This document shows positions 1 to 64,000 of a DNA stretch of 64,000 nt, piece after piece; the first letter of the stretch is position 1; every line of letters starts with the position of its first letter. This stretch comes from Blepharisma japonicum. Taxonomy: Eukaryota; Ciliophora; Heterotrichea; Heterotrichida; Blepharismidae. Below the pieces are notes generated by a model that was not told the DNA's origin, made no database searches, and saw only the letters and a program-made list of their open reading frames with translations. A program made the translations under genes and the position numbers. The stretch covers positions 248,001 through 312,000 of the forward strand of contig CATKHK010000046.1 in NCBI GenBank assembly GCA_949751835.1, given 5' to 3'.

Positions 1-805
1 TAAAAGTTGTTTCTTTTATATCTCTGACGATTTCCCTTATTGCGAAATCTTGATATGATGGGTCCACATTTGGGCGGGGGACATCTTCAAGTGTAAACTC
101 AGGGTTTCCTTGCACTTCGCCGCCTTCCACAAAGCACTTGACAGTTTTATTAAAAGTATAATGTGGCCTTATGTTTACCCCCAGACCCGCTAAATGGTTA
201 AGCAAAACATCTGTGATTGTTTCCCCTCCAATATTGAATTTCACAATAGATTTTTGTAATACATATCCATCGTGCACTGGGACTGCCCAAGTTGTATAAG
301 CGCCTGAGTCTAGGACTAAACTTGTAGATCTCCCTGATGCAAATGATGAAAGTACTGCACTTTTTACTATGTAAAATGCAGGGATCTGGAACTTCTCAAA
401 CATCATTTCTGTTAAAGCCACGCGGGATTCTCGGTCATGGATGCTAGGTTCTGATAGCAAAAATGGATGCTCTCTTGGATTGAGTTTTAGCTCGTTCTCT
501 ATCGCTTCTCTGCAGATTTCTTCAAGTTTTTCTGATTTGTCTCCGCCTTCGGCGAAGACTTGTTCGACTTTCATAAAGTCGCGGTATTTCATGATTTTTT
601 CGCCCGCGAAAGGTGCGATACCTTCAACATCCATTTGGTTTGGGTCAGGATTTTCAATCATTCCGATGTACTAATTAGGGTTTACTGAAGGAATGACAAC
701 TTTTGGTGTGTCTTCTCCTGCGTAGCCTGCTCTTGTAAGATGGCAGCCAATATCAAGCACTATTCCAGATACCTCGTCTGCATAATAATTACCTCCTCCA
801 TACAT
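1..805 (-). CDS. ARP4: Actin-related protein of the ARP4/ACTL6 (BAF53) family, 3' end outside the window
   Basis: Nuclear actin-related protein of the type that serves in SWI/SNF, INO80 and NuA4 chromatin complexes. It starts at the ATG at 803-805 ([20 protein letters not shown]) and runs off the left edge, so about 263 residues are seen. The actin nucleotide-binding start (DIG, then [13 protein letters not shown]) is followed by LLSEP, the [20 protein letters not shown] stretch and the phosphate-2 loop [20 protein letters not shown]. The RAGYAGED and HDGYVLQ stretches match ACTL6/Arp4 rather than conventional actin. One 15-nt intron (671-685) splits codons for PS and YIGM; unspliced it would give a stop. 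The assignment to Arp4 rests on remembered family motifs; the C-terminal half is not available to confirm it. Confidence 0.88.
671..685 (-). other. 15-nt spliceosomal intron in the ARP4 gene
   Basis: On the coding strand it reads gtaaaccctaattag. It has GT-AG ends and an in-frame TAG, and its removal restores the actin reading frame without shifting it. Confidence 0.9.
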
Positions 806-1013
806 CTTTTATTTTACAATCTCAATGAAGTAATCTTAATTTAAAAATATTATTAAAATAGCAATAATCTATTAATGTCACTTAAGAAATGCTCTGAATA
901 AGCTTGAGTCAAAAATAATTTTTTATGAAAAAGCTTGAATTTGGAATAGTGAAGCATAAAAATGCGAGATTGAAAACAAAGCACACAGCGAGAAATTTCA
1001 CCAATATTTTAAT

Positions 1014-1523
1014 TTAGCTTAATTTATAATGCATACTTTGTGGTGGGATATTTTCTTTATTGAAATCCAACGGGCAGAAGCTTTGGGCAAATGCACTCAA
1101 TTTTTTTTGTTTATTTACAAATAAATTGATTTTTTTGAGTACTTCATCAAAGAAATCTTGGCTAATTTCATCACAAAGCTTTACTTTATGCGAACATCCA
1201 GCGACTTCTTTTTCAACCTCTTTTTCCAAATTTAAGTCTTCAAATAAAGAAGCAAGTTTTAGAGAAATTGAGTCTTCATGGTGCTGCTTTTTGAATAAAT
1301 ATGAATGAAGTCTGCTTTCTAGTGGAGCAATTTGAGGAGATGGAGTGAAAGGGCTCTTTGAAGATTGTTCAGGAGAAGAGTAGCTATATAATGAGGTAGT
1401 GCTACGATATGATGGTGTTAAATCAAGACTTTTTCCTTCTAAAGCATCGTCAATTACAATCTGTGGAAGAAACAAGCTAAGCTGCTCTGTAGTGAGATCG
1501 ATCATTTTTAAATTTAAATTCAT
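1014..1523 (-). CDS. Uncharacterised 169-residue protein with a KEN-type motif
   Basis: A continuous reading frame from ATG to TAG without introns or UGA codons. I do not recognise a family. The middle (about 35-65) is Ser/Pro-rich and looks disordered. The second half (about 75-150) is charged and probably helical. Near the C-terminus the sequence FNKENIPPQ contains a KEN box followed by Pro, the form used as an APC/C degron in cell-cycle proteins; this could be chance. It lies 208 nt downstream of the ARP4 start on the same strand. It is probably real because of length and coding-like composition, but function is unknown. Confidence 0.6.
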   Translation of the reverse strand: MNLNLKMIDLTTEQLSLFLPQIVIDDALEGKSLDLTPSYRSTTSLYSYSSPEQSSKSPFTPSPQIAPLESRLHSYLFKKQHHEDSISLKLASLFEDLNLEKEVEKEVAGCSHKVKLCDEISQDFFDEVLKKINLFVNKQKKLSAFAQSFCPLDFNKENIPPQSMHYKLS

Positions 1524-1755
1524 ATTTTGAATAAACCCTTTTTATTATGTTTCGCAGGTTTCGAAATATGCCGTTAGAAAGCAGGAGAGCCATAAAAATA
1601 GCTATTTCTTTGAATGGTAAAGTCGACGTAAAGATAATTTTCAATTAATGATATGCTTGAGATATCGAATAAAATAAAATGAATCTTAAAAAAAGCTATT
1701 TATATCATTAGCGAAAACTGCTTTATTAATATCATGCAAAAAGGGATCGCTATGT

Positions 1756-2424
1756 CTAAAATCTTGATTGGAGGAAATTTTCTTCCAAATTGGTCTTATA
1801 GTTTTCCAAAAAGCTATCATTATTATACGAATCTTCAGTTTCATTCAAATTTTCTTCGGGAAAATGGGTGAAACTTCTTGAGCTTCTCAGCTCATTATTT
1901 TCTCTTTTCATTTTTGTTGCATGCTTTGCATTTCCTAGCTTTTTACTATTTCTCTTAAATAGTAAAGTAAGCCTATTCCTTAAAATTGGGCTCTTTTTCA
2001 CAAAATCTAATGGAGAATTATTAGTAATGTGTGAATCATGCTTTGACGAGCCTCTCAATGATGGAAAAATTAATCTAGCTTCAGGGGTGGCTGAATCCAC
2101 TGATAAGTTTTTGAAGTGTAAATTGACAAGCTTCAATTTAACTGGCGGTGGAGTGATTGCTTGAATTGTGCAAAGAGTGTTCATATCCTTTATTGAAGGT
2201 GATTTTGGTCTAGCGAAATTGAACTTTGATTTCTCAATGCCATATATAGCGGCTGATATTTGAGTCTTTATTTGGTCGATTGGGCTCAAAGTTATAGCTT
2301 TTTTATTTTGGATGAACTTTTGGGTTTTTTTGGCTTGACTTAAATTTTGTGGGGATTTTGAGGGAAAGCTTGGCAAAAATATACTATTCCCAGGCTTAGG
2401 AGTTTTAATGTCTTTGTTTCTCAT
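1756..2424 (-). CDS. Uncharacterised basic 222-residue protein
   Basis: An open frame from ATG to TAG with no intron. The product is Lys/Arg- and Ser-rich and has no signal peptide or membrane segment. It contains several short Pro-Ser stretches (ARPKSPS at about 70, ITPPPVKLKL at about 90), which suggests a disordered, phosphorylatable protein. No domain is recognised. It is transcribed in the same direction as its downstream neighbour at 1014-1523. Confidence 0.55.
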   Translation of the reverse strand: MRNKDIKTPKPGNSIFLPSFPSKSPQNLSQAKKTQKFIQNKKAITLSPIDQIKTQISAAIYGIEKSKFNFARPKSPSIKDMNTLCTIQAITPPPVKLKLVNLHFKNLSVDSATPEARLIFPSLRGSSKHDSHITNNSPLDFVKKSPILRNRLTLLFKRNSKKLGNAKHATKMKRENNELRSSRSFTHFPEENLNETEDSYNNDSFLENYKTNLEENFLQSRF

Positions 2425-2849
2425 TCGATTATTATTAATTTTAGGAAATATTATAATGAGGTTACGATGAAAATTATTTTGAACATAACTAAAATTTTCT
2501 ATAATAAAGAATTGACAATGATAAAAGGATCTAATAAATACTAAAAAAATTGATTAAATCCTAGATTAGAAGTCAGTTTTAAGGAATCAAATATAAGCTA
2601 AAGATTTAAACTACTGTTAATATTATTAAAGCTGATGCTCTTCAAATGATTTTAACTTTTTTGCTTCATGCTTATAAAAGAGTAATTAAGCTAAAATAGT
2701 TGAGATTAAATTAACGACACAAAAGTATAATTAGTAAATGCTGCTTTAAGAAGAAAGAATTTTGATTAAAGTTGTGACGTAGTAAATCACCATTTTCTTC
2801 AAAATTTTGCATTATCACGCCTATTGAAAATCATGATTATTGGCGAATA
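2425..2849. other. Intergenic, AT-rich
   Basis: This is the shared upstream region of two divergent genes (1756-2424 on minus, 2850-3998 on plus). I see no RNA gene, repeat or extra open frame, even reading UGA as Trp. Confidence 0.6.
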
Positions 2850-3998
2850 ATGAAAATAATTCTATTTGTGTTTTTCATCTCAATAGCCTTTGCAGAGCTA
2901 AGAACCGACTTAGTTCCTATTTCTATGTCCTGCCCACTTTATAGTTGTAAGCCAGACACTGTAACCTTTGCTGATTCAAGTGTATGTCTACAAATCTTTG
3001 GGATAAACTATTACACTCGGACCTGCGAATCTGGCTATACATGTGGCTTATCTGATGTCATGAACGGTCGTGCGAGCTGTGTTCATGATTCTCCTGAAGA
3101 TCCCTCCCCTAGATACAATGGTGAGGTTTGCACTAATGATTCTGACTGCATGTCAGATTACTGTGCTGATCATGTATGCAAACGATCTGAAGAAGGAGAT
3201 TCATGTGATTCTGACACTGACTGCAATGCAGGCCAATTTTGCTACACCAATGCAGCCACAGCTCAAAATTTTTGTGCTCCTGTCTATAAATCAGGAGAAG
3301 CTGGATGCACAAACGATAACCAATGTGTATCAACATGCGGATGCAGGATTATGGATAAAACTAATACAGCCAAAAATACATGCACCCCTTATTTTAGTTT
3401 ACCTAATTATGAGCCTATAATGGGATGCCCTTCAGATGGGTTAATTAAACTTATATGCACTTCTGGATATTGCTGGGGAAATACGACAACAAGTATGTGT
3501 ATTCCAGCACCAAAAACTAACGGTACTATACCTCTTTCTTGTGGAGATGATTCTACCTGTATAAGCAATTATGATGAGATTACTGACACTGATTTTTGGC
3601 AAGTCTGTAACTGTGGCTATAATAAAGATGGCCAAAGCTACTGCAATCTATTTTATGGAGATGTGCCTTATCAGAGCTTCTTTGAATCACTTAAAGATTG
3701 ACTTTCATCTGGACTTGCTAGCAAGTGTAACACTGATGCCCGGTTTAGTGATTCTTGCCTTAAAAGCTATTGGAGTGAGAAGAAATATCATGAACTCAAA
3801 TATTGATTAGTATATACAAATTTATATCCTAAAGTTCAAAATGCTGACAACTGCACTCTAGCTGTTATGTTTCCGGAATATTATAAGTTTTATGACCCAA
3901 ATACAACTCCTGGGGGCAATGATAGTGACGATATTGATGACAGCTCAGCAGTTGAAATTGGGCTGATATTTGCGTTTCACCTTGGTTTAATAATTTAA
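2850..3998 (+). CDS. Secreted Cys-rich surface protein with Dickkopf-like module (copy 1)
   Basis: This encodes 382 residues if UGA is Trp. The TGA at 3699-3701 corresponds to TGG in the neighbouring paralogue, and a second TGA lies in LKYW. Residues 1-15 (MKIILFVFFISIAFA) are a signal peptide. The body is Cys-rich. The stretch YNGEVCTNDSDCMSDYCADH (about residues 89-108) has the spacing of the Dickkopf N-terminal Cys-rich module seen in many ciliate surface proteins. The end is acidic (NDSDDIDDSS) followed by a hydrophobic tail ending HLGLII, a pattern that fits GPI anchoring. It probably sits on the cell surface. It is a tandem paralogue of the gene at 4415-5542, most conserved around PIMGCPSDG and CTSGYCWGNTTTSMC. 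The ligand is unknown. Confidence 0.85.
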
Positions 3999-4414
3999 AT
4001 AACTAATGTGATATTCAAATCTAAGTAAGCTTTCTTAATTTTATCTCATCCCTTAGCATATCAAAGTATCAATTTCAAAATCTTGATAAAAATGTTAAAA
4101 TAAATTAAAATGATTTCTAAATCTATTTCCTTGGCTTCTTTATTCAAGAATATATAAATTATTGAATTCTTGCAATCCTATAATAAAATTCAATGATTAC
4201 TCTTTAGCTTTGACTTCAAGTTGCCACAATATATTGCTTATTCGATTAAACTTCTTTTTAAACATTTTCATTCATCATTATATTCATCAAAAAGTTCCTC
4301 TCAATCGATACAGCACTGAAAATTCATAAATTCATTAAGACTTCCACTTATATTCCATGACTTCTTTTAGCTTCTAAGATATTTCATTTAACTTATATTC
4401 TTAGTGGTGAAAAA
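3999..4414. other. Intergenic between tandem paralogues
   Basis: AT-rich sequence of about 0.4 kb. It holds no open frame or RNA that I can support. It does not visibly resemble the upstream region of copy 1, so the duplication is not recent at the non-coding level. Confidence 0.6.
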
Positions 4415-5542
4415 ATGAAAATCACTCTGCTAGTGCTTCTCATCTCTCTCGCCTATGCTGAATGGGAGCTTGATTTAGGTGTTTCAATGACATGCCCACT
4501 ATATAGCTGCAAGCCAGACACTGTAACCTTTGGTGATTCAAGCGTATGCTTACAAGTCTTTGGCTCAAACTATTACACTCGCCAATGTTCATCTGGCTAC
4601 ACATGTGATGTATCTGGTGTGAATAATGGCCGTGCTTACTGTGTATATGATAATGGTAATACCCCGGAACTCAGATATAACGGTGAGGTTTGCACCTATG
4701 ACTCCGATTGTATGTCAAGCTCCTGTGTAGATAATGTTTGCAAGCGAAGTCAAGAAGGAGACATCTGCGTTACTGACACTGATTGCAATGCAGGACAATT
4801 TTGTTATTACAACAAGACTTCAACTGAAAATTATTGTGTTCCTCAATTAAAATCAGGCCAGACAGGATGCGCAAATGACAACCAATGTGTATCAACATGC
4901 GGATGCAGGATTATGAGTATAGTGAGTTCGAGCAAGAATACATGCACCCCTTATTTTAGCTTGCCTAATTATACACCGATAATGGGATGCCCTTCAGATG
5001 GGTTTATGAAACTTATATGCACTTCTGGATATTGCTGGGGAAATACGACAACAAGCATGTGTATTCCAGCACCAACAACAAAAGGCACAATACCTCTTTA
5101 CTGCGGAGACGATTCTACTTGTGTAAGCAACACTGATACGCGCATTCAAACTAGCTTTTCACAGGTTTGCAACTGTGGCTATAATAAAGTAGGCCAAAGC
5201 TACTGCAATTTGTTTTACGGAGATGCACCTTATCAGAGCTTCTTGAATTCACTCCAAGCTTGGCTTTCTTCTGGCTTTGTTAGCAAATGCAACACTGATG
5301 CTCGTTTTGGCGACACATGCATTCAGAGCTATTGGACTAAGGAAAAATTCAATGAACTCAAATATTGGGCGACTTACACTAGCTTATACCCTAAAATCCA
5401 AAATGCTGACGATTGCACTTTGGCTGTTATGTTTCCTGACTATTATGCCTTATACAAATCACATGGGAGTGGAGATAGTGATGACAACTCTGCTACTGTG
5501 ATTGGGCTGCTTTTTGCATCTTTCGTTGCCTCGTTAATCTAA
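4415..5542 (+). CDS. Secreted Cys-rich surface protein with Dickkopf-like module (copy 2)
   Basis: This encodes 375 residues with no UGA codon, so it can be read in any code. The signal peptide is MKITLLVLLISLAYA. The Cys-rich body follows the same order as copy 1: CPLYSCKPDTVTF, then the Dickkopf-like YNGEVCTYDSDCMSSSCVDN, then CVSTCGCRIM, PIMGCPSDG and CTSGYCWGNTTTSMC. The tail (SGDSDDNSATVIGLLFASFV) has the small-residue plus hydrophobic pattern of a GPI signal. Trp codons here align with TGA in copy 1, which supports UGA=Trp. It is convergent with the membrane-protein gene at 5572, with 29 nt between the two stops. Confidence 0.87.
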   Translation: MKITLLVLLISLAYAEWELDLGVSMTCPLYSCKPDTVTFGDSSVCLQVFGSNYYTRQCSSGYTCDVSGVNNGRAYCVYDNGNTPELRYNGEVCTYDSDCMSSSCVDNVCKRSQEGDICVTDTDCNAGQFCYYNKTSTENYCVPQLKSGQTGCANDNQCVSTCGCRIMSIVSSSKNTCTPYFSLPNYTPIMGCPSDGFMKLICTSGYCWGNTTTSMCIPAPTTKGTIPLYCGDDSTCVSNTDTRIQTSFSQVCNCGYNKVGQSYCNLFYGDAPYQSFLNSLQAWLSSGFVSKCNTDARFGDTCIQSYWTKEKFNELKYWATYTSLYPKIQNADDCTLAVMFPDYYALYKSHGSGDSDDNSATVIGLLFASFVASLI

Positions 5543-5571
5543 AATCTTATTAGTAATTAAGAACATTAATC

Positions 5572-6318
5572 TTACTGCTCTGGCTCTTGGATTTTATGCT
5601 TTTTCTTCTTTCGGGTTTTTCCTTCATCTGCAAGAAGGTTTTCTTTGTTATCTTTAAATGCTGGTAGCCTGTCAACTCCTTGAAGTTCATCATCTTTTTT
5701 CTTTCGCCCAATAAGGTATATGATGTTAAAAAATACACAGCATATAAAACTATATAATACAGTGAAAAGTGCTACCTTGGCCCCTTCTTTTGCACAAACG
5801 TTAGCTTGGTCTTCGCCTCCATTCCAATTATTATCATCACAATTTCCTTTGGTATAGGTGACTTTGCTTAATCCTCCCCATATTACGAATCCTAAGAATT
5901 GCCACATCACTGCATTCCAATAAAACGTAAGACTGAGTCAAATTGCGACTTTTTTTGTAAACAAGTTTGCGAGAAGAACGCTTATAGTTAATACCAAAAA
6001 GAGTAAGGAAAAGCATTCAAACAGCACATAAACGCACCCGCCAGCCCAAAGCCTTCTGAAGCCTTTACAAGAGCCTTCACTGTACATGACAGGGTCGCAG
6101 TTGTCATAAATATGATAATAAGTATAGTCATGACTATGATATTTACTGTCTTCTGTAGGCCATAATAATCCACCTTCCCAATCGAATGGTGACTTTCCTT
6201 GATTAAATCATTTTTTCACCCCTAAAGTGGACAGCTCAAATGCGATTATTGTGATGAGAAAGATGATTTCAATAATCCACCAAGCTTTCTTATCCATGCA
6301 TAAAATCTTGTCTCCCAT
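5572..6318 (-). CDS. Four-helix membrane protein, uncharacterised
   Basis: This encodes 248 residues from the ATG at 6316-6318, with two UGA codons read as Trp (VKKWFNQ and AIWLSL). Four hydrophobic segments are seen: about residues 13-32 (IIEIIFLITIIAFEL), 92-116 (CVYVLFECFSLLFLVLTISV), 124-150 (Trp- and Phe-rich, FLGFVIWGGL) and 180-202 (FTVLYSFICCVFFNIIYLIG). The first extracytoplasmic loop holds Trp, Tyr and Cys (CDPVMYSEGSC), which recalls tetraspan proteins, but no family signature is clear. The C-terminal tail is very basic (KTRKKKKHK) and probably cytosolic. It is followed on the same strand by another four-helix protein 119 nt upstream (6438-7424). Confidence 0.75.
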
Positions 6319-6437
6319 TATTATAACCAACCTGAATTTGTGTTTGCAACAATTCAAATCGGAATGAGAAATAATATAATAAAATAAGATAAAAATTAAG
6401 GGTTATATTGAAGGTATTTATATCAATAAGCAGTTAT

Positions 6438-7424
6438 TTAATTAACACGAAAGCCGGTTACTGCCAAATGCGGCTGTTGAGCAAGCACGTAAGCAGGTGT
6501 TGGCTTTATCAGTTGCTGAAAATTAAAATTATTCTGAGAACATAAGGATTCGTACTTTTCTGCTGCCTTCAAGAATTTTTTGCCTAATAAGATAGCAGAT
6601 AAAAAGAATATTACTGCATTTATAGCTGCATTTATCCATATATAGCTTAAATTTTCTTTAAAGTTGTCTGTAGTATTATTATTCTCATTTGCTGTTTCAT
6701 AATTGGAACTGTTTTCATTTTCCTCTACTTTAATTTTTATTATTTTATTCCACTTTGTATCTTTGATTTCTTTCCATGATTCCAAACTTGGCTTATTGCT
6801 TGGAAGAGAGTGGCCTCTATATAAAATTGAGCTTTTGATTTTTCCTAATTCAATATTAACTTTGGTGAAATCTGGCTCTTTTACCATATTTTTAACTTCT
6901 GAGCTTGAGGATGGGCTAGTGTCAGCTGAACATAGAAGAAATGATGCTACAATTATACCTACTGCTATGATGATGAATGCTCTTAAGTATGTTTTAATTG
7001 CTCTGGCTGTTTTATGATGGGCTGCTCTAATTCCTAAAGCAGATGCTATAAAAATTCCAAAGTCACAAACAGCAATCAGTATGACTAAGGATCGATAAGG
7101 ATTGTTTGTATCATTTTGTTGAGTAGTAAAAAAATTAGCCCAGTATAGCAGGCTGACGATGCCAACTCCTCCTGAGATAAAAAATATAACACTCATTATT
7201 CTTGATAGTTTGTAAAGCCTTGATCTTGATTTTTCGATTTTTAAATTGACTGGAAATTCTGGTCTATAGGGTAGAGGCTGCTGATAAGGCTGTTGATAAT
7301 ATCTTGGATCAGTACTTGGATATTGCTGCAGAAGTGGAGCAGATGGGTGTGCATCTTCATACCCACGAGGATAATTTTGGAAATCTGACTGGAAATTTGA
7401 AGGATAGGTATTTAAGCTCGCCAT
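6438..7424 (-). CDS. Four-helix membrane protein with Pro/Gln/Tyr-rich N-terminus
   Basis: This encodes 328 residues without introns. Residues 1-60 are rich in Pro, Tyr and Gln (QQPYQQPLPYRPEF), a disordered cytosolic tail. Hydrophobic segments follow at about 75-95 (SVIFFISGGVGIVSLLYW), 112-130 (SLVILIAVCDFGIFIASAL), 148-166 (FIIIAVGIIVASFLL) and 275-293 (AAINAVIFFLSAILLG). A long Asn/Ser/Lys-rich loop of about 100 residues between helices three and four has several N-glycosylation sequons. The 3+1 arrangement with one large loop resembles tetraspan-like proteins, but I cannot name the family. It is probably at the plasma membrane or in the endomembrane system. Confidence 0.72.
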   Translation of the reverse strand: MASLNTYPSNFQSDFQNYPRGYEDAHPSAPLLQQYPSTDPRYYQQPYQQPLPYRPEFPVNLKIEKSRSRLYKLSRIMSVIFFISGGVGIVSLLYWANFFTTQQNDTNNPYRSLVILIAVCDFGIFIASALGIRAAHHKTARAIKTYLRAFIIIAVGIIVASFLLCSADTSPSSSSEVKNMVKEPDFTKVNIELGKIKSSILYRGHSLPSNKPSLESWKEIKDTKWNKIIKIKVEENENSSNYETANENNNTTDNFKENLSYIWINAAINAVIFFLSAILLGKKFLKAAEKYESLCSQNNFNFQQLIKPTPAYVLAQQPHLAVTGFRVN

Positions 7425-8300
7425 AATATTTTTGCTATTTATTTAATAAAGTTATTTGATATGAATTATAAAAGTTTGAGTGAATATTTTTTAATATCAA
7501 TAATAATCATCATTTTCTTAATCTAAGTTATTGGAGAAACCTTAATTATATTTATTGACTAATATATATAAAATAAGCTGAATTAATTTTCATATGAGAA
7601 AGCAGCTTAAATAAGCAATTCTATGTAATAATTTTATTCTTATTGTTTTAAATCAAATTTAAGACACTGGCTATCTTTAAATTATGACTCGTTAGGCCTA
7701 TAAATACATGAAGGGATTTCATATCTTAATCTTCAAGAATTTAATTTAAATTTCAAAGCTTGGGAATAATAAATATAGCCCTTGGGTCTAGCGATCTTAT
7801 TACCTGCATTATTCAAATCTATCGATTTGTCTAAAGATTGCATTTCATCATTAATATTCATATACTATATGCTCATAAAAATATATAAATGAATTATCAT
7901 TATGCTTTATAAATGTTTAAAAGTATGGAATTAAATCTTATTGAATTACAAATATTCTTCATAACAGATAGGAAATTAACCCAGCTAAGCTTTTATTAGA
8001 AAATTTTGGAAGAGCAAAATAGATTTTGTTTGCTTATCAGGTGATAGTTAATTTCATTACTATATACTTTCGGAGCACACAAAGTTATTTTCTAGTCAAA
8101 ATTTTGAAGGCGTTTCAACTTTTTTGAAGATTATAACTTATACTCTAAATATAGCTCATACCGGCTTATAGCTTAATCTAGGCTAAATAAAGTATCTCTA
8201 AACTGGCATAATTAATTCCATAGGTTGCACAGCCAAAAGAGTGCAGATTATTGAATAATTAAATTTGACATAAATTTTTAAAAATAATTATTTAGATTCT
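7425..8300. other. Intergenic, AT-rich (about 0.9 kb)
   Basis: It lies between a minus-strand gene start and the 3' end of the giant gene. All frames are closed by frequent TAA/TAG on both strands even with UGA as sense. No RNA gene was recognised. Confidence 0.55.
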
Positions 8301-11300
8301 TTAATTAATGGCTTCATCACCAATGTCTGGAAGATCGTTATTCACAATGCTACGATTTATTTCAGTTGGACTGCTATCAAGGTCTGCAATTCTCCTATTG
8401 TCTTTCCTATTAATTCTAACACTATATCTATTCTGTGGTGGAGAGCTCTTCTGTAGCCCTTCTTTTACAAGCTCATAGCATGTTTTACCAAAAAGCGCTA
8501 TTGAAGAAGCAGTTTGAACACCCATAATTCCAATTGCAACTGAAATTAATGTTAATTCAAAATCATTTTGCATGCTTGATGTCAAGTTAAAGAGGTTTGC
8601 AGACATTAACCCCATAAAAAGCATGGTGCAAATTTCAGTAAGAGTATTTGTGATTTGAAGAATTGGTTCCTCATAAGGCCGGTATTTGATTAAATAAAGC
8701 ACAGTTATTAGTGAAAGTACGGTGCTAATTGTAACTTGAGAAGCTGGGTAATTATTAAGTAGAACTACATTCATAATATAGATAAATCTTCTTCCGAAAA
8801 ATAAAGAATAATACTGGGTGCTCATAAGTCCTTGGTCGTTTTTGAACTCATAAAAGAAAGAGCTCCAAAGTTTCTCAAATCCTTTTTCTCTTTCTTGAAT
8901 TTTTGGGAGGTTTTTATAAGATAACATGAAAAATAGTAAGGGTGAAATTGATGAAATGATCTAAATAAAATTTACAAAAACTCCAAGGCATATAATTGTA
9001 TTTGTAACTTGGGTCACGTTACCAAACGAAAACTAAATAAAAATTACGTTAAATAATCCAATAAGTGCTGCAGCAGTGAAGTCTAAATAACTTTGAATCC
9101 AAAACCTCACAAATACTGACCATTTATAATTTTTTAATATTCCTGCGAGTTTTCTAGCTAAGTATCTTTGGGAGCAATTTGATAAGAAATAAACAAGAGG
9201 AAACGCAGCTACAATCGCACCAAATGTTGTTATCGCGCTTCCAACATTAAGCAAAATTAAATCATTATCATAGCCATATTTTATAGCTTGAGCATATGGT
9301 TCAGTTCCTTGGCTTTTATCAATAAAATATTCAAATAAATTTGGTAAATAATAATTTCCATTCATATTTATCACAAACGCATAAAATGAATCGGTCATTG
9401 GGATTTTTGTAAGACCTAAATATGCAATATAATTTAGAGTATTCAGCATGCTCCATAAGCTGGCTGGATTAGGGTTGATGAATGAGACTGCTACTGATGC
9501 TCCTATAATTGATTGAACTGCTGCTGTTGTTTGGCTAGTTACTGCGCTAACAGCCTGACTGCTTGAATATGGACTATAATGATAAAGAACTCCCACTAGA
9601 GTATCATCTTTAAGTAGCGCGTTTGTTTCTGATACAAAATACGTCAAATTTAGCAATTTTACAGCTACTGGAGTTTTACTGTTAATAACTACAGAAAAAG
9701 ATAATGAAATTGTATAAAATTTGTCACTCATCCTTTCCATTGTTCATGAATAATCAGATAAAGAAACATTTTCGACATTGATACTTAAATCATATAGAGA
9801 AATTACATTCGCAAGATTTTCAGAGAATGTGAGATTCAAGGAATTGTCATCATTGACAGCCAAATAAGCATAAAAATAAGCTGCATCGCAAGCAGTTCCA
9901 TTGTATCCAACTTGACAAACGCATGAGTTATTTTGAGATAATTCAGCATTAGCGATACAGGTTTCACAGATTGATGAATCAACGCAAGAAGTGCACTTGC
10001 TTGGACAATCTTTGCAAATTCCATTGACTGAATATTGGCTTGACTTACATTGCAGACATTCTTCTTGGGTTTTATTTAAATAATACCCATTATTGCATAT
10101 GCATTCTCCAGATGATAAATAGGCATTCGTCTTGCACTGGAGACAAGATCCAGCGATAAAATCATCGCAGACGCTGCAAATAACATTATTGCACAAATTG
10201 CAAGTTTTATCATACCTTACGCATCCGACAGCTGAGCATGCATTATTGCAAGAAGAACACTGTGTCCCATCCCAGTACTCAGAAATCGGACAATTAGGAA
10301 TGCAAGCTGCTGAATTATCGACAGGACATAAAGAGCATTGTGAGCAAGAGGTAGAGTATAAAGAAGAAAAATCAGCAATTTTGTTCCTAATTTTCAGGTC
10401 CCAAATAAATCCAGTGAAGTAATTGCCTAATGTTGAACTTGATAGAAGTGATGAGCCTATCATAATCTTAAATGAGTCTTGCAAGTCTTCAAATAACGAT
10501 GTGCTTAAGTCACTTGATGCATCTAAAACTGAGTTTATGCTAAATGAAATTACTTGGGCAGGAGTTAAAGAAACGTCTGAAGAAACTATTAATAAATTTC
10601 ATTGATTTTGGTTAAGACTGCTAGTGCTCGAGTATAAAGCAGTTGATCCATCACTCAGCTTTATTTTTAACGAAGGAGATAAGGAAGACAAACTTAGCTT
10701 CAAAATTGGAGTAGCTAATGTAGAGTTTGACTGCTTAGTAAATAAATCACAAGAAGTGGCAGTAGGGTTAAGCCAAATTGAAATAGTAAACTTGGGAGCA
10801 AGAATCAAGGCTTTAGAAGATGAAGACACATTCATATATGATTTTCCATTAAAGTAGTATCCACGATACTGAGCTGCATAAGGATCTGATTCTTCATATG
10901 TTGGATAGAAATTTGTATCATTTCCTGTGCTTGTAATAATACTAGATTGAAGATCTATTACTTCATCTTTAATTTGGTTTGGCTTTAAATTAAAAATATA
11001 TGCATCTGATGAGTCAATTATACACTTGTTTCCTGATTTTGAGTACCCAGTTGGACAATAGTTAATACACAAGTTTTCAAATAGATAGTGGGTGCTTGAG
11101 CAAGTTATACAGTCAGCAAATGTAAATGCTGAGCATGAAGCACAAGCGCTATTGCAAAGCTCACAGCTCTCTGAAGAGTCAACCCAAAGTGCATTTGCAT
11201 TACATTGGCAAGTTGTCCCTGAAAGACTTGCATTTGGTATGCAGCTAAGGCAAGCTCCAGAGAAGGTGTTGCAAGACAAGCATTCCTTGGCTTTGCAAAG

Positions 11301-14300
11301 TCTACATGTCAAACCACCTACACAGCCATGGCTGCATCCTGCTTTGCAGGAGGTGCAAAGAGTTGGATAACTGCTTAAGCTGCAACTACTTAAACAGGTT
11401 AAATCTGTTGGGCAGCTAGTGCAGCCAGTCCCACATCCAGAAGTGACCCAATCAGTTATCGCATGAGAATTATCGCTATATACTTGCAGATTCCAAGCGT
11501 ATCCTTCCCAACCATTGGCTAAGGTTTGATCGGCACCTAAAATTAGGGTTCCTGAAGCACTATCTCTGAAAAAGCTAGATGACCCTGATATTTGAGTGTT
11601 AACTATTGCGCCATTAACATAAGAGATAATCTTAGTAGTGCCATCGCCTAAAATTTGTCCAGAAAATGAGAAAAAGCTCCAAGAATTAAAGATACTTGAA
11701 GAACCTGAGACTGAAATTGTCGTTCCATCCAATAGCTTAATTGTAAGTGTTGGGATTCCAGCTGTAAAACTTATAGAAAGATATACTGAGCCATCATATT
11801 TTGTTAAAAAGTAGCCATCATTTAAGCCCTTTATCCAAGAAGATAGAGAGAAGTAAGGACTAAATTTGAAGTTGGATCTCATATAGCTTGAGCCTGTAAA
11901 GTAATACCCTCTTTGGATTGATGGAATAGGGTCATAAGCATCCCAACTCGGATATGTATTTGTGCTATCACTTCCAACAGTAAATCCACTTACAATATCA
12001 AGACGAAGCTGATCAATAAGATTCAAGTACAATCCAAGCAATGAAGACAAGTCACAATTATGTGTCGCAGAGTTTTGCGTGTATCCTGTAGGACAGCTTG
12101 GCTCACAAAGATTGTTTATATAGTAATAAGAGCTAATACAAGAGGAGCATTGGTAATAATTAACTCCGGTGCATGAAGAGCAACCTGTGCTGCAAACTAC
12201 ACAGGAAAAGCCATCTGATGATAAATAATATCCAGTATCACATGAGCACACAGATCCAGATGCATGAGTAACACAAGTTGTACAAAGATTTGATCCAAAC
12301 CCAGTGCAAACGCTGCAAAGCTTATCATCGCATACATTGCATGATACTCCCCTTACACAGCCTAGAGAGCAGCTGTTGCAAAGAGAGTATGTTCCTCCAG
12401 AATTTTGATATGATCCCAATCCACAAGCCCATAAACAGGTGCTTCCAAGCCCTGTCCCACAAATATCGTTATTTACCTGAGTGCTGAAGTCAGTAATTGG
12501 ACTATTCCACATTTTGAAATTGTAAATAAACCCTGCAAAACTCGAAGCAGTGCTTTTGCCAATTAGAATAGTTTGAGAAGCAACATCTCTAAAGATATAA
12601 TTGCTTGTGCTGCTTGGAGTTCCTGCTATATTGTTTATGTATACAGTAGCTATAGTAGAGCCTGAAGAATATGATATAGTTATTGAATAATATGACCAGC
12701 CTGAAGAACTTATTACTCCAGTCGTAATAGTGGTTGTGGCTAAGCTTGGGCTCTCTAGAATGATTGTAGCTGCTCCGCTAGAATTTATAATTAATCTATT
12801 TTGTTTTTCGAAGAAATCTCCAGCAGTTTCTACATAAGCCCAAAATCCAAGAGAAAAGCTGTAAGATAAATACACGTCAATACTTGATTCTAAGTATTTT
12901 CCACTTGAGAAATAAAGTCCCCTCTTTTTGGCAGGTATAGGATCGCTGATTTCAGGACTATTGAAAAACTGATAAGTAGATGAGCTTGAAGCTGTTGTGA
13001 ATATACCATAAGATCCTGCAAAATTCTGATCGAAAGACTGAGTTATAACTGGAGAAGAAACACTTGTGCAACTCCCTCCAAAGCCATAAGGACACTCATG
13101 TAAGCAAATATTTCCAGCAAGAGTTTCACCTGTTGTACAAGTAGTACAAAGAAAATAGTAAGCTCCTGCACATTGAGTGCACAAAGAATCGCAATATTCA
13201 CAAGTTTGAGATGATTGAACCCAAAATGCATTGGAATCGCATGCACAAACTCCACTGGTTAAGGTAGCTCTGTCTATGCAGCTAGTGCAAGGTCCATCAA
13301 ACAGTGTGCATTCTTTACATTCTTTTTGCAAGCATAATCGGCAAGTCAGAGAACTCCTACATCCATATGGGCTGCAACTTGAGTCACAAGTTGTGCATCC
13401 ACTTGAATAGAAATATCCAAAATCGCAGTTATCAGGGCATAATAATTCTGAAGGGCAAGTTGAACATCCGCCAACACATCCAGTTGTTTTTCACTCGTCA
13501 AGATAGTTGGAGTTTGAATTAAAGACCTCTAAGCTTCACAAAAACCCAGTGAATCCATTGCTCCCAGATGAAGCTCCAATCTTTAAATTGCCTAAATCAA
13601 TGAATGGTGATGCATTAGCGGATATTTGGCTTGCCGAAAGAACCCCATCTGTATACAAATAAATTTCCATTTTTCCACTAATGATATCACTTGTAAAAGC
13701 AATATTGTGCCATCCATTAAAAAGATTTGTTGCTCCACTAACTGAAACAGTTGACGAGTCCTGAAGAGCTATAATTAAAGTAGGAACTCCGCTACTTGAC
13801 AATGAAATTTTGAACATATCATTACTTCCATTAATTTTCAGCATCAAATATCCAGATGAAATAGGCTTAACCCATATTGTGACCGTAAAGTAAGTATTTA
13901 ATATAAGGGAAGTTGATGCCATATAGGAACTGGAAATGAAATAGTAGCCGCGATATATTGAAGGGACAGGATCAGTACTTTCAAATGTAGGGTAAGTGTT
14001 TGTACTTGATGAGCCAACTTGGACCCCACTCACTGTGTCTAATTGGATTAAATCTTGGAACTGCAAACTGAAAGATAAGTTTGAAACCAAGGTGCATTGA
14101 TTATTCACAGAGTCTTGGGTATATCCTGTAGGACAAACAGAAATGCAGAGTCCGGATATAAAGTAATACATTGTTAAGCAAGAAGTACATTGATAATAAC
14201 TTGTTCCAGAACAGCCTCCGCAGCCTGTAGTGCAACCCCAAACACATGAAAATCCATCAGCAGCTTGAATGTAATTAACATCACATGAACATGCAGTTGC

Positions 14301-17300
14301 CCCTCCTCCTGAAGCGTGGCTCACGCATTGAGTGCATAGCCCTGACCCAAATCCACTGCAAAGCGAGCAAAGATGATCATAGCAAATATTGCAAGAAACT
14401 CCTTGAGTGCAACCTAAAGCACAAGAATTGCAAGACTGGCAAGCGGCTCCATCATAGTATTTGCTAATATCACAAGCCCAAAGACATGAAGTAGATGCTG
14501 ACCCGCAAGGAACTGTCAATTTTGAAGAAAAGTCAGAGATAACAGTGTTCCATAAGCTGAAATAATATATAAAGCCATTAAAGCCAGAAGAAGTACTTTT
14601 TCCAACATATAGAATGTCTGAAGAAATATCTCTGAACAGTAAGTTTGTAGATAAAATTGGAGTTCCTGCGACATTGTTTACAAAGGTAACGGTTGAGGTC
14701 GATCCTGACATATAGGAAACTGTTAAGCATAAATAAGACCATCCACTAAAAGTTAGAGATGTAGTAGTGACTGTAGTCGTGACTTGAGATGGGCTTTCTA
14801 AAATAATATTGGCTACTCCATTAGAAGCTAATGTAACTCTTGCTTGTTTTTGAAAAATATCTCCGTCTGTAATTGTATAAATTCATAGGCCGACTGAAAA
14901 TTGATAGCTCAAATAAATATTGACATTGGCTTGCAAGTATTGTGAACCAGAAAAATACAGTCCTCTTTCATATGAAGGAACTGGGTCAGCAGATTCTGGG
15001 CTAGTGAAAAATTGATAAGTAGATGCAGAATTGGAGGTTGTCAATATCCCATAAGAACCTTGAAATACAGTATCAAAGCTCTGGTCAATAACAGTTGATG
15101 TTGAACTTACGCATGACGGACTCGTCGTAAAGCTATATGGGCATTCATTTAAACACACAGTGTCAACTAGAATTTTAGTACCTGTGCAAGTGCTACACTC
15201 AAAATAGTAAGTTTGTAAACAAGTAGAGCACAAATTATCACAAATTTCACAAGTTTCTGAAGATTGGATCCAAAAAGCATTCGAATTGCAAGAGCAAACA
15301 CCTCCTGATAGCCCAGCATTTGTAATGCAGGCTGTGCAAGGACCATCAAATAAAGTGCAAGCTGTGCATTCCTTGTTTTTGCAGAGTCTACAAGTAAGAG
15401 AACTCCTACATCCATGAGGAGAGCAAGATCCATCACATGTCGTGCAAGATCCAGATGAGTAAAAAGAGCCAAATCCACAATTATCAGGGCAAATCAACTC
15501 AGAAGGACAACCTGAGCAAGACCCAGAGCAGCTTGAAGTTTGCCACTCATCCAGAAAATGAGTGTTTCCATTGTAAACTTTTAGACTCCATAAAAATCCA
15601 GTAAAACTGGGGGTTCCATTAGAATATCCAAGATATAATGAGCCAGCATCAATAAAAGGGGATGCATTTGCTGCCATCTGATTTGATATTAAGGACCCAT
15701 CGGTATAAAATAATATTTTTGTATATCCGCTAACGATGTCTCCAGTATATGCAATATTGTGCCAACTATTAAAGAGACTAGTAGACCCTGATAATATAAC
15801 TGAGGATGAATCTTGAAGAACCAATGTAATTTGAGGCCATTCTGATAATGTAAAAACTATTTTGAATATTTCACTTGACCCATTCAGCTTAAGAAACAAG
15901 TTTCCTTGAGATATTGCCTTTACCCAAATTGTAACAGTATAGAAGGGAGTAATTGTTAGAGAGCTTAAAGACATTAATGATGAACTCGTAAAATAGTATC
16001 CTCGGTATATAGAAGGCACAGGATCAGTTGAATCTGTTCATGATGGATAAGCATTTGCACTTGAAGAGCCAACAGTAAAGCCACTCACACTGTCAAGCTG
16101 AATTAAATTAGTAAGAGCAAGAGATATAGAAGTGCTTAGTAATAAAGTGCATTGGTGGCTTGTAGAGTCTTGGGTGTATCCAGTTGGACATGAGCTGAGA
16201 CAAAGTCCGTTTAAGTAATAATAGCTTGTTAAGCAAGAAGTGCATTGATAGTAGCCTGTCCCTGAACAGCCAGCACACCCAGTAGTGCACGCCCAAATAC
16301 AAGAAAAGCCGTCAGTTGAAGCTATATAGTTGGTATCACATGAACAAGGAGTTGTTCCTCCTCCAGAAGCATGAGTAACACATAAAGTACATAAGTTGGC
16401 ACCAAAACCAGAACACTGAGAGCATAGATAATCATCACAAATGCTACATGATATTGCTCTTCTACAACCTAAATTTCCGCAGCTATTACATGATGCATAA
16501 GATGACGTAGCATAGTATTGGCCAATTGTGCAAGACCAAAGACACGTAGTAACTAAACTCGTTCCACAAGGTATAGTGAATTTAGATGAAAAATCAATTA
16601 TTGCTGTATTTCATAAACTGAAATAGTAAATGAAACCAACAAAGGTAGAAGAAGTAGAGCTCTTTCCAAGGTACAAAAGATCAGAAGCTGCATCTCTATA
16701 AAGATAAGCTGTATTTGAAAGCGTTGTTCCAGCTGCCCCATTATTATAAGCAGTAATAGTTGTTGCCCCACTTGTATAAGTAATTGTGAAAGAAAGATAA
16801 GTCCACCCAGAAAATGCTGATAAAGCTGTAGTCGATGCTGAAATAGTAGATTGAGATGGATTTTCTAAAGTTGCTGTTACAACACCTGCTGAACTTAATG
16901 AAAGTCTGGTTTGCTTTTGTAAGATATCACCTGCAGTTATTACATAAACTCATAGTCCCATAGAAACAGTGTTGCTTAAATAAATATTTGTATTCGATAC
17001 TAAGTACTGTCCACCATTAAAATAAAGACCTCGCTTATAAGCTGGGATAGGATCTAATGAGTCTGGGCTATTCCAAAACTGATAGGTAGTAGCTGATGTT
17101 GACGTTGTAAACATACCATAACTTCCTCCAAATGAGGTGTCAAAAGTTTGATCTATAACGGAAGTTGAGATTACAGTGCAGGAAGGACTTGTAGAAAACC
17201 CATATGGACAAGCATTTAAGCAAACAGTCCCAACAAGAACTGCAGACCCACTGCAAGCACTGCAAAGGAAGTAATAAGTTCCAGTGCAAGTCGAACATAA

Positions 17301-20300
17301 AGTATCACATAATTCGCATGTTGCAGATGAAGCGACCCAAAATGCATTAGAGTTACAAGAGCAAACTCCTCCTGATAAGCCTGCATTTGTAATGCAAGCT
17401 GTGCAAGGTCCGTCAAATAGCGTGCATGTAGTGCATTCTCTATATTGACAAAGTCTACATGTTTCTGTACTCCTACATCCATAAGGAGAGCAAGATCCAG
17501 CACACGTTGAGCATGATCCCGAAGATAAAAACGATCCAAAAGCACAATTATCTGGACAAAGTAATTCAGAAGGACAAGTCGAGCATCCGGCCGGGCATCC
17601 AGATGTTTTTCATTCGTCTGCGTAATGAGTATTTCCATTAAATATTTTAAGACTCCACAAGAATCCTGTAAATCCATTAGCTGTGTTTGAATAGCCTAGA
17701 TATAAAGATCCTGAGTCTGTAAATGGAGAGGCATTAGCTGACGCCTGGCTTGATATTAAAGAACCGTCTGTATAGAAAAATATTTTTGTATATCCACTTG
17801 CAATATCTCCAGTAAAAGCTATATTATGCCAAGCGTTAAATAGGTTTGCAGTTCCAGTCAAAATTATCCCTGATGTATCTGCAAGCTTAAGTGTAATAGT
17901 TGGCCACCCTGATGATGTAAAAACGATTTTGAATATTTCACTTGACCCATTCAGCTTAAGAAACAAGTTTCCTTGAGATGTTGCCTTTACCCAAATTGTA
18001 ACAGTATAGAAGGGAGTAATTGTTAGAGAGCTTAAAGACATTAATGATGAACTCGTAAAATAGTATCCTCGATATATAGAAGGCACAGGATCAGTTGAAT
18101 CTGTTCATGAAGGATAAGCATTTGCACTTGAAGAGCCAACAGTAAAGCTGCTTATAGTATCAAGTTTAATTCAATCTTGTAATGCAAGAGACACGGGAGT
18201 ACTCGAAGATAAAGTACATAGATGATTCGTAGAATCCTGCGTATATCCAGTTGGACATGAGCTAAGACATAGTCCGTTTAAGTAATAATAGCTTGCTAAG
18301 CAAGAAGTGCATTGATAGTAGCCTGTCCCTGAGCAGCCAGCACACCCAGTAGTGCACGCCCAAATACAAGAAAAGCCGTCAGTTGAAGCTATATAGTTGG
18401 TATCACATGAACAAGGAGTTGTTCCTCCTCCAGAAGCATGAGTAACACATAAAGTACATAAGTTGACTCCAAAACCAGAACACTGAGAACACAAAGGATC
18501 ATCACAAATGCTGCATGATATTGCTCTTCTACATCCTAAATTTCCGCAGCTATTGCATGATGTACAAGATGACGTAGCATAATATTGAGCAATTGTGCAG
18601 GACCAAAGACAAGAAATATCTAAGCTCGTCCCGCATGGAATAGTAAACTTAGACGAAAAATCAGTTATTGCTGCATTTCATAAACTGAAATAATAAATAA
18701 AGCCAACAAAGGTAGAAGAAGTAGAGCTCTTGCCAAGATACAAAATATCAGAAGCTGCATCTCTATAAAGATAAGCTGTATTAGAAAGCGTAGTTCCAGG
18801 AATTGCATTCTTATAAGCAGTAATAGTTGTTGCTCCACTTGTATAAGTAATTGTAAAAGAGAGATAAGTTCACCCAGAAAATGCTGATAAAGCTGTAGTC
18901 GATGCTGAAATAGTAGATTGAGATGGATTTTCTAAAGTTGCTGTTACAACACCTGCTGAACTTAATGAAAGTCTAGTTTGCTTTTGTAAGATATCACCTG
19001 CAGTTATTACATAAACCCATAAACCTAGAGAAACACTATTGCTTAAATAAATATTTGTATTCGATACTAAATACTGTCCACCATTAAAATAAAGACCTCG
19101 CTTATAAGCTGGGATGGGATCTAATGAGTCTGGGCTATTCCAAAACTGGTAGGTAGTAGCTGATGTTGACGTTGTAAAAATACCATAACTTCCTCCAAAT
19201 GAGGTGTCAAAAGTTTGATCTATAACGGAAGTTGAGATTAAAGTGCAGGACGGACTTGTAGAAAATCCATATGGACAAGCATTTAAACAAATAGTCCCAA
19301 CACGAACTGCAGAACCACTGCAAGCACTGCAAAGGAAGTAATAAGTTCCAGTGCAAGTCGAACATAAAGTATCACATAATTCGCATGTTGCAGATGAAGC
19401 GACCCAAAATGCATTAGAGTTACAAGAGCAAACTCCTCCTGATAAGCCTGCATTTGTAATGCAAGCTGTGCAAGGTCCGTCAAATAGCGTGCATGTAGTG
19501 CATTCTCTATATTGACAAAGTCTACATGTTTCTGTACTTCTGCATCCATAAGGAGAACAAGATCCAGCACACGTTGAGCATGATCCCGAAGATAAAAACG
19601 ATCCAAAAGCACAATTATCTGGACAAAGTAATTCAGAAGGACAAGTCGAGCATCCGGCCGGGCATCCAGATGTGATTCATTCGTCTGCGTAATGAGTATT
19701 TCCGTTAAATATTTTAAGGCTCCACAAGAATCCTGTAAATCCATTAGCTGCGTTTGAATAGCCTAGATATAATGATCCAGAGTCAGTAAATGGGGATGCG
19801 CTACCTGAAACTTGATTCGATATTAGTACTCCATCTGTATAAAAATAAATTTTTGTGTTTCCACTTACAATATCTCCTGTAAAAACTATATTATGCCAAG
19901 CATTAAATAAATTAACAGTTCCGCTTAAAGTAACTGTTGTTGAATCCGTAAGTTTAAGTGTAATAGTTGGCCACCCTGATGATGTGAAAACAATTTTGAA
20001 CATTTCACTTGACCCATTCAGCTTAAGAAATAAGTTTCCTTGAGATGTTGCCTTTACCCAAATTGCTGCTGTATAGAAGGGAGTGATTGTTAGAGAACTT
20101 AGTGACATTAATGATGAACTCGTAAAATAGTAGCCTCGATATATAGAAGGCACAGGATCAGTTGAATCTGTTCATGAAGGATAAGCATTTGCACTTGAAG
20201 AGCCAACAGTAAAGCTGCTTGTTGTATCAAGTTTAATTCAATCTTGTAATGCAAGAGACACAGGGGTATTCGAAGATAAAGTACATAGATGATTCGTAGA

Positions 20301-23300
20301 ATCCTGAGTATATCCAGTTGGACATGAGCTGAGACATAGTCCGTTTAAGTAATAATAGCTTGTTAAGCAAGAAGTGCATTGATAGTAGCCTGTCCCTGAA
20401 CAGCCAGCACACCCAGTAGTGCACGCCCAAACACAAGAAAAGCCATCAGTTGAAGCTATATAGTTGGTATCACATGAACAAGGAGTTGTTCCTCCTCCAG
20501 AAGCATGAGTAACACATAAAGTGCATAAATTGCCTCCAAAACCAGAACAATGAGAACACAAAGGATCATCGCAAATGCTACATGATATTGCTCTTCTACA
20601 ACCTAAATTTCCGCAGCTATTGCATGATGTACAAGATGACGTAGCATAGTATTGGCCAATTGTACAAGACCAAAGACAAGTAGTAACTAAACTCGTTCCG
20701 CAAGGTATAGTAAATTTAGATGAAAAATCAGTTATTGCGGCATTTCATAGACTGAAATAATAAATAAAGCCAACAAATGTAGAAGAAGTAGAGCTCTTTC
20801 CAAGGTACAAAAGATCAGAAGCTGCATCTCTATAAAGATAAGCTGTATTTGAAAGTGTAGTTCCACCTGATCCATTCTTATAAGCAGTAATAGTTGTTGC
20901 CCCACTTGTATATGTAATTGTAAAAGAGAGATAAGTCCAGCCAGAAAAAGCTGATAAAGCTGAAGTTGATGCCGATATAGTGGCTTGAGATGGATTTTCT
21001 AAAGTTGCTGTTACAACACCTGCTGAACTTAATGAAAGTCTGGTTTGCTTTTGTAAGATATCACCTGCAGTTATTACATAAACTCATAGTCCCATAGAAA
21101 CAGTGTTGCTTAAATAAATATTTGTATTCGATACTAAATACTGCCCTCCAGAGAAATAAAGTCCTCTTTTATAAGCTGGAACAGGATCTAATGAATCTGG
21201 GCTATTTCAAAACTGATAGGTAGTAGTTGATGTTGAAGTTGTAAAAATTCCATAAGTGCCAAGGAAATTAGTATCAAAAGTTTGATCTATAACTGTAGTT
21301 GAAATAACTGTGCATGATGGACTTGTAGAAAATCCATATGGACAAGCATTTAAACAAGCATTTCCCACAAGAACCGCTGATCCACTACAAGCACTGCATA
21401 GAAAATAATAAGTTCCAGTACAAGTGGCACATAAATTGTCGCATATGTCGCATGTAGCTGTTGAAGCAACCCAAAATGCATTAGAATTACAAGAGCAAAC
21501 CCCTCCTGACAAGCTGGCATTCGTAATACAAGCTGTGCAAGGCCCATCAAATAAAGTGCAAGTTGTGCATTCCTTATACTTGCAAAGTCTACAAGTATCA
21601 GTGCTTCTGCAACCATAGGGTGAGCAGGATCCAGCACATGACACACAAGACCCTGATAAAAAAGTACCAAATGAACAAGTGCTAGGGCAAAGAAATTCTG
21701 AGGGACAAGTGGAACACCCAGTAGCGCAGCCAGTTGTTTTTCATTCGCTATTATAAAGAGTATTATCATTATAAATTTTAAGACTTCACAAAAATCCAGT
21801 GAATCCATTCGAGCTCGATTGTCTTCCAATATAAAGTGTTCCTGCGTCTACAAATGGGGATGCATTAGTTGAAGTGGCACTAGTAATAGATGTCCCATCA
21901 ATATAAAGGTTTAAAACTGTCTTTCCGCTTGCATTGATTGTACTTGTGAATGCTATATTGTGCCAAGCATTGAATTGGGTCGTTGACCCAGTAAGTGTGA
22001 CTGTAGAAGCATCATTGAGCGTAAGCGCAAGAGAAGGATAGCCTGATGAATTAATGGAAAGGAGAAAAACATTAACAGTGCTGAACTTTGTTACAATATT
22101 TCCGGAAACAGAAGGGTTGATCCACATAGTGACTGTGAAATAAGGGGATATTGATAATGAGGATAAAGTCATATAATATGTACTTGTAAAATAATAGCCT
22201 CTATAAATGGAAGGAATTGGATCAGTCGACTCCCAAGTCGGATACTTATTTGTATTAGATGAGCCTACAGTAACCCCGCTGAGGATATCTAGAACAATTT
22301 GATTTTGAAAAGCAATTGAAAGAGCAGTGCTTGTAGAAAGCGTGCAAACATTATTGGTTGAGTCTTGAGTATATCCTGCAGGACATGAGCTGAGACACAT
22401 TGTGGTTAAAAAGTAATAGCCTGATAAACAAGAGCTGCATTGATAATAACTTCCTCCAGTGCATGTAGCGCAACCTGTTGGGCAGGTTGTGCAAGTAAAA
22501 CTATCTGAATTATAGTACCCTGGGTCGCATGAACAAGCAGTTGCCCCGCCTCCTGAAGCATTCGTAGTGCATGTAGTGCATAAGCCTGAAGCCCATCCTG
22601 TGCATACAGCACAAAGAGGATCATAACAATTGCATTTATTAGCTCCAATGCATCCATTTGTGCATTGGCTAGCACAAGTTACACAGCTAGAACCACTCCA
22701 ATATTTTCCAAACACACAATTAACAAAGCAAGAGTTTGTTCCAGATCCGCAAACAATGCTATACTGCCCTGCCCAAACTGAAAAATTTGTATTCCAAAAT
22801 TTAAAGTTGTATACCCACCCATTAAAATTTCCACTTGACCCTTTTCCAATAATAAGTGTTTGCGTTCCTGCCTGGTATCATCTGAGTAGCTGATCATTTC
22901 CAGTAGTTGTTTGATCAGCAACTGTGTTCAAATATTGAACCATTGTCGTGTCTCCACTAGAAGAGGAATAAGTGACTGTATATGAAAGGAAAAATCATAT
23001 ACCGTTTGATGTATTAGGGTTATTGCCTGTATTTAATGTAGATGCTTGGCCTCCACCTTTTTGCTCTAAATTAAGTCTTAAGCCTCCTTGCGCGTTGACT
23101 CTTAAAACTTCATTTCCACTTCCTGATTTTATATATAAGAGATCATTGCTGGTTGAGACTGTTTTATACCATACACAGAGAGCAACATTGTAATTTGTAT
23201 AAAATGCACCTGAGGTTGATAAGTAATCACCACTGCTAAAATATAATCCTTGCTGATAAGCTGGAATTGGATCTACACTTTCAGGACTCCAAAAGAATTG

Positions 23301-23630
23301 ATAAGTTGAGGAGCTAGTCGCTGTAATAAAAGGGCCATATGATCCACTGAATAAAGGTTGGTCAAAAGTTACATCGACTACAGCATTTGTATTAAGAGTG
23401 CAAGAGGGAGTTGTAGCAAAACCATAAGGGCAATTCGGCAAGCAAACGTTACTGAGAATTATTGTTGTAGCCGGGCTAGTTTTGCATGTGGTGCACTGAA
23501 AAGCTGTTGCACCTATGCAGTTTGCACAAAGATCTTGATCGCACCCAGTTCCACTTTTAACGGGATATATATAAAGTAGTAACACAATAAATTTGAGAAA
23601 GCTTTTTGGAAGGAGCATGGATTCTCCCAT
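8301..23630 (-). CDS. Giant Cys-rich LamG-repeat multi-pass membrane protein
   Basis: One reading frame runs from the ATG at 23630 to the TAA at 8301, keeping phase over 15.3 kb when UGA is Trp and two 15-nt introns are removed; this gives about 5,099 residues. The N-terminus (LPKSFLKFIVLLLYIYPVKS) is a signal peptide. About 13 LamG/ConA-like beta-sandwich modules follow, in two alternating types. Type A has RGLYFSGG...FIYYFSLWN and type B has YRGYYFTSS...GFLWSLKI. They are separated by furin-like blocks such as CRLCKYKECTTCTLFDGPC. The last ~450 residues form a domain with about seven hydrophobic segments, a YRPYEEP motif and a cytosolic Ser-rich tail. It is likely a very large cell-surface receptor or adhesion protein. 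The LamG and furin-like identities are inferred from pattern, and the ligand is unknown. Individual modules could be mistaken for separate genes. Confidence 0.85.
8961..8975 (-). other. 15-nt intron near the 3' end of the giant gene
   Basis: The coding strand reads gtaaattttatttag. Removal joins CLGVF to IISSIS inside a membrane helix; left in, it would end the protein with TAG. Confidence 0.9.
9033..9047 (-). other. 15-nt intron in the giant gene (membrane domain)
   Basis: The coding strand reads gtaatttttatttag. Removal joins ALIGLFN to FSFGNV in phase 0. The same 15-mer is used in the ankyrin gene at 35936-35950. Confidence 0.9.
11928..22217 (-). repeat. Tandem array of five ~2.05-kb coding units inside the giant gene
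   Basis: Equivalent points just before the YRGYYF motif of each type-B module lie at 22217, 20153, 18086, 16019, 13967 and 11927. The periods are therefore 2064, 2067, 2067, 2052 and 2040 nt, all multiples of three. Each unit holds one type-B LamG module, a Cys block, one type-A LamG module and a second Cys block. Copies differ most at the two ends of the array. At homologous Trp codons some copies use TGA and others TGG; for example the Trp before STDP is TGG in the 22.2-kb copy and TGA in the next three. Confidence 0.85.
16020..20153 (-). repeat. Two near-identical 2,067-nt units at the core of the array
   Basis: Units 18087-20153 and 16020-18086 have the same length and are nearly identical by eye over long stretches, for example around 18360-18480 against 20430-20540. 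This points to recent duplication or gene conversion. Collapse or expansion in an assembly is possible here. Confidence 0.8.
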
Positions 23631-24866
23631 TATTTATAATAAAGTAAATTTTCGATCAAAGATAACTTAAATGATTCAAAAAACTATTTCTCCTGATTTT
23701 TGTTGAAATAATCTAGGCCAGGTATATTTAGATTTCGTTTTAGAGGTATATATTTGATTAATTAAAGATGTGACACTTTTAATGTTTGGGAAATTAATTA
23801 TGCACTCTAGTTTTATAACTTGAAGAGTAAAAATAATTTTGCAAGATGAGAAGGTAGATCAGAATTTCTTATTATTTTACTGGATATATTACCGGTCTGC
23901 CAATGAAATATGGGAAAATTCATATGATATATAGTAAGTTACAGCTGTTGAAAGTAAAACACACACTAAAGGGCATTTTAGTCTCTGATATTAATTTTTT
24001 TAGATTATTATTCTATTGATTTTATCAAAAGTTTAGGCTTGTTTGCTACAGCCAAAGCCTAAAGGCATTTTAAAAATTTCTATCCAGATATGCTTATTGA
24101 ATTATGTTACAAAATATTTAATTAAAATAACTTATTAACTTTTACTTTATAATTAAACGTTAATTAATAATAATGCATTTTCGATCGATTAAAGGCAAAT
24201 AATATGCTAATTTTGCCCTGAATAGTAAAAATGTTTAAAATAGCAATTTGATATTATAATGCTTATTATTATCAACCTTTAAATTTTTTTAGTCTGCTTT
24301 TGATAAAATTGCATTCTTCATAGAAAATATATATTAAATTTCTCAGATTTTTCAATTAATTCTGGACATAAATATACTCTTCATATTACCATTACCAAAA
24401 TTGCAAGTTAGATCAAAATTTTCAGTCTTTAAAATAACTATAAAATGTTGTGAAATCAATTTTTTTTATATATTTCGCTATTTACTTATAAAAACATAAT
24501 GATTATCATACGTTTTATTATTTATGCTTTACTAGTTAAAAGTGAAAAAAAACCCTTCAAATTTCTAATTTTTAAAGTAATTATCCTGAGGAAAAAAAGG
24601 TGAAATTAAATAGAAAAAAAATTTATGAAATTGAGAAATAATCAAATTAATATCTAAAAGCAAAAAATTAAGACGCCTTAGGCGTGATTAAACGCTAAAT
24701 TTTTATCCTATATAAAAATGATTTGACTATTTCTAATTTATTCATTGCTAAAAGCCTTTAGAATCTAACATGCAAAATTTATTTGATTATTGATTATTAC
24801 TTATTATTTAAAATAATTTTAAATGAAATTTAATCTTTATTTATAAAGTAACATTTTTATAATAAA
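23631..24866. other. Intergenic, very AT-rich (about 1.2 kb)
   Basis: This is the divergent upstream region of the giant gene and the DHHC gene. No open frame or RNA is supported. The only structure noticed is a 5-bp GC-rich hairpin (acgcc-tta-ggcgt) at 24673-24685. Confidence 0.6.
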
Positions 24867-26039
24867 ATGCCAAGAACAACTCCCTTCACATGCAGCAAGT
24901 TTCTCGGAAATTTTTTTGTTATTTTTGTATTCTTGGTATTATCATTCATTTATTCAAGTGTCCTAAAAGTTTTTGGCCCTTATTATAAAGGTACTCTACA
25001 TATAGAGAGATCTACTTTTCCAATATTAGTAATTTTTCATTTCACAACGTTTATGTTTATTTGATCTTTTTTCAAAACAATGCTCACAGACCCTGGAATA
25101 GTTCCTCCTTTATGGGGATTTTATATGGGAGATTCAGAAACAAAAAGACGGCGATATTGCTTAATGTGTCATGTATTTAAACCTGACCGATGCCACCATT
25201 GCTCAGCTTGCAATAGATGCGTGCTTAATATGGATCATCACTGCCCATGAATCAACAACTGTGTAGGCTTTTTCAATAGAAAATATTTCATCTTACTGCT
25301 TATTTATGCCTTGATAACCTTATATGTGGTTGCGATTTCAATGTTCCAGCCGATTTATGAAAAAATAAGTACAATTATTGAAAAACGAGACATCCACGCA
25401 TATTCCGAAGGCTATATAATAGCTGCATACACATTAGACTGTTTATTAGCGATGATTTTGACTATGTTTTTCAAATTTCACCTGAAATTAGTGTTTTCGA
25501 ATGGGACAACGATAGAAACGATGGACAAAAATGCTATAGGAAAAGGAGCCTCTTATAATAAAGGCGTAAAACGAAATTTTGAGCAGGTCTTCGGAAGAAA
25601 TCCTTGGCTTTGGCTTTTACCCATAACTGGTGAGTCTGGAAAGCCTATTGGAGATGGTGTCGTTTGGGTCGAAAGTTATAATAACCTTGAAGAAGAAGTC
25701 CCTGGAAATGAAGCTGAGCAACAAAGATTTTCGCCTACACTTAATGATAATAAAATTCCACAAGATGAAACAAAAGGGGTGGCTGCCAAAGTCTTAATGA
25801 GCCCGCCACTCAGAAAAATTAACGATTCATTGGAAGAAGATTCAAAAGCAAGAGAATTAAACAAATATGCGCGGCCTACTGTAAAAAGAATTCAAAGTAT
25901 ACCAAAAGAAATGAGTACTGGGGCAGATTCTTATCCGTCGTCAAGTAGGATGGAAGCTGCAAATACAGGCCATAAAATAGATAGCGGAAGACCAATTGGT
26001 AAACAATTTCATGAAACCCTGAGTAGTCCTGAGATTTAA
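24867..26039 (+). CDS. DHHC-type protein S-palmitoyltransferase
   Basis: A membrane enzyme that attaches palmitate to Cys of target proteins, usually at Golgi, plasma or vacuolar membranes. The product has 390 residues. Two N-terminal helices (about 12-32 and 50-70) are followed by the Cys-rich domain, whose core MDHHCPWINNCVG has catalytic Cys at residue 126. The invariant Trp after it is encoded by TGA (25248-25250), strong evidence that UGA is Trp; another TGA lies in FMFIWSFF. Two more helices follow (about 138-155, 180-200). The TTxE motif (NGTTIE) and the PaCCT-like stretch [16 protein letters not shown] (about 235-250) are present. The last ~120 residues are a disordered cytosolic tail. 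All hallmarks of an active enzyme are present. Confidence 0.95.
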
Positions 26040-26464
26040 TTTAATCAAAATAATGATGAAAGTACATAAATTTTCTGTTTTACCAATAATTGTATGAATT
26101 TTTTTTATCTTTTTTATTATAGCAAGTCCATAAATTATTTATCGTTTTATGTTTTGAGCCATAATTAAATCAAAAATTTTATTTGCAAGTTAAAGGAATT
26201 TAAAAGGAAAAAAATTACTGCGTTTGTTTCATTAGATAAGATTTCATATGCTATTTAGTAATGAAATTTTCTGAAATTTTTTTGGAAAAATTACCATTTA
26301 AGATGATCTATTGAAGTAGACAAAAATTATTCGTTATTAATCATGGGAATTAAATGGCTTTAATGATTACCCAAATTGAAATAAATTCTATGGATTTAAT
26401 CAATAATTTCGAACTAATTCTATAAACTAATAAATTGATTAATAATTAAGGCAATAAACCAAAA
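26040..26464. other. Intergenic, AT-rich
   Basis: About 0.4 kb between two same-strand genes. Nothing recognisable beyond AT-rich sequence. Confidence 0.6.
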
Positions 26465-27469
26465 ATGGATAATTGGGTTCCACTTCATGAGCGAGAAGAA
26501 TGACAAGATGTCGTCCCAATTCCAGAGTTTTCTCCGAAAGCTCCTATTGCTCCTATAAAATACTCACCTGAATGTAAAAAATATTTAGTTGATGAAATCA
26601 TGTCTTATTTTAGAGCTGTCTTACAATCCCAAGAAGTTTCAGAAAGAGCTTTTAGGCTTACCACAGAAACAGTCAATGTAAGTCCTGGATTTTATACAGC
26701 ATGGCATTATAGGCGTTTTTTATTAGATAAATTGAATATATCAATCGTTGATGAGCTCAATTTTTTGACAGAACTCGCCTCAAATCATCCTAAAAACTAT
26801 CAGATTTGGTACTATCGCAGAGAATTAATGAACAGACTGCAAAATCCTTCATCAGAATTGGAATTTGTAAATATGATGCTAGAAATCGATGAAAAAAATA
26901 TTCATGCTTGGGGATATAGACAATGGGTTATACAAAAATTCAATCTATGGGAAGATGAGCTTAAATTCACTGATGAATTAATTCAAAGAGACCCAAGAAA
27001 CAACTCAGCATGGAGCGAGCGCTATTTTGTGATATCAAAAACAGAAAATCTAAATGATTCTGAAGTCAGGATGAGGGAAATTAATTATGCGTTAAAATCT
27101 GTTGAAGAAATCCCTACTAATGAAAGTGCATGGAATTACATAAGAGGATTGTATGTAGAAGAGCTATCAGACGAAATAAAAAAAGTGATGATAAAAATTA
27201 TTGAAAATAAAGGATATAATGTATATCTATTGCAATGCCTCGAATTTATATATAATAAGCAAAGGAAAGGAGACTTAGAGACTGTTGTGTGCAAGCTGCT
27301 ACAATCAGTGGATTATATAAGAAAATCATATTGGAGGTGGAGAGAAACTTCAGCAAAAGGAAAAAATTTAAGTAGATCTGCTATAGATTTGCAGCTGATT
27401 CCTATGCTGATCCCAAAACAACCTTTTCCAAGTGTTATGGCGCTCTATTATGGTCAAGCTTTAAGGTAA
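26465..27469 (+). CDS. FNTA: Protein farnesyltransferase/geranylgeranyltransferase type-1 alpha subunit
   Basis: This is the shared alpha subunit of FTase and GGTase-I, which prenylates CaaX proteins in the cytosol. The start is the ATG at 26465-26467; a TGA in EREEWQD is Trp. The 334-residue product begins with acidic/Pro sequence, then YFRAVLQSQEVSERAFRLT, close to the animal enzyme. The PPTA tetratricopeptide-like repeats follow, each marked by a Trp: YTAWHYRRFL, YQIWYYRREL, HAWGYRQWVIQKFNLW, NSAWSERYFVI and ESAWNYIRGL. The QWVIQKFNLW repeat contributes the Lys of the active site in the known enzyme. It is slightly shorter than human FNTA (379), which has a Pro-rich N-terminal extension. 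It is convergent with the J-protein gene, with 44 nt between the stops. Confidence 0.94.
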
Positions 27470-27513
27470 AAATCAAATTTATTTAAATTAATCCCTCTTA
27501 TTATAAAACACTA

Positions 27514-28284
27514 CTAAATTACCTTAAACTTTTCAAAGGAAACTACTTTCTGCATTTTATCTTCAGCTGAAATACTCACTCTTTCAATAATATTTGGTGC
27601 TTTATTAAAAGCTAAAAATTTGCTGTATATTTCCTTTTCACTCACACCTTTGACATACTCTTGATACTCAGGATCCTCCTTCATCATTTGCAATGCTGGA
27701 TGCAGCTCATTTTGGTCCCATTCTGCAGCTTCATATTTCCTCATCAGTTTATCAAATAAAGCTTGCTGCACCATTTCGTCTCTTCTTTTATTATTTCATA
27801 GCAGCGATGAGGCAAATCCTGAAACCAAAAGCGAATACAAAATAATTGCCATTGTCCCAAGTTTAGGATGTGTAGCATCTTGATCTGTGAAAAAAGGCTT
27901 ATAAGTGACTCCCAGCCTATCTTCTTTAATTGGGACTTCTAGATCAAGTGGACGAAAATTAATGTATTCTCTGATTTTATCGTCTCGTAAAACACTGCTA
28001 ACTTTTCCATCATACTTTGGTCTTTTGCTGACAAATCCTTCTTCTGTGGGTATTGCAGAATTTTCGATTTTTTCAAAGTGTTTTTTGAGTATTCCATAGG
28101 CTTCAGTGATTTCTTTGAATTTCTCGGCAGCGTTTTCATCAGTTTTGTTGATATCAGGGTGGTATTTCATGACAAGCTTTTTGTAGGCGTCTTTTGCTTC
28201 TTGCTGGGTTGCGTTTTGTTTGATACCTAGTATGGAGTGTGGGCTCCGAATGACTGAATACCACCTTTTAGTGAATTTAATCAT
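27514..28284 (-). CDS. Mitochondrial-type DnaJ (J-domain) membrane protein
   Basis: An Hsp70 co-chaperone of 256 residues; one UGA codon (in SSLLWNNK) is Trp. Residues 1-13 ([13 protein letters not shown]) are basic and amphipathic, as in a mitochondrial presequence. The J domain follows at about 15-75 with the HPD motif at residues 42-44 (MKYHPDINK). Around 145-162 a hydrophobic stretch ([20 protein letters not shown]) should span a membrane, leaving a ~95-residue charged C-terminal domain. It lacks the Gly/Phe and zinc-finger regions, so it is a class C J-protein. The organelle assignment is inferred from the N-terminus only. Confidence 0.87.
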
Positions 28285-28676
28285 TATTTTGGAATAAAAT
28301 TTTAATTTAGTAGTTTATATTTCATAGGCATTAAATATTGCATTTTAATCTATTTTAAATATATTATATATAGCATATAATCGATTTTTAAATATTATAA
28401 ATCAGTCTCTCTTTAGCTCTTCATTTGAATAAATAAAGAAATATATTCTCTGCACGAAAGGCAGTTTGAACATCACTTCTTCTGCTTCATTTTCAACAGT
28501 AAAAGAAAAAATAGCAAACTTGAATTATCTTCCATATTTAAACAATTTCTAGTTATAAATTTTAATAATTGTAGGCGTAGCGTATATCATTCCGAATACT
28601 CTTCAGCTTAGCAATAAATCTTTTCATTGTAAATTTTTTTCCTATTTAAGGTTGAAAAAGCCTGTAATAAATTAAT
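28285..28676. other. Intergenic, AT-rich
   Basis: About 0.4 kb between divergent genes (J-protein on minus, small protein on plus). Nothing recognisable. Confidence 0.55.
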
Positions 28677-28922
28677 ATGTCAACAGCAGTTGAAGATATC
28701 GAAATTGAGAAATTTCAAGTAATAAACATTTAGGATGAATTTAAATCACTCTTCAACTCTGAACAAGCAGCCGCTCTAATTGATTCCTTCCGTTTACTAG
28801 AACTGTAAAGCCTAATCAGAAATTTCTTATCGTTTCAAAGAGGGCTAGATTACAATTGTACATTAGTTGGAGATATCCCAACAGAGAAGCTCTCAGAAAT
28901 CTGGGAAGTCCATTTTGCCTAA
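28677..28922 (+). CDS. Small unknown protein, copy 1 of a tandem pair, two 15-nt introns
   Basis: After removal of introns at 28719-28733 and 28805-28819 the gene encodes 71 residues: exon 1 gives MSTAVEDIEIEKFQ, exon 2 DEFKSLFNSEQAAALIDSFR and LLEL, and exon 3 continues with SFQRGLDYNCTLVGDIPTEK to the TAA at 28920-28922. About 60% of residues match the second copy at 29735-29980, so the intron model is supported by homology and not by motif alone. The protein is small, soluble and likely helical in its first half. It has no signal peptide and no family I can name. The coding frame is easily missed because the first exon is only 42 nt. Confidence 0.8.
28719..28733 (+). other. 15-nt intron 1, small protein copy 1
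   Basis: It reads gtaataaacatttag and carries in-frame stops. Its position matches the intron in the second copy exactly. Confidence 0.88.
28805..28819 (+). other. 15-nt intron 2, small protein copy 1
   Basis: It reads gtaaagcctaatcag, with a CAG acceptor instead of the usual TAG. It splits a Leu codon (ct|a). The second gene copy lacks this intron. Confidence 0.88.
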
Positions 28923-29734
28923 TAAGTCTTTTAAATAATCGAAAATTATCATCTCTTAAAGCTTAGAGTTTAATTAAAGCCAAGAAAATTTTTCCTTAAA
29001 CGTCATCAAAATGGGAGATCTTTTATAATGACTTAAATTTTATAATTTTGCAATCTTTAAAGATAATTAATAAGCATTTGTGCAAGTGAACAAACAATTC
29101 CACTGGAAAGTTCAGAAATCATTTATAATAAGCAATTTCCTAGCTATCCCTTAATATAAACTCATAAAAAGGACTCATTTTTATAGCCTTTCCAACTATT
29201 AAAAATCTTGCTTTTAATTTAATGACTATTATGCAAAATTACTTAAACTTGAAATCTGTTTGACATGAAACAATTATAGGTGCGATTTTAGGTATTCATA
29301 TTTAATATTGAGAAATTATAAATATTTCACTGGATATTATAATTTAATTCTAAATATTTTTTTTGAAACAAAATAATTTTAATTTTAAAGACGATCACCT
29401 CTTTTAGTTGCGATAATTATAAATTGCATTAATCTAATATATTTTTGAGTAATTCATAGGAAAGAAAAATTAAAAACGCTCGAGTCCAGTATAAATATGC
29501 CTTTCTTCCTCTATAAATTTTTTTTAATCTCTTGGCCTTGTAAATAATTTTACAGCAGGAGAAAATTTTTCGATTAAAAAGCTTCATAATTGTAAGAAAT
29601 TCCTATAATATCTCACCTATAATTTAACTAAAATTTAATTGAGGTTCTAAGGTCTAATTTTATTAATCATTGCCCAATTTTCGCTTTGCATTTCTAATGT
29701 TCAAAAATTCAGAAAAAACAACCGAGGATAATAA
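28923..29734. other. Intergenic between small-protein copies
   Basis: About 0.8 kb, AT-rich. The part around 28998-29050 (aaacgtcatcaaaatgggag and following) resembles sequence at about 30038-30095 downstream of copy 2, so the duplicated block included 3' flanking DNA. No other feature. Confidence 0.6.
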
Positions 29735-29980
29735 ATGAATATGTCAACATCTAAAGAAATCGAGAAGTTCCAGGTAAAACTTATTCAGGATGATTTTAAA
29801 TCCTTGTTCAACTATGAGCAAGCAGTGAACCTCCTTGATTCCTTCCGCTCTTTGGAGCTGAACTATCAGTCTTTCCAAAGCGGACTGGATTATAGATGCA
29901 CATTGGTCGGGCAAATCCCGTCTGAAGAGCTCTCAGAAGTGTGGAAAAGTTCTTTGCCAAAAGGTCTTGTCTATAATTAA
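29735..29980 (+). CDS. Small unknown protein, copy 2 of a tandem pair
   Basis: Unspliced, the frame is open for 81 residues. Comparison with copy 1 shows that residues VKLIQ are the translation of a 15-nt intron (29774-29788). The spliced product has 76 residues (MNMSTSKEIEKFQ joined to DDFKSLFNYEQAVNLLDSFR), or 74 if translation begins at the second ATG (29741), where copy 1 starts. The shared core is DSFR-LEL, SFQ-GLDY-CTLVG-IP-E-LSE-W. This copy is more GC-rich in its codons than copy 1 and ends SSLPKGLVYN. The function is unknown. Because the intron lacks a stop, both spliced and unspliced RNA could be translated. Confidence 0.8.
   Translation: MNMSTSKEIEKFQVKLIQDDFKSLFNYEQAVNLLDSFRSLELNYQSFQSGLDYRCTLVGQIPSEELSEVWKSSLPKGLVYN
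29774..29788 (+). other. 15-nt intron without in-frame stop (small protein copy 2)
   Basis: It reads gtaaaacttattcag, lies in phase 0 and ends CAG. Retention would add VKLIQ and keep the frame open. It is identified by its exact alignment with intron 1 of copy 1. Confidence 0.82.
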
Positions 29981-30645
29981 TTCGAAATTGTCTGTAGTTA
30001 ATCTGCTTTGTCAATAATTAAAACTTAGTTAATCATCAAAACGTCACCAAAATATGAAATTATGCTTAAAATGACCTAAATTTAAAACTTTTATGTTCTG
30101 GAATAGTCATTTTACTGATATTAAGCAATAGATTTGATTAAGTTGGGATAGGGTAGAGAATGGTAGGCTTTCAGACTAAAACAGGTTTGAAAGTTTATTA
30201 GAGAAATTTGTGATGATTTGGTTGAGAAATTGGCATATAAATAACAAATAATGGCATCTTAAATAGTATGAAGATTTAGGTTTATTAATGAATTGGATGA
30301 AATTAAATGTAAATAAAGCTCTCAAAGCGTAAAAAAAGTTTCAAGGTGAAATAAAGAAGTTTTTTGATAATATATTTTAATTTAAGAGTTGATATATTTT
30401 TGCTTAAAACTTGAAAAAGTCTTCATTATAAGTGTTTTCTAAATTAATTTTGATTTTGAGGTAAACGAGCTGTTATCTTTAAATACTTACTAGATTTATC
30501 TAAATAGCAATCATTTTTTTCTAATTCTTATCTCAATTCAAAAACATAGCAATTTACAATTATTTTTTAACTTAATTAAGTTATACTTGTCTCTATTATA
30601 ATATATCTCAAAAATTAATTTTTGACTAATTACTTGTAATTTAGA
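29981..30645. other. Intergenic, AT-rich
   Basis: About 0.67 kb. It contains the duplicated 3' flank noted for copy 1 (about 30038-30095) and otherwise nothing recognisable. Confidence 0.6.
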
Positions 30646-33483
30646 ATGGCGAAAGTATATAGATTGGCAACCTTACTAGAGACCGAAAGTCGCATCACAT
30701 CTCTTGAGTGCATCAAAGGAAAAATCTATACTGGAGACTCCAGAGGCCAAATCCTTTCCTATTCTCTCATAAGAGCAGGAACTCCTGAAGAAACTCTAGC
30801 TTCAACACAAATCGGAAGCAAGCTTGGCAAATCTCGTATAGAAAAGCTTAAAGGTGATAAGGAAATCAATATCTTATACGCATTTTCTGAAGGAACTTTG
30901 GTAGCTTTTGATCTTGATCTCCTTGAAGAAGTTCAAAGTTTTGGGAAAAATTTTAGTGGATTTGCTGTAAATGAGCATCCAAATTTTCATGGCAAAATCT
31001 GTACAGTCCAGAAAAGGAAAATTACAACTTACAACTGGAGTCCGAGCTTAAGAAACAACCGAAATAGGCTTGGTGGGTATTTAGTTGATAAAGATAATTT
31101 TATGATCCCCGATGTCCCAGCAGTCATTGTCTGGTATGGCACGAATATTTGTATTGGATTTCACAGAAGAAATTATCTGATCATCAACTCCGAAGACGGT
31201 AGAATTACTGATATTCAGGTCCCTTCTGCTACCACAAATTACACTCCTTATATAAAAGTGGTTGGGAGTGAGTTTTTCTGTCTATGGGGAAATAATTTGC
31301 TACTGCCATTTGATTCTGATACAGGTCAAAATGCTATGAGAAACCCTATAAGCTTTGCTGAATCTAAACATTTGGTAAGCGCAGGGTACCATGACCCTTA
31401 TCTGACTGTAATGACCGAAAACAGCATTGAAGTATTTAATGCGATTGATGGGATGCCAGTCCAACAAGAGTCTTTGCCTCAAGGGTCTGCTGCCCTTGCC
31501 CTTGCAGATACTGATTATCCGATGATTTGTGCAACAACTGCAGGAATAATGACTTTAAGACCTGTTCCTGTAAACGAACAAATTACGAAACTATTGACTG
31601 ACTGTAGGATCCCAGAGGCTAGAGCTTTAATAGAAAAGCATATAGATCCAACCGCTTTAGATGCTGATGCCCAATATGAACAATTTAATTTAGATGCAGC
31701 TTGGTGCTTATTTAAAGAATTGAGATTCAAGGACTGCATTGATTATTTTATGCCAACTAATTTTGACCCAAGAGACATTATGAGCTTATTCCCTGAATAT
31801 TGTGATGAAAAAGTGTCTAGGGCTTGCACGACCCAAACAAATATAAGGCAGGTTGTTAGGAATAGTTTAGCGAAAAAAGGGAACATGTTTGATGCAAGAA
31901 ATATTTCAGAAGCTGAATATGATAGGATTATAACGTGTAAATTTTATGTGATTACACTGTTGCAGCAGAAAAGAGAACCAATCTTCAAGCCACCAAAAGC
32001 TGCAAGAACTGTTGGCACTTACCAATTTTTAAATTCACCTTTTTCAGTAAATAGACTTTCTGCAGACCCAATAACGAGAGATGAAGCTTTAGAAATGATA
32101 GACACTTTTCTGCTTAAATGCATTGTTGATATCGGCTCAGAAGATAAATCAGCTACAAAATTCATTGACCACTTCAAAAAAACTCATTTAACTATGCTAG
32201 AAGGGCTATTTGATCCCCTTTACAAGCCTCAGCTTAACTTCAATGAATCTGAGAGATATTTAAAAGAGAAAAAAGACCCATATGCTTTAGCAATGCTCTA
32301 TGAAGCTTTTGTTAGAAAAGTTGAAGCATTGAAAATATTCAGAGAGCTTGGAGCTGATAACAATAAAGGTATCCAAGAGCAAGCAGCAAAACAGACAGTC
32401 AAAGTTCTGTTAAAAGTTAGTGACAAGCAGACCATTTTTGAATATTCTCAATGGGTTCTGAATGCTTTTCCCTTGATTGGTCTTGAAGTGTTTACATCCC
32501 CTGATGAGACTCATCACATTTCTTATGATACAGTTCTAGAGCATTTGGCGACCTTTGAAAGAGAAGTCCCACTGGTAGAAAATTATCTGAAGTGGCTAGT
32601 AGAAGTAAAACTTATTGATGCAGAAAGATTTCATACTAGACTTGCATTATGCTACATTGATAAACTGTTCAGGATGCTGCCTAAAGACAGTTATAATGAT
32701 GTTCCACCTGAGGGGGTAAACACTAGCACTTTTATTAAGTATGGAAAGGAGTTATTGATGTTTTTGGAGACGTCCAAAAATTATAGGGGCTCAACAATTT
32801 TGGAAGAAATTAGAAACTCGTGGCTTATTGAAGCTGAAGTGTTGTTGCTTTCAAAAGAAAAGCGCCATATGGAAGCTCTACATATTTTGGTTAATAATGG
32901 AATGCTAAAAGGAGACTTTGAGAAAGCTGAAAAATACTGTATTCAACACTGTGATAATTTACTAACCCAGCTCCTCAAAATCTACATCGAAAAAGCTTTG
33001 AATTATGAAACTTTAATGAAAGAGTCACAAGAGCCAAAAATGCATGATGACGCTCAAAATATGCTTATGAGATTCCAAAACTGTGCCTTTAAGCTTCTTC
33101 AAAAATATGCCACAAATCCTGAGTTAAACCCTCTACTTGTCATGGATATCATTCCTGACCATTGGTCTCTATCTGCAGCTACAAGCAACTCTTTGCAATT
33201 GTACTTGCATGTAGCCCTTTCTCATTCTTTGCATACTGGCCGTGTAACAAAAATCATCAAACATTTATCAGACATGGACGCCATTCAAACTGAATGCGAG
33301 TGGTATAATTGCAGGAAATCAAGTGTAAGGATTTCGAATGAAAGGCTTTGTGATCTTTGCAAGAAAAGAATCTCTGATAGGCCATTTGCGGTGTATCCAA
33401 ATGGAAAAGTTGTGCATCAGTCATGCACAAAGTCTCCAAATATTTGTCCAGTTACACTTACCAATTTCGAAAATTTAACATAA
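30646..33483 (+). CDS. VPS39: Vps39/Vam6/TGFBRAP1-family HOPS/CORVET tethering subunit
   Basis: A 945-residue endosome/lysosome tethering protein, encoded without intron or UGA. The N-terminal ~290 residues form the CNH-type beta-propeller (ITSLECIKGKIYTGDSRGQI; HLVSAGYHDPYLTVMTENSI). A clathrin-heavy-chain-like helical solenoid follows (about 310-870), including KKDPYALAMLYEAFVRKVEA and EVLLLSKEKRHMEALHILVN. The C-terminal zinc-binding element CDLCKKRISDRPFAVYPNGK-VVHQSC matches the end of Vps39 and TGFBRAP1. I cannot decide between the Vps39 (HOPS) and Vps3/TGFBRAP1 (CORVET) branches by eye. The stop is only 22 nt before the next start codon on the same strand. Confidence 0.9.
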   Translation: MAKVYRLATLLETESRITSLECIKGKIYTGDSRGQILSYSLIRAGTPEETLASTQIGSKLGKSRIEKLKGDKEINILYAFSEGTLVAFDLDLLEEVQSFGKNFSGFAVNEHPNFHGKICTVQKRKITTYNWSPSLRNNRNRLGGYLVDKDNFMIPDVPAVIVWYGTNICIGFHRRNYLIINSEDGRITDIQVPSATTNYTPYIKVVGSEFFCLWGNNLLLPFDSDTGQNAMRNPISFAESKHLVSAGYHDPYLTVMTENSIEVFNAIDGMPVQQESLPQGSAALALADTDYPMICATTAGIMTLRPVPVNEQITKLLTDCRIPEARALIEKHIDPTALDADAQYEQFNLDAAWCLFKELRFKDCIDYFMPTNFDPRDIMSLFPEYCDEKVSRACTTQTNIRQVVRNSLAKKGNMFDARNISEAEYDRIITCKFYVITLLQQKREPIFKPPKAARTVGTYQFLNSPFSVNRLSADPITRDEALEMIDTFLLKCIVDIGSEDKSATKFIDHFKKTHLTMLEGLFDPLYKPQLNFNESERYLKEKKDPYALAMLYEAFVRKVEALKIFRELGADNNKGIQEQAAKQTVKVLLKVSDKQTIFEYSQWVLNAFPLIGLEVFTSPDETHHISYDTVLEHLATFEREVPLVENYLKWLVEVKLIDAERFHTRLALCYIDKLFRMLPKDSYNDVPPEGVNTSTFIKYGKELLMFLETSKNYRGSTILEEIRNSWLIEAEVLLLSKEKRHMEALHILVNNGMLKGDFEKAEKYCIQHCDNLLTQLLKIYIEKALNYETLMKESQEPKMHDDAQNMLMRFQNCAFKLLQKYATNPELNPLLVMDIIPDHWSLSAATSNSLQLYLHVALSHSLHTGRVTKIIKHLSDMDAIQTECEWYNCRKSSVRISNERLCDLCKKRISDRPFAVYPNGKVVHQSCTKSPNICPVTLTNFENLT

Positions 33484-33505
33484 ATAGGTGATTTAATTAG
33501 ATATA

Positions 33506-34564
33506 ATGAAAAGAGCATTCAAAATTTTTGATTTAAGAAGTGACACTGTCACCAAACCAAATGCTAAGATGCTTCAAGCTATGCTTAATGCTGAAGTCGG
33601 CGATGATGTTTATGGTGAAGATACTACAGTCAATAGACTTCAAAAGAAATGTGCAGAAATTTTTGGGATGGAAGCAGGGCTATTTGTCGCTAGTGGGACA
33701 ATGGGAAATTTAGTAAGTCTTCTTACACATTGCAAGAGAGGTGAAAGTGTCATACTTGGAGATCGGTCACATATAAACGTATATGAGCAAGGTGGAATTG
33801 CTGCATTAGGAGGAATTTTCCCAAGCTCAGTTCCAAATCAAGAAGATGGAACTTTAAGAACTAGTGATATTTTAGGCAAAATATTAAAAGAAAATATTCA
33901 TTTTTCAAGGCCAAAAGTCATTGCAATAGAAAACACCCACAATATATCTGGTGGGAAAGCATTAAACGTAGACTACATAAGAGAAATTGTTAGAATCAAA
34001 GAAGAAAACAAATTAAAACTTCATATAGACGGAGCAAGAATTTTTAATGCTTATTATGCTTTAAAAGAAACTAACAGCCAACTAACTCCTAAAGATTTAA
34101 CACGTGGAGCTGACTCAGTTAATATTTGTTTCTCAAAAGGACTTTGCTGCCCGATAGGTTCTGTTATTGTAGGAAGTGAGAGTTTCATTAAAGAAGCTTT
34201 GAGAAATAGAAAAATTGTGGGGGGAGGTATGAGACAAGTCGGGTATGTGGCAGCTGCTGCATTAGAAGCGTTAGATTCAGTGGAAGAGATAGTTACAAGT
34301 GATCATTTAAAAACAAAAAAACTGCATAAAGGACTTAAAGAAATAGGCTGTGATGTAGATGCGCCGATTTCTAATATATTGTTGTTTACACCTCCAAAGC
34401 CGTTTTTGCCTAATGAATTTGTAGCTTTGATGAAAGAAAGGCATGTACTTGGAAGTGTGGCGTATACAAATAAAATCAGATTTATTCCAAATTCTGGAAC
34501 TTCAAATGAAGATATTGATGAACTTTTGGATATTATAAAACAAATAATAAAGGCAAAGGCTTAA
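33506..34564 (+). CDS. Low-specificity L-threonine aldolase (PLP enzyme)
   Basis: Cleaves L-threonine/L-allo-threonine to glycine and acetaldehyde. The product has 352 residues, normal for the family. The typical start FDLRSDTVTKP (residues 8-18) and VGDDVYGEDTTVN are present. The fold-type I PLP features are ASGTMGN (62-68), HIDGAR with the cofactor-binding Asp175 and SKGLCCPIGS with the Schiff-base Lys211. IVGGGMRQ follows. No targeting signal is evident, so it is probably cytosolic. It begins 22 nt after the Vps39 stop. L-threonine 3-dehydrogenase, the other threonine-to-glycine route, is encoded at 53040-54044. Confidence 0.95.
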   Translation: MKRAFKIFDLRSDTVTKPNAKMLQAMLNAEVGDDVYGEDTTVNRLQKKCAEIFGMEAGLFVASGTMGNLVSLLTHCKRGESVILGDRSHINVYEQGGIAALGGIFPSSVPNQEDGTLRTSDILGKILKENIHFSRPKVIAIENTHNISGGKALNVDYIREIVRIKEENKLKLHIDGARIFNAYYALKETNSQLTPKDLTRGADSVNICFSKGLCCPIGSVIVGSESFIKEALRNRKIVGGGMRQVGYVAAAALEALDSVEEIVTSDHLKTKKLHKGLKEIGCDVDAPISNILLFTPPKPFLPNEFVALMKERHVLGSVAYTNKIRFIPNSGTSNEDIDELLDIIKQIIKAKA

Positions 34565-34745
34565 TAATTTTAAAAGGAGCATTCCTTTATTATGTTGCTA
34601 ACTTATCGAATTAATATTCTTAATATAAACTCTAAAAATACCCACAAAAATTAGCATATAATTAAGAATTATTTCTTTTAAGCCTTATATTAAATTTTAA
34701 AAATTTTGATTAAATGCTTAAAGATTCGTTTTTTATCTTATAAAT

Positions 34746-35477
34746 ATGTTAATCGCATTTCTATTATGCGCGATCAAGCAAGTTGTCTCAAGTTCATCAA
34801 GCGGAATCACTCTATCTGGAACTGAGCCTACTTTCATCTTTAACCAAGATGATCATCCATTTCAAATAGACCTCATAAACGCAAAACTTCAGCTTGGAAA
34901 CGGCGAGCAAAATTGCATTGAATATGAAGAGGGAGAAAACATCTATATAAACGCAAATGAGATAGTAGGCGACACTGCATTTGAAGTAGAAAACACATTT
35001 TCTTTAAATGGTGTCAACCAATGGCGTCTTATCCATTCTGAAGATTTCACATCTCCAACTGGCTGGTCAAACAATGCAAACTCTGAATGTGCAGGCATCG
35101 TAATGCTTGGAGGTTACTGCCAATTCTCAGCGTCTGAAGTGGCAAAAACCTTTTTAGATCTCCCTTCACATAGCAGCATCAAAATAAAGGCAACTTTTCA
35201 TTTTATTGATGCATGGATCGGAGAAGCTGCGTACTTAAAAGTCGACCTAGAAGGAAAATATGAGTATGTATGGAATGAATCATATAAAGCAGGACAAGCT
35301 AGCAGTGGAATAAACATATGTGGAGCTCATCATGCAGAAGGAAAATTCAGCAGCGATATTGAAGTAAATTTGCCTCATAGTGATAGCAGCCTAAGTGTGG
35401 TGTTTGGGACTACACTTGATCAAGATCCTTGTGACGAAAGCTGGGGAGTTTCGAGTTTCGAGATTTTCATTAGATAA
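34746..35477 (+). CDS. Secreted beta-sandwich protein of a ciliate-type family
   Basis: This encodes 243 residues with a short hydrophobic start (MLIAFLLCAIKQVVSSSSSG) that fits a signal peptide. The second half contains GWSNNANSECAGIVMLGGYC, a KTFLDLPSHSSIKIKATFHF strand pair, IDAWIGE and DPCDESWGVSSFEIFI. This order (GWSN, Cys, LGG, lipophilic strand with LP-H, D-W, DESWG) is one I associate with secreted or surface proteins of ciliates and resembles a jelly-roll/galactose-binding-like fold, but I cannot name the Pfam family. Cys pairs suggest disulfides. It is convergent with the eL29 gene (44 nt between the stops). Confidence 0.75.
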   Translation: MLIAFLLCAIKQVVSSSSSGITLSGTEPTFIFNQDDHPFQIDLINAKLQLGNGEQNCIEYEEGENIYINANEIVGDTAFEVENTFSLNGVNQWRLIHSEDFTSPTGWSNNANSECAGIVMLGGYCQFSASEVAKTFLDLPSHSSIKIKATFHFIDAWIGEAAYLKVDLEGKYEYVWNESYKAGQASSGINICGAHHAEGKFSSDIEVNLPHSDSSLSVVFGTTLDQDPCDESWGVSSFEIFIR

Positions 35478-35521
35478 AACAATAAATTTTACTTGAAAAA
35501 TTAGTTAAAAAGTGTGATTAG

Positions 35522-35701
35522 TTAAGCTAGAATTGGGTGACTAATGTTTGGGTCATGAAGCTGAGCGAAACGTCGATTCTTTCTGTACTTCAAATCGCAA
35601 CCACGAAGAGACTCGTGTAATTGCTTCTTTGGTCTCTTAATACCATTTCTATGGTTCTTGTGTCCTTGGTTGTGACTAGAATGTACCTTTTCCTTAGCCA
35701 T
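35522..35701 (-). CDS. RPL29: Ribosomal protein eL29 (RPL29)
   Basis: A 59-residue, highly basic protein of the large ribosomal subunit. It begins MAKEKVHSSHNQGHKNHRNG and continues IKRPKKQLHESLRGCDLKYR with RRFAQLHD, matching the eukaryotic eL29 pattern MAK-K-H--HNQ--K-HRNGIK-P----YESLKG-D-KF-RN-RFA. There is no intron and no UGA codon. The gene is so short that a length-filtered search would miss it. Its ATG lies only 21 nt after the stop of the ankyrin gene on the same strand. Confidence 0.95.
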   Translation of the reverse strand: MAKEKVHSSHNQGHKNHRNGIKRPKKQLHESLRGCDLKYRKNRRFAQLHDPNISHPILA

Positions 35702-35722
35702 TTACTTTATTACAAATGAATT

Positions 35723-36883
35723 TTAGTTATGACTTTTTGACAGCTTAAAAGGCTTTGAATAATAATTCATTTTTGCTCTCAAAAGTAAACCTTTCATTGC
35801 TTTCGAAGCAGCAATTGAATCATAAGTACTCCCAGCTTTTGTTTTTATTAATAAATTCGCCTGTCTTACTATCAACAACTGAGCAGCTTCTAAGTGATCA
35901 TTTTTAATAGCAATATATAACGGAGTAATTCCAGACTAAATAAAAATTACATGATCTTTCGCATCTATAAATGTCCCATAATCTAGCAGAAGAGTCATAA
36001 TGCTTACATAGTTTCTTTTAGCTGCCCAATGAAGTCCAGTTTGTCCAGCCGTATCAAAAGCAAGAGCAAGTCATCTATTTGCGACCAAGAATTTCTTGAC
36101 TTCTTCATCTAATCCTAATTTACAAAACATTATGAACTCTCCACTTTTGGGATAATGAGGACTTTTTGGAACCAGTTTGTCGAGGCTGATAAATTCATAA
36201 TATGAGAGTTTAAGCTGTTTTAAGTGTCTTATACACATCAAAGCTTTGGCTCTTAGCTCAGATTTAGAGATTTCTAGAAGTTTTTCTATTTTCGGGCTTC
36301 TCAAAGCAGATTGAGGCTCTATTAGCGGTACTGGCTCTGTAGCACATCGAGATAAAGGTTCATCAAAATCTTCATTGGAAATGTCATAATACGTGCGAGG
36401 GAGCTGGACATCTCCTAGCAAAGCATGAGTGAATTTATGCTTTTTCATTGAATATCTCTCATTAAAGCTATCTTTTTTCTCAGCAGTAGGCTCTGTATGC
36501 TTCTGCCTAGCATCAAGTATATTCGCTGTTTTTAATCTTCTTTCTTTATTAACTAGATTTAAATAATTCCCAATCACTATTTGCCTTTTTTTAAGCTCCA
36601 GGTTTGGAGGCAGGTAATTATTTTCAAAAGCTATAGATCGTCGAGGATAGTGAAAAATTGGAAACCGATTTAAGCCCTCAAAAGTCTCTGACCGATTTGT
36701 AAGACCTAATGTTCTTGTTGTAAAAGCACTATACATAGGATTTGTTTTGTCATACTTGATATAATGTCTATAAGTTGCCTTTGGTGTTTTTTTGATATTT
36801 TCTAAATGTAATGCAGGCGAGTTGGATTTTGAATTTTGAAGAGTTCTCAAACCTAATCGATTTTCTCGGCCGAGTGGCTGCAT
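35723..36883 (-). CDS. Ankyrin-repeat protein
   Basis: 381 residues after removal of one 15-nt intron (35936-35950); one UGA codon (VANRWLALAF) is Trp. The start is the ATG at 36881-36883 (MQPLGRENRLGLRT). Residues 1-240 have no recognisable domain and are basic. From about 250 onward, ankyrin repeats are seen: FCKLGLDEEVKKFLVANR, GQTGLHWAAKRNYVSIMTLL and SGITPLYIAIKNDHLEAAQL. At least three repeats are present and serve protein binding. The partner is unknown. The protein ends KLSKSHN just before the eL29 gene. Confidence 0.85.
35936..35950 (-). other. 15-nt intron in the ankyrin gene
   Basis: The coding strand reads gtaatttttatttag. Removal joins IDAKDH to SGITPLYIA, which is exactly the spacing of an ankyrin repeat. 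Confidence 0.92.
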
Positions 36884-36983
36884 TATATTGAATAAAAATG
36901 AAATTAGCAAAAAAAAGGAAAATAATTGTTAAGAATAAATTATGTTATGTTTGATAATTATGATAAGAATACTTGAATCGCTT

Positions 36984-38186
36984 TTACCATTTTAGAATTC
37001 GCGTAAGAACCCCCTTTGGCATCCTATGTTCTCTAATTTTCGTCATTTCTTCTGGAGCAAACTGTAAAAGTGTTGACAGCACATTAATAAGCCTATCCTG
37101 TACATCTAATTCATCTGTGCAGAAATACTGAATCAGCACATGCTTAAGATATGGCACGTTTATTGATTTTTTTATTTCTGACTGCAACTGCTTTATTTCT
37201 CTGCTTTTTTCTTGTGCTACAAAATCTTTTTCCTGCTGCAAGTGCATGAGTGTCCCTTGAAACTCCTCTTGTTTTTTGCTCATTTCTACTTTAAGTCTTG
37301 AGATTTGGACTTTCATTTCTTCCTTTTCATGCATTAAGGCATCACAAGTGGCCCTCCACGCTTTTTCCTGTGTCTGCAGTTCATTTCTAGCATGAAGCAG
37401 CCTTCTTGTGATATCAACAAGGCTTCTTTGGATAGTCCCTAAATGTTCTCTTAAATCTAAAGCATCTCCTTCTGAAGGTTTTTTAACAAAATTGTTGATG
37501 CTTTTTTGCATTGAGTTTAGCTTAATGTTATCAATTTCATCATCTAATACAAATCCCATAACTTTGTCGTATAGTTCTGCACTTTCGTCAATTAAGCACC
37601 TGACTAATCCTACTGGGCGGGATTTTTCGCGGCTTTCGATTTCATCAAAGCGGATTTGAAGGTCCCTGTAAGCTTGTTGTAAAGTTTGGTTTTTTTCTTC
37701 ATAAGCGTCCATATTTTCTTGGAGCCTCTTCATCCTATCTTCATATTGTCTAACAATATTGGCTGTTTGCTCTGCTTGGAATTTTTTATTACAGGAGTTA
37801 TCAAGAACTTCAGGATTTTGCCCTTTTACGATAAAAGTGCCTTCAACACATCAATAGTTCCCTTTTTTAGTTCTTCAGCATGTATAGATTTCTGTGTCAA
37901 TTTTAACTCTTGCCAAGATTTCGATAATGTCTTCTTCCTTAGGTGGCTCATATTTTAAAAGCTTATTGAGCCTGCCTTGTGTTTCTGCTAACTTTATATG
38001 CAAAGCTTCTTTTTCGTTTTCCAGGTCTTCTTGCTTGGATTTTAATGATTTTGTGTGCTGACCTTGTTTTATTAATAGAAGTTTAAGTCTTTCGTTTTTT
38101 TGCTGTAGGGCGTCAATAGTGACTTCTAGACTTTCTTTTTCTGAGGGGGCATCTGATACAACTGAACTCCCTGGACTCCCATCCAT
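36984..38186 (-). CDS. GRIP-domain golgin-like coiled-coil protein
   Basis: 400 residues from the ATG at 38184-38186, with two UGA codons as Trp (IYTCWRT, NYWCVEG). Most of the chain is heptad coiled coil (about 20-95 and 135-340, for example LQQKNERLKLLLIKQ). At the C-terminus the sequence NVPYLKHVLIQYFCTDELDV followed by LINVLSTLLQFAPEE has the conserved Tyr and the LP/VLSTLLQFSPEE element of the GRIP domain, which docks on Arl1-GTP at the trans-Golgi. It is much smaller than animal golgins. A short segment between the coils (about 100-130) has Cys and Trp and is not assigned. Confidence 0.8.
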
Positions 38187-38292
38187 TCTGCTCTCCACTT
38201 TATTAAATTATAAACTTTAAATACGTTTTAACATATTAATAAGTAAATTATAATTAGGATTTTTAAATAACCATTAAGAATCTTACTTTAAA

Positions 38293-39705
38293 TTAAACTT
38301 CTCTTCTCCTTTGGTTACCCGATGCAAGTGATTGAAGGTGAAATTTCGATTCTTTTCTGTCAGCAATTGGTATATAATGACGTGTAGTATATCCTATATA
38401 ATTTTGTCTTGGTCTCACAATCTTGTTTTCAGGATCAGTATGGAACTCTTTCCAATGGGCAAGCCATCCAGCCACTCTTGGGATCGTAAACAGCACAGGG
38501 AAAATATCAGTAGGGAACCCCATAGACTTATAAATCACTCCAGTATAAAAATCTACATTCGGGTACAATTTTCTGTCAATAAAATATTTATCAGTCAATG
38601 CAATTCTTTCAAGTTCAACTGCAATGTCAATCAAAGGCTCTTTTCCACATATAGAAAATACATCATCTGCCAGTCTTTTTACAATTTTAGCCCTAGGGTC
38701 ATAATTTTTATAGACTCTATGTCCAAATCCCATGAGCCTTCCTTTTCCAATTTTTACTTTATCCAAAAATGCTGGAATATTTTCAACACTCCCAATTTCT
38801 TCAAGCATTCTTAAAACAGCTTCATTAGCTCCTCCATGCTTTCTTCCATAAAGAGCAGCTGCAGCTCCAGCAACACAAGTATAGACATCTACTTCACTGC
38901 TAGCTAAATGTCTCATAGCAGCTGTTGAACAGTTTAGCTCATGCTCTGCATGTAAAATAAATAAAATATCTAATGCTCTTACAAGTTTAGGATGAGGAGC
39001 ATAATTGGTTTCATTAAGCCGATCGAGCATATAGAAGAAGTTTTCAATGTACCCAAGACCTTGAGCCGGCTCATTATAAGGTCTCCCAATACGATGACGA
39101 TATGCATAAGCCGCAACTGTCGGCATTCTTCCTAAAATTCTATGAACTTGCTTGTTGAGGACCAATGGGTCTGAATAAGGGTCAATCCCAACCAAAAGTG
39201 TAGGGTTTTGTTCAGCTTGGAAAGTACTCATAGCACTCATAGTGCTTACAACGATTCCCATAGGATGGGCGTCGTAATGGAAACTTTGCATCATTTTGCC
39301 TATATCTGTATGTAGATAGGTATGACGTAAAATTCTTTGTTCCCAAAGGGTTTTTTGAGATTGAGTAGGAAGCTCTCCATATATTAATAGAAAAGCGACT
39401 TCTAGGAAGGTTGATTTTTCAGCAAGTTCTTCTATAGGATATCCGCGGTATTCTAAAATCCCTTTATCGCCATCAATATAGCTGATTTTAGATGTACAGT
39501 TGATAGTATTCATATAGCCAGGATCATAAAGCATAAGGTTTTCGCCTTGGTCGTTTTTCAGTTTTGATAGATCTTTTGCATCAATGTAGTTATATTTCAC
39601 TGGGACTTCAATTGTTTTACCTGTACGGTTGTCTGTTATTGTTAATGTTGGCTTGCCAGTTAGATGAGTGTTTATGAGATGAAGACGTCGCGCAGGTGAA
39701 TCCAT
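38293..39705 (-). CDS. Citrate synthase, peroxisomal (PTS2) type
   Basis: Condenses acetyl-CoA and oxaloacetate to citrate. The product has 470 residues with no intron or UGA. The catalytic residues are His255 ([10 protein letters not shown]), His329 ([10 protein letters not shown]) and Asp385 (NVDFYTGV). GGANEAV and the Arg of [10 protein letters not shown] are also present. The sequence resembles plant glyoxysomal and bacterial enzymes (type with long N-terminus) rather than the mitochondrial animal form. Residues 7-15 (RLHLINTHL) fit the PTS2 consensus R-L-x5-H-L exactly, which argues for peroxisomal import and a role in the glyoxylate cycle. The C-terminus REV is not a PTS1. Localisation is inferred. 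Confidence 0.95.
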
Positions 39706-40006
39706 ATTTTTTCAAATGACGTCGATTGTGCTCACAAAAAATGTCAAAAATTTTATTGTAAAATTGGTATTTTTTGGTTTTGATATTTTTTTGAGTTTTA
39801 AGTAGAAAAATTATCTATTTACCTTACATTTCTTTGAAGAAAACCCATTTATTATACATTACTACTAAATAATAAGTTTAGTCTAAATAAAATAAGAAGA
39901 TCTTTTATATTGAAAAATGCCAAGTTTAATAAATTTAATTAACTCTTGATTGACTCATAGCTGTTATACATAAATTTCCCACTAATTAATTCTTCCATAA
40001 TCAATA
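39706..40006. other. Intergenic, AT-rich
   Basis: About 0.3 kb between the citrate synthase start and the 3' end of the decayed kinase gene. Nothing recognisable. Confidence 0.5.
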
Positions 40007-41828
40007 CTACTGAATAATGCATTCCTTTCTCATTTCAATTTCTTTCAGAGAATTATTTTTGAGATTGAATTCTGCAAGTTGATTTTCTCCTTTCATAAAT
40101 AGATATTGCACTTGAATCTCATGACATGAGAGCATAAAGGACTTCCAATAAGAGTATTAGTGCTGACTTTTTCTCATACTGTAAGATCATTGATACCGCT
40201 CTGATAGGTAAATCCAGATGCTTCAATAACAATTACTCTATTATCTATTGAAAAAATTGCTTTAGATGAATAGTCATTCAGAGCAAGAGATCGAATTTCC
40301 TTATAGCAATTTTGAAATATATCATAACTAAAAAGTAAATTTAGGCATCTCCCAACAATTAAAATATATTCATAGAATGCAGAACAGCAAGATCATGAAA
40401 AATTTTTGTCTGGAAGAGGAGCACAGCTTTGTCAACGATTAGCAGATAAACTATACTTAGCTGATACTGGCTGATCAACTCCTCCTAATGCATAAATATA
40501 GTTTTCATGATAAACTAGTCCTATGCAATAAGTTGATGTCCCTCTTGCAACTTCTCTTATAACTTTATTTTTGCTCACAATAAAAGCTTCACCTGTAATC
40601 CCATTGCCAAATCAGTTTAACCCCTCCATAGAAAAAAGTTGACTGACCAATTGATATAAATGCAGATCCATATGAATCAATTTTATGGCTTAAGTTACTA
40701 TTCTTTGATAGTGTTTTTGAATTCGAGTTAAGTGTAATTAACTCAGTTGTGCTGTCTTTTACATATACAAGCTCATCTGATCCAGGTAGAGGGCTATATA
40801 TGCCATTAAAAGGAGTTGATGAAGGGATTTTATTAACTTTTACTTCTTCAATCCCGACTAAAAGTTCTTCATCATTTTCTTCTTCATCACTCTTACTATG
40901 ATTTCTTGGTTGATTATTTGATAAAGGATTGCTCTCCATCATACCGCATAAATACTCAATTAAAATAGATTGAGATGGGATTTTTATGCGCAAGCTTGTC
41001 GCTTTGCCAACCACACAAGGTTGTGTTAAAATATCATTTATGGTTGGTCTTTCGCTTTTTTCCTTTTTTAAGCACCAACCCACTAAATTTTTTAAGTCAT
41101 TTGAATAATTTTTAATAGGAGTATGCTCTTCGTCTTTCACTTTTTTCACATTTCCTTCAAAAGGATGCTCAAGCATGCAGAGAAGATAAATTATGCAGCC
41201 AAGAGCCCATATATCGCTCTCCTTAGAAGGTGGAATCCCATCTCAAATTTCAGGAGAATAATAATAAGGAGTGCCTCCAATAGAAGACGTTACTAAATAT
41301 CTTGACAACCCAAAGTCTCCTATTTTGACATTCATATCTTCATCTAACAAAACATTTTCTGGCTTTATATCTCTATGAATATAACCATTTGTATGTAGAT
41401 ATTCCAATCCAAACCAAATTTAGATAAAATATTTCCATATCTCGTTCTCTTCAAATCGCTGATCACTTGATAGCTTATCAGCAATATGCTTCAGAAGATC
41501 GTGCTGCTTGCAATAATCAATAATCATATAAACATTCATATTCTTCTCAACTTTTCTCTCTAGATGTAGTAGATATAGGTTATTTAGCTCAGAAAGAATC
41601 CTGATTTCATTTTCTATATCTTTTCAACTCTTGGCATCATCAGCTTTTTTCACTACAATTTTCATAGCAAAAAGCTTATTATCAGCTATGTAAATTTTTA
41701 CAAATTCTTTTAACTTTATAGACGACTCCAAAGAATCCGAAGTTTATAGTGTCAATCACGTCAAAATAATCTATTACTTCTTTGGGAAATGCTGCATATT
41801 TATTAATTTCCCGCAATTTTACGGTAGA
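40007..41828 (-). pseudogene. Decayed protein kinase with C-terminal kelch-like region
   Basis: The kinase domain is easily read on the minus strand: FGFFGVVYKV loop, [45 protein letters not shown] and SDIWALGCIIYLLCMLEHPF, then SERPTINDIL. A kelch-like stretch follows (FGNGITGEAF; YIYALGGVDQ). Several things break it: no in-frame ATG before the Gly-loop, a TAA at 41420-41422 where related kinases have Gln ([13 protein letters not shown]), a one-base shift near 40620-40625 and another near 40150-40200. The introns are accounted for (41686-41701), and none explains these points. UGA codons (SPEIW, AKSW) are Trp as usual. It could be a true pseudogene or an assembly with sequence errors. The domain identity is sure, the state is not. 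Confidence 0.7.
41686..41701 (-). other. 16-nt intron in the decayed kinase gene
   Basis: The coding strand reads gtaaaaatttacatag. Removing 16 nt restores the frame between VVYKVKRI and SDNKLFAMK of the kinase N-lobe. It is the only 16-nt intron seen here; the others are 15 nt. Confidence 0.8.
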
Positions 41829-41928
41829 TTAAATACCAAGTGAAGTAAATTGGCACTAAAGATAATATTTAAAAATTTCTGAATAAAGCTAATTAGGCTT
41901 ATCTTTAATTTATATACTCTTATTATGG

Positions 41929-42399
41929 TTAAAAGCGAATCGGGAAATCTTCAATGTCTTCAGCCAAGGGTTCGCTGCAAGGCACATTTTCAATCCCCTG
42001 AGCCCATATTTGAGGGTCATCTTTTCTTTCGTCTTCTATTATTTCGTCTGACAGCTCCATATCAGAATTTTGGCTACTTCCAGCTTCATTGGTAATATCA
42101 TTTATACCTTCTTCAATATTCCCATTAGGATCTCTTGATACAAGTATTGTTTTAAATATTGGGGTCCAATCCATCATAAAAGGGTTTTCATCAATCTTGG
42201 CTTTTGAAATTACCTCGGAGTCTTTTTCTGAATTTTGGATTTTTGGCTTCCTGCCTCGCTTGCGTCTGATTAAGGATGCCTCAATAGTTTTTTGGACAAG
42301 ACGAGACAATTGGATGGGCGCCTTTTCATTAGATTCTTGGGCCCTAAGCAATTCTCCTCTGGTTACTCTCTTTTCAAGCCTGTCTGTTAGGAATTTCAT
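41929..42399 (-). CDS. Small acidic protein with AT-hook
   Basis: 156 residues, no intron. Residues 43-52 (IRRKRGRKPK) hold the RGRKP core of an AT-hook, which binds the minor groove of AT-rich DNA. The C-terminal half is strongly acidic (DMELSDEIIEDERKDD). The combination suggests a nuclear, chromatin-associated protein. No other domain is seen. The partner and complex are unknown. Confidence 0.65.
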   Translation of the reverse strand: MKFLTDRLEKRVTRGELLRAQESNEKAPIQLSRLVQKTIEASLIRRKRGRKPKIQNSEKDSEVISKAKIDENPFMMDWTPIFKTILVSRDPNGNIEEGINDITNEAGSSQNSDMELSDEIIEDERKDDPQIWAQGIENVPCSEPLAEDIEDFPIRF

Positions 42400-43292
42400 T
42401 TAATTAAGTTAAGATATGTGCGAAATTTGCATAAAAATGAATTTCAAGTAAATGATATGATAACAATTATAAGAAAGATATTATCCGACATAGCCTAAAA
42501 TAGAATACTTCTTAAAAGTCATATGCTATTTGGACTTAATGATTAATATAATTTTCATTGAATTAATAGACTTTATGCAAAAAATAGCCTATAATGGTTA
42601 TTTGTTATTAATCTAATAATTTATGCTCTTTATCGCTATTTTCAATTTTTTTAGAAATAAAAATATTCTTAATTTCTTTCAGCTTAATGACCTTAAGAAT
42701 GGCTCGACTTCTTTAACTTTGCCACTTTTAAGTAATAATTTTTATTCATTTAATAACTTATTTAATAAATATTAAAATTTTGGCACAATAGATCTGTATC
42801 TATCTGTAGTTTGTAATTTCTTCTTAGCCAGGATTACTATTATTAACAATAAAATATTACATCAAATTAATCACCTTTATTACTTAAATACAGCTTATTT
42901 TTTGAACAGAGAAAATACTTATTTTAATGCTTAAGTAACTGAAGGCATGCTTGCTTATGCTCAAAAATAATTTGCAATTTAGCAAACACATAAAAAAATT
43001 ATGCTTTTTTGATCAATGATGTCAAGTTCAATATGTCGATACTAAGTCTTTAGGTGCAGTCTCCAAATATTTAATAACAAAATCGCTAGGTTAAATATGT
43101 AAACTTCAAATTCTTATTATTCCATAAATATTCATAAATATTTTGCTCGAAACAATTTTAAATTTAAATATGGAACTTTACCATTCCGAATCATCTTTGC
43201 TTGCAATCATTATGCTGCTATTTTCTAAACAACCTAAGTTTTATATTCATCTGACCGTTAATCAATAGCTCATAATAATTAATTTTAAGAAT
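42400..43292. other. Intergenic, AT-rich (about 0.9 kb)
   Basis: A divergent region between minus- and plus-strand genes. Both strands are full of stops, and I recognise no RNA gene. Confidence 0.55.
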
Positions 43293-44588
43293 ATGAATTG
43301 CCATTCACTTGACTTAAATTCAAACAAAGAAAAAACTCCAAGAACTATTGAAAATCGGTCGAACTTTGTAGAAAGAGTAAATAAAGTAACAGCCACTCAG
43401 ATTTTCCAAACTTCTAAAAAGCCTCTTTCTTCAGAAAGAGCATGCTCAGTTGACAAAGAAAGATTCCAGTCACCTTTTTTCCAAAAGAAGATGGAAACTT
43501 TAAACAGCACTTTGTGTGCTTTGAACTCAAAAATTACCTTAACAAGGAATTCTATTAAACGAACAAATAAAATTGAGGTAGAACTGGCAGGATATAAATT
43601 GAATGAATTTATCAAAAAAAATAAAAAAATTGGGTTTGATAGCATTCGAAAAGAATTATCATTGTATCATGAAGAAGAGATAACACGGAAAAATTCATAT
43701 GTCTGCGACATTAAGAAAACAGTTGAAGAATGCATGAAAAAGAACTTTAATTTAAATCAATTGATTGCGATGACCAAATGTAAAAACTGTGGTCATTGCG
43801 ATTTAACACTGCTAACATCATCTACGAAGCATAATCTTTCACCAAGATTTATGGAAAAAGTCACTCAGCTTCTTCCAGATTCTGATAATACAATTGACAA
43901 AGAAAATATCAATCCGAACAAAGAACAAAAAATTTCAAAAGTTTTTGACTCTTTCAGCAAAACAAATGATTTTGACTTTAATTCGTCAGCTGAAAGCACA
44001 AAGCAAATAAAAAGTCCAAACTTTACCAGTATCGATAAATATCGAAAGACAGGGAAAGAAGTGAAAATTCCAAAACTCAACTTCAGCGGAATTGTCCCAA
44101 TTAATACAAAATCAAAATCCATTTACTCTAAAAATTCAGCAGAGTCTTTAAAAAATACTATAAATGATCAAAAATTAGAAAATGGTCTAAAAAAGTTCAC
44201 AGAAACTTTAGAAAAAGCAGTAAATGAAAGAGTCCATCGAGGATTTGACTTAATTTTCCTTTCACGAGCCCGCAAAGAAGCAGAAGAAAACCAATCCTTA
44301 ACATTTGAATTCAGCCCAGAAGAAAGTGCTATATTAAGCAACCGTCCTTCAATGCTTACAGGTGCATTTGCAACAGAGCATACATTGAATGAAATTAGCT
44401 CTATAGAAAAGCAAGACAAAACTGATGACAGTTATGACATTTACCCACAAGAAGACATAAGCCGTTCCAGTGTATATAAAAAGAGTTCAAACTTAGCAGT
44501 GTTCAAAATCCTGTTTTCAAGGCTTGACAAATTATTCTATAGAAGAAAGGTTAGAGGTTTTTATTCTTTAATGGATACGCTGTACTAG
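43293..44588 (+). CDS. Uncharacterised 431-residue Ser/Lys/Asn-rich protein
   Basis: A single open frame from ATG to TAG without UGA codons. Residues 65-150 are charged and probably helical. A small cluster CKNCGHC at about 163-168 could bind metal but is isolated. Residues 200-330 are low-complexity, with a KEN-type motif in IDKENINPNKE (about 205). The C-terminus (VRGFYSLMDTLY) is hydrophobic and conserved-looking. No family is recognised. Codon use and length support a real gene. Confidence 0.65.
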   Translation: MNCHSLDLNSNKEKTPRTIENRSNFVERVNKVTATQIFQTSKKPLSSERACSVDKERFQSPFFQKKMETLNSTLCALNSKITLTRNSIKRTNKIEVELAGYKLNEFIKKNKKIGFDSIRKELSLYHEEEITRKNSYVCDIKKTVEECMKKNFNLNQLIAMTKCKNCGHCDLTLLTSSTKHNLSPRFMEKVTQLLPDSDNTIDKENINPNKEQKISKVFDSFSKTNDFDFNSSAESTKQIKSPNFTSIDKYRKTGKEVKIPKLNFSGIVPINTKSKSIYSKNSAESLKNTINDQKLENGLKKFTETLEKAVNERVHRGFDLIFLSRARKEAEENQSLTFEFSPEESAILSNRPSMLTGAFATEHTLNEISSIEKQDKTDDSYDIYPQEDISRSSVYKKSSNLAVFKILFSRLDKLFYRRKVRGFYSLMDTLY

Positions 44589-44740
44589 AAGTCCTTAATT
44601 TTAATAAATCCTCATATTAATTTAACAAAATATCGCGAAATCTTATATTTAGCAGACAAAATGGGAAATAAACTGTAATTACAGGATTTATTAACTCTTC
44701 CTAATTGCATAAATTCTAACAGCTAAATCAATTCCATATT

Positions 44741-45346
44741 ATGTTCAAGAAAGAAGTGGTGGTAGATGGCAGAGGACACCTCCTTGGACGCCTTGCTTCA
44801 ATCATCGCAAAAGAGCTTCTTGCCGGCCAACATATCACAGTTGTCCGTTGCGATGAGCTCAATGTGACTGGACATATGGCCTTAAACCGCATCAAGTACA
44901 TGACTTACCTCCGCAAGAGAATGAATACAAATCCAAAGCGTGGCCCTTTCCACTTCAAGTCCCCTGCAATGATGTTCCTGAAAGCTGTAAGAGGAATGGT
45001 TCCAAGAAAAACTCCTATTGGACAAGCTGCACTTGACAGGCTTAAAGCTTTTGATGGCGTTCCTCATCCTTACGACACTAAAAAGAAAATGGTCGTCCCT
45101 GAAGCCTTGAGGGTCTTAAAACTAGGGCCTACCAGAAAATACACCGTGCTCGGAGAATTAGCTGCTAAGATTGGGTGGAAACACAAGGAACTGATTGATA
45201 AACTGGAGAATACAAGAAAAGAAAGAGCGAAAGGTTGGTACCAGACTAAGCTCGATAAAAAGGAAGCAAAAGCTCAGGCTGCTGATAGGATTAAAGATGG
45301 ACCTTTAGGTGGAGTCTTGAAAAATTTAGAAGCTCTTGGGCATTAA
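44741..45346 (+). CDS. RPL13A: Ribosomal protein uL13 (RPL13A)
   Basis: A component of the large cytosolic ribosomal subunit, 201 residues, no intron. The N-terminal core VVVDGRGHLLGRLASIIAKE, the GPFHFKSPAMMFLKAVRGM loop and the PHPYDTKKK-MVVPEALRVL stretch are diagnostic for the eukaryotic uL13 family. The length matches human RPL13A (203). The coding sequence is more GC-rich than the genes around it, as is common for highly expressed genes. Confidence 0.97.
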   Translation: MFKKEVVVDGRGHLLGRLASIIAKELLAGQHITVVRCDELNVTGHMALNRIKYMTYLRKRMNTNPKRGPFHFKSPAMMFLKAVRGMVPRKTPIGQAALDRLKAFDGVPHPYDTKKKMVVPEALRVLKLGPTRKYTVLGELAAKIGWKHKELIDKLENTRKERAKGWYQTKLDKKEAKAQAADRIKDGPLGGVLKNLEALGH

Positions 45347-45464
45347 GCTAATTCTTTATCTTAAATTCTTTAAGCTTTAACAGGCCAATTCATTATTAGG
45401 TTGAAGTTGTGGTAAGAATAGATATGTTTCAGGTAAATAAAATATAAAGCTAAATCAAATTATT

Positions 45465-46070
45465 TTATGCGCAGCAATTATTTTTTTTGATACTTTTCCC
45501 ATCTTTTACTTTAGTAGCCCCTCCTACCCCTTTCATAGGCTCGCTTGTACTTACCTGTGTTAGCATGCTTCTTGTCAAAGTCTCAAATGCTAACCTAACA
45601 TTTTGGCTATTCTTAGCTGACGTTTCTATATAACTCATCGACAACCTGTCTGCCAGTTCCTGAGCTTCAGCTAATTTAACCGTTCTTTGTGAGGCTAAGT
45701 CCAATTTGTTCCCTACAAGTAATTTGGGTGTTGACGATTGAAGATGGTTCAAGGTTTCATTGTACCAGTTCTTGATGTTTTGGAAGCTGGCTTGATTCGT
45801 TATATCGTACATCAAAATCACTCCTTGAGCGCCTCTGTAGTAAGATGCAACGATGTTTCTAAAGCGGTCTTGGCCAGCTGTGTCCCAAAGCTGAAGCTTG
45901 ATTACCTTGTTTTGTAATTCCATGGTGGAAATTTTAAAGTCGACACCAATTGTGGTTTGGAACTCAGGGTTGTAAGTATCGTCAACGTATCTCAAGAGAA
46001 CTGAAGTTTTCCCAACTGAGCTGTCGCCTATCAAAAGCACTTTCATCAAGTAATCGTAGTCCTGTTCCAT
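45465..46070 (-). CDS. Rab-family small GTPase
   Basis: 201 residues, no intron. All nucleotide-binding motifs are intact: P-loop GDSSVGKT (15-22), switch I with TTIGVDF (39-45), DTAGQ (63-67), NKLD (121-124) and SAK (151-153). Rab features are present (WDTAGQDRFR followed by SYYRGAQGVILMYDIT), closest in pattern to the Rab1/8/18 group. The C-terminus ends NNCCA, a di-Cys prenylation motif of CCx type for geranylgeranylation by Rab GGTase. It controls a membrane-traffic step, which cannot be fixed by eye. It is convergent with uL13. Confidence 0.95.
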   Translation of the reverse strand: MEQDYDYLMKVLLIGDSSVGKTSVLLRYVDDTYNPEFQTTIGVDFKISTMELQNKVIKLQLWDTAGQDRFRNIVASYYRGAQGVILMYDITNQASFQNIKNWYNETLNHLQSSTPKLLVGNKLDLASQRTVKLAEAQELADRLSMSYIETSAKNSQNVRLAFETLTRSMLTQVSTSEPMKGVGGATKVKDGKSIKKNNCCA

Positions 46071-46217
46071 CTTATTGAATTATTATCATTACCTGAATAG
46101 GCAAAGCGATTTTATTTGTTGAAATATTCTAATGTTAGATATTTTTGAATTATAAAGTGCTAAAATAAGCATAGTCTATTAATATATATTTCTTTCTTTC
46201 GAACATAATTATAACAA

Positions 46218-46922
46218 TTAGCTATATTCCCTATCTTTTATTAAACACTCTTTCCACACCTTATAATGAGAAGTCTGCTTCCACATGTGATAAAACTGAG
46301 TCACCTCTTGATAAGACTTGGAATACTTCAGTAGCTTCTCTATTACTTTAAACTCTTTCCCAAAGCTGCAAAGTCCACATTCAAACACTGCAACTTGCAT
46401 GGGACTTCATAATTCTGCATATCATTTACCAAACGAAAATTCTTGTCTTAAAGGTGATAATAAAAATGCAAGAGGATCCATCTGAAGGATATTTCGCGGA
46501 CGCTTTCCAGGCCTATACGCAGCTGCTGTGGCAGGTTCTGATTTCTTGGATACATAAGGATCACCATAATACATCATAGTAATTGACGCTAAATAGTTCT
46601 CAAAAGCTTGCAAATACTTCCCCGCTAGGACTTTGGTTTTTTTCATTCCTACTGTATTTTTCTCCTGGGAATAAAAATCAGGCGTTTGAGACGCTAGCCA
46701 TCTACGAGAGGCCTTTCGGAAGATCAATGGAGAGATGGTTTTGAAAGGAATTGCTGTTCAATCTCCAGGATCACTATATCAATTTTACCTGCTTGAAGCA
46801 CCTTCATCGTCGTTGCTGCTTCAGTCAATTAAATCTAGAAGGTCTCGCTGGGGTTCTGTGTCTTCTTTAGGTGGGGATTCTCCGTTTCCAATGATTTTCT
46901 CTTCGATTTGAGTTGAAGTCAT
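46218..46922 (-). CDS. SANT-domain protein (possible ELM2-SANT corepressor type)
   Basis: 229 residues from the ATG at 46920-46922 after removal of one 15-nt intron (46774-46788); UGA codons (LIDWSSND, GDWTAIPF, FGKWYAELW) are Trp. The N-terminus is acidic. The middle (about 60-140) is basic and contains GKYLQAFENYLASITMMYYG. The C-terminal ~55 residues are a SANT/Myb-like helix bundle: VAVFECGLCSFGKEFKVIEK, then QFYHMWKQTSHYKVW. The FGK-F--I-K and V-FYH-WK-T-HY pattern is that of the SANT domain in MTA, MIER and RCOR histone-deacetylase corepressors. An ELM2 domain before it is not clear, so the subfamily is uncertain. Likely nuclear. Confidence 0.78.
46774..46788 (-). other. 15-nt intron in the SANT gene
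   Basis: The coding strand reads gtaaaattgatatag. It interrupts a Ser codon (ag|t); unspliced, an immediate TAA would end translation. Confidence 0.88.
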
Positions 46923-47802
46923 GATATATCAGGGATTTTTAATATGTAAATGGAAGAAAAGGGTTGGTAATTTTATTCTTACTGGTATAAATTAATATAA
47001 GTTTGATAACGCTTTTAGCGTTTTCTTGGACAATGAGGAAAGAATTTGAATAATGAGTTAATAAAATAGAAAAATTATGAGAATCCTTAAGTGACATGTA
47101 TGAGAAAATAAAGAGGAATTGTTTTAATAAGGGATGCTTGGAAGGAATTAAAGGAAACAAAGTGATCTTGATTGAGGAGTCTTATAATTAATCTTTTGTT
47201 GAAGAAAGTCGAAATTAAGTCGAATTTTAATTTTACCCAACGATTAAATAAAAATCCAAAGTTCAAAAAAATTCAGATGAATAAAGCAGCTGGAGATCAG
47301 CAATAGATAGGATATCTATGTGAAGTAAAATAAGAGCAATCCCTTCAATTTTATTAAGTTTGCACTTAAAGATTAAAACAAGAGATTTTGAGTCCTTATA
47401 TTTTGAATGGAATTAGCATGATTTCAATTTCAATCTATTTTGATTGCAACAAAAAAGCTGACCTAAGAGTGTTCTGTAAAAACTTTTAAAAAAATTTAAT
47501 AAAATTTTGCACACCTAAAAATCTCTAATAATTTCTCTCTTTTCCAGAGAGGAAGCTTGAATTTTTCTAATTATCTCTAGAAAATTCCTCAATTTCAATT
47601 CATAAATTACTTGTCCCTGATATTCATTAAAATCCCCAGTTTCAAGCTGTTTGTTTAAACTTATTTTAGAATCGTTAATAATTAGTGGACCGCACTACTA
47701 TCAATTCTAAAAAGAAATTAAAATAGTTCATTCTTTTATCTCACAACTCCAATAACCTATAATATCTATTGAATGCCAATTTGATTTATTCTTATAATTT
47801 AA
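46923..47802. other. Intergenic, AT-rich (about 0.9 kb)
   Basis: A divergent region between the SANT gene and the MAP kinase. A ~70-codon open frame on the minus strand (46939-47160) has poor, Phe/Ile-rich composition and no support. Confidence 0.55.
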
Positions 47803-48936
47803 ATGAGCAATCTTAGAACTCATTCTCGCTCAGGATCACGAACTAACGAACTGAGCCACAGCATGAAATCAAAATCCCAATCAAATAAAGTCACTTTTGA
47901 CTGTGCAGGTACTTCATTTACTGTTGATAATCACTACCAGTTCATAAAGCAGATTGGTCATGGTGCATATGGCGTTGTAGTAAGTGCTCTGGATAAAAGA
48001 ACAAATACAAAAGTCGCAATTAAAAAAATCCCAAAAGCTTTTGAAGACCTTATTGATGCTAAAAGAATATTAAGAGAAATTAAGCTGCTTAGCTATTTGG
48101 ATCACGAGAACATTATTTCAATACTTGATGTTCAAAAACCTCCAGCTCGAACTGGGTATGAAGATATCTACATTATCACCGATTTGATGGAGACTGATTT
48201 GCATCGTGTTATATATTCTATGCAGGAGCTTAGTGATGAGCACATTCAGTATTTCATGTATCAAATGCTAAGAGGGCTACTATATATGCACTCAGGAGGA
48301 GTGATTCATAGAGACTTAAAGCCCAGCAATTTATTGTTAAATAAGAACTGTGACCTTAAAATATGCGATTTAGGTCTTGCCAGAGGCTACGACAATGAAA
48401 GAGACGACAATCTTACAGAATACGTAGTTACAAGGTGGTATAGGGCTCCAGAAGTAATTTTAAATGCTAGTCACTATACGAAAGCTTTAGATGTATGAAG
48501 TGTTGGTTGCGTTTTTGCGGAGCTTTTAGGAAGATCTCCTTTATTTCCTGGAGAAGATTACTTAGACCAAGTCCAAAGAATCATTGCAGTATTAGGAATT
48601 CCCAGCCAAGAAGATATGGCTTTTATAGGAAATGAGTCAGCTAAAAGATTTATTAAAGGCTTACCAAAGAGACAAAGAGTCCCATGGTCTACTTTATATG
48701 CCAAAGCAAATCCAATAGCCTTAGATCTGCTTAATAAAATGCTAGTTTTCAACCCAAATAAGAGATTTACAGTAGAAGAGTGCTTAAGTCATCCGTATTT
48801 TGAAGGTCTTCATAATTCAGAAGAGGAGCCAACTGCTTCAGTTCAATTTGATTGGTCATTTGATGATTTTACTCCTACCAAACCTTTGCTGCAAAGTATG
48901 GTCTATGAGGAGTCTTTGAAATATCATCCTCTGTAG
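47803..48936 (+). CDS. MAP kinase (TEY activation loop)
   Basis: A Ser/Thr kinase of 377 residues; one UGA in DVWSVGC (about residue 232) is Trp. N-terminal Ser-rich extension (1-40). The kinase core has Gly-loop GHGAYG (52-57), catalytic Lys74 (VAIKK), HRDLKPSN (169-176), DLG (189-191) in place of the usual DFG, and the dual-phosphorylation motif TEY (205-207), followed by VVTRWYRAPE. The MAPK insert and C-terminal lobe (LLNKMLVFNPNKRFTVEECL) are present. TEY marks the ERK-like class. The Leu in place of Phe in the DFG motif keeps the metal-binding Asp, so activity is expected. Upstream activator and role are not evident. Confidence 0.95.
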
Positions 48937-49120
48937 TTTTACAGGCTTAATATATAATTATTTATCGAAAATAGATCTTAAAATAATTTTACTATCTTTT
49001 TAATTGCCCTTTTAATTATCTAATTGGCTCTTATATCATTTTTGGTCTCTTAAATATTCAAATTTAACCTATAGGCACTTATAAATATTCTGATCATTTC
49101 TATATAAAATTTCCCCAGCT

Positions 49121-49774
49121 ATGAATGTGAGTCCTTTTTATTGTCAAGGATGCAGCCTAAAATTTGACTCAGATAACAGATTGCCTCTTGTCTTGCCATG
49201 CGGAGACTCTCTATGTATGGCATGCGCTGTGCAGCTCTGCAATTTCACTTCAAGTTGAAAATTATGTGCAAAATGCCATCAACCATACGAGCTTTCACTA
49301 CAAAAAATTAAAGATATGCCCAAAAACAAAGCTTTATTAGATCTTCTGCTTATGAATATACAAATTGTTCCGCAAGTAATAAAGCAGAAAAATGAATCTA
49401 TTTTGAGTACGCCAAAACGAAAATTTCAAAGCCCGTTATCTTTAGATGAACGTCATTCATTTACCCCAGATACTTATTCAACAACTCTTTTTGAAGGCAC
49501 TCCTGAAAGAAGCTATGTAAGAACGAATTTTTTTGTATCAAATGATAAGTCAATCAAAGAAGAAAATAAAGAGGTAGAAAAAATTTCAAAATTTAATGTG
49601 AAAATTGAAGAAGTGCCTGAACTAAAAAATGAAACACCAGAGATTACAAATGAAAATTTAAGCCAAAAATGCTTAAGAGAAAACTGTGAAAATAAAAAAT
49701 CATGTGATGAAGGGAAATTTTTTAATTATTGCAGCTTAAATTGCTATAATTTGGACAAGGCTGTTTTCAGTTAG
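49121..49774 (+). CDS. Protein with N-terminal RING-like zinc finger
   Basis: 217 residues from the ATG at 49121; a UGA codon (FTSSWKLC) is Trp. Residues 8-62 contain CQGC, then LPCGDSLCMACAVQLC, then CAKCHQPY. This gives a C-x2-C ... C-x4-C-x2-C-x4-C ... C-x2-C pattern resembling a RING finger, with Cys where a His is usual, so E3 ligase activity is plausible but unproven. The middle is Ser/Thr/Pro-rich (STPKRKFQSPLS). A second Cys cluster at the end (CLRENCENKKSC ... YCSLNCYN) could bind another zinc. Confidence 0.75.
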
Positions 49775-50002
49775 TAGCCAAAGAATCTGAAGCAACAGAT
49801 TCATTATTTTCTTATAACGAAAATTTATAATTTCATTGTTTTACATCAATCTATCTACGAATAATTACTTAATTTTAATTTTTCAACATTCTATTTTGTT
49901 CTTGCACTGACTTAATAAACTAAATAGGGAATTTACTAGTCTTTAAATATCAAATGATTAAGATTTAGTTCTAAAAATCATTGTTTCGAAAGCACTTAAT
50001 AA

Positions 50003-50392
50003 ATGGTGTTTACAAGAGGATCCAACCTAGTAGGTCCTGAGAACAGAGACGAAAGAGGAGCTTATGAAGAGCTTGAAGACAGAGTCAAAAAATATATGAA
50101 GATGCCTGATGAGGAATGGAAAGAACTTTATGATCGGATGTACCATGACCGGAAATATCCAGGCCAAAACCACCTTAAACTGGCATTGGTTTCTTCTCTA
50201 GCTTATGCTGGGTTTATGGCAACATTTTCTTATACTATCTATCTAAGAAGACACGCTTTCTTTAAGTATCCTTTAAATCCAGTAATGTTGGTGGCTATCC
50301 CTGTATTTGGAATGCTGGCTCTTAAGAATTTTGATGTTGCAAGTGACATCATAAGATACAGAAAAAGGTATCCTGAAATGTACCAGGGATAA
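50003..50392 (+). CDS. Small two-helix membrane protein, uncharacterised
   Basis: 129 residues, no intron. The first ~55 are charged and soluble (EWKELYDRMYHDRKYPG). Two hydrophobic helices follow at about 60-80 (LALVSSLAYAGFMATFSYTI) and 95-110 (PVMLVAIPVFGMLAL). A basic C-terminal tail (RYRKRYPEMYQG) follows. The short N-terminal domain with paired helices and aromatic/basic ends resembles accessory subunits of mitochondrial respiratory complexes, but this is only an impression and I cannot name a homologue. Codon use is strong. Confidence 0.7.
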   Translation: MVFTRGSNLVGPENRDERGAYEELEDRVKKYMKMPDEEWKELYDRMYHDRKYPGQNHLKLALVSSLAYAGFMATFSYTIYLRRHAFFKYPLNPVMLVAIPVFGMLALKNFDVASDIIRYRKRYPEMYQG

Positions 50393-50484
50393 TAATAAAG
50401 CTAAACTTGGCTTTTAAGAAAAATATCATTTTTATCATTGCTGTCAACTGCTCTTATGCAAAATAATGAGTTACTTTTAAAATA

Positions 50485-51270
50485 TTAAATTATAGAGCAT
50501 ACATGGCAGCAAGCTGATTTCGAATTGTTTTCAAAAGACAGCTCATTAATTTCATTATACGTCTGTGCATATTCCTCTTTTAAATTTTTCTCTTTATCTA
50601 TTGCATTTACAAATGTAAAATTTTCATTGGCATTATTAAAAATTGAACGTTGTAATTCATTAATTAATTCTGCAGCTTTTACGCTGCTAATGCCTTCTAA
50701 TGAATCTTCTTTCGGTGTTTTATTTATTTGTTTTGTATTGTTTCCATTTTTATTAAAAGCAATATCGATTGCTAATTTCATATTCAAAAGTCTTTCTTTT
50801 GCTGCGTTTGTTTCAGCTGCGGCACACATTGCGCTATTTGTTAATTCTGATATGCTATTTTTATAATTCAAAATTTCAGAAATTTTTCGCATATTTTTTT
50901 TTACGCTTCCTGAACTTATATGTTTGAGCTCCTGGATTTTTTCTCCTATAGATTGGGCTAGATATTGATTTTTTCGTTTAATTTGTTCGATGGAGTCAAA
51001 TGATATTATACTATCATAGTTATTTGACTGGGAATTCTCAGTCATTGGATCTTCATCGCTAGCGTCATGAAGAAGAACTGATATTTGCAGGTTCTTTGAG
51101 TTTTCTTCTAACTGCTCACAATCTAATTGAGAATCCATTGTATATCCTTGAAAATCCAAATTTTCAGGGCTTTTGGCTACCATTTTGTGGCTTTCATTTG
51201 AATAATTAAGTGAATTGTTAGAAGATTCGTTTAATTTTCCTTCCATGACTGATATTGTTTGAGTTTTCAT
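50485..51270 (-). CDS. Uncharacterised coiled-coil protein with CaaX-like end
   Basis: 261 residues, no intron or UGA. The first 100 residues are Ser/Asn-rich and probably disordered. About 95-245 has heptad-like helices (QIKRKNQYLAQSIGEKIQEL and NAIDKEKNLKEEYAQTYNEI). The C-terminus SACCHVCSII ends in C-S-I-I, a CaaX box suitable for GGTase-I or FTase, with further Cys upstream that could be palmitoylated. The protein may therefore be tethered to a membrane. No family is recognised. Prenylation is inferred from the last four residues only. Confidence 0.65.
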   Translation of the reverse strand: MKTQTISVMEGKLNESSNNSLNYSNESHKMVAKSPENLDFQGYTMDSQLDCEQLEENSKNLQISVLLHDASDEDPMTENSQSNNYDSIISFDSIEQIKRKNQYLAQSIGEKIQELKHISSGSVKKNMRKISEILNYKNSISELTNSAMCAAAETNAAKERLLNMKLAIDIAFNKNGNNTKQINKTPKEDSLEGISSVKAAELINELQRSIFNNANENFTFVNAIDKEKNLKEEYAQTYNEINELSFENNSKSACCHVCSII

Positions 51271-51501
51271 TATAAATTTCCTTTTTTATACAGTAAATAT
51301 GGGTAAAGAAAATTATTCAATGAATTTTCACTCCCCTTCTGTTAATTTAAAAAAATCATCTCAATTTGCAAATAGCAACATTTGATTGAAAAATCAGATA
51401 AGGCCCAGGAGTTTTGCTCTAATGTTACAAATAGTATAAACAAATGATTTATTATTTCTTATATATTAAAATTTTTCTCTGCTCTTTGTTATTTTACTTA
51501 A

Positions 51502-53022
51502 TTACTTAGAGGAATATATGTGTCCATCAGGTCTTATAAGGTAAGAAGTGCTGTTATGAGAAGGCATAGTAAATGTCTCATATGGAATATCAGGAAGAGG
51601 ATTTTTTCCTTCTAGTTTTATAAAAACTGGTTTTTTGTTTTTCTTCATGAGCATTGCAGGGAGAGCTCTTAATGGGATTTTTTCATTTTCATATAAAATT
51701 TCTACATTTGGAGCTAATGCACCTCCATTCTCAAAATACCCAGATGTGTATGCCAATTCCAAATCTTCTTTAGGATGAACATTATCAATTAAATTTTTGT
51801 CATTACTTAAATAATATCTCGCATTAGTGTCACTAAACATAGCTTTTTGACCCCATTTCATGCCTTGGTTAAAAATTCATTCATTTCCAAAGGGCAGGTA
51901 CGAGGTAAAATCTTGGAAAATTTTCATATTATCTAAATCCAATCGGAAATTTTTAGCTATATTTACTGCTTTATAATAATAGCCAAGTGAAGTTTTTAAA
52001 ATTTCTTCTAAAAATTGATGTCTTTCTTGGCTATAAAATTTCAATAGTTCTTGATATTGAAATCTTCAGCATAAACAATGGGCATCTTTAATTCCTGAAT
52101 TAAGACCAAACCCTCCTGCTGGGGTCATTTGATGTGCTGAATCTCCTGCTAGGAAAACTCTGTCTTTTGAAAACTCATTTGCTAGTCTAGAAGCCAATCT
52201 TCAAGGTTTTATTGATTTTATCTCAACATCATTGATACTGCTTCCTGCAACACTGCTTATTATTTCCTTATAATCTGCATCTGTAAAATTAGATAAATGC
52301 TGGTGTTCAGGATAAAATGGATATTGCATTATGAATTCTCCTTCATCTGCATTATGCATGACCATCACACAAACGTTTTCAGGATTATACACAAAATAGA
52401 TCATTGCAGGATTATTTTTGGCTAGAGAGCCTAGTTCTTTTGAGATAAAATGAATATTTAAGAAATGCTGGAGGATCCCAGTGCCTTCTAACCTAATGTC
52501 TAAAAAATTTCTAACTTTGCTGCTGGCGCCATCACATGCAATTAAATAATCTCCTTCAAATTCTTCTCCGTCAGCTGTTTTTACTTTAACTCCACTTGCC
52601 CCTTGAGATAACGTAGAAAATTCTTTTCCTAAATGCAAGCTAGCTGTTTCTGGTAAAGAATTAGCTAGCAAGTTCAGTAATTTGTGCTGTGGGAAATGGG
52701 CAGTGTGCATATCACTTAGTTTGTTATTCAATTGATAAGCAGCTGTACTAAAATGATCATGCGACCTATAAACTTCTCCTAAAATATTTTTGCAATATAT
52801 AAACTTCCTCCAATTCTCTTTATTTGGCATGTTTTCATATATTTGCTTACTAATCCCTATATCCCTTAAGATTTCCATGCTTCTTGAGTGAATATAATGT
52901 GCACTTGGATGTGTCCCAAGCTTTACTTGTTTCTCTATCAAAACGCTCTCTATTCCTGCATGCCCTAATAAATGAGAACAGCATAACCCTACAGGCCCAG
53001 CTCCTGCTATAAGGATTTTCAT
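51502..53022 (-). CDS. FAD-dependent monooxygenase (aromatic hydroxylase-like, FAD_binding_3 type)
   Basis: 506 residues with UGA codons as Trp (KPWRLASR, CLCWRFQ, GNEWIFNQ). The Rossmann start MKILIAGAGPVG (GxGxxG 7-12) binds FAD. The family's second FAD/NADPH motif is IACDGASSKVR (about 165) and the third is FLAGDSAHQMTPAGGFGLNS (about 290-310), as in phenol hydroxylase/PheA/TfdB and UbiH-like enzymes. The C-terminal ~150 residues are divergent. The substrate is unknown; such enzymes hydroxylate aromatic or quinone-like compounds using NAD(P)H and O2. The ATG lies 17 nt after the stop of the threonine dehydrogenase gene on the same strand. Confidence 0.88.
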
Positions 53023-53039
53023 ATTAAATTTATTATGAT

Positions 53040-54044
53040 TTATGCAATTTTAATTGGATTTGGCTTGTGCATTTGTTTGGAAATCAGCTCAATCATGGTT
53101 CGGGTCATAAGATCAATGTCGAATTTGTGTTTCCAATTCCAGTCTCTTCTAGCCAAAGAGTCATCAATACTCATAGGCCAAGAGTCTGCATAAGCTTGCC
53201 TATGATCTGACTTGTAAGTGACGGTTCCAGGGATATATTTTAATATACATGTAGTTAGTTGCTCAGCAGTAAAGCTGATTGCGCCTAGGTTGTAGACCCT
53301 TCGAGTCAGCGTTTCTTCTGGAGCATCTATTAAATCACACTAAATATTGTTTACTGTTCCCTGGATAAGATCATCAATATACATCATAGGAAGTTCAGTT
53401 CCTTTCGATAAAAAGCATTGATATTTTTGGTTCTTTAGCAGTTCAAAAAAGATTTCAACAGCATAATCAGTTGTCCCACCACCTGGAGGGTCAGAAGAAA
53501 CTGCTCCAGGATATCTTAAAGACCTGAAATTCACTCCGAATTTTTTGTGGTAGTAATTTCCCATCATTTCCATGTAAACTTTTGATATCCCATACGCTGT
53601 TGTTGGCTGAACTACACAGTCGTCAGGTGTTAGTACTCTTGGAGATGTTGGCCCAAACACCGCTATTGAGCTTGGAATGTAAATAGCTGCATTGTGGATT
53701 CTTGCAGCTTCTAAAGCGTTGTTGACACCTATAATGTTAACATCAATTGATTTTTGAAGCTGTAACTCTGCTTTCGCAGATAAATATGCAGCTAAGTGTA
53801 AAATATGTGTTGCCTCACTTGCTTCAACTGCTTTAGCAAATCCTTCTTTATCAACCACATCAAGGGGAAGAAAAGGTGGCTGTGATTCTACATCAAATTG
53901 AGTTTGATTTACATCAGAGACAACGACACAGTTTGGTCCATATCTTTCATATAGATAAGGTATTAGCTTTTTCCCAATCTGACCTGAGGCTCCAGTTATG
54001 AAGAACTTTTTCGAAGAAAAATTCCTGGCTATATTTAACAGCAT
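53040..54044 (-). CDS. TDH: L-threonine 3-dehydrogenase (SDR/epimerase type), mitochondrial
   Basis: Oxidises threonine to 2-amino-3-ketobutyrate, the first step to glycine. 329 residues after removal of one 15-nt intron (53340-53354). Residues 1-11 (MLLNIARNFSS) look like a mitochondrial presequence. The NAD-binding motif GASGQIG (18-24) and catalytic Tyr151-xxx-Lys155 (YGISK) are present, with the RYPG-VSS-PPGGGTTDYAVEI segment typical of the TDH branch. The C-terminal part reads DSWPMSIDDSLARRDWNWK, as in vertebrate and bacterial SDR-type TDH. It forms a very tight head-to-tail pair with the FAD monooxygenase. Confidence 0.93.
53340..53354 (-). other. 15-nt intron in the TDH gene
   Basis: The coding strand reads gtaaacaatatttag. 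Removal joins DDLIQGT to CDLIDAPEE; unspliced, TAG would truncate the enzyme. Confidence 0.92.
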
Positions 54045-54336
54045 TTATATGGTTGAATTTTAATATGGGTTAAGCGACATACATTTAAGAGAAATAAATA
54101 ATAATTTTTTGAACTTTATTGAGGAATTAATAAGAAATTAATAGAATAAACAACAAAGAAAAGATAAAAATTATATAAAAATAAAGTGTTTAAAAAAATT
54201 TACTTTAAAAATTTTCATTGAAAATTAAGTACAACTTATAATTGTTTTATATATTAAGCTAATTGATAAACATAGAAATCTATAATTAATTAAATGAGAA
54301 CTTCACAAAATTAAAGATGCAAAAATAAGTTTAATT

Positions 54337-54852
54337 TTAATAGTAGGTGTTCCGTAGCATATTTGCTTCTCTTTTTACATCTGGGCTTGCTCTTCTGACA
54401 CTTTCTGCATATTTTTCCTTTTTATATTTTGGTACACTTAGTCTTTTCGTGACATCGTCAAGGCTTGATCGTCTACATCTCTTTTGTCTCAGCCATTGAG
54501 TTTGGGTTTTAAAAAATATATCATTGCTGTCTATAGTCTGGCTTGGTGAATGCTCTCTCAGGCTCATATGAAATGGCTTACTTCCATATGAACTGTACAT
54601 TCCTCCTCCATTCCATGAAATGTAAGTGTCTCTTCCGCTCCCATTGGAATTATATCGAAACACCTTGGCTTCTAACTTTGGCTTAGGTGGAGAATAATCT
54701 CTTCTAGGAGATGGACTTCCAGGTTTTGTCACAGTGGTGCATGCAGTTCTGCAAATTCCACCGTTATTCTGAATTATATAGCTATCTCTTCCATTTCCAT
54801 CAGGAGAATAGTGAGAGGTGTTGCCTGCAAAAGTTCGATATAACGATATCAT
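54337..54852 (-). CDS. Small basic protein with repeated GxGRDxYI motif (putative ciliary protein)
   Basis: 171 residues, no intron. Two copies of a motif are seen: GNGRDSYIIQNNGG (about 19-32) and GSGRDTYISWNGGG (about 70-83), separated by a Ser/Pro-rich linker (GSPSPRRDYSPP). The rest is Lys/Arg-rich and disordered. I associate the GxGRDxYI--N-GG motif with small conserved proteins of cilia and flagella in protists, so a microtubule-associated role is suggested, but I cannot name the family with certainty. A ciliate would be expected to carry many such genes. Confidence 0.7.
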   Translation of the reverse strand: MISLYRTFAGNTSHYSPDGNGRDSYIIQNNGGICRTACTTVTKPGSPSPRRDYSPPKPKLEAKVFRYNSNGSGRDTYISWNGGGMYSSYGSKPFHMSLREHSPSQTIDSNDIFFKTQTQWLRQKRCRRSSLDDVTKRLSVPKYKKEKYAESVRRASPDVKREANMLRNTYY

Positions 54853-55046
54853 AATAATTATTAAGAAGTTATGAATGCGTCATTTAGATTACAATTTTTA
54901 TTGAATTAAAATAAATAAAAATTTTTATCAAATACTGATGGAATAATGATTTACTCGCCTAAAATATTTATTAATAAAATATTCAGACCCATTTAATAAT
55001 TATCTCATAAGTTCTATTAATTTATCAAAAATTCCTCAGAATTCTT

Positions 55047-55691
55047 TTAATTCAATCCACTGTATCTTAAACGATTAAGCTTATCAAGTATTAAATGAGC
55101 TACAGACTTCAGCTTTTCTAAATATTCTCTATTTACTTCTTGAAGCCCGCTTTTAGCTAGACATCTTTCAAAAGATTTTAGCTGCTCTAAAGGAATAATC
55201 TCACAAATAGGAGATCGGGTTTGATTTTGTGAGGTTTTTTTTGGAAAAAAATCAGAGGATTCGCTTCTTTTTGATTCAGAAATTTGGGCTTTAGAAGAGT
55301 TTCGAGTTGTGGGAGAAAGCGTCCTAAAAATATTATCAAATTCATTTTTTAAATTTGCTCCATGGGTTCTTGATACTTTTGCATTGGAAATTAAGTTCCT
55401 ATATTTATTTAATTTCACCTTGTAAGCGCTTACATCATTTTCTGAGTCTTCGAAAAAACTAAAATCGGCTGATTTTACAGTTTCTCCTTTATAAGGCTGA
55501 AAGTCAAAGAATAATTCTTTTTTTGGCGAGGTTGTGGATACTAGTTTTCGTCGGACTTCTTCTCGGTAAGTTTTTCAAGCTACCAGACTGGCTTGATTAT
55601 TTTTTTCATAAATCTATTTAAAGTTTACATCGGCTGCTTGTCTTTTTAGTAGGCGTTCCATAGATGTTTCTCTCAACCTTTCTAAGGTCAT
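55047..55691 (-). CDS. Uncharacterised basic helical protein
   Basis: 209 residues from the ATG at 55689-55691 with one 15-nt intron (55614-55628); one UGA (LVAWKTYRE) is Trp. The N-terminus MTLERLRETSMERLLKRQAA is a charged helix. The middle is Ser-rich (SKAQISESKRSESSDFF). The C-terminal ~60 residues form another likely helix (EQLKSFERCLAKSGLQEVNR, LKSVAHLILDKLNRLRY). No signal or membrane segment. No family recognised. Confidence 0.68.
55614..55628 (-). other. 15-nt intron in the basic helical protein gene
   Basis: The coding strand reads gtaaactttaaatag. Removal joins RQAAD to IYEKNNQ; it holds an in-frame TAG and joins a 63-nt first exon to the long frame. Confidence 0.85.
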
Positions 55692-55951
55692 AATTTATAT
55701 TGTTTATTAAAAGGGACATCAGTGAGACTTTGCTAATAAATCTTTTAAGTTTAAATCTTATTATACTGATGAATGCTTATAGTTTGAAATTATTTATTTT
55801 AAGGGCAATACTCAGATAATAAATTCTATTGCTATATATTTTAAAATTTTAGATCAGTTATAAAATAATTCATATAATAATTTAAAATTAATGCAAATTT
55901 TCAAATAACAGCTCTGCTTTTGCAGTTCTTAAAATTATACTGATTATAAAA

Positions 55952-56344
55952 ATGTCATTAGATCGCAGCGAAATCAAAAAATATAAAGAAACCACACCAT
56001 TTCAAACCCGTAAAGAATCTTATGATAAAGTCATGCATGAAAACCCAGGAAAATATCCATGCGTCATTATAAAAGGTAATCATTGTAAATATAATATTCC
56101 AACACACAAGTAATTTATATTTAGATTTGCATTAGAAGGCTCCATGACAATAAGTTGCTTCCTTTACACTCTTCGTAGATATTTCAAGCTTTCTCCAAAG
56201 CAAGGGCTTTATCTATATCTTTGTGACACACTTCCAATGCTAGGAGCAAAAATCTCTGAACTTCACCAGCGATGCTCAGATGAAGATGGCTGCCTTTATT
56301 TCGTTCTTTCCCATCAAGAAGATAAAGGAGCTATGAGCTTATAG
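55952..56344 (+). CDS. ATG8: ATG8/LC3/GABARAP-family ubiquitin-like protein
   Basis: 125 residues after removal of a 15-nt intron (56110-56124). The N-terminal helix region (KETTPFQTRKESYDKV) is followed by the ubiquitin fold: KYPCVIIKG, then FALEGSMTISCFLYTLRRYF (cf. VPADLTVGQFVYVIRKRI) and LSPKQGLYLYLCDTLPMLGA. The end DGCLYFVLSHQEDKG aligns residue for residue with DGFLYVTYSGENTFG of Atg8, so the Gly of KG would be the lipidated residue after ATG4 removes AMSL. The usual Phe before Gly is Lys here and the sequence is divergent overall, so this may be one of several Atg8 paralogues with altered processing. It is convergent with the coiled-coil gene at 56475. Confidence 0.85.
56110..56124 (+). 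other. 15-nt intron in the ATG8-like gene
   Basis: It reads gtaatttatatttag. It splits a codon after NIPTHK, and splicing joins it to FALEGSM. Confidence 0.9.
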
Positions 56345-56474
56345 GATTAAAAGGCTCATATGTATATATTAATTATTTTTTGGGCTATAACTTTGTATTA
56401 TTTGAAATTTTTTTCTATAGGTGATGAAGTAGTTTTAAGCTGCTTACAGAAAAATATTATATCTTGTCTTAAAT

Positions 56475-57539
56475 TTATGAATTATTTTTTTTTATACTTA
56501 CAAAACGATTTTTGGGCAAATTCGTATGTCTTGGGCATTCTTTGGTGGATATCCCTAATGATAATAGGCTATCGCAATTACTGCAATGCCTTGATCTTGT
56601 AGGCGTAAGAGAATATTTTTTGTAACTTTTAGAAGAAACACTTCTATATGGAATAAAACACTTGCAAGACCTATCTCTCTCCCTTTCCCTTGATCTTCCT
56701 CTAGGAGTAACTGATCTCCTCTCTCTTTTCACAAGCTTCTTATTGACATACTTGCCTTCTTCCACTGTATTTTTTCTGTTTTTTAATAGACTTATAGTAT
56801 CCTTCGCTTTAAATTCAGAATGCAATTTTTCTCTTAGCCTATTATTTTCATCTCTTAAGATCTCGATTTCTTTGAGAAGATTTCTTTCTCTTCTTCTTGA
56901 CCCTTTTTGATGATTATTTTCATATACAGCATAACTGAGTTCACATTTTCCTTCATTATCGAGATTTTCTTTTTCAGACTCATAATAAGAATCAAATGAA
57001 TCTTTAAGAGTTCTTCCTATTTCTTCATTAATGGAACTTTCAACGCTTGACTGAAGGGTTTTCATAGTAGAGGTATTTATGTCTGATCTTTTCATTGTGT
57101 TTTCTGGGTTTTCTATTGTGATATCTTTGATATCGCATTTAATAGTATCTTGAGGTGGCGAGATATCAGACTGACACAAATTTTTTGTGGCCTTGATTCT
57201 TGTTTCTTTATTTAGAGTTACACTTTCATCTAATACTCTTGAAATTTCAACTGAACTCTTTGAAATTTTATCAGTAAAACTATTAGAAAGTCTATTTTTC
57301 CTATTTGATGGGTATTTAGCATGTGTATAAATTCCTTGTGAAAGTTTTAACTCGATTTCTTTCCTAAGAAAAGCTCTTCTTTCATCAGCAGCAAGAGGGC
57401 TTTTTCTTCGATTTCAATTTTCATGTTGCAGTGAAGAACTTAAACAATTTACGTTTATTTCTTTTAATTGGCCTTTCAGTTTTTGAATTTCCTGCCTAAG
57501 TTTATTGTTTTCAGCTTGCAGCTTGTTCATTGTTGACAT
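56475..57539 (-). CDS. Coiled-coil protein with Arg/Ser-rich and Cys/His-rich tail
   Basis: 354 residues from the ATG at 57537-57539; one UGA (QHENWNRR) is Trp. A short N-terminal coiled coil (MSTMNKLQAENNKLRQEIQK) and a second (about 215-240, LLKEIEILRDENNRLREKLH) flank a long disordered, Ser/Asn-rich region. Residues 265-285 (ERRSVTPRGRSRERERDRSC) are Arg/Ser-rich. The C-terminus has spaced Cys and His (RHCSNCDSLLSLGISTKECP) that could bind zinc. No family is recognised. The pattern of short coils plus phospho-sites would fit a basal-body or cytoskeletal protein, but that is a guess. Confidence 0.72.
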
Positions 57540-57914
57540 TTAAATTTGACTTTATTGATGAATTTTTTTATAAATTAGCAATTTACTATAGTTGCTTTGT
57601 TCAAATTTAGGCAATTAAAATGACCCTTATTTATCTAAGATTTAATTCTTTTTCTATTCTTTTAAATCAGCATTCTTCTGCAATAATCAAAAATTATTCC
57701 CGCATAACTTTTACTGAGGAGTATCAAATATGAAACAAAAATTTTATTAAAATTAAATCCAAATAAATATAAATTACTTTCAGCTATTTTCTTACTAAGC
57801 CTCTTTCTTTTAATAGATGGCAAGATTTTAAATTTCCCGCTCCTAGCAAAGCATTTATTTAATATTTTATTTATTATTCATGAGCCAGCTGAAAATAATC
57901 CAAATAATTATTTG
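57540..57914. other. Intergenic, AT-rich
   Basis: About 0.4 kb between two minus-strand genes. Nothing recognisable. Confidence 0.55.
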
Positions 57915-59105
57915 TTAAAGAATAGTTGCCACGTCTTCAGGCATCTCCTCTATTTGGGTTGAATAATGCTGCTCCAAATCTCTCAAGAACTGTGCGTCTT
58001 GTTCAGTCACAAAATTAATCGCAACTCCCTTTCTTCCGAATCTTCCACTTCTTCCAATTCTATGTAAGTAATTTTCATAGTTAGTTGGCATGTCATAATT
58101 AATGACCAAGGACACCTGCTGTACATCAATTCCTCTAGCCAAAAGGTCAGTTGTTATTAAAACTCTGCTTGAACCGCTTCTGAATTCTCTCATAATGAGC
58201 TCTCTTTGTGTCTGCTCCATTTCTCCATGCATGAAGCTTACTACAAAGTCTTTATCAGTCATTTGCTGGGCTAAGGTTTCTACCTTTTTCCTGGTATTGC
58301 AGTATATGATGGCTTGGGTAATATCTAAGTTCTCGTACAAATCAGAGAGTGTTGGGAATTTCCATTCTTCTTTTTCAATAGGAATATAGTATTGCTTAAT
58401 ACCTTCCAAGGTCAGCTCATCTTTTTTGACGAGGATCCTGATAGGATTTCTCATAAAATCTTCAGTTAGTTTAAGGATATCTGGAGCCATAGTAGCTGAG
58501 AACAAGCAGCATTGGATGTTCCCAGGGAGGTGTCTAAAGATTTCTTGGATTTGTTCTTTAAACCCTCGTGAAAGCATTTCGTCAGCCTCATCAAGGATGA
58601 AAACTCTTAGATGTTGAGCTGACAAGTGGTTCCTGCTTAGCATGTCGAAAACTCGACCTGGGGTTCCAACAACGATATGGACTCCTCTTTCCAAAATTCT
58701 GATATCCTCTTTGACTACAGTTCCTCCGATGCATGCATGGCATTTAATGTGCATATACTCGCCAATTTGACTTATAACGCGGAAGATCTGTTGAGCAAGC
58801 TCTCTGGTAGGAGCAAGGACCAGCGCTTGTAATTGATTGACTTCGGTATCGATGAGTTGGAGTGCGCCCACTGTAAAAGTTGCCGTTTTCCCTGTCCCTG
58901 ACTGTGCCTGGGCAATTGTGTCATGGCCAAGGATAATTGGCTTGATGCCTTTTTGTTGGATGGCTGACGGCTTTTCAAACCCGTAAGAGTAAATGCCGCG
59001 TAGCAGCTCTTCTTTAAGACCCATATCATCGAAACTCTCAATGGATTCATCCCAATTGGATTCAATGATAAAGTCTTCAGCTTGTCCGGCCATAGGTTCA
59101 GCCAT
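57915..59105 (-). CDS. EIF4A: Eukaryotic initiation factor 4A (DEAD-box RNA helicase)
   Basis: An ATP-dependent RNA helicase of the cap-binding complex. 396 residues from the ATG at 59103-59105 ([12 protein letters not shown]), chosen because length and start then match eIF4A. An upstream in-frame ATG at 59153 would add 16 residues without similarity. Motifs are in order: Q motif [22 protein letters not shown], Ia [10 protein letters not shown], Ib [43 protein letters not shown] and [15 protein letters not shown]. The [15 protein letters not shown] and [17 protein letters not shown] stretches are characteristic of eIF4A rather than eIF4A3. Higher codon GC than its neighbours suggests strong expression. 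Confidence 0.95.
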
Positions 59106-59521
59106 TTTATATATCCACCTCTCAATTTTCAAGAATTTAGTAAGAATATTCATGAACTCTTAAGAAGTCATTATAGAGGCTAAAGGAAGCGAAGAAGAGA
59201 TAATGGGATTGATTTGGATGAATAAAAGAATGAAGATTAGTAAAAAATAAAAAAATTTTATATGGGTGAAAATTAAAATTTAACGGATGAAGATCGATAA
59301 TGCCATATTAGCTTCTAATAACAACTATAAAATATTGATATCATTTGAGCCACTAATTAGAATTTTATAATTTTTAAGAATGCATTTTGGGCAGTCTCTA
59401 TAAAGATTTTACAAAGTTAAAAAATGATATTATTTTGGGATGTTTAAACAAATAAAAACTCAGAAAATTATGAACTCTTACTAATGTCAAACTTTTGATT
59501 AAAAAATAATTAAATAGCACA
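59106..59521. other. Intergenic, AT-rich
   Basis: About 0.4 kb divergent region between eIF4A and the RCC1 gene. Nothing recognised. Confidence 0.55.
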
Positions 59522-60787
59522 ATGGGACAAATTCTCACAAAATCTCCAATGGTTCTCAATCTTGACAATGACCCAAATTCTAAAGCAAAACACTCTCGAT
59601 GCTTATATGCATTTGGGTGTAACTCAGAAAATCAATGCGGAAGCAATCAAGGCTATATGTTCCGAGAAAAAATCGTTTTGCAAGCATCCGCAGGATCATC
59701 TCATAATTTGGTAATCCTCAAAGGAGGACAGCTGGCTGCATGGGGTTCTAACCAATATGGCCAAGCAGGTATCCAGGGCTTAGGTTGGGTTGAATCTTGA
59801 ATATACAATCCTCCATCTGTTTTTCCAGTAATTTTCGAACGCCAATTCACCAATGTTAGAGTTACTCAGATTTCAGCTGGTCACTGGCATTCTGCTTGCA
59901 TTTCTGATATTGGGCTGCTTTTTACATGGGGATTAGGGACAAGTGGTCAGCTTGGGTATCCTCCTGTTGGAGATGATTTTATGAAAGCTGAAAAAGGAAA
60001 GGAAAGATATGTCTTATATCCTAAACTTGTAGAAAGCTTAGGCAGCATTCCTATGAGCCACGTGGCCTGTGGAGGAACTTTTACTGTTGCCGTCTCTCAA
60101 ATGGGGCAAGTTTATACATTTGGAAGATGAAGATATGGAATTTTAGGCAATGGAGAACAAGAAAATCGTGCCGAGCCAAAAATTGTGGAATCATTAGCAA
60201 GTGTAAGAGTTGAAAAAGTTGCATGTGGGCTAAATCATGTATTAGCACTTACAGGATCAGGAAAAGTATATCAATGGGGAAATCAAAGCACAAATGATGA
60301 TATGGTTGATATAGAAATCCCAGAATTATTGACAAATATTGATGGAGCTACTCATATTTCATGTGGGGAGCATCATAGTGCTGTATTATGCAGTCACAAT
60401 CAGAATAATTTATATACATGGGGATTGAATAATTATGGGCAATTAGGCCGTGAAACTTCAACAAGATTTTCTGCAGTTCCAGAGAAGGTTGAAATAGCAA
60501 GTAAAATTTCAACTATAGGATGTGGAGGATTTTTTACAGTAGCTTTATTGAAATCCGGAGACCTTTTAGGGTGGGGTAATAATAAATTTGGACAATTAAG
60601 AATAAACCAATTTGAATGTTCAAAACCAACATTGATTTTGAAAGGAAATTTGCAAAAAGTGTCTGATGTTGTGTGTGGGCATGGACATATAATGGTTTTG
60701 TATAGAAAAGATGCAGATTTCGAAGCTGATCAAAGCACTGCAAGATCAGTTCGTCAGGATGATAATTCATATGCTAATTTTATTTAG
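59522..60787 (+). CDS. RCC1-repeat (beta-propeller) protein, possible N-myristoylation
   Basis: 421 residues; UGA codons (WVESWIYN, TFGRWRYGI) are Trp. The N-terminus MGQILTKS fits the myristoylation consensus (Gly2, Thr6, Lys7). From about residue 27 there are seven or so RCC1 repeats, each with the Gly-x-N/T-x-x-G-Q-L/A-G signature: WGSNQYGQAGIQG, WGLGTSGQLGYPP, FGRWRYGILGNGE, WGLNNYGQLGRET and WGNNKFGQLRINQ. Alternating CG-x-H and AGxxH elements (SAGHWHSACI, CGLNHVLALT, CGEHHSAVL) close each blade. It is a propeller for protein binding or GEF activity, but the partner is unknown. It is convergent with a membrane-protein gene, with 29 nt between the stops. Confidence 0.92.
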
Positions 60788-60816
60788 AAATCTTTAACAT
60801 AATTATTATATTACAA

Positions 60817-61326
60817 TTATAATGCTCCGCCAACTGCAAGATCAATTAGAACGACAACAGGAATCCCAATAATTACAATAGCAATAATTGTAAATGTTCA
60901 CATGAATCCTTGGTTAACCATTGCAAAATACCAAGTTTTAAATTCTTTTCTATATGTCATAAAGTATATGTCTTGATTTAAATCACGAATATTTAAAATA
61001 TTCATTATCATTGTTTTCCATGTTTCTGGAGCATAGCTAAATTGGGAGGTTTTTAAACAGTAATATTGATTGGGAACCTCTTTAAAATATCAGTCAATAC
61101 AAAGCTCAGAAATTGGGACCATGTTTTTGAAAGGGTTTGGCATTAATTTGGTATTGTGATGGACTATTCCTTCAAGAGTAGCGACAGAGAACAGAAGGGA
61201 GAGGAGAAAGCATCAGGCAATTATATTACCAAATGGAATTAGTAGGCCAATTATAAGAATTCCAAGGATTAGATATTTCTGCTTTGTGGTAAATTTTTCT
61301 ATTAAGATTAAAGAAGGAGGGATCAT
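60817..61326 (-). CDS. Small membrane protein with uncertain 5' end
   Basis: From the first in-frame ATG (61324-61326) the frame gives 169 residues; UGA codons (IIAWCFL, CIDWYFK, GFMWTFT) are Trp. Two hydrophobic segments are seen, at about 17-45 (YLILGILIIGLLIPFGNIIA) and 145-165 (FTIIAIVIIGIPVVVLIDLA). They flank a soluble domain with Cys. The frame stays open upstream of this ATG to a TAA near 61480, and that stretch (RPNNKILAYNSIIYAYNWPF) looks coding. Either the true start lies in another exon that I could not find, or the gene is 5'-truncated. No family recognised. Confidence 0.6.
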
Positions 61327-62181
61327 AGTCAAAGAAATGCCGTTGACTTTGTTGAAGGGTCAATTATAAGCATAGATAATCGAGTTGTAAGCTAGGATTT
61401 TGTTATTAGGCCTATTTAGGAGTATTGGAGAAGCTCTTAAGTTTTGGCTTTCTCTGTGAAAAATCTCAATCTCTATTTTATATATATAACCTTAATAAAA
61501 TAAATCTCTATAAAGTAATATTTTAAAGCGAAATCGGAAATTAAAACTCTAAATGAGAGCTTCTATTAATAAAAATAAAATTTCTTGAATATTAATTATT
61601 TATATAATAAAAAGTTTTTTGATATTCTTAATTAAGAATTAGACAAATAATATATGAGATAAGTTTTCATTTTGAAGATAAAATTTTAATTTAGAAGTGA
61701 AGATGAATTCAATCTCTGTGCATTTTTCAAGGTTAAATCAATTTACAGTGATCTTCATTATTAAGTTATCACTTTTTTGCTAAATAAAATAAGTTTGAAT
61801 ATATATTTTATAGGAGTTCGAACCTAAATTAATACCAAAATTTCCAAAGGGCTCCAATTATTATTAGATTGAGCACCAATTTAATAGATCTTTCTATTTA
61901 TATCAATAATGTAACCATCCATATTGATTATCACAAAATAAGCTTGCAAGATGTTCTAAATTAATCGATGATTAAATAATCTAATCTCAGTTATACCCTC
62001 TATGAAATAATCCTATTAGATTTTAAAGTTTTGGCCAATTTTAAGCTTAAATTTGCAAAATAATTTTATTGTTTTTCAGTACTTCAGACATTCTACTATT
62101 TTTATTTTCCTTCGCTTAAAACATTAAATAATAATTAATTATTCTTATTGAAATCCTAACCAAAATATACATCAAATAGCT
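61327..62181. other. Upstream/intergenic, AT-rich (about 0.85 kb)
   Basis: The first ~150 bases (to about 61480) may be 5' coding sequence of the gene at 60817. The rest is AT-rich with no open frame. A tRNA B-box-like gttcgaacc at about 61816 was considered and rejected. Confidence 0.5.
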
Positions 62182-62478
62182 CTAAAATATATTACAAACA
62201 TTTTGATTGCTATTTTCATTCTTCCACCTACCTATAGGAAACAGGCAGCAGCTTACATTATCGGTTGGATTTATATTTATCGATTCATTTCTGGGCTTCA
62301 GATGTCCAATTAAGGTAATCATTGACTCAGTTGTGTTTCCATTTGTCAAACTTTGATAGTTATCAATAGATTCAAAGACATCTTCTCGTGATTCTCGTCT
62401 TCCTATTGTCATAATGCTTACAGCTTTCCCTGAATCATTTGATTCGCTGTCTATTCTACTTTGAGGTTTTAATAGCAT
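62182..62478 (-). CDS. Small protein with CaaX-like C-terminus, uncharacterised
   Basis: 98 residues, no intron. The chain is polar and probably disordered (RRESREDVFESIDNYQSLTN). Near the end are CC (DNVSCCLFPIG) and the C-terminal tetrapeptide C-N-I-F, a CaaX-like box whose Phe would favour GGTase-I or FTase. The 700-900 nt gaps on both sides contain no other frames of similar length. It may be a small lipid-anchored protein. Both reality and modification are inferred. Confidence 0.5.
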   Translation of the reverse strand: MLLKPQSRIDSESNDSGKAVSIMTIGRRESREDVFESIDNYQSLTNGNTTESMITLIGHLKPRNESININPTDNVSCCLFPIGRWKNENSNQNVCNIF

Positions 62479-63396
62479 TAATTTTTTATCAGAATAAAAG
62501 GTGCTAAAATTGATTTTGAAAAATTAACTGCAGCATATTATTAGCCTAGCTTATTGAATCTATATAACTCCTAAATATATAAGCTTGAAGGAGCTTTTTC
62601 TATGATTAATTAAATGATTGATTAGAAACAAATATGATTCAACTTGAATTTTTATGCGAAGAAAGAAATATGATTTATAGGCTAAATTAATGAAGAAGAC
62701 TAAATTAGGCTGAGCTTTAACCTTCATATAACCTAATTTTTATTGCTATATGAATAAATAATTATTGGTAAATAAATCTGCTTTCTAGACAATTTTTTAT
62801 AATAATTGCAATACAATTTTTCAACTGAAATTTATTAAATTATATTCTTTTATGTCATTTATATATTCTCCAGAAACTCTTCTCATTGCATAGAGTTTTG
62901 ACATTTTTATACATTTTCTTAATTTAATTTATCATAGTCAGTGCATAATGATGGCTTACTATTGGATATCTTTTATCTTTTGGTCTTATTTTGTTAAATT
63001 ATAATTAAAAATAAGCTGACTCTTTTATGAATTTCTAAGATTCATTAAACTGCTCTTTGACAAAGCCAATTTAAAACAAAATATTTATCATTTTATCAAA
63101 AAAGATTTAATTACATATTAAAATTATGATTTAAGTATAATATATAATTTTGACTGAGAGTTGCTATATTTACAAATATTTTCAATTTAATTCGGAACCA
63201 TATATTTATTTTATTTGTATTTATAAAAAATACCAAAGAAGCCTCCAAAAGCGCACTAATGTTCGTATTTCATATGTATAAAAGCTCAAATTATTTTTAG
63301 TCACCTCCTGAATTAATTTTTTACAGTTTATAAGCAATTCCATAAATCAAGTAAATTTTTAATTTAAATCCCTTTCATCTAAATTAAGTAATTAAA
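62479..63396. other. Intergenic, very AT-rich (about 0.9 kb)
   Basis: A divergent region between the small CaaX gene and the final gene. No open frame, RNA gene or repeat that I can support. Confidence 0.55.
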
Positions 63397-64000
63397 ATGG
63401 ATCTTTTCAATTCAATCGTGGACTATTTAGAAAGCAAACACCTTCTAAAATCAGCATCAATGCTTCGGGGTATAATAAAAAGTATCAGTTTTGATGACCA
63501 TCTAACAGATCGTGAAAAAAATTTGCTAAGAAAAATTGAATCAAGCCTAGGGAATAAAGAAAACAAAGCAGGTGTTTCTCAAGAAAACGAAGCGATTATG
63601 GAAAATCTAATGACACGCCTCATATCAAACCCAAAAATTGCCCAGAGCAAAGCTGTTGAAAATAACCTAGAAAGGCTTTTCGAAGTCAAGGCATTTCAAA
63701 AAATGGTTTCGTGTGCAGATCAATTATTTTTTGATAGTGATAGCATGAATATTTCATCAAAAATAGTTCACAACAATGACAAAGATGCAAGCTCTGGGTC
63801 AATCCCTTCAAGCTTACACGAATCTCAAGACCAATCTGAATCATATAGAACAAGCCAGGAATATTCATCAGATAAACCTACCAACTCAGAAATTGACGAA
63901 TATGAAGACGATGATGACCCTGGCTATGAAGCTTATGAGTGTTCTGAAGAAGACTTTGAAGAAATAAGCCGACAATTAGGTGACAAATATGGATTTCCTG
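63397..64000 (+). CDS. Acidic protein with possible LisH-like N-terminus, 3' end outside the window
   Basis: The frame begins at ATG 63397-63399 and is still open at the right edge (201 residues seen). The start MDLFNSIVDYLESKHLLKSA has the look of a LisH dimerisation helix pair (hydrophobic residues and a Tyr-Leu at the right spacing), but this is weak. The middle is Ser/Asn-rich and the last visible part strongly acidic (DEYEDDDDPGYEAYECSEED). No catalytic domain is visible yet, and the part beyond the window could hold one. Confidence 0.65.
   Translation, partial: MDLFNSIVDYLESKHLLKSASMLRGIIKSISFDDHLTDREKNLLRKIESSLGNKENKAGVSQENEAIMENLMTRLISNPKIAQSKAVENNLERLFEVKAFQKMVSCADQLFFDSDSMNISSKIVHNNDKDASSGSIPSSLHESQDQSESYRTSQEYSSDKPTNSEIDEYEDDDDPGYEAYECSEEDFEEISRQLGDKYGFP

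What the first reader, a model, noticed from the sequence alone, without database searches (positions are those of the whole stretch)
8301..23630. A 5,099-codon LamG/Cys-rich, seven-helix surface protein hidden across 13 apparent fragments
All fragments on the minus strand share one frame (first codon base = 2 mod 3) from the ATG at 23630 to the TAA at 8301; apparent breaks are UGA codons or two 15-nt introns. The architecture (signal peptide, ~13 LamG-like modules in alternating types A and B with furin-like blocks, about seven C-terminal hydrophobic helices and a short tail) is that of a huge adhesion receptor. LamG and furin-like identities are by pattern; the combination with a multi-pass C-terminus seems unusual outside ciliates. 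It is the best candidate here for an undescribed system (cell-cell recognition, mating or feeding).
Basis: partly seen in the sequence, partly recalled or inferred. Interest (0 to 1): 0.72.

Follow-up and report, generated by a model that had tools for sequence, protein, structure and literature searches.

The report
Giant lectin-rod, TRP-like ciliate surface receptor
In a single-celled ciliate (probably Blepharisma) one 15-kilobase gene encodes a 5,099-residue surface-type protein: a rod of thirteen lectin-like domains on a membrane part distantly related to TRP-like channels, a membrane part found about a hundred times in this genome, often in tandem arrays.

Summary
Window 23630-8301 (-) is one reading frame of 5,099 codons with UGA read as Trp and two 15-nt introns removed. 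It has a signal-peptide-like start, 13 LamG modules (Pfam Laminin_G_3 above cut-off), A and B types alternating, Cys-rich spacers and a multi-pass C-terminus. C41 paralogs keep the introns, one keeps the same start, and dN/dS is low (about 0.18), so the long frame is real.

The gene is not alone. Its C-terminal domain has 100 loci in this 45-Mb genome, 64 of them close (this gene included), with 27 on one 257-kb contig whose left end is a telomere.

No adhesion-GPCR model from Pfam matches. Through divergent relatives the membrane domain links to Pfam PF06011 (TRP; fungal FLC/Pkd2-like by recall): 6 of the 8 above-cut-off PF06011 places in the genome are loci of this family. The window gene itself does not score.

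Best reading: a repertoire of surface receptors, lectin rods of variable length tethered to a TRP-like membrane domain, used for contact or recognition sensing. The anatomy is well supported; ligand, channel activity and role are inferred. New variant of a known kind.

The parts
8301..23630 (-). Whole gene: 5,099 codons + TAA, code UGA=Trp, two 15-nt introns
   Evidence: dN/dS over the last 1,909 codons against a C41 paralog 0.18
23550..23630 (-). Signal-peptide-like N-terminus (residues 1-27)
   Evidence: hydrophobic segment residues 6-24; a C41 paralog gene starts in the same way (MGEN...); cleavage site by eye
22737..23390 (-). LamG module m01 (type A)
   Evidence: own HMM iE 2e-68
21708..22331 (-). 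LamG module m02 (type B)
   Evidence: own HMM iE 5.7e-82; best Laminin_G_3 stretch of the first 800 residues
20682..21302 (-). LamG module m03 (type A)
   Evidence: 91-92% identical to m05/m07
19644..20270 (-). LamG module m04 (type B)
   Evidence: 88% identical to m06
18618..19235 (-). LamG module m05 (type A)
17577..18203 (-). LamG module m06 (type B)
16548..17168 (-). LamG module m07 (type A)
15513..16136 (-). LamG module m08 (type B)
14493..15101 (-). LamG module m09 (type A)
13458..14078 (-). LamG module m10 (type B); target of the structure model
   Evidence: AlphaFold2 block pLDDT 77-92 at model residues 61-160; Foldseek and VIA matches to ConA-like lectin folds
12444..13058 (-). LamG module m11 (type A)
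11418..12032 (-). LamG module m12 (type B)
10338..10991 (-). LamG module m13 (divergent, B-like)
   Evidence: iE 5.3e-62; 18-33% identical to the others
9882..10337 (-). Membrane-proximal Cys-rich/EGF-like block (residues 4432-4583)
   Evidence: translation; EGF_Teneurin 18.2 bits, below cut-off 24.3
9561..9881 (-). Membrane-proximal beta-rich domain (residues 4584-4690)
   Evidence: conserved in 21 aligned paralogs; SWM_repeat at E 0.036, below cut-off, in 1 of 21; 'beta-rich' is inference
8481..9560 (-). Multi-pass membrane domain (residues 4691-5040), PF06011 TRP-like through relatives
   Evidence: 105 matches in own genome; hydropathy; PF06011 link
9033..9047 (-). 15-nt intron 1 (gtaatttttatttag)
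   Evidence: same offset in C41 paralog L010
8961..8975 (-). 15-nt intron 2 (gtaaattttatttag)
   Evidence: same offset in C41 paralog L010
8304..8480 (-). Short, poorly conserved C-terminal tail (residues 5041-5099), presumed cytosolic
   Evidence: (41% identity to C41-1)

Best explanation
The gene encodes a giant surface receptor of a Blepharisma-like heterotrich ciliate. A signal peptide exports a rod of about 4,560 residues: 13 LamG (ConA-like lectin) modules of two alternating types, joined by furin-like Cys-rich spacers, then a small domain at the membrane. A multi-pass domain distantly related to the TRP family PF06011 (fungal FLC/Pkd2-like by recall) anchors it, with a short tail presumed cytosolic. 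Most likely mechanism: the lectin rod binds glycans or proteins on a partner cell, prey or surface, and tension or binding is passed to the TRP-like domain to gate or regulate Ca2+ entry. The repertoire arose by tandem gene duplication and by gain and loss of A+B module pairs, giving paralogs with rods of different length and sequence. Shown: single selected frame, domain make-up, family size, arrays, likeness of modules within a gene. Inferred: surface location, ligand binding, channel activity, contact sensing, and the recombination mechanism.
Against: The window's own C-terminus gives no PF06011 hit, only 1 of 21 close paralogs does (E 0.036), and only 1 of 10 divergent relatives did. The same C4 locus scored 25.6 bits, below cut-off, in the six-frame search. 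Two of the 8 over-cut-off PF06011 places (C51, C60) are not loci of this family. No solved structure usefully matches the membrane domain by sequence, and its own structure model failed (pLDDT 37.4). No expression, localisation, ligand or current data. The membrane-proximal LamG is not much more variable than the membrane domain among 23 array members (mean identity 0.61 against 0.67; membrane domain higher in 193 of 253 pairs), so diversifying selection for recognition is not shown.
Confidence: 0.5

Rival explanations
1. A mating-type or self/non-self recognition family, like Tetrahymena MTA/MTB: variable ectodomain, Cys-rich block and multi-pass anchor, signalling on cell contact during conjugation.
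For: Same general plan is reported for MTA, MTB and MRC1 (furin-like/GFR domain plus five TM helices; variable N-terminal region in MTA and MTB; passages of PMC10901506 and PMC3608545). The gamone 1 receptor of Blepharisma is still called putative (passages of PMC10892320). Large, tandem, variable family.
Against: 'Laminin' does not occur in the main text of PMC10901506; no head-to-head paralog pair here (the divergent neighbour at 24867-26039 is a DHHC transferase); 64 close loci is far more than a two-type pheromone system needs; no sequence comparison with MTA/MTB was possible.
Confidence: 0.15
2. A non-signalling surface coat or adhesin: the multi-pass domain is only an anchor, and the family works like the surface antigens of Paramecium or an attachment and prey-capture glycocalyx.
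For: A contig-long, telomere-adjacent array of 27 copies on C69, a broken copy, and modules more alike within than between genes are typical of surface-antigen families (general knowledge); purifying selection on the ectodomain.
Against: The membrane domain is large and under purifying selection (dN/dS 0.14 and 0.23), and some residues in it are invariant among 13 aligned members, ten of them with other upstream domains or unknown ones; a plain anchor would not need this.
Confidence: 0.25
3. Adhesion-GPCR-like receptor: large ectodomain with LamG and a seven-helix signalling domain.
For: Gross plan: LamG plus roughly seven helices.
Against: No GAIN/GPS or 7tm model at E<=1 in the window pieces or in 21 paralogs; relatives score with PF06011 instead.
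Confidence: 0.05
4. Several shorter genes or a decaying pseudogene that only look like one frame.
For: A broken copy exists in the family (C69:30160-39274 has an in-frame stop and a frame break).
Against: Only two stops, both inside 15-nt introns kept in paralogs; dN/dS about 0.18 over the last 1,909 codons, below 0.3 in every unsaturated domain; another member is one continuous frame with the same order of domains.
Confidence: 0.03

Closest known systems
PF06011 TRP (fungal FLC and Pkd2-like, by recall)
   Same: Homologous membrane domain by relatives (6 of 8 over-cut-off places in this genome); extracellular domain before a multi-helix region and a tail, as described for Pkd2
   Different: Ectodomain here is a rod of about 4,560 residues of LamG and Cys modules; no lipid-binding ML-like model appeared; direct score of the window gene absent; ion conduction untested
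Tetrahymena MTA/MTB and MRC1 (mating-type recognition complex)
   Same: Large ciliate proteins with Cys-rich GFR/furin-like block and multi-pass C-terminus
   Different: LamG modules, far larger size and copy number, no head-to-head paralog pair; homology and gene-segment joining not tested
Ciliate GFR Cys-rich expanded gene families (Tetrahymena species-specific genes)
   Same: GFR Cys-rich genes are among the top seven domain classes of species-specific genes, which are often tandem (passages of PMC6564038)
   Different: Here LamG-bearing and TRP-like
Membrane-anchored calpains (DEK1 type)
   Same: ConA-like LG domain in one chain with a multi-pass domain proposed to act in mechanosensitive Ca2+ transport (passages of PMC10762896)
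   Different: LG domain lies in the linker, beside a calpain protease; no protease model appeared here
Adhesion GPCRs
   Same: Modular LamG-bearing ectodomain (recalled)
   Different: No GAIN/GPS or 7tm model seen

Membership tests
Laminin_G_3 / ConA-like lectin superfamily (PF13385) | Profile score over the curated cut-off | tested here: met
   44.7-72.6 bits against 27.6 in six pieces; 11 of 13 modules matched at E<=1
Laminin_G_3 / ConA-like lectin superfamily (PF13385) | Beta-sandwich fold | tested here: met
Laminin_G_3 / ConA-like lectin superfamily (PF13385) | Glycan or Ca2+ binding | not testable with these tools
   shared fold shows no function
Furin-like / GF receptor Cys-rich repeats | Profile match over cut-off | tested here: inconclusive
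   Window spacers: no furin-like or GF_recep model; weak PDB profile matches to let-23 and R-spondins; relative L045 over cut-off for GF_recep_IV
PF06011 TRP | Profile score over cut-off in the window protein | tested here: not met
   no hit; 1 of 21 paralogs at E 0.036
PF06011 TRP | Homology through intermediates | tested here: met
   L049 33.1 bits, matched by the family C-term HMM at 2.3e-40; 6 of 8 over-cut-off places in the genome; against: L049 25.6 bits in the six-frame search, 1 of 10 relatives only
PF06011 TRP | Nine-helix membrane domain and fold (as in Pkd2) | tested here: inconclusive
   six clear hydropathy peaks plus weaker ones; model failed
PF06011 TRP | Ion conduction | not testable with these tools
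   -
Adhesion GPCR | GAIN/GPS and 7tm_2 domains | tested here: not met
   no such model at E<=1
Tetrahymena MTA/MTB mating-type proteins | Head-to-head pair of related genes | tested here: not met
   divergent neighbour is a DHHC palmitoyltransferase
Tetrahymena MTA/MTB mating-type proteins | Sequence homology of the TM exon | not tested
   no Tetrahymena sequence was at hand in the collections used

The most novel reading that the evidence does not exclude
A heterotrich repertoire of lectin-tethered TRP-like channels: dozens of paralogs, each with a LamG rod of different length and sequence coupled to a Ca2+-permeable membrane domain, with a telomere-adjacent array that reshuffles by unequal recombination. 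It would be a contact-sensing 'touch and taste' system of a single cell, serving partner, prey or self recognition.
Probability: 0.3. Interest if true: 0.8.

Novelty: new variant of a known kind. Interest (0 to 1): 0.55.

Why it matters
If right, single-celled ciliates built large receptor repertoires by joining lectin rods to TRP-like membrane domains, apart from the animal adhesion receptors. It offers candidates for the unknown receptors behind Blepharisma mating and for contact sensing in heterotrichs. It also shows how giant genes with a reassigned code and 15-nt introns fall apart when read with the standard code.

Tried and rejected
Adhesion GPCR was set aside for lack of GAIN/GPS/7tm models. 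Separate genes and pseudogene were set aside. Tandem Repeats Finder gave nothing; its longest period is 500 bp and the unit here is about 2,067 bp. In IMG/VR, 77 stretches matched a C-terminal pattern but none was confirmed as a relative. PDB profile searches with the C-terminal alignments gave 0 matches and 2 weak ones, one to the Cys part and one chance-like. The C-terminal structure model was worthless (pLDDT 37.4), so no fold search was made with it. The idea that the ectodomain evolves much faster than the membrane domain found only weak support. Many of the structural neighbours listed for the LamG module are the lectin-like subdomain of clostridial neurotoxins: a shared superfamily fold only, no sign of a toxin here. 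NCBIfam gave nothing for the two window pieces tested. Paper searches. In the rows listed (20 of 88; 20 of 110; 20 of 112; 8 of 3,374, too broad to be informative; none; the others in full) I saw no title or abstract start that describes this family; I read passages or sections of nine papers, not whole texts.

Full report
OBSERVATION. Read with UGA=Trp (table 4), window 23630-8301 on the minus strand is open apart from two TAG codons, each the end of a 15-nt GTA...TAG stretch at 9047-9033 and 8975-8961. Without these the protein has 5,099 residues. The frame has 3 TAA/TAG in total; the other five frames have 196-331 each. Of 23 TGA codons 22 lie in the repeated half-units. At two columns all 13 modules have Trp, coded TGA in three and TGG in ten; other TGA columns are mixed (Trp, Tyr, Phe, Lys, Gln, Arg), column 12 shows no other Trp among 11 modules, and column 180 has m01 alone. 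The published Blepharisma stoltei genome uses UGA=Trp, predominantly 15 and 16 bp introns and CCCTAACA telomeres (section 5 of PMC9942806). The same telomere repeat stands at the left end of contig C69 here (1 of 10 contig ends tested). The organism is therefore very probably Blepharisma; the assembly (45.19 Mb, 224 contigs) is not identical to the published 41 Mb in 64 contigs.

MEMBRANE DOMAIN. Residues about 4691-5040 give six clear hydropathy peaks averaged over paralogs, with weaker extra segments. A search of the genome with this part gives 105 matches, which merge to 100 loci: 64 close, this gene included (C69 27, C37 17, C55 6, C75 5, C41 2, C83 2, and one each on C46, C78, C191, C34, C184), and 36 divergent. 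'Close' is my grouping by contig and score; LamG probe hits lie on all 11 of those contigs, but I did not read all 64 genes, and some loci are fragments. The 21 close intron-free copies aligned (21 of 30 fetched; the window copy L009, L010-L013, L023, L026, L028 and L034 left out) have mean column identity 73%. Neither Pfam (best E 0.011, single members) nor PDB (no match at E<=10) recognises them directly. Ten divergent relatives were fetched (of 36 loci): GF_recep_IV passes its cut-off in L045, DUF4215 in L044 and L051, myxo_disulf_rpt in L044. One of the ten, L049, passes the cut-off of PF06011 TRP (33.1 against 28.5 bits, residues 397-612), overlapping the part that the family HMM covers (158-567, E 2.3e-40). 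Searching the genome with PF06011 gives 30 places, 8 over the cut-off; 6 of these 8, and 13 of the 30, are places of this C-terminal family, among them two C69 members below cut-off (E 1.0e-3 and 0.24); the other two of the 8 (C51, C60) are not. In that search the L049 locus scored 25.6 bits only, below cut-off. I take this as remote homology, with the reserve that the window gene itself does not score.

FAMILY AND EVOLUTION. The module probe has 149 matches in the genome, a lower bound by the tool's own statement. On contig C69 (256,672 bp) module or C-terminal hits run from 3.8 to 254 kb, with 27 C-terminal loci, 25 on one strand, and the left end is telomeric; the right end tested is not. 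A complete member there (39850-48900) is a single intron-free frame of 3,017 codons stop to stop, first ATG at codon 10, with seven LamG domains (an eighth weak HMM hit lies in the membrane part, E 0.03) and the C-terminus. The neighbouring copy 30160-39274 has an in-frame TAA and a frame break, and no 15-17-nt GT..AG stretch in the 61 bases looked at around each; it may be a pseudogene, though an assembly error is not excluded. Introns: L010 has both at the same offsets as the window copy, L012 both six bases later in the locus, L011 and L013 the first only, 23 of 30 none. dN/dS (own Nei-Gojobori script) of the window tail against C41-1 (1,909 codons) is 0.18 and against C41-2 (1,910) 0.19; in single domains with unsaturated synonymous sites 0.08-0.29; two comparisons were saturated (m10 against C41-1, tail against C41-2), and several have dS near or above 1, so single values are rough. 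The first 3,189 codons were not tested against a paralog in this way. Repeats within the gene show 0.13-0.21 over whole half-units. A-type modules within one gene are more alike (92.5% DNA for three here, 89.6% for four in C41-2) than between the two genes (80.7%). These are the modules most like the probe, 3 of 6 A modules here and 4 of 8 A-type hits in C41-2; m01, m09 and m11 of this gene are far less alike (35-59% protein). So part of the module pairs was gained or homogenised within genes. Among 23 array members the LamG next to the membrane (mean identity 0.61) is only a little more variable than the membrane domain (0.67), although the latter is higher in 193 of 253 pairs.

WHAT IT DOES. 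The parts shown are a signal-peptide-like start, a lectin-like rod and a conserved multi-pass domain remotely related to PF06011. Fission yeast Pkd2 is described as a stretch-activated Ca2+ channel with an extracellular domain, nine helices and a dispensable tail (passages of PMC11277609); that Pkd2 belongs to PF06011 is recalled, not tested. By analogy I propose a contact receptor in which the rod captures a ligand and load or binding acts on the membrane domain. A plain coat or adhesin, and a mating recognition system like MTA/MTB, remain open. In Tetrahymena each of MTA, MTB and MRC1 has a GFR domain and five TM helices (passages of PMC10901506), so the general plan is known in ciliates; LamG rods and the TRP-like link were not seen in the paper listings and passages that I looked at (calls named under Tried and rejected).

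VERDICT. Real, well bounded, one of a large family; new variant of a known kind.

Noticed in passing
G000 contig C69:1-256672: Hits of this family run along nearly the whole contig (27 C-terminal loci), and its left end is a CCCTAACA telomere.
   Followed up: partly
C69:30160-39274 (L041): A family member with an in-frame stop and a frame break and no tiny intron at either: pseudogene or assembly error.
   Followed up: partly
G000 contigs C110 (L044), C15 (L051), C22 (L045), also C19, C6, C57, C33, C4, C12, C52: The same membrane domain is joined to other Cys-rich ectodomains: DUF4215 over cut-off in L044 and L051, GF_recep_IV over cut-off in L045; ten loci looked at. C110, C139, C19 and C15 hold several loci each.
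   Followed up: partly
G000:C9:684761-709643 and C78:78672-125049: LamG clusters without a C-terminal hit nearby (none on C9; on C78 the only one is at 169161): perhaps LamG families with a different end.
   Followed up: no
G000:C34:422077-432513 and C191:5342-16036: The two stretches have the same spacing of module and C-terminal hits, as alleles or an assembly duplicate would.
   Followed up: no
window 51502-53022 (-): FAD_binding_3 protein, E 8.3e-68; could bear on pigment or quinone chemistry, not examined.
   Followed up: no
window 33506-34564 (+): Beta-eliminating lyase family protein, E 7.7e-91.
   Followed up: no
window 2850-3998 (+) and 6438-7424 (-): Two ORFs near the gene with weak matches below cut-off: a Dickkopf_N-like Cys pattern and a tetraspanin-like protein.
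   Followed up: no
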